A DNA stretch of 38,769 nucleotides, from positions 1-38,769 of the IMG/VR virus record IMGVR_UViG_3300006921_000045. One strand, 5' to 3'. The position numbers and the translations under genes are program-made. Source of the stretch: a virus. The notes under the pieces are model-generated. The model did no database searches and was not told where the DNA came from. It saw only the letters and a program-made list of their open reading frames with translations. Positions 1-38,769 of the stretch are shown piece after piece (the first letter of the stretch is position 1; each line of letters begins with the position of its first letter).

Positions 1-843
1 ACGTTTAGAGACATTGAAGATGATATAACTGATTTTGTTGAAAACGGGTTTAAACCTGGGTTTCAAATAGGTTTAGAAAACTTTGATGATATATTTAGTA
101 CATATACAGGTCAGTTTATAACTGTAACCGGTATTCCATCTTCAGGTAAATCTGATTGGGTGGATCAAATGGTTGTAGGCTATAACCAAAACTATGGTTG
201 GAAAACTGCGTTTGCATCTCCTGAAAATCATCCTACTTATCTGCATGCTCACAAGCTAATGCGTAAAGTATGGGGTGATATGCCTAGTAAGTTTGATATA
301 GGTAAAGCTAAATGGAATGAAGTAGCAGATCATATAAATGATAACTTCTTTTTCATAGATATGGAGAGATATACGTTAGAGTCTGTGTTACGTAAAGGTG
401 CTGAGCTAGTAAAACGAAAAGGTATCAAATGTTTAGTAATAGATCCTTACAATAAAGTAAGAGATGTTGATTGCCAAACTGAGGATGTTAATCGTTATAC
501 TATGGAGTACTTAACTAAGATAGAGATATTTGCTAAGAAGTATGATGTGTTAGTATTTATTGTAGCTCATCCAACTAAAATGTATAAGAACAATGATGGT
601 AAAATTGAAGAGCCAACAATGTATAACATTAAAGGTGGTGGCGAATGGTACGATGCAAGTTATCACGGGTTGTTAGTACATAGAGACTATGAACAGAAAA
701 CAACTAAAGTTAAAGTTCTTAAAGTTAAGTTCCAAAACTTAGGTGAAAACCAAGGAGAAGCTTTCTTTACATGGGAACACAAATCAGGTTGCTTCATACC
801 AGAAATTAAACCTGAATTAGAAGATAAAATGCCATGGGAATAA
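1..843 (+). CDS. Replicative DNA helicase, DnaB/Twinkle (T7 gp4-like) ATPase domain, 5' end outside window
   Basis: The frame is open from base 1, so only the last 280 residues are visible; any primase (Toprim) part would lie upstream. The RecA-type ATPase core is clear: Walker A GIPSSGKS at visible residues 44-51, a Walker B-like strand LVIDPYN, then FIVAHPTKM (sensor/H3-like strand) and a GGGEWYDASYHG loop before the last strands. This pattern is that of hexameric SF4 helicases that unwind DNA at the replication fork. The GTG at 160 is inside the ATPase domain and cannot be the real start. The stop overlaps the next gene's ATG (834) by 10 bases, suggesting one operon and translational coupling. 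Family is confident; whether a primase domain is attached is unknown. Confidence 0.9.
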   Translation, partial: TFRDIEDDITDFVENGFKPGFQIGLENFDDIFSTYTGQFITVTGIPSSGKSDWVDQMVVGYNQNYGWKTAFASPENHPTYLHAHKLMRKVWGDMPSKFDIGKAKWNEVADHINDNFFFIDMERYTLESVLRKGAELVKRKGIKCLVIDPYNKVRDVDCQTEDVNRYTMEYLTKIEIFAKKYDVLVFIVAHPTKMYKNNDGKIEEPTMYNIKGGGEWYDASYHGLLVHRDYEQKTTKVKVLKVKFQNLGENQGEAFFTWEHKSGCFIPEIKPELEDKMPWE

Positions 844-1100
844 ACCTAGCAAATAAAGGAACAGTATGTAAACCTCCAGACTGGGGAGATCCTAAGAATT
901 TAGAAGCTTATAGTTGGTGTATTAACCATGGTGTTACTATAGGAGCTTTAGCAACTGTAGCTGGTTTTCAATGTAAAAGTTGGGTGCTAGAAGTTACAGC
1001 TAACGGAAAGAAAACAACTAGTCCAAAAGAATATGGTCCAGATGATCTTTACGATAAGATGTTTGAACTATACAGGTTTTACTACGATAAATATAATTAA
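834..1100 (+). CDS. Conserved small phage protein of unknown function (88 aa)
   Basis: A soluble 88-residue protein with a tryptophan-rich start (PPDWGDPKNLEAYSWCINHG), a central strand region (KSWVLEVTANGKKTTSPKEYGP) and an aromatic C-terminal helix (LYDKMFELYRFYYDKYN). From memory, similar small proteins containing WGDP..LEAY and SPKE(F/Y)GP are common beside replication genes in marine podoviruses, but no function is known to me. It overlaps the helicase stop by 10 bases, and the next gene's ATG follows its stop directly, so the three are surely co-translated. No catalytic motif is visible. Confidence 0.75.
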   Translation: MGINLANKGTVCKPPDWGDPKNLEAYSWCINHGVTIGALATVAGFQCKSWVLEVTANGKKTTSPKEYGPDDLYDKMFELYRFYYDKYN

Positions 1101-1784
1101 ATGGAAAATTTTAAAAACGCAGAAAAAGCATTTGAATACTATTACAATCTTATAGATCAACACGGAGTTGGTTTTGATGGTACTAAAGCTATGTTCAATG
1201 TAGGATTCTATATAAATAATCCCGCAGATAACCACATAGACACTTGGTACAGGGATTGGAATTTAAAGTATGCAGAAGCTGAATGGGAATGGTACTTATC
1301 AGGTGATGATTCAGTTGATAAGCTAGGTGAGTTATACGGTAAAGTACCTGCTATATGGGAACGTATGGCTTTAGGACCTAAAAAATTAGTTAACTCTAAT
1401 TATGGTTATCAATGGGAACGAGCTCATCAACTAGATAAAGTTGTACAGCAATTAAAAGATAATCCTAACACTAGGAAAGCTGCAATATCAATATATGATG
1501 GTAAGGAAATAAATAAGTATCGTAAAGATACTCCATGTACATACGCGGTTCAATTTACAGTTGTAAATAATAGACTGCAGATGTGTGTGACGATGCGATC
1601 TAATGATCTCTGGTTCGGTTTCTGTAACGATCAATATTGTTTTTCAGAACTGATGAAGGTTGTTGCAGAGAGGACAGGATATGAGATCGGTTCATATTTC
1701 CATTTTGCACACAATTTACATTTGTATGAAAGAGATTTAAACAAGAATGGCTTACTACAAAGAAAGGCAAATTATTATGGATAA
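1101..1784 (+). CDS. Thymidylate synthase superfamily enzyme with dCMP hydroxymethylase signature
   Basis: Length (227 aa) and motifs fit the thymidylate synthase/dCMP hydroxymethylase fold, which transfers a one-carbon unit from methylene-tetrahydrofolate to C5 of a pyrimidine nucleotide. The catalytic cysteine is C146 in DTPCT. The motif MRSNDLWFGFCNDQY (165-179) puts an Asp (D177) where TS enzymes have the dUMP-selecting Asn. T4 gp42 (dCMP hydroxymethylase) has MRSNDVVFGFRNDYAW with that Asp (D179), and the Cys-to-Asp spacing of 31 residues is the same. The N-terminal EWEWY and the PAIWERM...NSNYGYQW segments also resemble gp42 more than classical TS. The SYFHFAHNLHLYERD segment closes the nucleotide site. 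The product could be 5-hydroxymethyl-dCMP, or the enzyme could be a divergent TS. It overlaps the next gene by 8 bases. Confidence 0.8.
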   Translation: MENFKNAEKAFEYYYNLIDQHGVGFDGTKAMFNVGFYINNPADNHIDTWYRDWNLKYAEAEWEWYLSGDDSVDKLGELYGKVPAIWERMALGPKKLVNSNYGYQWERAHQLDKVVQQLKDNPNTRKAAISIYDGKEINKYRKDTPCTYAVQFTVVNNRLQMCVTMRSNDLWFGFCNDQYCFSELMKVVAERTGYEIGSYFHFAHNLHLYERDLNKNGLLQRKANYYG

Positions 1785-2664
1785 AATAATGTATTATTTA
1801 TACCACATACCGGGTAAAAAGATTGGGGTCACACGTGATCTTAATAATAGGGTAACAAAACAACAGGGATATTTTCCAGACGAATATGAAGTTCTTGATC
1901 ACAGTGACGATATAGATTATATATCAAAACGTGAGATAGAACTTCAACAGTCTTATGGCTATAAGATTGACAGAGTAGAATATAAAAATTTAAGTAAAGA
2001 TATGAAGATAAACGCAACAGAAATGACATCAACATTTCCATACCCGTTAAACAAACTTAAGGGTAACTTAGTTGATAATTTAGGTACAACATGGGAAACT
2101 GTTTTTGGTAAATTCGAGTTAGACAGAGAGACAGTCAATTGGATTGTCGATAACGCTAAATCATCGATGTATGATACGAAGCGTAGCTATATTTATAACA
2201 AAGCTTTCTTTGAAAAGTTCATTAACAAAAACCTTAAACAAGCCAAGGTCAATGCTAGGGAAGCTGCTGATAAAGCGTTAGAACATATAGAAGCAATGAA
2301 GGCAGAATTAATATCACATTCACAATCGGTAAACCTACGTGAAACTTATCAAGACTTAGAAGTTAAAGAAACTGATAGGTTTCAAAAGATCAGGGATTGG
2401 GCTGATGAAAGAGGGTTATATGACAAAGGTGATACTAAAACTCAGTTCTGTAAACTGATGGAAGAAGCTGGTGAATTAGGTAGAGCTATACTCAAAGAAG
2501 ATGATATGGAGTTTATGGATGCTATAGGCGATATGGTCGTAGTATTAACTAATATGGCCATGTTAGGTGGAACATCAATTGAAACTTGTATTGATACTGC
2601 TTACGATGAGATCAAAAACCGTAAAGGTAAAATGGTTAACGGAACATTTGTAAAAAATGGGTGA
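1777..2664 (+). CDS. GIY-YIG-like domain fused to MazG-type nucleoside triphosphate pyrophosphohydrolase
   Basis: The C-terminal ~90 residues are MazG-like: KLMEEAGELGRA carries the EExxE metal motif (E229, E230, E233) and EFMDAIGD carries the ExxD motif (E245, D248). MazG-fold enzymes split (d)NTPs to NMP plus pyrophosphate. The N-terminus (MYYLYHIPGKKIGVTRDLNNRV, then KREIELQQSYG) looks like a GIY-YIG nuclease fold. It has the R after the YIG position and the later Glu helix, but the first tyrosine signature is imperfect (KIG for YIG). Residues 75-185 are an uncharacterised helical linker. I place the start at the ATG at 1777, not 1747, because this gives the usual short overlap (ATGGATAA) with the upstream stop. 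The domain pairing is unusual. MazG part confident, GIY-YIG part moderate. Confidence 0.8.
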   Translation: MDKIMYYLYHIPGKKIGVTRDLNNRVTKQQGYFPDEYEVLDHSDDIDYISKREIELQQSYGYKIDRVEYKNLSKDMKINATEMTSTFPYPLNKLKGNLVDNLGTTWETVFGKFELDRETVNWIVDNAKSSMYDTKRSYIYNKAFFEKFINKNLKQAKVNAREAADKALEHIEAMKAELISHSQSVNLRETYQDLEVKETDRFQKIRDWADERGLYDKGDTKTQFCKLMEEAGELGRAILKEDDMEFMDAIGDMVVVLTNMAMLGGTSIETCIDTAYDEIKNRKGKMVNGTFVKNG

Positions 2665-2779
2665 GCCAATAGCAGCATTTACTCAAATGTATTTAATGTT
2701 CGGAGCAATGTTTTTACTAGGATTGTTCGCGATATTTATGTGGATTAAAGATGATAAAGATGAAAAAGAAGACAATTAA
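2657..2779 (+). CDS. Tiny single-pass membrane protein (40 aa)
   Basis: An ATG inside the end of the MazG gene opens a 40-codon frame: a short polar start (MGEPIAAFTQ), one strong hydrophobic segment of about 20 residues (MYLMFGAMFLLGLFAIFMWI), then a highly charged tail (KDDKDEKEDN). It fills the only gap between the MazG gene and the next gene and overlaps both, which is typical of a real small phage gene. Topology suggests N-out or N-in single spanning; I cannot say whether it is a holin-like, spanin-like or signalling peptide. There is no other lysis gene nearby to support a lysis role. Confidence 0.55.
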   Translation: MGEPIAAFTQMYLMFGAMFLLGLFAIFMWIKDDKDEKEDN

Positions 2780-3041
2780 ATTTAGAGACCCAGTGGTTGA
2801 AAGAGTAGTAGATAAGTTTGTATCAAGATCAGATGTTGGTTTTGCTAAGTATGGTAGAACATTACATGATGAAAGAACTGGTGGACATAAAGATCTAGCC
2901 GGATATCTTAACGATGTTCAAGAAGAACTGATGGATGCAATATTATATATTCAAGCTGCTAAAGATGAATTGAACGAAGCTAAAGACAAAGTGGGAGATG
3001 GGGTGGGAATTCCTTATTACGTTTCAGATGTGGCGGGGTAA
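2751..3041 (+). CDS. Small all-alpha NTP pyrophosphohydrolase-like protein (96 aa)
   Basis: After a basic start the protein has the pattern FAKYGRTL...DLAGYLNDVQEELMDAILYIQAAKDEL. The KYG motif followed by a helix with EE..DA..Y is seen in short phage proteins of the all-alpha NTP-PPase (MazG-like) superfamily. That would make it the second such protein within 1 kb. The start may be 2751 or the ATG at 2760; the frame overlaps the 40-aa membrane ORF by 29 bases. The C-terminal tail (GDGVGIPYYVSDVAG) is low-complexity and overlaps the nuclease gene. Assignment rests on a short motif, so it could also be a structural homologue without activity. Confidence 0.6.
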   Translation: MIKMKKKTIKFRDPVVERVVDKFVSRSDVGFAKYGRTLHDERTGGHKDLAGYLNDVQEELMDAILYIQAAKDELNEAKDKVGDGVGIPYYVSDVAG

Positions 3042-3477
3042 AAAGAAGAAAAAAGGACCAGTTAGAGCAAAGAAGACCGTCGTTGATGGTCTTACTTTTG
3101 CCTCTGGGCTAGAAGCTTACATGTATAAAGCTTTAAAAGCAGCTAACATAAAAGCCACATACGAGGGAGAAACGTATGAACTAATACACACTTTTAAATT
3201 TCAAAGTGATGTATATGAGAGATGTGCAAATAGCAAAGGAGAATATAAAAACAGAGGAGATAAAAATATTTTAGGAATAAAGTATACTCCAGATTTCGTA
3301 GGTAAAGACTTTATAATCGAGTGTAAAGGAAGACCTAATGAATCTTTTCCAATAAGATGGAAGCTGTTTAAAAGATATGTTCAAATGTATTTGCCTGGTT
3401 TTACAATTTATAAACCACAAAATCAAAAAGAGTGCGACATAACTATAGAACTAATCCTCTCCAGAAAAAAGCAGTAG
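3028..3477 (+). CDS. PDDEXK-fold nuclease, endonuclease I/Holliday-resolvase type
   Basis: The lysine-rich N-terminus (RGKKKKKGPVRAKK) leads into a restriction-endonuclease-like core: ASGLEAYMYKALKAANI (E29, first acidic residue), then YTPDF (D89) and IIECKG (E98-x-K100), followed by RWKLFKRYV. This E...PD...ExK order is the catalytic set of PDDEXK nucleases. In phages of this kind such proteins process branched DNA or degrade host DNA (T7 gp3-like or DUF1064-like role, by analogy). An ATG at 2998 in the same frame is possible. I prefer 3028 because it gives a 14-base overlap with the upstream gene and starts just before the basic stretch usual for the family. No zinc or DNA-binding extension is visible. 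Confidence 0.75.
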   Translation: MWRGKKKKKGPVRAKKTVVDGLTFASGLEAYMYKALKAANIKATYEGETYELIHTFKFQSDVYERCANSKGEYKNRGDKNILGIKYTPDFVGKDFIIECKGRPNESFPIRWKLFKRYVQMYLPGFTIYKPQNQKECDITIELILSRKKQ

Positions 3478-3590
3478 CTAGGATACAATATAAAAATAGA
3501 CAAGTTGATAAGTTTATTAAATGGAGTATTGAACAGAAAGGATATTTGAAATATAGAGAATTAATAGAATTTGAAAAACAATACAAATGA
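3432..3590 (+). CDS. Possible small basic protein with GTG start (52 aa)
   Basis: The frame that ends at the TGA at 3588-3590 is open back through the nuclease stop and has a GTG at 3432 but no ATG. The product (RHNYRTNPLQKKAV..., then a helix KFIKWSIEQKGYLKYRELIEFEKQYK) is rich in charged and aromatic residues and looks like a genuine short helical protein. Its stop overlaps the next ATG (ATGA), as in the other gene joins here. Low confidence because the start codon is weak and no homologue is recognised. Confidence 0.4.
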   Translation: MRHNYRTNPLQKKAVARIQYKNRQVDKFIKWSIEQKGYLKYRELIEFEKQYK

Positions 3591-3763
3591 GGAATTGGGA
3601 TTTAAGTATAGGTTTATATCCAGGTTTATTAATCGGAATGAGAACTTATGGAGGCCAAATTGGCGGAAAAACCTCCCATGTGTTTTACTTACCCTTAGTT
3701 GATTTGTGTATAAACATATACCATGAAAGAACAGACATTACTGGAAATGAAAAACAAGATTGA
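3587..3763 (+). CDS. Conserved small marine-phage protein (58 aa), unknown function
   Basis: A 58-codon frame begins at an ATG sharing bases with the preceding TGA. Its sequence has the pattern RNWDLSIGLYPGLLIGMRTY, then SHVFYLPLVDLCINIY. From memory, short proteins with GLYPG.L.GMRTY and HHVFYLP..DLCL recur next to ribonucleotide reductase genes of marine phages, but the role is unknown. The alternation of hydrophobic residues suggests a small beta-rich fold more than a membrane helix. It overlaps the next gene by 41 bases in another frame; the overlapping C-terminal residues may be of little importance. Confidence 0.65.
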   Translation: MRNWDLSIGLYPGLLIGMRTYGGQIGGKTSHVFYLPLVDLCINIYHERTDITGNEKQD

Positions 3764-3950
3764 GTCTTTAACTCGGTTAATGCAACATGTATTACAAGAG
3801 TTAACTCATCTTAGAGAACTTGGTGTTGGGACATTAGAAACATTAAAACTTATGCCCGGATACGAAGACGCCATCGAAAAATTAAAAAATGAGATGGAGG
3901 AAAATGTAAAAGAAAAAAATAAAGCAGAACAGAATGGAACTAGCAAGTGA
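3723..3950 (+). CDS. Small coiled-coil protein (75 aa), unknown function
   Basis: The protein is almost entirely helical: a heptad-like N-terminal half (KNKIESLTRLMQHVLQELTHL), a turn (ELGVGTLETLKLMPGYEDAIE) and a lysine/glutamate tail. The GTLETLKLMPGYE segment looks conserved in my memory of marine phage genomes at this same position upstream of RNR. It overlaps the RNR start by 17 bases, so the two are probably translationally coupled. No enzymatic motif is visible; a small partner or regulator of RNR is only a guess. Confidence 0.65.
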   Translation: MKEQTLLEMKNKIESLTRLMQHVLQELTHLRELGVGTLETLKLMPGYEDAIEKLKNEMEENVKEKNKAEQNGTSK

Positions 3951-5796
3951 AATCTTATCTAATATCACAGTACATATGAAATATGCTAAATATTTACCTG
4001 AAGCTCAACGAAGAGAAACCTGGGAAGAACTGGTGGATAGGAATAAAGCAATGCATATTAAAACATACCCGCAATTAGCGGCTCAAATAAATGATGTTTA
4101 TAAATTAGTATATGAAAAGAAGGTTTTACCAAGTATGCGTAGTTTACAATTCGGCGGTAAGCCAATTGAGATATCTCCTAACAGAGTATACAACTGCGCT
4201 TATCTCCCTATTGACCATGTAGATTCTTTCCACGAAGTAATGTTTTTACTTCTGGGAGGAACCGGTGTAGGCTACTCTGTTCAGAATCACCATGTAAGTA
4301 AATTACCTCCTATAAATAAACCTTATGAAAAACGTAGGAGAAGATTTTTAATTGGTGATTCAATTGAAGGTTGGGCTGATGCAATTAAAGTGTTAATGAA
4401 GTCTTATATGGGTGATCGAAGATCGTCAAGAATTAGTTTCGATTACTCAGACATAAGACCTAAAGGTGCTCAGCTAGTGACGTCAGGAGGTAAAGCTCCT
4501 GGCCCACAGCCTTTAAAAGAATGTTTAGTAAAACTTAAAGGAATATTACAATCAAAAGAAGATGGAGATCAGTTGACGACTGTAGAAGTTCATGATATTG
4601 TTTGCCATATAGCAGATGCTGTATTAGCAGGTGGTATCAGAAGAGCAGCGTTAATATCTTTATTCTCTGCTGATGATCACGAGATGATATCTTGTAAATC
4701 TGGAGATTGGTGGGAGACAAACCCACAAAGAGGTAGAGCTAATAACTCTGCATGTTTAATGCGACATAAAATCACTAAAGATTACTTTATGAATTTATGG
4801 GAACGCGTAGAAAAAAGTGGTGCTGGTGAACCTGGCATTTATTTTAACAATGATAAGGACTGGGGTACAAATCCGTGCTGTGAAATAGCATTAAGACCTT
4901 ATCAATTTTGTAACTTATGTGAAGTTAATGTTTCAGATCTTGAATCACAAGAAGATCTAAACAATAGAGTTAAAGCTGCTGCGTTTATCGGAACGTTACA
5001 AGCTGGCTACACTGACTTTCACTATTTAAGAGAAGTATGGCAAGAGACAACCGAAAAAGACGCACTGATTGGGGTGAGCATGACGGGGATCGGGAGTGGA
5101 ACGGTGTTAGGATACGACATGGAGAAAGCCGCTCAAGTTGTAAAAAGGGAAAACACAAGGGTCGCGAAGCTGATTGGAATTAATAAAGCTGCACGATGCA
5201 CAACCGTGAAGCCTGCTGGGACGACATCTCTGGCGTTAGGAACATCATCTGGTATTCATGCATGGCATAATGATTATTATGTCCGTAGGATTAGGGTTGG
5301 TAAAAACGAAGCTATATATAGTTATTTAAATACATACCACCCAGAACTAATAGAAGATGAATATTTCAGGCCACACGACACTGCTGTAATATCTATTCCA
5401 CAGAAAGCTCCTGAAGGTGCTATACTTAGGACTGAATCACCTTTCCAATTGTTAGAAAGAGTTAAAAAGATAGCTACTGAGTGGGTTAAACCAGGCCACA
5501 GAAAAGGATCTAACACTCACAATGTTTCAGCAACAATAAGTTTGAAGCAAGAAGAGTGGGAACCAGCAGGTGAATGGATGTGGGATAACAGAGAACATTA
5601 CAACGGTTTGTCGGTGTTACCTTATAATGGTGGTACTTATACTCAAGCCCCGTTTGAAGATATTGATAAAGCTCAATATGAAACAATGATGGAGTCGTTA
5701 AACCAAGTTGATCTTAGTAAGATAGTAGAAACAACAGATGAAACAGATCTATCAGGTGAATTAGCTTGTGCTGGTGGAGCTTGTGAAATTAATTAA
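3934..5796 (+). CDS. nrdJ: Adenosylcobalamin-dependent (class II, monomeric) ribonucleotide reductase
   Basis: This enzyme reduces ribonucleotides to deoxyribonucleotides for phage DNA synthesis. All key residues of the Lactobacillus-type monomeric class II reductase are present with matching spacing. C88 (YNCAYLP) corresponds to C119, and N313-P-C315-C-E317 to the N406/C408/E410 active site. C326 is the redox partner, 11 residues after C315 as in C408/C419. The C-terminal shuttle pair C612-AGGA-C617 corresponds to C731/C736. At 620 aa it is shorter than the ~740-aa bacterial enzyme, as is usual for phage versions. No small (NrdB) subunit gene is nearby, consistent with class II. Activity would depend on host B12. 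The stretch 5060-5240 has noticeably more GC-ending codons than its surroundings. Confidence 0.93.
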   Translation: MELASEILSNITVHMKYAKYLPEAQRRETWEELVDRNKAMHIKTYPQLAAQINDVYKLVYEKKVLPSMRSLQFGGKPIEISPNRVYNCAYLPIDHVDSFHEVMFLLLGGTGVGYSVQNHHVSKLPPINKPYEKRRRRFLIGDSIEGWADAIKVLMKSYMGDRRSSRISFDYSDIRPKGAQLVTSGGKAPGPQPLKECLVKLKGILQSKEDGDQLTTVEVHDIVCHIADAVLAGGIRRAALISLFSADDHEMISCKSGDWWETNPQRGRANNSACLMRHKITKDYFMNLWERVEKSGAGEPGIYFNNDKDWGTNPCCEIALRPYQFCNLCEVNVSDLESQEDLNNRVKAAAFIGTLQAGYTDFHYLREVWQETTEKDALIGVSMTGIGSGTVLGYDMEKAAQVVKRENTRVAKLIGINKAARCTTVKPAGTTSLALGTSSGIHAWHNDYYVRRIRVGKNEAIYSYLNTYHPELIEDEYFRPHDTAVISIPQKAPEGAILRTESPFQLLERVKKIATEWVKPGHRKGSNTHNVSATISLKQEEWEPAGEWMWDNREHYNGLSVLPYNGGTYTQAPFEDIDKAQYETMMESLNQVDLSKIVETTDETDLSGELACAGGACEIN

Positions 5797-5799
5797 CAA

Positions 5800-6375
5800 A
5801 TGGAAGAATCAAAAGAATATTACGATGAAGTATACAGGTCTGGGGGAGCTGGATCTGTATACCTACTTCCAGCTGAAGAAGTTAAATTTTATTATCCAAA
5901 TTGGAAAATAGCTCATGATTATATAATAAAACATAAAATCAATAATATAGTAGACCTAGGTTGTGGACCTGGTCATTTTTCAAGTTTGTTTAGTAAATCT
6001 AATATAACAATTAACGCTTATGACTTTTCTAATGAAGCTATTGCACAAGCTAAAAAGCGAAATTCAGAAAATAAAAATACTACTTTTCATGTTGAAGATT
6101 TAAAAAATAGCAACATAAAAGACAAAGGTAATTTCTTTACTGCTTTTGAGTTTTTAGAACACATAGAATGGGACTTAGAAATAATAAGTAAGATGAGTAA
6201 AGGATCTACAATAATATTTAGTGTACCAAGTTACAACGCTAAAGGACATGTAAGATTTTTTAATGATACTAATGAAGTAGAAAACAGATATAACAAATTG
6301 TTAAACTTAAATTTACTTAATGTTCATCAATTTGGAAAACAAAAAATATTTTTATATAAAGGAGATAAAATATGA
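5800..6375 (+). CDS. SAM-dependent class I methyltransferase
   Basis: The glycine-rich SAM-binding motif VDLGCGPG lies at residues 51-58 and is followed by the acidic loop INAYDFSNEAIAQAKKRN (D75) and a motif II/III region (FFTAFEFLEHIEWDLEIISKM, TIIFSVPS). This is the Methyltransf_23/UbiG-like architecture acting on small molecules or sugars; nothing resembles a DNA methyltransferase catalytic motif (no DPPY or PC loop). It starts 3 bases after the RNR stop and its own stop overlaps the glycosyltransferase ATG (ATGA), so it works as a pair with that gene. Likely roles are surface-glycan or nucleotide-sugar modification; the substrate is unknown. Confidence 0.82.
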   Translation: MEESKEYYDEVYRSGGAGSVYLLPAEEVKFYYPNWKIAHDYIIKHKINNIVDLGCGPGHFSSLFSKSNITINAYDFSNEAIAQAKKRNSENKNTTFHVEDLKNSNIKDKGNFFTAFEFLEHIEWDLEIISKMSKGSTIIFSVPSYNAKGHVRFFNDTNEVENRYNKLLNLNLLNVHQFGKQKIFLYKGDKI

Positions 6376-7106
6376 GAACATTATGTATACTTACTATTTA
6401 TAATGAAATTAAATTTCTTCCTTACAAATTACAATACTGCATAGACAATGATCTAGATTTATACGTAATAGATAACATGTCTAATGATGGAAGTTGGGAA
6501 TGGTTACAAGATAACAATATTAAATCTCATAGATTTGATACAGATGGAATGTTTTACTTGAAAGCCTTACAAAAAGAAATGGTAAAAACAGTTCACAAAG
6601 AAAAACCTGATTGGGCAATATATAATGGATGTGATTTATTTCCTATAATAGATGGAAGTTTAGGTAAAAAACTAGAAGAGATCAATAAAGAAGGTTATAA
6701 TTTAGCTACTATAGATTATTTAATGTTATGTAATACTGGAGAAGAACGTTCTAATCCTTTTGCTACATATTTTTATTTCCAAAGTTTAAGAAGTTTAATG
6801 ATGATACATAAGTATGATTCTAATTTTGATTACTATGGAGATGCCGTTAGAATTAGTGCACAAGATAAAATATACAAACTTAACGGAGTAATGCCTAATT
6901 ATGGATGTACTAAAACTAAAGAAGAAAGAGACGAGACCTATGCTAGAAGAAAAAAAGCATGGGATGCTGGTGTAACTTTAAAAGGTCATGGTATACATTA
7001 TAAAGGTGGAAAAGAAATAAATTGGCTATGGGAAAAAGATAAGTTAACAGATATTAGAAATACTAAATATTATAAGTATATTAAAAACGCTAGTTTTTAC
7101 AAATAA
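6372..7106 (+). CDS. GT-A fold glycosyltransferase, family 2-like
   Basis: The N-terminus has the GT-A beginning LCILTIYNEIKFLPYKLQYC followed by the nucleotide-sugar loop LYVIDNMSNDGSWEWL (DNMSNDGS, residues 34-41) and an acidic segment IYNGCDLFPI that can serve as the metal-binding aspartate. The C-terminal half (KLNGVMPNYGCTKTKEERDETYARRKKAWDAG, GHGIHYKGG) resembles the Glyco_tranf_2_4 group. It is the last gene of the plus-strand operon, 4-base overlap with the methyltransferase, and is followed at once by a terminator. It could modify virion or host surface glycans, or less likely DNA bases. Confidence 0.78.
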   Translation: MRTLCILTIYNEIKFLPYKLQYCIDNDLDLYVIDNMSNDGSWEWLQDNNIKSHRFDTDGMFYLKALQKEMVKTVHKEKPDWAIYNGCDLFPIIDGSLGKKLEEINKEGYNLATIDYLMLCNTGEERSNPFATYFYFQSLRSLMMIHKYDSNFDYYGDAVRISAQDKIYKLNGVMPNYGCTKTKEERDETYARRKKAWDAGVTLKGHGIHYKGGKEINWLWEKDKLTDIRNTKYYKYIKNASFYK

Positions 7107-7138
7107 AAAAGGGGACCTCGTATTGAGATCCCCTTTTT
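7106..7138. terminator. Bidirectional intrinsic terminator between converging operons
   Basis: A 14-bp stem (AAAAAGGGGACCTC at 7106-7119 and GAGATCCCCTTTTT at 7125-7138, one C/A mismatch) with a 5-base loop GTATT. The T run on the 3' side ends plus-strand transcription, and the A run on the 5' side supplies the T run for the minus strand. It sits exactly between the last early gene and the last late gene. Confidence 0.88.
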
Positions 7139-7145
7139 GGTTACA

Positions 7146-7180
7146 GGAACTTTGGGTATGGTGCCCATTATTTTTGTTCC
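7146..7180. other. Nested inverted repeat downstream of the secreted-protein gene
   Basis: GGAAC (7146-7150) pairs with GTTCC (7176-7180), and inside it TGGG (7153-7156) pairs with CCCA (7164-7167). On the minus strand it lies directly after the stop of the 7181-8038 gene, upstream of the main terminator. It may be an accessory terminator or RNA 3'-end stabiliser, or chance. Confidence 0.3.
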
Positions 7181-8038
7181 TTATTCATAGTATTTTTTTA
7201 CATATGTTCCGTCTTGGTATATTTCTAATACCATTCCTTTATATTTATTATCAACCTCTTGTCCCATAAAATTTATAACTTTATCAACTATCTTTTCTTC
7301 TGAACTGATTATAATTGATATAGGATTAAACGATTCTGTCTGTCCGTCATAATCAGTTTGTTTCAGACGATAATAAGAAACTCCATGTAGTGGATTGTCA
7401 TCTAAAATAGAGTATGACATTTGGGTGTTATTATTACCGGCTCCTGTCACAGTGTTTATTGTATTCCAAGTTTCAACATCTATACTTCTCTGTACTTCAT
7501 AGTAATCGTTATTAACTTGAGAAGCAACCTCCCAGTTAATCATCACTACAGGATGTATATCTCCTCCTAATATTTCACCAGTAAATGATATTAGCTCTAT
7601 AGGTAAAGCAAATGATGGTGTTCGATATATCATGACTGTAGTGCATGTAAAGTTAGTCAAACAGTAATATTCATTTAAGTGTAAGTAAACTGTACCACTG
7701 TAAGGAGCAACCCATCTAAGGTAAGATGTATATCCTGCACATCCACCATAATCGTCATTAAAATCTAATAAATTACCTAATCCGTCTAATAGAGTTATTT
7801 GCGTGTCATAATCAGCTTGAGTAAATCCATATTGATCACATGTAGAAAACTCATACGTATCCCCTGCTTTTACATTAAGTTGTATAACTTCTCCAGCCCA
7901 ATTACAAGATGAAGCATAATCCCAAACGTCTTCTACCGGTGTATAGATGAACGATGGATAATAGTTTGTACCATTATCACATTGAGAATATCCTATTAAT
8001 ATTAAAAACGTAAATATTAAAGTTGATAAATATTTCAT
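7181..8038 (-). CDS. Secreted protein with flavobacterial T9SS-type C-terminal domain
   Basis: Residues 1-19 (MKYLSTLIFTFLILIGYSQ) form a Sec signal peptide of flavobacterial style; the -1 residue and missing lipobox argue against a lipoprotein. Residues ~20-145 are a beta-rich, cysteine-containing, PPC-like domain (YDTQITLLDG..., FNDDYGG, VAPYSGTVYLHLNEYYC). Residues ~146-245 match the LP(V/I)ELISFTG... INWEVASQVNNDYYEVQRS... GVSYYRLKQTDYDG pattern that precedes sorting signals in many Bacteroidota proteins. The end (KVINFMGQEVDNKYKGMVLEIYQDGTYVKKYYE) resembles a type A T9SS sorting domain. The protein should be exported by the host Sec system and perhaps T9SS to the cell surface. It is the last late gene, 4 bases overlapping the upstream gene. 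Likely captured from the host; the role (adhesion, exclusion, virion decoration) is unknown. Confidence 0.8.
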   Translation of the reverse strand: MKYLSTLIFTFLILIGYSQCDNGTNYYPSFIYTPVEDVWDYASSCNWAGEVIQLNVKAGDTYEFSTCDQYGFTQADYDTQITLLDGLGNLLDFNDDYGGCAGYTSYLRWVAPYSGTVYLHLNEYYCLTNFTCTTVMIYRTPSFALPIELISFTGEILGGDIHPVVMINWEVASQVNNDYYEVQRSIDVETWNTINTVTGAGNNNTQMSYSILDDNPLHGVSYYRLKQTDYDGQTESFNPISIIISSEEKIVDKVINFMGQEVDNKYKGMVLEIYQDGTYVKKYYE

Positions 8039-8310
8039 TTTTTCTTTTTATGTTTGTTACAAAACTTTCTAGCTTCACCTTTACTACTAAACCCCCATTT
8101 TTTCAAAGCCATTCTTAAATTAGTAGGCTCTCCATTAGGTTTAGTCATTCCACCTGCCATACCTGCAAATCGACAAGCAAAAGAAACTCTTCTACTACCT
8201 GTACCAGATGTTTGTCTCTTACCTAACGTCTTACCTGTTTCTTTTTTATGATCTGAACGCATTTTTTTATTACGCTTTTCATATCTAGCATTAACACTTT
8301 TTTTAGCCAT
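8035..8310 (-). CDS. Small basic conserved phage protein (DUF6321-like), 91 aa
   Basis: Strongly basic, with lysine-rich ends and a central conserved-looking part: SRRVSFACRFAGMAGGMTKP, then PTNLRMALKKWGFSSKGEARKFCNKHKKKK. The pattern RFAGM.G.M....G.PT.L..AL..WGF.SK..A..F is, from memory, a widespread short domain in marine phages (DUF6321-type). It may bind nucleic acid. It shares one base with the upstream gene's stop (TAATG) and overlaps the secreted-protein start by 4 bases, so the three are coupled. Function unknown. Confidence 0.72.
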   Translation of the reverse strand: MAKKSVNARYEKRNKKMRSDHKKETGKTLGKRQTSGTGSRRVSFACRFAGMAGGMTKPNGEPTNLRMALKKWGFSSKGEARKFCNKHKKKK

Positions 8311-8423
8311 TACTTTTTCTTTACGCAGTTGTTAACCATTTTTATTTTACCATTAACCTTCTTTCCACTAGGTGATTTCTTTTTACCTTTAGCCACATAG
8401 CCTTTCCAACATTTCTTTTTCAT
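8310..8423 (-). CDS. Very small lysine-rich phage protein, CWKGY type (37 aa)
   Basis: A 37-codon frame (MKKKCWKGYVAKGKKKSPSG, ending KIKMVNNCVKKK) fills the gap between the glycosyltransferase and the DUF6321-like gene. Its stop overlaps the next ATG by one base. Short proteins of the form CWKGYKAVG.KKK...K.VPNCV are common in marine phages (from memory). The two cysteines near the ends and the basic charge suggest a small nucleic-acid- or metal-binding protein, but no function is established. Confidence 0.68.
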   Translation of the reverse strand: MKKKCWKGYVAKGKKKSPSGKKVNGKIKMVNNCVKKK

Positions 8424-9086
8424 TTATATTTTTTTAGCAATTTGTTGATAAATCTCATTATCACTACAGTTTTGATTTAACCATTGTAAACCATCTTTTT
8501 TATCCCAAGGAAACTTTATTTTATGTCCTACTCCTCCTGTTACACCTGTACCATGTTTTATACCTATAGCATATACTTTATCATCAAATTTAATTGTTTT
8601 AACTTTCAAATGTTTCTTAGCATGATTCTTAAATAGGTGTAAATCAAACCAAATGTTTTCATCATGAGGGTAACTATATTTATAAGGTAGTTTTAGTAAA
8701 CAGCAAAATGCAGAAGACCGACCACCATGTACTAAATGTTTAAATTTATTTACTTTTATATGATAATAATATGTTTCTTCTACACCTAATATATCTGGTT
8801 GTTTATTTTTTTCCCACTGATCCAAGATCCATTCAATATATTGCGGGTGATACCAATCATCATCTTCCCATAATAAAACTACATTACAACCTTTCTCCTC
8901 CGCTTCTTTAATACCTTTCTTGTATCTAGCTGACAAATCTTTTTTATCATTAATAGGAGGATAATCTACAACTATAACTTCATCAGGCTTTCTAGTTTGA
9001 TTTTTTATTATATTCCAATACTGATCTTTAAATAAAGGTCTATCTCCTCTAGTTGGTGTTACTAATGCTACTTTTGTGGACCCCAT
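8424..9086 (-). CDS. GT-A fold glycosyltransferase, family 2-like, in the late operon
   Basis: The N-terminal strand KVALVTPTRGDRPLFKDQYWNIIKNQTRKPDEVIVVD is the usual GT2 opening. WEDDDWYHPQYIEW (E74-D77) is the DxD-type metal/nucleotide-sugar motif. A GGRSSAFCCLLK segment and W-FDLHLF (acceptor/base region) follow. It overlaps the end of the 3255-aa gene by 19 bases and immediately precedes the small basic genes. Being within the late operon suggests it glycosylates a virion protein or a host surface structure. It is not closely similar to the early glycosyltransferase at 6372-7106. Confidence 0.8.
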   Translation of the reverse strand: MGSTKVALVTPTRGDRPLFKDQYWNIIKNQTRKPDEVIVVDYPPINDKKDLSARYKKGIKEAEEKGCNVVLLWEDDDWYHPQYIEWILDQWEKNKQPDILGVEETYYYHIKVNKFKHLVHGGRSSAFCCLLKLPYKYSYPHDENIWFDLHLFKNHAKKHLKVKTIKFDDKVYAIGIKHGTGVTGGVGHKIKFPWDKKDGLQWLNQNCSDNEIYQQIAKKI

Positions 9087-12000
9087 GATTTTTCTTTTTT
9101 GTATCCACTAGGTCCCCAACTATCTTTCTTTTTCTCTTTTGTAGGTCCCCAGTTTGAAGTTTCTTTTTTCTTTGCTTCTAAAGTCCATCTTGGCCAGCCT
9201 AATAATAAAGCTATATCCATCCACGCATCTGTTTCTTCTGATAATGCATCTCCTATGTTTTGCATTTTAATTAACAATCTATCTACAGGTACATTTGTTA
9301 CAGCACTTACTACTTTAGCGCCTGCTTCATAAGCTGGATTATCTAAAGCAAATCCTTTGTCAATCATTTCTTGTCTTCTCTTTTTAGAATCAAACTGCCA
9401 TGCTGCTTGCTTAAGTCTATTTACTTTAGAACTTATAACTGGAGACAACTTAAATAATTCCCATAACTGATCTGCATATCGCGGTCGATCTTTTTCTGAT
9501 TCTTTATATATTTTTATACCCATATTTTTAAGTACAGAAAATACATGTCCTCCAATTCCTAATCCTCTTAGAATATTATCAGCAGCTCCATTTGCAGTTC
9601 TCTCTATCTTATCTTCTTTAAAAACAGGATCATCATCATCTTCTCCAAATGCTAATGCAAACATAGCTGAGTGAGCCATTTGAAACCATAAGTTTTGTAC
9701 AACTCCATAATAAACTATTCTACTAACATTTGTTTTAAAATCTCCTCTGTTATTAGCTATATCTTGAATTGCTTTCTTTTGTATTCTTACATACTGCATT
9801 TGAGTATTAGCCCAGTTCAATGTTAATCTTCCTAAAGTACTAGCTTGTTGAGAAGATATTTTATCTGGTCTAGATGATTGCTGATTTTTTTCTGATACTT
9901 CTACAAACTCCTGGTAAGCTTTAGCTCTTGCTTCTTCTTCGCTTAATCCTTTTTTAACTAAATCGTTTATTCTATTTCTATAAAAAGTAGCACCACCAGA
10001 AGCTATTGCAAAACTATCCATAAACTTAGTGGGAGTATATCCTTTTTCTATTATATAACTAACTATTGCTTTAGCTTTGTTTTTAGAAGTCTTAGCACTA
10101 TTTGCAACCTCATCCGCATGTATATCCATTGATAATCCACCCCTTCTGTTAACTAAATAATCAGAGTTCATCAACTCTATAAAATCTTTAGAATATTGTG
10201 GCATGTTACCAAAAGCAACACCAGCTTTAAGAGGATTATTAAAAGACCAGTTCAAGAAATTTACATTTGATATACCTTGTAACAAAGCTGATCTCATGTT
10301 TAAAAACATTACAACTCCTTGGGCATTGTTTAAATAATCTAATACCTGATTAGTAAGTCTATTATTACTAAACGCTCTGTTAGAACCAGATTCCATTCTT
10401 CCTAAAGAATTCTTTAAAGCTTCAATATATTTAGGACCAAATTTAGATTCTAATTTATTTAAGTTTTTCTCAGAAAATATTATGTCTACATTTTCCTTCC
10501 ACTGTTTTAAATATTCTGCTCTTTTTATAGTGTTTAATCCTTCGTACAGATCTGTAGTAATTGTTCCTGCTAACCAATGTTTACCAGGTTCTTTATACTC
10601 ACCTTTGTTTATTTTAATTAACTCTTCAGCAAATAATTTTAATTCAGGATTATTTTCTATTTCTTTATTTATTTCAGCTAAATCAGTTTTACTTAAACCA
10701 GGTACACTCTTTCCTAATTTATCCCAAACAAAAACTCTAATACTATTTTCGTTAGTAAATCCTGTAGAGTTTATTTTTTTAATTGTTTTAGGAGCGATTA
10801 GTGTTTTCTTTAAAGCTCTAAAATCATCCATTAAATTTATTCTAGCAGAATCTAGATCAGTCATTGCTCTTGAAAATGGTTTAAATAAATGTTCTTCAAA
10901 CCACTTATAGTTGGAATCTCCTCTTTTGCCTTTTCCTAGTAAAGGATATATCAACCCTTCAAAATCTTCTGCAGAGTAAGGATGTATTTTTCTTTTTTGA
11001 TTTTGTTTCCCTAACATTTCTCCCTTAGCTTTGCTATAGTCTTTGAACCATTCTATACCAAGCGAATGTTCTAGAATAATGTTAAAATCTCTATCAACAC
11101 TTTCACTGAATTTGAATTTAGCTTGCTGTACTTTTGACTTAACATCTATAACTGACAATGCGTCTTCTACAGCTTTAACATTACCCATATGGTCATCAGC
11201 AAAATAGAAATCATTATAGCCATCCGCAGCTTTTTCTATAACCCATCTAGATTTAGCGAAAGGAGAACTATTACCTAATCCTGTAATATTTTTCAAAGGA
11301 ATTTTCAAACCAACACTATCTAAAAATTCTTTAATAGCTGGTGCAGCTTCTTGAGATCTAGCTGTGAGTACGAATACGTCTTTAGTTCCTCTTGCTTCTT
11401 GAATTAATTTAGCAACTCCAAGTAAAGGTCCTTTACCACCTTGCATTACTTTATTAAACTCTGAAAAATCCCACTTAACTCCTTGAGCTACCATCTCATC
11501 TCCTTTCTTAGCAAACTCTTCAGCAGTTAATTTACCAGTGGTACCATCAGGCATAGTATATAGTACATTACTTTTTGTAGTGGCTAGTGTATCGTCAAAA
11601 TCAAATACTCTAATCTTCTTAACAGGCGCGTTAGGATCTCTTGCTATTTGTAAAGCCTTATCTATAGTTGCTGCATAATTTAGTATCTCATCTGGTTTTA
11701 ACCCGTCCATATCAACAACATCGTTAGATAAAGAAAATTTATTAACATTAGCAGCTTGCTGTTCTTCTTTCCACAACTGAGCTTCTTTCTCTCCAAATAT
11801 TTCTTTAGTTCTAACATCTTCTACAGCGTAAGCAGCTCTACCTCTAGTATATTCATTGTACCATCTTGTAGGCGCAATGTCACCAACCTTGTAAGTGTCT
11901 TGCATTCTATCTCCAAAAAACGTGCTAAAGTTTTCGTTCATGTCTACAGGAATAGCACCTACCGCATATGAATCTTTTAGTTTTTGTAGATTAACATCAC

Positions 12001-15000
12001 TGTCAGGATTGAATACCGCATCAGCAATTAACAAGTTAACTATTTTAGCTGGTATACCATGTTCGTATTCGAAATTTTTATTTCCATCAGAATCTTTTAA
12101 AGTTGTAAACGGTGCGTCAATAGGTCGGTATCTAAAAGGAGCGGCTGCTCTAATTGGTCCTTTCATCATACTACCCATACCTGCCATCAGCATAGCAATA
12201 TTTAACTCATCAGCACTGTCATTTTCTACTACTTCTTTTGCTGCTTTATATTTATCAACAACAAAATCCCAAGCTTCACTTGCTGTTCTTTCTCTAAAAT
12301 CTATTTCCGCTTGAGTCATAGAACCATCTATCATGTTAAGTTCTACTTTCTGAGAGGGACTTGTAGGAAAAACCACTGGTTTAGTACTTGATCCATCTTC
12401 TCTTATAAATTCTAGATATCTAGTAGATTTTCCGTTTTTATCTTTTACATTAAAAGTTTTATAATCTTTGAATCCAAAATTAGGTTTTAAGAAATCAGCT
12501 TTAAACGAACCAATATTTTGATAAAGCATATTTCTTGCTTTCTTTGAAACTACTTCTACACCAGATTGGATCCTAGCCATGTATCTTACTTCTAAAGCAG
12601 CTTGGTCTATTTTAACTTGTTCTGTAACTGGGTTTTGATTACCGTTACTATCATAACCTGCTTTATTTAAAAGTTCTTGTTGAATAGTTCTATTGTCAAA
12701 CTCTCTTTGAAGTACTACATCTGTTGGATTAGAAAAAGCTTGTGCCATTGGCTTTGCATTCCACATTCTTTGAATACTTTCATCTTCAGTTCTATCAACC
12801 TCTCTAGTTATGTACTCATTAATATCTATTTGAATTTCACCAGGCGAGTCAACAGCTTTAGCGTAAGGTCTTAAAAATCTTGTTAAATTCTTTTTAATTG
12901 CACTTCTATACGGAGCGTACTTAGCGTCAGATAACACTACATCCACAGCTAATTTAACTGACATAGGATCAGACACGTTCATGTCGATTATAAGATCTAA
13001 AATATTTGGTTGTAACTTGTTGTAGTCTTCCGCTAGCCTACCTTCCATGCCTACAGATTCAGCCATTGAGAATTTAAATGCAGTACCTCTTCCTATAGAT
13101 AATGCAAAATCTTTTAAAGCTTGTTCACCTAACTGTTCTTTAATAGTTGGGTTATCTTTAGAAATCTCTTCAACAACTTTATCACTAGTTATGTTTTGCA
13201 TAGTAGCGTCTAATCCTAAAACGTTACTAAGTACTTTAGCTAAAGCATTTTTTCTTCCTCTAACATTAAAGAAATCTACAAATTGCTTTTCACTTGGATT
13301 TTTTCTATTATATAAAGTAGGACCTTGAGTTGTTGTTGCTGTAGTTAAATTTCCAGATCCTTCATACTGTTTAACCTCAGTAGGATTTAAAACAGTTCGA
13401 CCAGTTTGTTTATCCATTACTCTGACACTAGTAAATATTTTACTGTCTGGTTTTACTAACCTTTCTAGAGCTACTAGATCTTCAATAGGCAAACGTTTTA
13501 ATAACTCAGTACGATGTTCTTTTAAAAAAGAATCATACACCTTGGCTTTTAAAAATTCTTGTTTAATGGTTTTATCTAGAGCTTGTTGATAACTAGCTTC
13601 TAGCTCTGATTTAACCTTCTTCATTATACCAGCTAAGTCTCTTTCAGTTTGTCTTTTAACTTCACCAGTAGGATTAGTGCTTAATGTTTTTCTAACCTGT
13701 GCAAGAGTTACAGTTTCTCCTTCACCGCTTTTCTTTCTTTGTGTATATTCAAACTTTGGTAAACCTTTTTGCATTACATCTTGAACAGCTGTCATAGCTG
13801 CTGCATACATTGGATCACCTTTCTTTACACCTAATACTTCTCTTAATGTTGTTTCAAATTCTTCTAAAGTAGTATTTTCACTTACTGCTACTCCACTAGC
13901 AGCTTCCAATCCAGTGTCAAATCCTTCATTTTTAGATTCTCTACCTATAATTTTATTAGCTAACTTAACTTTATTAGGTAAGATCTTAGGACTCATTATG
14001 TAAGCATCAAAATCTTTATTTATATTCGGTTTAAAAGCACGAATAGATTTCATTAGTTCTACATTTGTTATAGCAGTAAACTCTTCCAACGCTTCTGAAA
14101 TATCTTGAAATCTCTGATAAGAATCCGTAGCATAATATCCACCTTTTTTAAACAGTGCTTCAATTTTTCCTTCATAAGCTCTAAGAATTTCACCCATAGG
14201 TTTACCACCTTGTGCAGTTTCTAATCTACCTCTGAAAGATCTTTCTATTAAATTAACTCTTTCTTTTCTTGCTGCGTCAGATTCATCTCTTATACTACCT
14301 TCAAATATTGGAACTCTTTCCACAACTGAAGATTCACTTTTAATTTTTTGGTACTTAGCTGTTAATGCCGCTTTCTTAGCTTCATAGTTTTTTACTGGAG
14401 TAACTTTATTGTCAGCAACTAAAGCTAATAAATCTTTCATGATTTGATTAGCGTCTTCAACATCTTTAGTGTCTGAAAATTTATAACTATCTATATTTTC
14501 ATCTAATAATATTGCCGCACTTTCTTCAATTAACCTTTTATATTCACGTTGAGCTTTTTGATATTTCTTTTTAGCTCCTTGTATAACACCTTCTCTCTTC
14601 CATTTAGCTACCATTTCTGGAGTAACTCTACCTTCAGAAACTGCAGTACCTAACTCGTGAAGAAACTTAATAGCACCATTTTGTCCATTAAATTCCATAG
14701 CAGGTTTGTTGTTGTTTTTGAAAATGTTATTAGTTATAAAACCAAAAGAAGAAGAAAGTAATCCGCCTTGTTTGTCTTCAATGTTTATTTTATTTGATCC
14801 GACAAGTTCTAAAAAATTCATTACTACTTCATCTGACTTCTGTAACTCTCTACCTCTTTTTAAAGCTAATCCTTTTAACAACGTAGGATTATTCTTTGAC
14901 ATGTAAGATATTATCTCATCAGCTAAAGGTTTAAATTCTTTAGAGTCATAACCTAATAATTCTCCAAAAATATCATGACCAGCTTCGTGTGTGAATATTT

Positions 15001-18000
15001 GAGTCTCATTGTTTCTTATAGCATTTTCTCTAAACCCTAAAACTTCACTTCTTTTTATAGCTGCTGGATCAGTTGTCAATATACCATCAGAATCAAACGT
15101 CATGTTCCAACCACTTAATCTACCTTCTAACAAACTAGTTATAGCACCTTTGGTTTCTTTTTTATTTACGTTATCCTTAACATCTCTTATTTGTCGTTCT
15201 AGATTGACTACACGAGACTTTTTTTGTTCGTCTGTTAAATCCTTCTTAGCGTTTATTTTCTCCTTAGAAGTCGCGAGAACATCCTCTATGTATGTTAAAG
15301 CCTCTCCATTAGTGTCGAATTTTAAATATCTTTTACCTTTAGATTTATTTTTAGTGACTGATTCAAAGTTTTCATCTATGAGTTCACCTACGTATATTTC
15401 TTCTGCTAATGGTAAAACTTGATCATCTCTTACATTCCCTACGTTATCTTTAGCTAGTTGTGCTTTAGCTTGCTTAATAGTACGGTCGTATCTTTCTTTA
15501 TTAGATGTTTCTAATAATGTAAATTGATTAGAGAAATTTGCCGCACTTCTCCATACATCTCTTTTATATTGTAAGTTGTCAAATCTATCTTTATATACTT
15601 GAAGCAATTTGTTATTAGTATTAGTATTGTCCACTGATAACATATCATTAACAACTTCACTGATGTCTGCTTGCTCGTTCAAAGCTTCTTCAAAGTTATT
15701 ATAAGCACTGTTAGTCATTGTATTTTGAATAGCAGAAAATTTTTCTTCAACAAAAGCTTTTTGTTCTACTTTTAAATCATCAATAACTTTTTGCTTCATC
15801 TTGATAGAAGCTAGATCTTGAGGCACTGCAAATCTTTGTGTTTCATAAACTAACTCTTGTTCAAGTTCGTTTATTTCTTGTTGCCTATTTTTGTATTGTG
15901 AAAAAGAATTGTAATCACTAAATTGCCTAGCAGCAAGTCCGGACATGAAAGGTGTTACACTCATAGCGTGACCAAACATACCTCCTACGAAAGCAGCGTG
16001 ATCTACATTTTCCATTATAGGTCTGCCATCAATAGCATTCTGCGTTATTTGAGTACCAAACTCAGCAGCAGATTCAGCAATAGGACTACTAACTAAAAAC
16101 GCTCCATTTTCTTTAAAATATTGTTTCATTGCATTCCTGTAGCTCAACATGCTAGGTTCTCCTAATCCTTGAACTAGTTTACCACCTCTTCTTAATATAG
16201 GCACAGTGGTTAGTCTTTCAAAAATTCCTTCAGCAGCTCCATAACCAATTGATTGCATACCTTGTATAAACTCATTTTCTACTTTACCAGTTATATATTC
16301 TTTTCTATCTGCATCAGCCCAATGTTGTCCAGCAGAATAAGCACCAATGACCCAAGGAGCAGCAGTACCACCACTAGCAACCATAGTAGCTAAAATAGGT
16401 ATTTGCTTAGAAGTCTCTTGTGCCACAAATCTTCCAAAATTTCCAGGAGAAAAAGCTCCTCCTCTTCCAAATCTATCTTCGTGAAAACTTACTTCTTTAC
16501 CATATTGACTTTTAATTCCTTCTTTCCAAAAACTATAATCATCATACTGATCTGCCCACTCTTTGTCCCATTCATCCCAAAATTCTGTTAAAAAATTACC
16601 ATCATCAGTAAAAGCATTTGCTGCTTGTCCTAACCAAAAAGTAGCTCCATATCCAACAGGTGTATACTTAGCTGCCTTGCCTCCTAAGTAAAGTAATCCA
16701 GTTCCAATATCACTAAATCCCAAACCTAGAGTAGCTAGCGATGAACTCCAAGCGTCATAATTTTTTTCTAATAATTTTATGTTAGACTCTATGTCTCCAA
16801 CTTCATCTTGCAACTCCCAAGCTTTAGACCTACGATCTAACATAGATGTCATTTGGTTATTTCTTCTACTTTTAGCAGCTACATATCCGTTAAAATCTTT
16901 TCTAGAAACTTGCTTACCGTTTCTAAGTGTTACTATATCATCTTCACTTAACCCTTCTATGTTGAAAGAACCTGTAGGATTGTTATAAGTATCTTCAAAC
17001 ATATCTACTATTGCTAAATCTGGAGTAGGTTTATTATAGTTATCTATAGCAGCTTCATTAAGCCCTTGTAAAGCCATAGCTTGATTTAACTTAACATCTT
17101 TAGTAACTATAGCAGCAACAGAAAACAAAGCTTGAGTTCTGTTGTCATTATCAGATTTCCATAGATATTCATTTAAGTTAGCATCTAAAGCGCCATTAAC
17201 GTATTTGTTATGTTCTTTTTGAGCAATATGTGTTTTGATTGTCTCATCATCTAACTTTACACCAGCAGCGTTGTAGGCAGGAGCTAAAGCTTTAACTGTA
17301 TTGTCCCAAGCTTTACTACCTTTTGAAAAAGCCATATATTTGTTTCCAAAATCTATGTCATGTATGATTGCTTTATAACCAGCAGCTTTAGGTCCATAGT
17401 TCGGAAGTCGTAGTTCTCTATCACCATCACGGCCCCATTCACCATGAGTAACTAAAATATCTTTTTTAATTTTACTTTTAGTTTCTTCGCTATCAGGATT
17501 TAATAATTCGTCTTGAGTTATTACTCCTCTTGTAACTAACTCTTCACCGCTATTTGCTAAGTAATCTTCATATGAGTTGTCATGAAATAAAGCTGGATTA
17601 TATTCAAATTTATAACTTACTTTACCGTCCTCATCTTCCACATATTCTCCTACACCATAACTATCAGCTGTTGCTTGTTGGTTGTTGTCCAATCCTATAC
17701 CACCAATAGAAACTTTCTTTTCATTGTATGGTTTTGCTAATAGATCATTATATCTTTGAGCAGTACTTTGAATACTAGATTTAACTTTTTTTAAGTCTAT
17801 ACCATGAGTGTTGATAAAGTTTGCTAATTTAACTTTTTGCTCTGTAATGGTTTTTGTTAAGTCTACATCTTTAGCAATTCCTAAAGGATCTAAACCTCCG
17901 TATATAGTAGTTTTTTTACCATTTGGAGCTGTAACTTCAATAGGATAACCATGAACGTTGTTAAGCATTCCTTCAACTTCATTAACTACTTCGGGTCCTA

Positions 18001-18835
18001 AAATAACGTTACTTGTTCCTTTAAATTTATAGCCAGGATACTGTCTTTCAAGTACTGGTACTAATGTTTTATCGACGCTTCCATCGAACTCAGCACCCAT
18101 TGTCCATAGCTTATTTGCTAACTTATACTCAGTGTCTTTTATACCTTGTGAGCTAGGTGCTCCAAACTGATTTAGATTAACATTGCTTTCTGTGAACATC
18201 CATGAATGAACACCTGTTTGAGGTTTAGCTTCAGTGTCTGTTGTTTGTCTATTATATCTATCTTCTAATTGAGATTGTCCACCATAAACAAATTCTTCAC
18301 CAGCTCTTTGTTCAGATACAACTTCTGAGGGATCACTAATCTCTATAGTTGGATTAGATGTTTCTCCACCTAAATAAGGAATTATTTGTTGCTGCGCAAT
18401 ATTATCTATATTTACACTAGCATTATCTAATCTTCTAGTATTTAATTCTGCGTTTAATCTTTTTAAAGCAGCATCATATTGAGGTATTTTAGCACCATTA
18501 GGTAGGGTTAGTTTTTCTAATTCACCTTGATACCATTGTTGCAAATCTTGATCTAAATCTGAAGCTATAGACTGAGGCGTATTAGGAGTAGAAGGTTCTT
18601 CTAAACCTGTAGTTTCAAAAGGATCATCACCACCTAAGATAGTGGGTGTTACCACTTCAGATAACTCAAAACCTGTAACGAAAGAATCAAAATCAGCAAC
18701 GCTATCATCTAACACCTTGTCACTTACTAAATTAGTATGTAAACTGGTTAAAGCGTCTTTATTGCCATATTGCTTAACAAACTCTTGTAAAGTTCCGTTT
18801 GCTGGAAACTTTCCTAAACGTTGGAGTTCTTGCAT
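9068..18835 (-). CDS. Giant polyvalent-type internal virion protein with zincin-like and HAD phosphatase domains
   Basis: 3255 residues, a quarter of the window, in one open frame. A HEAGH motif at 1283-1287 (TQIFTHEAGHDIFGELLG context) is a zincin-like metallopeptidase signature. A complete HAD-type phosphatase lies at ~2405-2550: DFDDTLA (2412-2418), LTARSQEAAP as motif II, and FYFADDHMGNVKAVE as the last acidic motif. The C-terminal ~400 residues (LNMRSALLQGISNVNFLNW, GRLTLNWANTQMQYVRIQKK, YYGVVQNLWFQMAHSAMFALAFG) match the large polyvalent protein-associated style of phage internal proteins. Glycine-rich hydrophobic stretches near residues 700-745 and 815-850 could insert in membranes during ejection. 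The end carries three WGP repeats. Likely packaged and injected with DNA; no lysozyme motif seen. Confidence 0.78.
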   Translation of the reverse strand: MQELQRLGKFPANGTLQEFVKQYGNKDALTSLHTNLVSDKVLDDSVADFDSFVTGFELSEVVTPTILGGDDPFETTGLEEPSTPNTPQSIASDLDQDLQQWYQGELEKLTLPNGAKIPQYDAALKRLNAELNTRRLDNASVNIDNIAQQQIIPYLGGETSNPTIEISDPSEVVSEQRAGEEFVYGGQSQLEDRYNRQTTDTEAKPQTGVHSWMFTESNVNLNQFGAPSSQGIKDTEYKLANKLWTMGAEFDGSVDKTLVPVLERQYPGYKFKGTSNVILGPEVVNEVEGMLNNVHGYPIEVTAPNGKKTTIYGGLDPLGIAKDVDLTKTITEQKVKLANFINTHGIDLKKVKSSIQSTAQRYNDLLAKPYNEKKVSIGGIGLDNNQQATADSYGVGEYVEDEDGKVSYKFEYNPALFHDNSYEDYLANSGEELVTRGVITQDELLNPDSEETKSKIKKDILVTHGEWGRDGDRELRLPNYGPKAAGYKAIIHDIDFGNKYMAFSKGSKAWDNTVKALAPAYNAAGVKLDDETIKTHIAQKEHNKYVNGALDANLNEYLWKSDNDNRTQALFSVAAIVTKDVKLNQAMALQGLNEAAIDNYNKPTPDLAIVDMFEDTYNNPTGSFNIEGLSEDDIVTLRNGKQVSRKDFNGYVAAKSRRNNQMTSMLDRRSKAWELQDEVGDIESNIKLLEKNYDAWSSSLATLGLGFSDIGTGLLYLGGKAAKYTPVGYGATFWLGQAANAFTDDGNFLTEFWDEWDKEWADQYDDYSFWKEGIKSQYGKEVSFHEDRFGRGGAFSPGNFGRFVAQETSKQIPILATMVASGGTAAPWVIGAYSAGQHWADADRKEYITGKVENEFIQGMQSIGYGAAEGIFERLTTVPILRRGGKLVQGLGEPSMLSYRNAMKQYFKENGAFLVSSPIAESAAEFGTQITQNAIDGRPIMENVDHAAFVGGMFGHAMSVTPFMSGLAARQFSDYNSFSQYKNRQQEINELEQELVYETQRFAVPQDLASIKMKQKVIDDLKVEQKAFVEEKFSAIQNTMTNSAYNNFEEALNEQADISEVVNDMLSVDNTNTNNKLLQVYKDRFDNLQYKRDVWRSAANFSNQFTLLETSNKERYDRTIKQAKAQLAKDNVGNVRDDQVLPLAEEIYVGELIDENFESVTKNKSKGKRYLKFDTNGEALTYIEDVLATSKEKINAKKDLTDEQKKSRVVNLERQIRDVKDNVNKKETKGAITSLLEGRLSGWNMTFDSDGILTTDPAAIKRSEVLGFRENAIRNNETQIFTHEAGHDIFGELLGYDSKEFKPLADEIISYMSKNNPTLLKGLALKRGRELQKSDEVVMNFLELVGSNKINIEDKQGGLLSSSFGFITNNIFKNNNKPAMEFNGQNGAIKFLHELGTAVSEGRVTPEMVAKWKREGVIQGAKKKYQKAQREYKRLIEESAAILLDENIDSYKFSDTKDVEDANQIMKDLLALVADNKVTPVKNYEAKKAALTAKYQKIKSESSVVERVPIFEGSIRDESDAARKERVNLIERSFRGRLETAQGGKPMGEILRAYEGKIEALFKKGGYYATDSYQRFQDISEALEEFTAITNVELMKSIRAFKPNINKDFDAYIMSPKILPNKVKLANKIIGRESKNEGFDTGLEAASGVAVSENTTLEEFETTLREVLGVKKGDPMYAAAMTAVQDVMQKGLPKFEYTQRKKSGEGETVTLAQVRKTLSTNPTGEVKRQTERDLAGIMKKVKSELEASYQQALDKTIKQEFLKAKVYDSFLKEHRTELLKRLPIEDLVALERLVKPDSKIFTSVRVMDKQTGRTVLNPTEVKQYEGSGNLTTATTTQGPTLYNRKNPSEKQFVDFFNVRGRKNALAKVLSNVLGLDATMQNITSDKVVEEISKDNPTIKEQLGEQALKDFALSIGRGTAFKFSMAESVGMEGRLAEDYNKLQPNILDLIIDMNVSDPMSVKLAVDVVLSDAKYAPYRSAIKKNLTRFLRPYAKAVDSPGEIQIDINEYITREVDRTEDESIQRMWNAKPMAQAFSNPTDVVLQREFDNRTIQQELLNKAGYDSNGNQNPVTEQVKIDQAALEVRYMARIQSGVEVVSKKARNMLYQNIGSFKADFLKPNFGFKDYKTFNVKDKNGKSTRYLEFIREDGSSTKPVVFPTSPSQKVELNMIDGSMTQAEIDFRERTASEAWDFVVDKYKAAKEVVENDSADELNIAMLMAGMGSMMKGPIRAAAPFRYRPIDAPFTTLKDSDGNKNFEYEHGIPAKIVNLLIADAVFNPDSDVNLQKLKDSYAVGAIPVDMNENFSTFFGDRMQDTYKVGDIAPTRWYNEYTRGRAAYAVEDVRTKEIFGEKEAQLWKEEQQAANVNKFSLSNDVVDMDGLKPDEILNYAATIDKALQIARDPNAPVKKIRVFDFDDTLATTKSNVLYTMPDGTTGKLTAEEFAKKGDEMVAQGVKWDFSEFNKVMQGGKGPLLGVAKLIQEARGTKDVFVLTARSQEAAPAIKEFLDSVGLKIPLKNITGLGNSSPFAKSRWVIEKAADGYNDFYFADDHMGNVKAVEDALSVIDVKSKVQQAKFKFSESVDRDFNIILEHSLGIEWFKDYSKAKGEMLGKQNQKRKIHPYSAEDFEGLIYPLLGKGKRGDSNYKWFEEHLFKPFSRAMTDLDSARINLMDDFRALKKTLIAPKTIKKINSTGFTNENSIRVFVWDKLGKSVPGLSKTDLAEINKEIENNPELKLFAEELIKINKGEYKEPGKHWLAGTITTDLYEGLNTIKRAEYLKQWKENVDIIFSEKNLNKLESKFGPKYIEALKNSLGRMESGSNRAFSNNRLTNQVLDYLNNAQGVVMFLNMRSALLQGISNVNFLNWSFNNPLKAGVAFGNMPQYSKDFIELMNSDYLVNRRGGLSMDIHADEVANSAKTSKNKAKAIVSYIIEKGYTPTKFMDSFAIASGGATFYRNRINDLVKKGLSEEEARAKAYQEFVEVSEKNQQSSRPDKISSQQASTLGRLTLNWANTQMQYVRIQKKAIQDIANNRGDFKTNVSRIVYYGVVQNLWFQMAHSAMFALAFGEDDDDPVFKEDKIERTANGAADNILRGLGIGGHVFSVLKNMGIKIYKESEKDRPRYADQLWELFKLSPVISSKVNRLKQAAWQFDSKKRRQEMIDKGFALDNPAYEAGAKVVSAVTNVPVDRLLIKMQNIGDALSEETDAWMDIALLLGWPRWTLEAKKKETSNWGPTKEKKKDSWGPSGYKKEKSWGPQK

Positions 18836-18853
18836 TAATTTTCCATATTGTTA

Positions 18854-20587
18854 TTAAGGTTTTAAGTTTGCATCTAACCAACTTGTAACGGTGTTATCAA
18901 GATTATTTTCAGCTAATATTTGTTGGTATAAATCTTCTGGATCTCCTTGTAAATCTTCTAAAGCGAAATTTGAAGGATATACTTTTGATATACCTCCTTT
19001 ATTATCCGGGACTACAGCATACAACTTATTAGGATCGTTAGTTCCATAATTATTATTATTTAACCATTCCCCTGTTTTATATAAATTTTTTACAACATTA
19101 CCAGCACCAGCTTTTGTCTTTTCAATTGAATTTACTAATTTAGCATATTCATCTAATGTAGTTATTTTAAGACCTTCTTGATGATCAGTTGGATCATTCC
19201 AAACTTGTTTATCAAAAGCATTATTAATAGCATTATATGCCGGACGCATATTCATAAATTTCGTTTTTTGTCCAGCTGTATAATCTTTTCCGTCTACAGT
19301 TTTTTGATACCTCTCTACATCTGACTCTGCTGTAGTTACTTCTCCTATAGGCGTTTGTGTAGTATAAAAATTAGCTAACATTTTCTTAGCACTGTTACGT
19401 TGTATAGTATTTAAATCTTCTCTAGTAAGTACATTTTCATAAGTAGGTTGTCCTTTGTCATCTACACCATCACCAGGAGTAGGATCTTCCCATTTCAACT
19501 CATCTATTTTATTAAACTCTTCTAATTGTTTATTACTAACAGTGTTACCAACCATCCAAGGTTGATCAGCTAAAGGCAAAGCATTACCGACATAGTCTTT
19601 ATTATAACCTTCATTTTGCAATTCAAAAAATGTTTGAGGAAAAGAAGATAACTTTGTATCACTTTCTAATTGTGCATTTAAATTATCGTCTGTTTCTAAT
19701 TGTTTATCAAATGCTTCATAATCTAATACTTTTGTTTTTATATGAGACTTGGTTTGTTTGTCATATTTACTTATAACTTTTGTGACAGCAGGATTTAATA
19801 TTTTTGTATCTAAATATTTTTTTTTGAAATTAGCAGCAAGACCAGTTTGTAAGCTTTGATCTGGTTTAACAGTCAAAGCGTCTAGTCCTTTACCAGTTTT
19901 ATTAAACTCATTAACCCATGCATTGACATCTACAGTTCTTACTATGTCTTTACCATTCTCTTGCTGTAAACTCTTACCATTAGTATCTAGCAAATTATAT
20001 GTTAAAATTTGATGTCCATTAGCGTTTTTGCTTACTTTATAATTAGTAGCAGTTCCATTATTTAATTCAGCAGTTCTATCATACCAACCTTTGTACGAAC
20101 CTGTGAGACTGTTATTAGTCAATCTGCCAACACTAGTACCTTGTTTTCTTGCAAGAAGATCACTTTCTACAGCTTTATTATTCATTCCAACTAAATTCGA
20201 AAATGTACCTAAATTATTTACATCTTCCATAGCTATTGCTTTAGCTTCTTTATAAGCTTCTCTATCAGCAGCTGTTCCATTAGAACCATAAGCTTTTATA
20301 TATAAGGTATTTAAATTACTAGCTGCTTTTCCAGCCCACTCTCTATTAGCTGCGTCTGCATCTATAACTCCACTTTTAGCTTTGTTAGCATAAAAATCAT
20401 TAAAATTGGCTTCTATAGCGTCACCTTCTTTTATTAGTTTTTGCCTAGCTTCTTTTTCTTTTTTAAGTCTAGTGCCCAGCATATTCATAGCATTTACGCC
20501 GGCTGCAGTAACAGTTTGAACGTTGTTAGCTAATAAGTCTGGTAATCTACTTAACTGATATTGAGGTAAATTTGGTTGTGTTGCCAT
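18854..20587 (-). CDS. Putative internal virion protein, 577 aa
   Basis: No enzyme motif is recognised. The sequence is alpha-helical and alanine/lysine-rich at the start (NVQTVTAAGVNAMNMLGTRLKKEKEARQKLIKEGDAIE), with long helical segments and little hydrophobic core elsewhere, typical of phage internal/ejection proteins. It lies between the gp14-like small protein and the giant protein, which is where T7-like phages encode gp15-type internal core proteins. Gap to the giant gene is 18 bases. Call is by position and composition only. Confidence 0.6.
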   Translation of the reverse strand: MATQPNLPQYQLSRLPDLLANNVQTVTAAGVNAMNMLGTRLKKEKEARQKLIKEGDAIEANFNDFYANKAKSGVIDADAANREWAGKAASNLNTLYIKAYGSNGTAADREAYKEAKAIAMEDVNNLGTFSNLVGMNNKAVESDLLARKQGTSVGRLTNNSLTGSYKGWYDRTAELNNGTATNYKVSKNANGHQILTYNLLDTNGKSLQQENGKDIVRTVDVNAWVNEFNKTGKGLDALTVKPDQSLQTGLAANFKKKYLDTKILNPAVTKVISKYDKQTKSHIKTKVLDYEAFDKQLETDDNLNAQLESDTKLSSFPQTFFELQNEGYNKDYVGNALPLADQPWMVGNTVSNKQLEEFNKIDELKWEDPTPGDGVDDKGQPTYENVLTREDLNTIQRNSAKKMLANFYTTQTPIGEVTTAESDVERYQKTVDGKDYTAGQKTKFMNMRPAYNAINNAFDKQVWNDPTDHQEGLKITTLDEYAKLVNSIEKTKAGAGNVVKNLYKTGEWLNNNNYGTNDPNKLYAVVPDNKGGISKVYPSNFALEDLQGDPEDLYQQILAENNLDNTVTSWLDANLKP

Positions 20588-20597
20588 TTTTTCTTAA

Positions 20598-21254
20598 TTA
20601 TTTTATTGCTCCTGAACCAACGCCAGCCGATGCTACACTTGCTGATCCACTTAAACCTTGCATCCAAGCTGCAGTACTAGCATCTGAATAAGCCTGTTGT
20701 TGATTTCTAAGAAAGTCAGCTTCTGCTTGAGCTCTGTTTATATCAAATATCTCTCTACTTTCAGCTAATTGCCAAGCTTGTTGTTCAGCGCCAATTGCCA
20801 TTTGGTCAATTTGTAGTTTTTGTGCTTGTAATTGTTGTTCACCTTGAGCACGTAATTTTTGATTTTGTACTTCTTGTTGTTCTATACTAGCTGATATACC
20901 TTGCTTAGACTTTAAAGCAGCATTGGCTAAAGCGGTTGCACTTGCTCCACTACCAGATATAGACATACCTTCTAACATGTTTGCTAATGCTGTGTCACTT
21001 TGTTGTTGTTGAATCTCAGCTGCTTTAGTGGCAACACCTACATTAGCATAAGAATTGTATAATTGTCCCTTTAAAGCTCTAATGTCATTTGCAGCATTAT
21101 AAATATCCTGTCTGTTGTCCACTAAGTTGTCCACATCTTTTTGACCATTGAGCACATCATTCTGCATTTTATTGGCTTTATCGTTCATTATAGCGGCTTG
21201 AATACCACCAATAACTAAGGGTGCTGCAATGGCAGCTACTACTGCAAAACTCAT
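20598..21254 (-). CDS. Putative internal virion protein B (T7 gp14-like position), 218 aa
   Basis: Begins with one hydrophobic segment (MSFAVVAAIAAPLVIGGIQA) and continues as a long Gln/Ala-rich helix with repeated LRAQGEQQLQAQKLQIDQ-type heptads, then a small-residue tail (SGSASVASAGVGSGAIK). This matches the usual look of podovirus internal virion protein B: N-terminal membrane anchor plus coiled coil, likely forming part of the ejection channel in the host envelope. It is 10 bases upstream of the 577-aa gene. Function inferred from architecture and position. Confidence 0.68.
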   Translation of the reverse strand: MSFAVVAAIAAPLVIGGIQAAIMNDKANKMQNDVLNGQKDVDNLVDNRQDIYNAANDIRALKGQLYNSYANVGVATKAAEIQQQQSDTALANMLEGMSISGSGASATALANAALKSKQGISASIEQQEVQNQKLRAQGEQQLQAQKLQIDQMAIGAEQQAWQLAESREIFDINRAQAEADFLRNQQQAYSDASTAAWMQGLSGSASVASAGVGSGAIK

Positions 21255-21257
21255 AAT

Positions 21258-21722
21258 TTAAATTTTTTGATTAATATATTCTTCATATTCTTCTTTGTTT
21301 AAAGCTACAATCTCTTTTTCTAACTTTTCTATGTTAGTAGTATTAGTAGGATTTTTATGTACGTTAACAAAAATAGAATCTTCGTTTGCATAAATAACTC
21401 TTTGAGATCCAGGTTGTGATACTACATAACAAGGAGAGATAAAATCTTCTATTCCATTACTTGTAGCAATTGTTAGTTTACCAGTAAGTAAAAACCACAC
21501 ATGCAAGTGTTTGTGAATAGCGCCAACTACAACTGTTCCTTTTTTCATATCCATTTGCCTGACGTATACTTGATCAGCAAATGAATGTTTTAATGGTGCT
21601 ATATCATGATGTATAATTTCTTTACCACTACCTACTACTAACTCACCATCTTCTATATCACTAAGTATTTCTACTAAGTGATTAACTTTATCTTGGTGGC
21701 TTATAGTTACGGTTTTTTCCAT
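21258..21722 (-). CDS. Cupin-fold protein in the tail gene cluster, 154 aa
   Basis: The central HKHLHVWFLLTGKLTIAT (H70, H72, H74) followed by FISPCYVVSQPGSQRVIYANEDSIFVNVHKNP (H122) is a cupin beta-barrel with candidate metal ligands. Cupins in phages of this type sit among the tail/internal protein genes, but the function is unclear: structural assembly factor, or sugar-modifying enzyme. The N-terminal part (HHDIAPLKHSFADQVYVRQMD) adds further strands. It is 4 bases from the gp14-like gene, 11 from the previous one. Confidence 0.7.
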   Translation of the reverse strand: MEKTVTISHQDKVNHLVEILSDIEDGELVVGSGKEIIHHDIAPLKHSFADQVYVRQMDMKKGTVVVGAIHKHLHVWFLLTGKLTIATSNGIEDFISPCYVVSQPGSQRVIYANEDSIFVNVHKNPTNTTNIEKLEKEIVALNKEEYEEYINQKI

Positions 21723-21732
21723 TTAATTTAAT

Positions 21733-23448
21733 TTAAGATGATTGTACTACATTAGAACCTACGCTCCACAATTCTTTTTCACCACCAACATCTGTAGTTG
21801 AATCTGTAGACATAGATACAGTAACAAAATATCCTTTTAAACCTGTCATACTTGTATTATTAATAACTTGACCCGGGACATTTTGACCTATATTGTTTAT
21901 CTGACTAACATATAGGTTTTCTTTTCTATCAAAACCTGCGTGAAAAACATTTCCTATAACATCAACATACTCCCCTTCTAGGTAACTTCTTATTAGAGCA
22001 CTGTTGTCACTATAAGTATTCCATGTTATATTAGACATTTCCATAAGACGCGTAAATTTCTGTTCACTAGAGACAATGTTATCAATTTGCCAACCATTAT
22101 CTCCTTCATAATTTACTGTTTTAAAAACTTTTTTAGTAGATGGCTGATCGTTCAGCACAAACACAACACCAGCTTTATATTGTTTTTCATAATAATTAGC
22201 ATGTAAACTTCCTTGATAATGTTGATAAATGCTATTATTTATAGTGGTAAAAAACTTTCCATTTACAGAAAACATTTCGGTAGGCTTATATGAAAAGAAA
22301 CTCACCCAACCTAAAACAGTTTCATCAAAACTGATGGTTTTCTTAAAATTTTCTTCAACAGTGACCCAAGTTGGTTTTTCTTGCAAAGACAAGGTGTAAT
22401 ATTTATTATAATTATCCCACTCTCCTAAAAGCTTTGGCTTATAAGAGCCTACAAAAACTCCTTCTTCTGTCAACAAAATAGGTTTATTGAACTGAATTAA
22501 ACTAGTAGGAGGAGAACCTGGAAGTGTAATAATACTTTCTACAAACGCCCCTGTATCTGTGTATTCATTAATACCAGTTAGTGTAGATATTTTCATACCA
22601 GGAAACACTTCACAAACTAAATCAGCATCAACTTCAAAAGATGTTTCATATTCCGGAGGTGAAGTAACAGGAGATAAAGACGTCCATGGAATAGAAAAAC
22701 TTTTAGTTTGATTATTAAAGTTGTTTAATTCATCTCTAAAATAATCTTTCATTCCGTATTTAGAAATTTCTGTTAATCCATCTCTAGATAATCTCATCAC
22801 CGTGTTATTGTTAGGATCTACAAAATATTTTCTCATCCCAAAATATCCAAATGATTCTGGATTTTTACCTATTCCATATTTACCTAAATAAGGTACTACT
22901 TGTCCCAAAACTAAAGTATTAGAACTTACAGGAGTACCTTCTCCTTCAGCAGAATATAAAGCATCTTTGTCTATTAATACTTTGCTTACTTTGTTTTCTT
23001 GAAATATAGTTAAGTTAGTATCTTCAGCAAAGGTTTTCTGAATAGATCCATTTGCGGGATCTAAACTTTTTGTAATTTCTTGCCCAACAGAAAATACATT
23101 GGTTTGGTTAAAATCTCTATTAGGATTGTATGGTCCAGAATAAATTAATGAAGCGGATCTATTTCTTTGAATAGGGTTAACTAAATTTAAGTATGCTCTA
23201 TTTCCTAAACTCATAGCATCTTCATTAAATCCTCCTTTAATTCTTGTTTCTTCTATAAACCAATTATTTAAATCTGCAAAGTCAGCTTGTCCAGGAAATT
23301 GAGGATACCCACTCGGTGCTATATCATCTGGTAACCCAGGCCACACAGGTTTATCATCTCTAACAGGAGGTGATCCAATATTTAAATCTGCTTCGATTTT
23401 TTTTAACCAAAAAGAATTGTAGTATTTAACGGGAATAATAAAACTCAT
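21733..23448 (-). CDS. Tail nozzle-type structural protein, C-terminal partner (571 aa)
   Basis: A beta-rich protein with the segment ETRIKGGFNEDAMSLGNRAY, then ASLIYSGPYNPNRDFNQTNVFSVGQEITKSLDPANGSIQKTFAEDTNLTIFQENKV (described in parts) and RDGLTEISKYGMKDYFRDEL. From memory this set recurs in marine podovirus structural proteins annotated as tail/nozzle. Blade-like repeats of W/F-rich strands suggest a beta-propeller. It follows the 1423-aa gene by 9 bases, and the two may together form what is one nozzle protein in other phages. No adhesin repeats are seen. Confidence 0.65.
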   Translation of the reverse strand: MSFIIPVKYYNSFWLKKIEADLNIGSPPVRDDKPVWPGLPDDIAPSGYPQFPGQADFADLNNWFIEETRIKGGFNEDAMSLGNRAYLNLVNPIQRNRSASLIYSGPYNPNRDFNQTNVFSVGQEITKSLDPANGSIQKTFAEDTNLTIFQENKVSKVLIDKDALYSAEGEGTPVSSNTLVLGQVVPYLGKYGIGKNPESFGYFGMRKYFVDPNNNTVMRLSRDGLTEISKYGMKDYFRDELNNFNNQTKSFSIPWTSLSPVTSPPEYETSFEVDADLVCEVFPGMKISTLTGINEYTDTGAFVESIITLPGSPPTSLIQFNKPILLTEEGVFVGSYKPKLLGEWDNYNKYYTLSLQEKPTWVTVEENFKKTISFDETVLGWVSFFSYKPTEMFSVNGKFFTTINNSIYQHYQGSLHANYYEKQYKAGVVFVLNDQPSTKKVFKTVNYEGDNGWQIDNIVSSEQKFTRLMEMSNITWNTYSDNSALIRSYLEGEYVDVIGNVFHAGFDRKENLYVSQINNIGQNVPGQVINNTSMTGLKGYFVTVSMSTDSTTDVGGEKELWSVGSNVVQSS

Positions 23449-23457
23449 AACTTTAAA

Positions 23458-26400
23458 TTAACATGAATATTGATTGTTCCAAGGTCGGAAAATAGTTGAT
23501 TGAATAGTAGATTTAGCTCCTTCACCATCTTCAGCTTCAAAAGTTAATTCAATTTCAACATCATTACATCTTTTATATGTAGTACCATAGTAGTTTAATC
23601 CAGTATTAGCAGCACCAAACGAGGTTCCATTATCGTTATTAGTTGGTAAACCACCCCAATATAAATATTGATCTGGTATTTGACCACTATAAAACGCGTC
23701 AAAACTAGTAGTTGGTTGAATTGAAGCATTTTCATAAGGACCTCCAAATCTATCTAAAGAGTTAATGTTAAAAGATTGCGCTGGACTAACAGGTAACCAC
23801 CAAAACCAAGCTTTTACATCCATACCTATGTATAATCCAGCAGTGGATTGGTCTCCATTGTAATCAGTTGTAGCATTTAAATTTTCACAAAGCTGATACA
23901 AATTATTTGCACATGGAATATCATTAAAACCAACAACAGTAGCAGAAAGTAATGATAATGTTAAATCTCTTTTCTTATCATTATTAATTGCTCCGTTGTC
24001 AATAAGATTTCCATTAAATACTCTACTACTCGATGGAAAAGTACCACCTGATGTACTACTAGGTAAAGCCACTCCCGCAAGAGGAACGCCGTATCCATTA
24101 TTCCAATCCGGTGCGTATCCAGTTTGTATAGCTGGTGGAGAGTAATTAGTGTTAGGTTTTGAATTAGATAACACAGCGGTAAAGTTAAAATTTAAAGCTG
24201 TATTGTTATATACAAATTTTAAATAAAAAGTATAAGTAAACAATTGTGGATCAAACCCGCAAAATCTATCTTTAGTGTTTCTAATCTTAAATCTACCAGC
24301 GAAGTCAGGAACAATCGCCCATCCTGAAGACGGAGTACCATTACCATCTACTACACTTTCTAAAGTACATATAGTATTAGGATCTAAAATAGGGATATTG
24401 GCCGCATCTAATGGAAAAAATAAATTAGTAACATCAACTGGTGAAGTATTATTAGCGTTCACTTCGTTTAAGTCAAATTTTATATCGCTAACAGCAGTTG
24501 CTATGGGAAATATATCCCCATTGATTACGTCAAAGTTTAATTCGCTAACGTTACCTGTTGTTGTTGTCTCCCAAAAAATATTTAAATTAGAAAATGTAGG
24601 TTTAGTTTCAAAAACTGTTAAAGAAGGAACCATTCCTTCATCTCTTGTTAAACCTATTTTACCATTAGTTGCAAGTATACCAAGTAATGGATTTTCTTCA
24701 GACTTATAAATAGTTCCAGGAGGATTAAACGTAAAAGTGCCACTATTAACCCACGCAGCAGTATTTATGGACTGATTCAATGTCACTTTAGAATCGCCAG
24801 CAGAAGTAGAATCTTCATAATAACTTAAAACATAAACTTCATCTGTTTCATCTATTAAAGTATTTCCATTTAAATTATCTACTGCTGTAACTAAAGAGCC
24901 TACATCTACATTATCTAGAAACCCAGACAATTGTTGAGTTGCAGAACTTGTTCCAGCACCTCTTAATGGTGCAGATGGTCTTTCGTTAGTTACTCCAAAA
25001 TCATTTAAAGTTCCTAATGTTACTACTTTTTCTAAATTAGTTCCAGGATAATATTGTCTATTACTTACACTTCCACCATCAAACACATTTTCTACTCTAT
25101 AGGAAAGAAAAACTGAAGAAGAAAACCCTCTTTGAGTTGGAGCGATATCATTTAAATCTTTAGGCACTTTGTTTATATTATCACCAAAAACACTTACTGT
25201 TGCTGTTACATTAGACGTTTCAGCTGTAGATAATATACCATTGTTAAGTACTCCAGGTAAATATACATTGTAATAATCTTGTTCTTGCTGTTTTATTACT
25301 ACCGCATAAGAATAAAATCCTAATAAATTTGGTTCTACACTTGGTTGAAAAACAAACGTTGCATCTCCACTCCCAGGAGTTGATGGATTTTCTATTGTAA
25401 TAATATCCCCATCTTCATATCCTATTCCATAGTTTACTACTATTGGTAAATCTTTAGTATACACAAAATAACCATCCGCATCGACAATCCCTTGAATTTG
25501 TAATCCTGTTCCCGAACCACCTAAACAATCATATATATTTGGAACTACTGTAGGAGGATAATTTCCTGGAGTAGCTCCCGCATAAAGATTTGTAATAGCA
25601 TTGTATGATCGTTGATAACCTTTAAAAACTCCTGGATATCCACTAGGACCTTGCTCGGGGATAGGTTGATTTATTAAAACACTTATTTCATCACCAGGCC
25701 ATGTATTTGTAGCTGTGATAAGATCTATGGTACTTTCAGAAAATGGATGAAAAAATGTTGATCCTTTATATGTTACTCCAGTTCCAGGATTTGTAGCAAG
25801 TTCGTCTAAAGATGATAAAATAACATCACTCGCTCTTCCGTATCTGTCTCTAAGCAAAAAACCTGCTTGATATGTTCTATTTTGTTTAACCGTATGGTTA
25901 TAATATTCTTTTATTTGTTCAATAGAAGATTTTGTTCCAACACCAACTTGATAATTTAAAGATTCAATACTTGAGTGCTTATCAATATAATTTCCATAAA
26001 CAACTCTATTACCTGTTACAGATTGAGTTTGAGCTTTTATAGGTACTTTATCACTAGTTCTGGTTAATTCACTTTCTGGAAGAACTCTGTAAGGAGCTCT
26101 AGATTGATAAGTATATTTTATTTTGTCTGTAGTATTATTTGAAAACTCAGCACTAGTTATAGTATCTAATACTTTTAAAGTTGTTTCATTGTCATCTTTA
26201 TATATTATTTCTATAGCTTTTATACCCATACTTCTTGAAGCATTGTCCCAAGATTTATTTATTGCGTTGTCAATAAAATCTGGACATGGTATGATTAAAT
26301 CAATTTCTGTTATACGATTTTGAACAAAATCCACGTCAGTAGCATCATATGCTCTTTGTTGATCTGGGTATAAAAAATAGCCATATTGATCAGGTTGAAA

Positions 26401-27729
26401 ACAAGCTTGAGTAAAAGGAGATATAATAGAATACTCCTTATCTTTAAATAAAAATCTATAAGCAAATCTTACAAACTTATCTTTTAAGTACTCACAATCA
26501 CCAGGCCATTCATCATTATAATAAGGATTAACCAAAGAAAAATAATAAGTATCATTAGCACTCCAACCCTCATCGGCTTGCAACTCAGTAGCGTTATATG
26601 CTGGCCATCCGCCATCAGCTAATGATGGTGTAAAAAAACTATTACCTCCTGATTCATTTATTTCATATACGGCTTGCCAACCAGAACCTGGTTCATCAGC
26701 ATTGTAAACCCAAAGTTCTCCTTGGTCACAAACATGCGGAAATACTCCTCCACTTATTTCATTAAATAAAGGAATAGGGGAATGTTCTAGTTTAAAAGTA
26801 TTAACTGTAAGAAAATTAGGAGATTCTCCAACACTTACTCCAGAAGGAGGAAGTTGTCTACTGCAAGTATCTTTCATGGTGGAAAGTTCCGCAACAGTTA
26901 ACTCTAGAACCGCAGTTCCTTCTTTACTTTGTATTTCTACTCTATCATTATCATTGTAACCAACCCCTGCGTTAACAATATTAACACTAGTTAAATTGCC
27001 GGTAATAGGATTAGTTGAATTAACCTCCACGACAAGACCAAAACCGGTGGTAGATCCTTGATTCACGGTGCTGTAAGCTATATCAGTAGGCCAGAATATA
27101 GGACTAGGAGCTGTTCCACCACCACCAGATATTACAGCAATACTAACTACTTCGTCAGAAAGTAAAGATATTGGATTCCATGGATAGTATTTAGCAACTG
27201 ATATTAAATCTTCATTGTTGTAGTAAAACTCATCATCTCTAGCGGTGTTAATATTTATTTTTCTAGGTTGGTTTCTATTGTCTGTCCAAAACAGTAAATC
27301 TTCTATTAAGTCAGCATTTTCTATAGGAGCAGATAATGAAAAATTAAGAAAACTTCCTGAGCATAGAACTGAATAACTATTATTGGTAGTATCTAGTTCT
27401 ATTATACTTGAAGTTATACCAGGTGTTGACATTTCTCCAGAAAAATTCTGTATATTAACAGAAGAAGAACAATCAAGAAAATTAGTTACAAAAAGATAAA
27501 CTCTTTGTCTTACGTCATCTATGCATTTACCTATAACCTCTACATTACATTCAGGTAATTCTATTAATTTAGCATTACCTAATGCTACGTGTAAAGCACC
27601 TACATCATCTCCTTCTGTTTGACTAATAGAAACATTTAGGGCATCTCTATACTCTCCTTTAGGTACTAATCTATCGTCTAAGTCTTTATTCATCTTAGAC
27701 TTTATAAACGTAGTTTTTATTTCCGCCAT
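23458..27729 (-). CDS. Large tail nozzle-type structural protein, 1423 aa
   Basis: The start (KSKMNKDLDDRLVPKGEYRD, ALNVSISQTEGDDVGALHVALGNAKL) and the following IGKCIDDVRQRVYLFVTNF and LLFWTDNRNQPRKININT are characteristic of podovirus tail-tube/nozzle (T7 gp12-like) propeller proteins. The middle contains two GxGYxxxD segments (near residue 255, GVGYNDND, and near 768, GIGYEDGD), which look like small repeated beta modules. It is much larger than T7 gp12 (794 aa), so inserted decorative or receptor-binding modules are likely. Rich in Asn/Thr/Ser, as in exposed tail proteins. Function by family resemblance. Confidence 0.7.
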   Translation of the reverse strand: MAEIKTTFIKSKMNKDLDDRLVPKGEYRDALNVSISQTEGDDVGALHVALGNAKLIELPECNVEVIGKCIDDVRQRVYLFVTNFLDCSSSVNIQNFSGEMSTPGITSSIIELDTTNNSYSVLCSGSFLNFSLSAPIENADLIEDLLFWTDNRNQPRKININTARDDEFYYNNEDLISVAKYYPWNPISLLSDEVVSIAVISGGGGTAPSPIFWPTDIAYSTVNQGSTTGFGLVVEVNSTNPITGNLTSVNIVNAGVGYNDNDRVEIQSKEGTAVLELTVAELSTMKDTCSRQLPPSGVSVGESPNFLTVNTFKLEHSPIPLFNEISGGVFPHVCDQGELWVYNADEPGSGWQAVYEINESGGNSFFTPSLADGGWPAYNATELQADEGWSANDTYYFSLVNPYYNDEWPGDCEYLKDKFVRFAYRFLFKDKEYSIISPFTQACFQPDQYGYFLYPDQQRAYDATDVDFVQNRITEIDLIIPCPDFIDNAINKSWDNASRSMGIKAIEIIYKDDNETTLKVLDTITSAEFSNNTTDKIKYTYQSRAPYRVLPESELTRTSDKVPIKAQTQSVTGNRVVYGNYIDKHSSIESLNYQVGVGTKSSIEQIKEYYNHTVKQNRTYQAGFLLRDRYGRASDVILSSLDELATNPGTGVTYKGSTFFHPFSESTIDLITATNTWPGDEISVLINQPIPEQGPSGYPGVFKGYQRSYNAITNLYAGATPGNYPPTVVPNIYDCLGGSGTGLQIQGIVDADGYFVYTKDLPIVVNYGIGYEDGDIITIENPSTPGSGDATFVFQPSVEPNLLGFYSYAVVIKQQEQDYYNVYLPGVLNNGILSTAETSNVTATVSVFGDNINKVPKDLNDIAPTQRGFSSSVFLSYRVENVFDGGSVSNRQYYPGTNLEKVVTLGTLNDFGVTNERPSAPLRGAGTSSATQQLSGFLDNVDVGSLVTAVDNLNGNTLIDETDEVYVLSYYEDSTSAGDSKVTLNQSINTAAWVNSGTFTFNPPGTIYKSEENPLLGILATNGKIGLTRDEGMVPSLTVFETKPTFSNLNIFWETTTTGNVSELNFDVINGDIFPIATAVSDIKFDLNEVNANNTSPVDVTNLFFPLDAANIPILDPNTICTLESVVDGNGTPSSGWAIVPDFAGRFKIRNTKDRFCGFDPQLFTYTFYLKFVYNNTALNFNFTAVLSNSKPNTNYSPPAIQTGYAPDWNNGYGVPLAGVALPSSTSGGTFPSSSRVFNGNLIDNGAINNDKKRDLTLSLLSATVVGFNDIPCANNLYQLCENLNATTDYNGDQSTAGLYIGMDVKAWFWWLPVSPAQSFNINSLDRFGGPYENASIQPTTSFDAFYSGQIPDQYLYWGGLPTNNDNGTSFGAANTGLNYYGTTYKRCNDVEIELTFEAEDGEGAKSTIQSTIFRPWNNQYSC

Positions 27730-27733
27730 TTAA

Positions 27734-28900
27734 TTAATGTTTAATCCATTTAGATTTTCCTCTCATTACTTGAGTAAATTCTCCTAGCTTAATGTTTTGT
27801 AATCTTATTTTAGCATTTCGTAGAGTTGCTCTTCTATCTTTTTTAAATCTTTGTACGATGTGTTCTGGTATGTTTCTTCGTGTAGATAAAATGCTATAAG
27901 CAATATGCATGTACATAGCTTCTTCGGCCATCTTAGGAACCTTAGTATCTTTGTCTAATGCTAGACCATCTGATATATACGAAAAGGTTATTAATGCTCC
28001 TTGTAAACTACTAGAAAAAGACATTGTCCCTGTTCTTTCGTTAATTGTAAACCAGCCGTTCATTTGAGCTGTTTGAGGAGTTAAGCCATACATTCTTCCA
28101 TACCAATTTAAAGATGGATAATATCCCCAATAATCTCCCCATGGATAGTTTTGCCAATTTTGAGCCCAATCCCATTGTTGGTTTTTCCAACGTTCTTCTA
28201 CTAATGATTGAGCGGCTTCATTGTTATTACTAAATGAGTTTTGTGTTGGTATGCCTTGATCATCTTGTAAAGGTAGTTCAGTAGGGTTAGAAGTTAAAAC
28301 TGTAGGATATATTATTCTTTCTACTCCACCACCATCTACCCAAGATAATTTCACATAATTAACATAATCTTGTGGAAGAGGCAATGAGCAGCTAGGAGGT
28401 ATAGTTAATTCTTGAGAGTTAACACTTTTTAAAGTATCATAACTAAATTCTTGTAATCCTCTTTTAGCATGAAACAATACATCAGTTCTTCTTACTCTAG
28501 GTATTATATTATCAGGGCCAACATATGCTACTAAAAAGTTATCTATAACATCATTTAGTTTTATATATTCATACCCACCATAATTGTCTTCTACCGTAGG
28601 TACTGTTAACTGAATAACCACATTAGAACTTACAACACCTATTCCATTTGGCCAAGTTATTTGACTACCATTAGGTGCAGAAATATAAGATTCGTTTTGT
28701 GGTATTAACGTAGAATTACCAGCTAAGTCTATAACATAAATATTATAATTTGAAGCTTCTGCAATTTGATTACCAGAAAAATCAAAAGCACTAATCAAAG
28801 GCGTGTTAAAGCCTACGTTGTAAATGTCTTGTCCAGCAGAAACCCAAAAAGGTTGTTGACCAGAGTAGTATTGTGCATTAGTTTCAGTTAGTAAACCCAT
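27734..28900 (-). CDS. Head-tail connector / tail-tube protein candidate, 388 aa
   Basis: N-terminal half is beta-rich with an Ig-like or carbohydrate-binding look (QQPFWVSAGQDIYNV, SQITWPNGIGVVSSNVVIQLTVP). The segment VRRTDVLFHAKRGLQEFSYDTLKSV is typical of the helical adaptor part of phage head-tail connectors. A W/N/Y-rich insert lies at ~235-265 (WKNQQWDWAQNW, WGDYWGYYPSLNWYGR). The end is a basic helix (FKKDRRATLRNAKIRLQNIK). Located between two other structural proteins, 5 bases from the nozzle gene. Adaptor versus tube role cannot be decided from sequence alone. Confidence 0.6.
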   Translation of the reverse strand: MGLLTETNAQYYSGQQPFWVSAGQDIYNVGFNTPLISAFDFSGNQIAEASNYNIYVIDLAGNSTLIPQNESYISAPNGSQITWPNGIGVVSSNVVIQLTVPTVEDNYGGYEYIKLNDVIDNFLVAYVGPDNIIPRVRRTDVLFHAKRGLQEFSYDTLKSVNSQELTIPPSCSLPLPQDYVNYVKLSWVDGGGVERIIYPTVLTSNPTELPLQDDQGIPTQNSFSNNNEAAQSLVEERWKNQQWDWAQNWQNYPWGDYWGYYPSLNWYGRMYGLTPQTAQMNGWFTINERTGTMSFSSSLQGALITFSYISDGLALDKDTKVPKMAEEAMYMHIAYSILSTRRNIPEHIVQRFKKDRRATLRNAKIRLQNIKLGEFTQVMRGKSKWIKH

Positions 28901-28903
28901 ATC

Positions 28904-29710
28904 TTATTGTTTTTCTAAAGTTTCTTCTTGTTGAATTTTTTGAGTGGCTACTTGCACTATTTGTGGATCTCGTATAACTACACCAGCATAAAACAAAATA
29001 TTAATAACTACCTCTGTTTGCTCTGAGTTATGTAATTCAAAATTTACAGAGCCACTTAAAGGATTTACAACTCCAGAAGTTCCCGGTGGTGCGTATATAT
29101 ATTGTCCTAATGTACCAACTGTGTACGCCCAAACAACATCTTCAGGTTTTTTAATGTAATCAATTAAAATAGATCCTTCAGTTATCGGTGGTATGGTTGT
29201 AAGATTTTTACCTAAATTAATAGAAGTAGGTTTAGCAAATATTTTATTTCTTTCATAAAGATATATAGGCCAAGACTTAGATGGTGCTGTTAATTTAGAC
29301 CTAGACACTAAATTAAATTCATGCCTATCAACGGGTTGTAGCTCAACATATTCATCACTAAAGTTGTAAGTATTGGCAACGCCAGGTACTTGTAAAAAGT
29401 CTCTAAACGTAACTCCTCCTAATCTATACAAGTCTTCAGGCACATCAAAACCTCCACCTGTGTAAGTAGGAAATTCTTCAGTTCTAAATACTTCTAGTTT
29501 CTCTTCAGTATTTTTTAACCGATCAGCATATTCTATTTCTGTTTGTGGAGTACGGGAATATAGATTTAAGTCTTCGAAATACCTTTCAAAGATTTCCCTT
29601 TGGACTTGAGTTGCTATCTTATTGAATTCAAAAGGTGTCATGTAACCTCTTTGTTCTTTATTAAGAATCAATAAGACTGTTTGATATACATCGTTTACGT
29701 TTATAGCCAT
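28904..29710 (-). CDS. Structural protein, connector/adaptor candidate, 268 aa
   Basis: The protein begins AINVNDVYQTVLLILNKEQR, then GYMTPFEFNKIATQVQREIFERYF, a helical pattern common in connector-like proteins of marine phages. The later part is beta-rich (VELQPVDRHEFNLVSRSKLT, SILIDYIKKPEDVVW) and the end is helical (VVIRDPQIVQVATQKIQQ). An in-frame ATG at 29740 falls inside the loop of the terminator hairpin at 29731-29748, so I choose the ATG at 29708-29710, which is preceded by an A/T-only leader. It lies after the terminator and so may need its own promoter or readthrough. Confidence 0.65.
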   Translation of the reverse strand: MAINVNDVYQTVLLILNKEQRGYMTPFEFNKIATQVQREIFERYFEDLNLYSRTPQTEIEYADRLKNTEEKLEVFRTEEFPTYTGGGFDVPEDLYRLGGVTFRDFLQVPGVANTYNFSDEYVELQPVDRHEFNLVSRSKLTAPSKSWPIYLYERNKIFAKPTSINLGKNLTTIPPITEGSILIDYIKKPEDVVWAYTVGTLGQYIYAPPGTSGVVNPLSGSVNFELHNSEQTEVVINILFYAGVVIRDPQIVQVATQKIQQEETLEKQ

Positions 29711-29721
29711 TTGTAATATTT

Positions 29722-29757
29722 TAAAAAAAAAGCGGCGCAAGGGCCGCCTTTATTATT
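29722..29757 (-). terminator. Intrinsic terminator upstream of the connector/tail genes
   Basis: On the minus strand, GCGGC pairs with GCCGC around a 6-base loop (CCTTGC), extended by a G-T and A-T pairs, followed by a run of nine T. Arms lie at 29732-29736 and 29743-29747. It follows the stop of the 29766-30521 gene. Confidence 0.85.
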
Positions 29758-29765
29758 ATCACACG

Positions 29766-30521
29766 TTAAGAAAGTTTTTTCTGTATAGATTTAAATACTT
29801 CCAATCCTTCATCAGTCTGAAACCAGGACGCCATTGCGGAATAAGGGTTTTCATCAAAAGGAATTGTCATTAACTTCTTTCCATTACTTGCCCAACTAAA
29901 TGTTCGGTTATCTTGAGAAAGTTTAATAATTCTATTTTCAACAGCTTTTATAGCAATGCTTCTAAGCTGTACATTTTCATCATTAACTAAATCTAAGAAG
30001 AGTTTAGGTTTTCTTTTAGCAAATATCAATAAATCTCTTTTAATCTCTCTAGAACTCATCTTATTAACTCTAGAACCTTCTTCAACTCTCATTATAGCTT
30101 CAGCTTGTTCTATGTCTAATGTTTTAGCAATATTTAATGCATCAATTTCTAGTTCAATATCTTCTATATCGTATTGTGCTATTATCTGTGGCCTATGCTC
30201 TATATATTCTCTTGTGCGTTTAGGGTGATAAAGTGATAATAGTTTTTGTAAGTTTTGTTGTTCTTTTGGAACAAACAATCTTCCATCTTGAAATACAATA
30301 TGCCCCATAGTCGCGGTTCCGCTTTGTTCATCTACAAATGGAGAGGACATGTTGGTAGCGTATCGTAATTCTCTTTGTTCGCCAGACACTTCATCAAAAT
30401 ATAATAATGGAGATCTAGCGCTATGCCTAGAACTTAATCTTAGTGTTAAAGGCTTTTTATTGATTAACGTGTAAAGTCTATCTTTTATTTCCCAATCTTT
30501 GGGAGTTGCTGTTGTTTTCAT
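29766..30521 (-). CDS. Unknown phage protein between capsid and connector genes, 251 aa
   Basis: No family recognised. The N-terminal half contains strand-rich segments (KPLTLRLSSRHSARSPLLYFDEVSGEQR) ending in GHIVFQDGRLFVPKEQQNLQKLLSLYHP. The second half is helical and charged (DIEQAEAIMRVEEGSRVNKMSSREIKRDLLIFAKRKP), finishing with a WASNGKKLMTIPFDENPYSAMASWF segment. From memory, a protein of this type (FxDGxL..PK..Q.LQ..LS.YHP) follows the major capsid gene in several marine phages and is annotated hypothetical. It is flanked on both sides by terminators, so it forms its own small transcription unit or is made at reduced level by readthrough. Confidence 0.62.
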   Translation of the reverse strand: MKTTATPKDWEIKDRLYTLINKKPLTLRLSSRHSARSPLLYFDEVSGEQRELRYATNMSSPFVDEQSGTATMGHIVFQDGRLFVPKEQQNLQKLLSLYHPKRTREYIEHRPQIIAQYDIEDIELEIDALNIAKTLDIEQAEAIMRVEEGSRVNKMSSREIKRDLLIFAKRKPKLFLDLVNDENVQLRSIAIKAVENRIIKLSQDNRTFSWASNGKKLMTIPFDENPYSAMASWFQTDEGLEVFKSIQKKLS

Positions 30522-30534
30522 AATATAATATAAT

Positions 30535-30570
30535 AAAAAAATAAAAACTAGGGTGCCGAAACACCCTAGT
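30535..30570 (-). terminator. Intrinsic terminator after the major capsid gene
   Basis: ACTAGGGTG (30547-30555) pairs with CACCCTAGT (30562-30570) with a 6-base loop; on the minus strand it is followed by TTTTTATTTTTTTATT. It sits 12 bases beyond the capsid stop and would allow high capsid expression relative to downstream genes. Confidence 0.88.
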
Positions 30571-30581
30571 AAAGGTTATTA

Positions 30582-32126
30582 TCAAGTAGTGAACAAGATA
30601 AAGTTGTTAGCTGCTTGTGTTACCAAACATCTTTCAGATAGGAAGTGAACTTCCATAGCATCCAAAGAAGATGTGTAAGCTCCACCTACAGAACCTGTAA
30701 CCCAAGACTTAAGTCTTCTGTCATCAGTTTCTGAAGCTCTATATCTAACGTGCAAGAATGGACGTCTGATATTTGAACCTAGCATTTGATCGTAAACTGT
30801 TGAAGTTCCAGCAGGAACCATAACACCTTCGATATCTTTTGCTAAACCTCGAGTAGAAGCATCGTTTAGATATTTCCAGTCAGTTTTGTAGAAGTCATAA
30901 GAACCTCTTCTAAAACCATCAAACCCAAAGTTCAATGCCATATTAGCATCATTTTCAAATAGACCATAAGAAGCTCCGTTAGCACCGCCAGCTTGAGCTG
31001 ATCCATTAACGTTTGCCATCATGTTATCCATTGCTAGAGATAAAGATCTATTACAGAAAATCATGTTTTCTTCAATAGCACCTTCAAAATCTAACTGAGC
31101 TAAAATTTCATCAAAGTCAGCTAAAGCAGCGTTACCACCGCCAGCACCTGCGAAATTTTGATACTCATGTCCTCTGTCTCTTACAGCAGCAAATAAACCT
31201 TGAGTTCCTTTGTTACCTGTAAAAGCAGCGTTAGATAAAGCAATACCAGCCACAGCAGATGTAGCAGTAGCAAGTTCACCTTCAACCATCGCCATTTCCA
31301 TGTAATCTTCAAATCTTAATCTTGTTTCAGATTCAGATTTTAGATACCATAAAAATCCGGATGTTCCATCTTCAGTAGAAACTTCAACCCAACCAATTTG
31401 AGCAGTGTCAGATCCATTGATCTCAAACTTGTCTCTTATGATTATAGGTGAGTTAGAATACTGTGTGAAATCTGGTTCAATAGAAGCTAACGCATCTGTA
31501 TTAGAACCTTTCACCCATTCTGCACCGTAAACGAATACAGCTACAGGAGAATTAACACCACCAGAAGATCCTGATCCAGAGAAAACACCACCAGAAGCAG
31601 CTGTTAAGCCAGCAGCAGTATAAGGAGCAACTGTTACGTCACATTCTCTAGTTACACCAGCACCGCCACCTGTGTAGTTGCTAGGAGCAGCAGTTACAAT
31701 TACTTTCATTGTTTCACCAATTCCAGTACCTGTAGTACCATTTCCATAAACCACTAAGGTTTGGTTGATTTTGATAGCACATTCTTTATTACCTACTGTA
31801 CCACCAGCTGCAGAAACATCTGGATCAATAGCAACTCTGATTGTAGTATCATCTATTACTTCACACGTCTCGTAAGCGACATGTAATCTGTTTTGTTCAG
31901 ACCATACGACTTGGTCAGATGTCATTGGCATTTCAGCGCCAACCATTCTTAAGAATCCGGCAATAGTTCTATTACCATATCTTTCTACCTCTTGCTCATA
32001 AAGCTCTGGTAGGTACTGTTGTGCGAAGTCATTATCACCATCTGTAAAAGACAAATAGTTAGTAGTTAATGTCATTCGCTTCTGAGCGGGCTCCAAATTT
32101 GGACCCAACGCTGGATTTAAACTCAT
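30582..32126 (-). CDS. Major capsid protein
   Basis: The 514-residue protein lies between the scaffold-like gene and the tail genes, where podovirus capsid genes are found. It starts MSLNPALGPNLEPAQKRMTL and contains QYLPELYEQEVERYGNRTIAGFLRM, a helix like the HK97-type spine helix/N-arm. Residues ~115-205 are Gly/Ser/Ala-rich beta segments (VTVAPYTAAGLTAASGGVFS) that may form an inserted surface domain. The C-terminal part (ARDIEGVMVPAGTS-like, LHVRYRASETDDRRLKSWVTGSVGG) is typical of capsid domain ends. Codons are less AT-extreme than in neighbours, consistent with high expression. Strong terminator follows. HK97 fold is inferred. Confidence 0.82.
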   Translation of the reverse strand: MSLNPALGPNLEPAQKRMTLTTNYLSFTDGDNDFAQQYLPELYEQEVERYGNRTIAGFLRMVGAEMPMTSDQVVWSEQNRLHVAYETCEVIDDTTIRVAIDPDVSAAGGTVGNKECAIKINQTLVVYGNGTTGTGIGETMKVIVTAAPSNYTGGGAGVTRECDVTVAPYTAAGLTAASGGVFSGSGSSGGVNSPVAVFVYGAEWVKGSNTDALASIEPDFTQYSNSPIIIRDKFEINGSDTAQIGWVEVSTEDGTSGFLWYLKSESETRLRFEDYMEMAMVEGELATATSAVAGIALSNAAFTGNKGTQGLFAAVRDRGHEYQNFAGAGGGNAALADFDEILAQLDFEGAIEENMIFCNRSLSLAMDNMMANVNGSAQAGGANGASYGLFENDANMALNFGFDGFRRGSYDFYKTDWKYLNDASTRGLAKDIEGVMVPAGTSTVYDQMLGSNIRRPFLHVRYRASETDDRRLKSWVTGSVGGAYTSSLDAMEVHFLSERCLVTQAANNFILFTT

Positions 32127-32143
32127 AATTTTAAATTTTTAAG

Positions 32144-33325
32144 TTATGTTCTTTTTTTAATTTTCAACTTCGAAGCATCAGCACCAGTAATTGCTTTAAC
32201 CTTTAATCCATTAATATACATATCGCCACCTGAGGTTGCCCTTGGTTTGCCATCATTTATATTTTTTGATTTTGCCATTAAATCTTTAGTCGCATCGGCT
32301 TTGCCTTGGTCATAAAAATGTTTAGCAATGGAATCAGAATTACTTGCTGCATATATAGCTTTGTGATAACCGGAATAATCGATTACTTCTCCTTTGTCAT
32401 TTAAGAACTTCTTAAAAACGGAGCGCAAATCAGATTGACGATTAGCAGTGTCTTCAGGGTTATTTAGTTTATACCTAAACGATTTCTCCCCGACATCAAA
32501 ATTAAAACCGTTAAATTCTCCTTTAAAAAACTCTACTGTTTTACTTTTAAACTGACCATGCATTTTCGCTGCTTCTTCTTGGTTCTGTTTGTACGCGTCC
32601 CAAAATTTCATAGCTTCTTGTTGTTCTGGTGTTACATTAGATTTCAACTTGATCTCTTTATAATAATCACCTTTTGAACTTTCCAAGAATTTACGAGCAT
32701 TTGCAACTTCTTCTTTATACGACAGTTTTTTCATTTTAACTGTTCGTTCATCATCCACATCTTCATCCCATGAAAATTTATCATCGAGAAGAAAATCTAT
32801 TTCTTCTTTATCTAAATGGGATTTAGTTTTGGAATAATATTCTCTTAACACCTTACTATCATCTACACTAGTATAATCTTTATTTAGATTAACATAGTCT
32901 TCTACAGTTCCGCCAGTTTCTCTCATAAACTCAACTAAACTCTCCAAGTTTTCTGGAACATTAGTTTGTTTAACTTCTGGTGATTGGGTAGAAGCTTCTG
33001 GTGTAGTAGGTGTTTCTATAATTTCTTCAACTATTTTTTCTTCTTCTTTAGTCTCATTGGAAGTGGTTTGTTCTTCGGAGTGTGTCTCTCCCACAGGTTG
33101 CAATTCCACTTGGGCTTCTTGCCTTTCTTCTTTGCTTTCCTCTCCTGTGCTCTGCACGCTACTCTCTGTGATTGGCTCTTGAACGGCATTTTCTTCTTTT
33201 TTATTTAAATCTATTTTTATAGAATCATCTTTCTTATTAGCAAGTTTTCGTGGTCTACCACGTTTCTTTTTCATTTTAAATTCTCCTTCTTGAGGTACTT
33301 GCGTTCCTACTGTTTCTTCTGACAT
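32144..33325 (-). CDS. Scaffolding protein candidate with AT-hook-like motif
   Basis: 393 residues, highly charged, with a Glu/Thr/Ser-rich disordered first third and long helices afterwards (EEVANARKFLESSKGDYYKE, TPEQQEAMKFWDAYKQNQEE). This is the classical look of a podovirus scaffold, and it lies between portal and capsid genes. Residues 19-28 read KKKRGRPRKL, an AT-hook core (RGRP) that binds the minor groove of AT-rich DNA; no scaffold I know of is defined by this, so it may be chance or a real DNA contact. The nucleotide stretch 33065-33190 is more GC-rich than its surroundings. Role inferred from composition and position. Confidence 0.7.
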   Translation of the reverse strand: MSEETVGTQVPQEGEFKMKKKRGRPRKLANKKDDSIKIDLNKKEENAVQEPITESSVQSTGEESKEERQEAQVELQPVGETHSEEQTTSNETKEEEKIVEEIIETPTTPEASTQSPEVKQTNVPENLESLVEFMRETGGTVEDYVNLNKDYTSVDDSKVLREYYSKTKSHLDKEEIDFLLDDKFSWDEDVDDERTVKMKKLSYKEEVANARKFLESSKGDYYKEIKLKSNVTPEQQEAMKFWDAYKQNQEEAAKMHGQFKSKTVEFFKGEFNGFNFDVGEKSFRYKLNNPEDTANRQSDLRSVFKKFLNDKGEVIDYSGYHKAIYAASNSDSIAKHFYDQGKADATKDLMAKSKNINDGKPRATSGGDMYINGLKVKAITGADASKLKIKKRT

Positions 33326-33347
33326 AATATAATATAATAATTAATAA

Positions 33348-35759
33348 TTAAGTTGGAGTAAAATCATCTGGTGAAAATCCCATTTGACCTGCTCCACCTC
33401 CTGCTTCAAAGTCTATTGGAGCACTATCATTAGTTCTTTGTGCTATCATTTTACTTTGTTGTGTTCCTTGTATTCTTGTTCTTTTGTCTTTTCTTTCTTC
33501 AATCTCTTGTTCTTTTGCTGTATCATTTTCAACATCCATGCTTTTTAATTGCATGTCATATTGAAATCTTTGCTGTGCCATTTGCATATCGTGATTAAGT
33601 TGAATTTGCATTTTTTGTATTTGCAACTCCATTTCCACTTTCTTTAATTGAGCTTGAGTTTCTACTAACGCTTGTTGTTTTTGAACTTCAGCCATAGCTG
33701 CTTTTTCCGCAGCTTCTGCACTTGCTTGAGCTTGAGCTTGTATCATTCGCTCTTGATTAGCTTGATCTTGCTCGGCTTTCTTTCTTCTTCTATATTTTAA
33801 GAATTGATTTGCTAAGGTAAGATTTTTAACTTCTCTAATGTCAATAGCGTCTTCTAAATATATTTGATTTTCTTTTAATGCAATTTGAATGTTTTGTTCA
33901 AGTTGAGCTTTTTCTTCTTCGTCTGGTTCTAAGTTTATAAATATACCAAAATCATGTATATTTAATTCTGCTAATTCGTCTAAGGTTCCAACATTGTATT
34001 GAGATATACTATTTTCTAATGCTGCTCTTGTCGTAGGATACATTAGTGAATCTGCAACTCTCATTGAAATGTTTTCACACATTCTTAATGTTATATATAA
34101 ACTAGCTTCTAATATGTGTCTAGTAGCTGTATTAGAGTTCGCTGCAGCTAATTTTTGAATACCTACTAATGAATCTTTGTCTGGCATACTACCATCACGC
34201 GCCTCGTTCAATCCCGTCACATCTCTGATCATTTGAAGATAGTATTGATATGTTTGTATCAGTGATTGTATTTTGGCTTGTCCAGCTGAAGATTGTAACT
34301 CTTGTATAGGAACTTTACCTCTATTAGCATCTCCGTCCTGCGTCAATGATCTACCTACTACACTACCCGTTTGAAAGTACATATTTAAAGCTTCACGAGG
34401 ATTGTAATTTGTTCCATTACCTAGATCTACTTCTGCTAGTCCATCAACATCTAAATACACACCATCAGGAACCATTCTAGATAATACTTGTTGTAACTTT
34501 AAATGAGTGATTTGAACCATATCAGCAAAACCTGTTACTCTATTTACTAAAGAATTTATTCTTCCCTTGTACATTCTAGGAGCACAAATAGCATAATTCA
34601 TGTTTACCTTTACTGTATCAGCAACTGGACGAGTCATATTTTCAGCCATCTCCCATTTTAACATCTGAGGATGTCCTAATATTTTTGCTCCTGAGTAAAG
34701 TACTTCTATAGCTCTAGATAGTTTGCCATATCCTAATTCATTTTCAGGTGGATTAAATGCATCACTTTTTTCTAATACTTTTTCTAATCCGTAATCGTTT
34801 TCTTTTATTTTAAATACTTGATTAGTATAAGTTTTGTATTCAAAAAATAAAACTTGTATTATATTATCATCTTGCCTACCATTCCAATTACGTAGATAAT
34901 TTTGATTACCAGGATATCTTTCTATTTCTTCTAATTCTGCTGCGGTAAGTTCAGGGAATTGTTTTTTAAGATCTGCTAAACTTATTCCTTTTACTTCTCC
35001 AACATACCAGATATCTTCAAAGTTAGGATCTTCTGTGTAAGACCAAACTAAAGTTGCGGGATCAACATAATCAACAACAACTCCTTCAGATTGATTCCAT
35101 GTTGTTTTACAAGCACCAATACCAATTTCTACTAAATCCTTATTAAACCTAGCTCTTGTTAAATCATACTTATTTTTTTCTAAAACTTGACTTATAACCT
35201 CTTCTTCTGCAACTTCTACAGACTGTTTAAAATCCATTTGTAAGTGTACTGCTAGCTCCTCTTGATCTTGTGGAGCATTATCTCTGTCAGCAGAATTAAA
35301 AGCATTAACTCCTAATGTTTGTTCTACTTGAGTTAAAAAGTCTTTTGCATTTATATCGGTTAATAAACCTGTAGCGTATTCAGTTCTTTGTCTAGAGCAA
35401 ACAGGATCTTGTGCAAATGCGTTTATGTCAAAATGTCTATCATTTATTCCATTAACAACAATATCTACAAATTTAGGAATAATAGGTACTGGTTTCCAAT
35501 CTAAGTTTAAATAAGATAAATCTCCATCAATAGCTAATTCATCCTTATACTTTTGAACAGATTGTTCTCCTCTCGCATATAATCTAAGGTTATGAAAATT
35601 TTGGAAATTTTGGTGAAACCTATCTCTTCCTCTACCAGCCCAAAACCATTCTCCTTCAATTGCTCGACCTACTTGTAGCCCATATTCCCATGTAGCTTTT
35701 TCCATGTCTGGTACTACCTGATCTGGAAAAGAACTATTGCTATTTGTAAAAACCTTCAT
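33348..35759 (-). CDS. Portal protein
   Basis: 803 residues directly after the large terminase gene and before the scaffold, as in most podoviruses. The N-terminal and central parts show portal-style features: QNFHNLRLYARGEQSVQKYK, PKFVDIVVNGINDRHFDINAFA, EVEEEVISQVL-like helices, a long segment of beta/alpha with VVDYVDPATLVWSYTEDPNF, and VTGLNEARDGSMPDKDSLVG. The C-terminal ~150 residues are a very long Gln/Ala/Glu coiled coil (QAQAQASAEAAEKAAMAEVQ... MQLKSMDVEND), matching the portal barrel. The start codon follows the terminase stop by one base, so the two are tightly linked. Confidence 0.85.
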   Translation of the reverse strand: MKVFTNSNSSFPDQVVPDMEKATWEYGLQVGRAIEGEWFWAGRGRDRFHQNFQNFHNLRLYARGEQSVQKYKDELAIDGDLSYLNLDWKPVPIIPKFVDIVVNGINDRHFDINAFAQDPVCSRQRTEYATGLLTDINAKDFLTQVEQTLGVNAFNSADRDNAPQDQEELAVHLQMDFKQSVEVAEEEVISQVLEKNKYDLTRARFNKDLVEIGIGACKTTWNQSEGVVVDYVDPATLVWSYTEDPNFEDIWYVGEVKGISLADLKKQFPELTAAELEEIERYPGNQNYLRNWNGRQDDNIIQVLFFEYKTYTNQVFKIKENDYGLEKVLEKSDAFNPPENELGYGKLSRAIEVLYSGAKILGHPQMLKWEMAENMTRPVADTVKVNMNYAICAPRMYKGRINSLVNRVTGFADMVQITHLKLQQVLSRMVPDGVYLDVDGLAEVDLGNGTNYNPREALNMYFQTGSVVGRSLTQDGDANRGKVPIQELQSSAGQAKIQSLIQTYQYYLQMIRDVTGLNEARDGSMPDKDSLVGIQKLAAANSNTATRHILEASLYITLRMCENISMRVADSLMYPTTRAALENSISQYNVGTLDELAELNIHDFGIFINLEPDEEEKAQLEQNIQIALKENQIYLEDAIDIREVKNLTLANQFLKYRRRKKAEQDQANQERMIQAQAQASAEAAEKAAMAEVQKQQALVETQAQLKKVEMELQIQKMQIQLNHDMQMAQQRFQYDMQLKSMDVENDTAKEQEIEERKDKRTRIQGTQQSKMIAQRTNDSAPIDFEAGGGAGQMGFSPDDFTPT

Positions 35760-37985
35760 TTATTTTATTATTTTTGAAATATATCCACTATTATCATATG
35801 TCTTCATACCTAATTGTATTGGAGTAATTTGTTTGTCTCGTACTGGTTTGTATTTATTTTTATTACAAGCCATTATAGCTAATCCTGAACTTATAGATGG
35901 ATCATGTTTAGTTCTGCTGCTGATATTAAATCTTCCCCAATCTTCTAATGTTCTTTGAAAATACATGTTGCCATGACTACCATCTTCCATCAATCCTACG
36001 TGAGTTTCTATATAAGATTCTATTGCTGCTGCGTGAGCTTGTTTAATGTCTTCACTTGAATTAGGTATACCACCTATTTCTTTTTCTGTTACAGATAATT
36101 TATTCCAAACTTTATCAGGTCTATTTATACTAAAACCTCTGTATCCTCTTCGTCTTAAATAGTATAAAAATCTTGGTTTATTATTCTCTGCTAGTATAGG
36201 CATTCCGTAAAAAACCATCGCCATTAAAATGTCTTCAAAGAATATTTCAGCCGTTTGAGGTCTAGAAATATATTCTAAAAAAAACTGATTAGGTGGAACA
36301 TCTGCCATGCAGAATTTAGTTAAACCATGACAGGATCCATTAGATCCTCTTCCATCTACTGTACCAGAAATGTCATAACTATCTAGTCCAAACGCTCCAG
36401 CAAATTCATTAGCCGGAAATTTAATACCATTTTTTACAACCAATCGGTTTTGCATACTAACTGGTGGAATCCAAGATACAAAAAATCTTCCATTTGCATT
36501 AGGCATAAAATCTACTACTGTGTCTTTTATACCTTCTCTCCACATGAAACTCCCTTGCGTTACGTTTGCTCTGTTATTATATTCTTCATTAAAATCTATT
36601 TGTTGGTATATCTTAACAAGATTAAATAAAGAGTCTTTTGTTTCGTCCCTAAATGCGTGTTGTTCAGTTCTAGGAAATTGTCTGTAAAACTCATTTAAAG
36701 AATCATGATCACTTTTTAATCCTTCTGCTTCATTCTCCCAATGTTCTATTACACCAACTTCAATATAATTTTCATCTATTCCTAAGACTGGTTCTGATGG
36801 AGTGTCAAACACTGGATAACCATATCTATCTATAAATCCTTCGTAGTTCCATTCCATTGGTATAAACAATGAATATAAACCTTCTTTAGTTTGACCGTTT
36901 CTATTTCTTTCTAAACAATTAGAACCTGTATATATATCTTTAAAGTTTTGACCACCTTTATCTAAAGCGTTTGAAGTAGATCCCATCATACATTTACCTA
37001 CAATCCTACTACCTAATCTTAAACAAGTTTTAGTTACCTTCCAGTTGTTTTTTATATTATCAGGTCTCTCCCATTTACCACTTTCATCATGTCCTAATAG
37101 TTTAAGTTTTTCACCATCATAACTATTATCACCTGTATTCTTCCAATCTATAGTGGTATCTAATCCATCTAGTTCTCTAAGTTCTTCGTTTGCCTCAATC
37201 TTTCTACGTGTAAGTTTTGATGCTGGTACTCTATAGGCAAGTTCGGTTTTAGGACGATCCATACCATCTTGGATGGGTTTGAAGAAAAACGGATAGTTAA
37301 TCGAGATTGGTACAACTTTATCCGTGAACATCTTTTTAGCATCTGCACCTGTTTTGGATAATATACCATATCTTGAATCACTGGAGATTGTTGCTTGATT
37401 AACAAGTTCTGCGGAACACATAAAGGAAAATCCAGATCGCCTATTTTTAAGATAACACATTCCATAGGCCCGAGTATCCGCTTTACAGGCTTCCCAAAAA
37501 ATAAAGAACAATCGGTTGGCTTCTCTATAATCTGGAGCTCCAACATCGATTTTTGACCATTGCAAGTACATGTAATGAGTACCAGTGATATAAGTAGGTT
37601 TACCATTATTATAAAACCAAAACCCTTCATCTCTTCTTTTAAATTCTTCATCTATATAATCCCACCATTCTTCTCTAAAGTCCATTGGGTATTTCTCCCA
37701 ATCAAACCTACTCTTAATCTTTTTTAATTCTTTCGGGTATTCGAACTGTTCCCAGTATTGTCCCGATTTATCTTCGCTTCGTTTAAACGGTTCATGTTCT
37801 GCTGGTAAAGCAATGCGGAGATTTTGTATCTCAATGATCTGTCCAATTTTTCCAGTTTTACTTATTACAATAAAATCATAATCTTTGTTGTAACCATACT
37901 CCCATTTTTTAAATCTATTATTCTTAGATAATATTTTAGGATTAACAACATCTTTAACTTCACTCCATAGTGTTTGTTCGTACAT
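35760..37985 (-). CDS. Terminase large subunit
   Basis: 741 residues; DNA-packaging ATPase and nuclease. The ATPase domain has a non-canonical Walker A, NRRSGFS (181-187), lacking the usual GKS/T; D300-E301 in LLGHDESGKW is the Walker B acidic pair; CMMGSTSNA is the coupling motif. The nuclease domain begins FGLDSYDISG (Asp near 534), followed by acidic and Asn-rich segments (AENNKPRF). Family members with this RRxGFS variant are common in Bacteroidota phages. The GTG at 37988 is possible, but the ATG at 37985 forms a TGATG overlap with the upstream gene. Region 37190-37570 has higher GC than neighbours. Confidence 0.88.
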   Translation of the reverse strand: MYEQTLWSEVKDVVNPKILSKNNRFKKWEYGYNKDYDFIVISKTGKIGQIIEIQNLRIALPAEHEPFKRSEDKSGQYWEQFEYPKELKKIKSRFDWEKYPMDFREEWWDYIDEEFKRRDEGFWFYNNGKPTYITGTHYMYLQWSKIDVGAPDYREANRLFFIFWEACKADTRAYGMCYLKNRRSGFSFMCSAELVNQATISSDSRYGILSKTGADAKKMFTDKVVPISINYPFFFKPIQDGMDRPKTELAYRVPASKLTRRKIEANEELRELDGLDTTIDWKNTGDNSYDGEKLKLLGHDESGKWERPDNIKNNWKVTKTCLRLGSRIVGKCMMGSTSNALDKGGQNFKDIYTGSNCLERNRNGQTKEGLYSLFIPMEWNYEGFIDRYGYPVFDTPSEPVLGIDENYIEVGVIEHWENEAEGLKSDHDSLNEFYRQFPRTEQHAFRDETKDSLFNLVKIYQQIDFNEEYNNRANVTQGSFMWREGIKDTVVDFMPNANGRFFVSWIPPVSMQNRLVVKNGIKFPANEFAGAFGLDSYDISGTVDGRGSNGSCHGLTKFCMADVPPNQFFLEYISRPQTAEIFFEDILMAMVFYGMPILAENNKPRFLYYLRRRGYRGFSINRPDKVWNKLSVTEKEIGGIPNSSEDIKQAHAAAIESYIETHVGLMEDGSHGNMYFQRTLEDWGRFNISSRTKHDPSISSGLAIMACNKNKYKPVRDKQITPIQLGMKTYDNSGYISKIIK

Positions 37986-38263
37986 CACTTACTCCTCCCT
38001 TCGGCAAATCCTCTAAATTCTCTTTGAGGTTTTTCTTCTTCTTTGATCTTCCCATCAAGCATGGCCTCCTCTTCCTCCATCCTATTGAGGATTTCAAAAG
38101 CATCAAATATAGCAAGTTTTTTAGTGGCAGCAGCATTTTTAAGTCTATCTGCAGTAACGTCATCGTCAGTATCGACGATTGGTTCTTTAGCGACTTTAAT
38201 GAGTTCTTCAACCGCAATGCGCCCAGCTTGGATTATACTCTTCTTCGTTTCCTTTGCGTTCAT
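37985..38263 (-). CDS. Small terminase subunit candidate, 92 aa
   Basis: A short helical protein with SIIQAGRIAVEELIKVAKEP, then DDVTADRLKNAAATKKLAIF and DAFEILNRMEEEEAMLDGKI. From memory this DxxADRLKNAAATKKLAI..AFEIL..I..EE pattern is found directly upstream of large terminase genes in several marine phages. Its stop overlaps the large terminase ATG (TGATG), which fits subunits made together. It overlaps the GroES-like gene's 3' end by 56 bases. It has a basic C-terminus (FRGFAEGRSK), while a clear HTH is not visible. Role by position. Confidence 0.7.
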   Translation of the reverse strand: MNAKETKKSIIQAGRIAVEELIKVAKEPIVDTDDDVTADRLKNAAATKKLAIFDAFEILNRMEEEEAMLDGKIKEEEKPQREFRGFAEGRSK

Positions 38264-38769
38264 GTCTTATAGCAATATCATTTGATTTCATACAATATAA
38301 ACGTTCTCCTTCTATTATAAACTCAAATTCAGAGTTTGGGGTAAACGTTATTAAATCACCGCTTTTAATGCCGTTAGAGGACAGTTTATCATTACTGTAC
38401 TTGATAATACCTTTCAACGGTTTCTCTTTCTCTAATGTCATCTTATCATCATTCTTAAGCGGTTTGACAAAACAGTAGTTAAGGTTTGTTTTCCAAGAGT
38501 CATTACTTTTGTATAAGTATATTTGTTCTATATCACAAAAGAATAAATCATCTTTGAAAAAAGATGCAGAGTTTTTCTCTTTACCTTTCATATCGTAAAA
38601 CCTACGGAAAACATTATGATGAACGATTACTTCATCGCCTGGTTTTATTTTTGTTTTAAAAGCTTCTGGTACAATTTCTACTATAGCGTTTTTACTAACT
38701 GATTCAAAGGTTTCAATCCTTGTGTTTAGTATTAGCTCTTGGCCGTTTAGTTCTATAGTGTTGTTGTAT
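38208..38769 (-). CDS. GroES-like co-chaperonin homologue, apparently two-domain, 5' end outside window
   Basis: The frame is open to the window edge, so the ATG at 38591 is internal. 186 residues are visible. The second half (YCFVKPLK, GIIKYSND, GIKSGDLITFTPNSEFEF, IIEGERLYCMKSNDIAI) follows the GroES beta-barrel pattern of a start strand, a GD.V.F.....~ strand pair and a final (E/Y)...I....DI.A strand. The first half (NAIVEIVPEAFKTKIKPGDEVIVHHNVFRRFYD, seen in parts, then DDLFFCDIEQIYLYK) shows a similar GDEVIVHH and end strand, so the protein appears to have two GroES-like halves. T4 gp31 is a phage GroES analogue required for capsid folding; a comparable role here is inferred. Confidence 0.65.
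   Translation of the reverse strand, partial: YNNTIELNGQELILNTRIETFESVSKNAIVEIVPEAFKTKIKPGDEVIVHHNVFRRFYDMKGKEKNSASFFKDDLFFCDIEQIYLYKSNDSWKTNLNYCFVKPLKNDDKMTLEKEKPLKGIIKYSNDKLSSNGIKSGDLITFTPNSEFEFIIEGERLYCMKSNDIAIRHERKGNEEEYNPSWAHCG

Follow-up and report, generated by a model that had tools for sequence, protein, structure and literature searches.

Polyvalent proteins, as set out by Iyer et al. 2017 (PMC5512222), are giant phage polypeptides encoded in virion operons that carry a zincin MPTase together with exchangeable enzymatic domains, including ADP-ribosyltransferase (ART) domains. For the MPTase, the study offers host cleavage as one option, and it describes the N4 virion RNA polymerase as having an MPTase and being packaged unprocessed. 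Some polyvalent proteins that are injected have been suggested to include enzymes acting on signals, and healing of RNA ends has been suggested for the PNK-HAD and 'Swiss-army-knife' HAD phosphatases of jumbo phages, which occur as PNK fusions or on their own (PMC7824862). For crAss001, a Bacteroidota podovirus, large cargo proteins are proposed to leave through the tail (PMC10172136).

Here, we analyzed a stretch of 38,769 nucleotides (IMG/VR record IMGVR_UViG_3300006921_000045; hereafter, the window) from an uncultured marine Bacteroidota podovirus. The giant protein that it encodes, probably a component of the virus particle that enters the host with the DNA, combines a conserved protease-like site with a phosphatase, relatives of which contain an inserted polynucleotide-kinase-like domain; this suggests that an enzyme for repair or counter-defence is delivered at infection.

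Organization of the giant protein

The 3255-aa frame at 9068–18835 was confirmed as a single open frame from an ATG start through the stop codon, and it lies on the minus strand, as do all features described below; the strand was absent from the preliminary description. It is the final gene of the virion operon. The two preceding genes (577 and 218 aa; 18854–21254) are syntenic with gp100/gp099 of Cellulophaga phage phi38:1 and with elemovirus genes, and the remaining operon at 21733–37988 contains tail, connector, capsid, portal, and terminase genes. More than 140 contigs of uncultured viruses encode relatives of the giant protein. The HAD domain served as bait for the first 80 relatives, which carry a selection bias; frequencies were taken instead from the sets collected with the C-terminus and with the portal as baits. 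The parts constant among the relatives were the zincin-like domain and the C-terminus. The HAD domain was common (61 of the 75 relatives picked by the C-terminus), and its absence from the other 14 indicates that it is not essential.

The N-terminal part (residues 1–676; 16808–18835) was very variable among the relatives, with a conservation of 0.11–0.19, and had no family match. A PHROG search with residues 1–1179 yielded no match, and scanning 46 relatives against Pfam in their N-terminal parts yielded nothing beyond scattered weak matches. The following Gly/Ala-rich region (residues 677–1038; 15722–16807) is common to phi38:1 gp101 and Gundel_1 gp074, with 22–29% identity and pairwise E-values of 4e-10 and 1e-10, and is a candidate ejection or membrane-interacting region. 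The preliminary description had noted glycine-rich membrane-like stretches. Gly/Ala-rich parts do exist (residues 695–740 contain 20% G), but a clear transmembrane score was found nowhere: the mean of 19-residue Kyte-Doolittle windows never exceeded 1.46 (at 812), and true membrane segments were not supported.

The C-terminal region of about 600 aa (residues 2600–3210; 9206–11038) is well conserved, mostly helical, and retained where the HAD domain is missing. Within it, residues 2888–3073 weakly match gp074 of the Tenacibaculum phage Gundel_1 (E 1e-4). A polyvalent-type C-terminus in the sense of a named domain was not supported: Pfam, LPD38 included, gave no match to this region, nor did it match the C-termini of 33 relatives. 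PDB sequence searches with the HAD domain and the C-terminus as queries returned no matches. The tripeptide KFS was considered as a processing site at domain borders and rejected: it was found 80 times upstream of the HAD domain against 37 expected, and several other tripeptides equaled or exceeded this ratio.

The zincin-like metallopeptidase domain (residues 1202–1350; 14786–15232) is supported by its invariant H, E, H, and E residues, the modeled secondary structure, and the published MPTase description. HEAGH is located at residues 1283–1287 (14975–14989), exactly where it had been reported. One such protein would be expected by composition to contain 0.016 HExxH, and of the 143 distinct giant proteins related to it, 136 had the motif, 135 of them exactly once, against 0.65 expected; all 14 relatives without the HAD domain retained it. 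In an alignment of 49 sequences over a 1200-residue region with 14% mean identity, H1283, E1284, H1287, and E1336 were the only invariant columns. E1336 (14828–14830), the predicted third zinc ligand, lies within a modeled helix, and its columns recur in alignments A4–A6. The modeled order around the site (a helix, three strands, the HExxH helix, and the Glu helix) agrees with the published MPTase description (PMC5512222), and fold comparison of the zincin model returned nothing significant. Judged from the sequences, the conserved H, E, and H with the downstream E constitute a zinc-peptidase site, for which peptidase activity is predicted.

HAD phosphatase module and its cap-loop inserts

The HAD phosphatase domain spans residues 2395–2594 (11054–11653). 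DFDDT, expected 0.002 times by composition in one such protein, forms motif I at residues 2412–2416 (11588–11602), as previously described, and is followed by LTAR at 2490–2493 (motif II with T2491; 11357–11368), K2528 (motif III; 11252–11254), and D2547–D2548 (motif IV; 11192–11197). D2412, D2414, T2491, K2528, D2547, and D2548 were invariant in all 39 aligned domains, in agreement with the earlier designation as a full HAD phosphatase, and these six catalytic positions were retained in at least 58 of 62 members of the set picked by the C-terminus. A HAD Rossmann-like fold was also present in the structure model, residues 66–233 of which align with the HAD-fold proteins heading the list. Foldseek alone gave nothing below E 0.001 for the 926-residue model, and the HAD fold became clear only after structural re-ranking, in which Pnkp1 (4xru, Z 11.5) was first and T4 Pnkp (2ia5, Z 10.7) was second; other HAD folds lay within 1 Z unit of the top (e.g., Nir2 LNS2, Z 10.5). 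The preliminary picture was borne out in that one large protein, encoded at the end of the virion operon, contains both a site of the zincin type and a true HAD phosphatase.

PHROG 415 ('polynucleotide kinase') matched the HAD domain with E 1e-10, and, compared with just the phosphatase of T4 PseT, its profile matched in motif I only. Together with the structure ranking and the kinase found within the HAD domain of relatives, the PHROG 415 match favors the earlier guess of a polynucleotide kinase-phosphatase-like activity and suggests that the HAD domain is of the polynucleotide kinase-phosphatase type, with a predicted 3'-phosphatase activity; removal of signal nucleotides is a less likely possibility. 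Matches of the HAD domain in bacterial genomes were contigs in metagenome bins, many of them with the same giant proteins, and are therefore probably viral contigs.

Relatives carry inserts at residues 2430–2433 (11537–11548), in the cap loop of the HAD domain. At least seven (our labels L213, L223, L228, L253, L234, and both G014 proteins) have a P-loop polynucleotide-kinase-like domain there, three have an ART-like domain at the same site, and an insert of 46 aa was also found; the P-loop 5'-kinase domain is absent from the window's own giant protein. The kinase insert matched Pfam AAA_33 (E 3e-18), PHROG 505 polynucleotide kinase (E 2e-13), and Zeta_toxin (E 4e-13), and zeta and PezT were among its weak PDB matches. 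It aligned over the entire T4 PseT kinase, lid region included (pairwise E 7e-8). In 25 long genomes, AAA_33 was confined to the giant proteins. On a FastTree tree, the kinase label required six changes, at least two of which were forced by well supported branches versus other labeled groups, and several gains or transfers of the insert are likely on this basis. The kinase insert within the HAD cap and the ART-like insert at the same site are new here, as are the constancy of the zincin and C-terminus alongside a common HAD domain and the tagged stand-alone HAD relatives described below. One phage polypeptide can contain several unrelated enzymatic domains, namely zincin and HAD in the window's protein, to which relatives add the kinase, the ART-like domain, and further inserts; these swappable domains and the MPTase hub support the polyvalent organization suggested previously.

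Ligases were considered as partners of the HAD domain. A phage ATP-dependent DNA ligase was present in 19 of 25 related genomes, yet it also occurred where the giant protein lacks the HAD domain, and it was rejected as a specific partner. RNA ligase was likewise rejected: none exceeded the cut-off in the 25 long genomes, and the two sub-threshold matches overlapped DNA-ligase matches.

Stand-alone relatives of the HAD domain in a T4-like phage bear an N-terminal tag (MIKLTELLEE) resembling that of T4 Alt, which is an injected protein; two neighboring ART-like genes also encode this tag. Among stand-alone relatives, distant ones match DUF2608 and, with E 6e-7, the acid phosphatase B family (Acid_phosphat_B), and the latter match makes a nucleotidase possible.

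Proposed delivery and rival readings

The reading that we propose, with a probability of roughly 0.5, is that of a polyvalent protein of the phage type, which travels in the virion and enters the host at infection, where its HAD domain heals 3'-ends. The gene, motifs, conservation, domain exchange, and inserts underlying it come from sequence analysis. The presence of the protein in the virion is probable from gene order and from the structural annotation of syntenic proteins in phi38:1, Gundel_1, and elemoviruses, and the Alt-like tag of the stand-alone HAD relatives also speaks for delivery. The Gly/Ala-rich region, the zincin-like metallopeptidase, and the helical C-terminus would form a constant frame with enzymatic modules slotted in. 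The giant protein would be packed with head or tail cargo and leave through the tail ahead of the DNA or together with it. Cleavage of the polyprotein by the zincin, whether inside the head or after entry into the host, would release the modules. The HAD domain would then strip 3'- (or 2',3'-) phosphates from nucleic-acid ends cut by host nucleases, leaving ends usable by a ligase or polymerase; in some relatives, the 5'-kinase domain in the HAD cap would complete end-healing.

Alternatively, the HAD domain may be a signal phosphatase or nucleotidase that, once injected, dephosphorylates alarmones, free nucleotides, or second messengers of defence rather than nucleic-acid ends. The Acid_phosphat_B and DUF2608 matches, the HAD folds of many specificities ranking closely after Pnkp, and the signal-targeting enzymes proposed in injected polyvalent proteins are in line with this, but the domain recurrently fused to the HAD domain is a polynucleotide-kinase-like P-loop, and PHROG 415 and the two top-ranked structures represent end-healing enzymes; we regard this alternative as rather unlikely. 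A related objection, somewhat less improbable, is that the cap kinase is a zeta-toxin-like or other AAA_33 enzyme that is uninformative on the HAD substrate, the cap being merely a permissive insertion site. The Zeta_toxin, zeta, and PezT matches and the acceptance of ART-like and 46-aa inserts at this site fit this idea; against it are the good AAA_33 and PHROG 505 matches and the alignment over the whole T4 PseT kinase with its lid region.

It is conceivable, if doubtful, that the zincin is an effector cutting a host defence or regulatory protein, with the giant protein remaining whole. As the most constant enzymatic part, it is retained even after loss of other modules, and host cleavage and the unprocessed N4 virion RNA polymerase mentioned above are compatible with such a role. 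Release of parts would, however, benefit such modular proteins, and the present data point to no host target. A further possibility, that the long protein is structural (tape-measure-like or internal), lacks enzymatic function, and contains the motifs by chance, is highly improbable: although most of the giant protein has no family match, the catalytic residues are invariant across more than 60 diverged viruses and the model has a HAD fold, so that conservation contradicts this explanation.

Nuclease-based defences, such as anticodon nucleases, HEPN and other RNases, and DNA-cutting systems, act immediately upon infection, and the phage repair enzymes known to us need synthesis first. If the end-healing reading is true, an enzyme delivered with the virion would allow nuclease damage to be repaired before phage gene expression, closing the gap between immediate defence and repair-enzyme synthesis, and the unexplained giant virion proteins that form a large class in common marine viruses would gain a function. 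We tentatively envisage that uncultured marine phages bring with their virions an enzyme that heals the ends of broken nucleic acids, and do so in two ways: as a module of a self-processing giant protein in one lineage, with the kinase nested in the phosphatase cap in some members, and, in T4-like phages, as an internal head protein of its own that carries a tag and occurs beside ADP-ribosyltransferases. The nested layout and the effector set common to two unrelated virion types lead to clear testable predictions.

Comparison with known systems

The giant protein resembles the polyvalent proteins of Iyer et al. 2017 (PMC5512222) in its size, zincin MPTase, exchangeable enzymatic domains, including ART, and virion-operon context. 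It differs from them in that no Pfam LPD domain was detected and in the HAD module, which is present in most members of this lineage and absent from the available part of their account; the word 'phosphatase' appears nowhere in the text of their paper. T4 PseT and bacterial Pnkp1 provide the nearest-ranked HAD 3'-phosphatase fold and, like some relatives, combine kinase and HAD in one polypeptide. However, PseT is a separate gene with the kinase N-terminal to the HAD domain, whereas in the present lineage the kinase is nested in the HAD cap loop of a virion-operon giant and is missing from the window's own protein. The jumbo-phage HADs (PMC7824862) usually have an N-terminal PNK or are stand-alone, and are congruent with RNA ligases; here, 0 of 25 genomes had an RNA ligase over the cut-off, and virion delivery is indicated. 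T4 internal proteins and Alt carry a capsid targeting sequence (PMC3012670) similar to the tag on the stand-alone HAD relatives and their ART-like neighbors in a T4-like phage; the window's protein, a giant of the ejection type, has no such tag. The crAss001 cargo, compared by description, consists of RNA polymerase and channel proteins (PMC10172136).

At the sensitivity of tblastn, none of 50,697 phage records contained a HAD of this kind, and phi38:1 gp101, Gundel_1 gp074, elemovirus gp91, and the ctfjg026 giant protein all lack it. These four are nevertheless encoded at the virion operon's end or close to it; the Gundel_1, elemovirus, and ctfjg026 proteins have the zincin motifs, and gp101 and gp074 are weakly similar to the window's protein in the Gly/Ala-rich region, with gp074 also similar in part of the C-terminus.

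Giant protein and its HAD phosphatase domain

The 38.8-kb virus carries terminase, portal, and capsid genes that match PHROG families. Its portal was 41–50% identical to those of Flavobacterium elemoviruses, Maribacter phage Panino, and the uncultured podovirus ctfjg026, which points to a marine member of the Bacteroidota as the probable host. The 3255-aa frame of the preliminary description was confirmed at 9068–18835 on the minus strand, downstream of the other virion genes. The equivalent gene position is occupied by giant proteins annotated as structural in the phages phi38:1 (gp101) and Gundel_1 (gp074) and in an elemovirus (gp91, 3694 aa), and by a 3859-aa protein with an uninformative name in ctfjg026. 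Sequences resembling, by eye, a methyltransferase and two glycosyltransferase-type proteins adjoin the virion operon (5800–7106 and 8424–9086).

The full HAD phosphatase with DFDDT proposed for this protein was borne out. All four HAD motifs were found within residues 2395–2594, and D2412, D2414, T2491, K2528, D2547, and D2548 were conserved across 39 aligned HAD domains. PHROG 415 "polynucleotide kinase" matched the domain (E = 1e-10). A 926-residue model (pLDDT 74.5) aligned best to Pnkp1 (4xru; Z 11.5, 127 residues, 3.0 Å) and then to T4 Pnkp (2ia5; Z 10.7, 112 residues, 2.6 Å). This order is suggestive and not decisive, because Nir2 comes right behind with a Z of 10.5.

Relatives and the zincin site

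Relatives were collected with HAD, portal, and C-terminus baits. The HAD bait yielded 80 contigs, nearly all complete enough to reveal a giant protein of 2331–4686 aa; VFDFDDT occurred in all of these giants and HExxH in most. The longest (L040, 4686 aa) has an extra stretch of about 900 aa immediately after the HAD. Since the HAD-baited choice was biased, the other two baits were added. Nine of 10 portal-baited records with enough sequence past the portal contained the HAD, the exception being the genome G029. Among 75 informative C-terminus-baited proteins, 61 had the HAD and 73 had HExxH, which was retained in all 14 HAD-less proteins. The DDTKDD reading was obtained for 58 of the 62 HADs in this set; in two of the other four (L182 and L208), the catalytic residues were present by eye, and the odd readings stem from overlapping matches. 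In contigs L234 and L218, the C-terminal 470–630 aa or so lie on a separate frame, reflecting a split gene or sequencing error. This HAD was found in no cultured phage at tblastn sensitivity.

The zincin-like motif claimed earlier held as a site, and its fold has only indirect support. In a 49-sequence alignment of residues 1050–2249 (14% mean identity), only H1283, E1284, H1287, and E1336 were invariant, and these columns recurred in independent sets of N-terminal parts, together with the start Met or one Ala. The sequence thus argues well for the site. EELFH replaces HExxH in five relatives (L016, L024, L034, L012, and L072), changing the first zinc-binding His to Glu. In the region's model (mean pLDDT 68), one helix and three short strands precede the HExxH helix, and E1336 sits on the helix after it, the order outlined for polyvalent MPTases (PMC5512222). 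Fold searches gave no significant match.

Inserts and exchange of modules

Several relatives have their HAD split by an insert that sits after motif I and before the following strand, at the cap insertion point of the HAD superfamily. In L213, L223, L228, L253, L234, and both giants of G014, the insert is a P-loop kinase of about 200 aa, which matched AAA_33 (E = 3e-18) and Zeta_toxin (4e-13) in Pfam and polynucleotide kinase PHROG 505 (2e-13), and aligned full-length to the T4 PseT kinase (pairwise E = 7e-8). The two different G014 giants lie on opposite strands of a single 50-kb contig (L169:2574–12944, plus; L170:1289–11860, minus); either the assembly is chimeric or the gene is truly duplicated. 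L077, G022, and G024 carry an ART-PolyVal-like insert (E = 1e-4 to 9e-4, under the Pfam cut-off), and five further relatives a 46-aa insert. L002, L068, L040, and others have additional domains behind the HAD that look GNAT-like by eye. HAD-less relatives (L217, L240, L249, and L171 of G029) have different sequences before the C-terminus, some PD-(D/E)XK-nuclease-like or GNAT-like by eye. The C-terminal tree required six changes for the kinase label and six for HAD loss. This is how a polyvalent protein with swappable cargo behaves.

Predicted function and comparison with known systems

On our best reading, the polyvalent protein would travel in the virion and be delivered to the host, the zincin would process it, and the HAD would heal 3′ ends of broken nucleic acid, with packaging, cleavage, and substrate all predicted. 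In 25 long related genomes, no RNA ligase exceeded the cut-off and 19 encoded an ATP-dependent DNA ligase, which mildly favors DNA ends as the substrate, or reliance on host RNA ligases; DNA ligase presence was not tied to the HAD. The chief rival is a nucleotidase or signal phosphatase, since distant stand-alone HAD relatives match the acid phosphatase B family.

L265 and L271/L272 encode separate HAD proteins of about 180 aa (about 40% identical), and L281 and L282 encode more distant ones (28–30%). The N-termini of all five follow the pattern M-x-x-hydrophobic-x-E-hydrophobic-hydrophobic-x-E, exactly or nearly, and resemble that of T4 Alt (MELITELFDE), a protein annotated as entering the host along with DNA. 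Among the genes of the 177-kb L271 record are T4-type gp23 (E = 8e-65) and an S77 prohead protease (8e-31), and at L271:799–3552 four tagged genes adjoin in the order ART-PolyVal-like, unknown, ART-PolyVal-like, and HAD; the tag pattern fitted none of 190 internal Met residues. Three small genes at L265:1602–3671 also carry the tag. The products of these clusters are candidate injected effectors of a T4-like phage. With HAD and ART-like domains in giants and as tagged genes in a T4-like phage, one pair thus occurs in two types of delivery architecture.

Open papers yielded no description of a HAD phosphatase as a main polyvalent-protein module, a kinase embedded within that phosphatase's cap, or tagged stand-alone HADs in T4-like phages, which is a weak negative. 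Polyvalent proteins with their MPTases (PMC5512222) and the PNK-HAD RNA-repair enzymes of phages (PMC7824862) are already known, and T4 internal proteins are varied anti-defense proteins with nothing in common but such a targeting sequence (PMC3012670).
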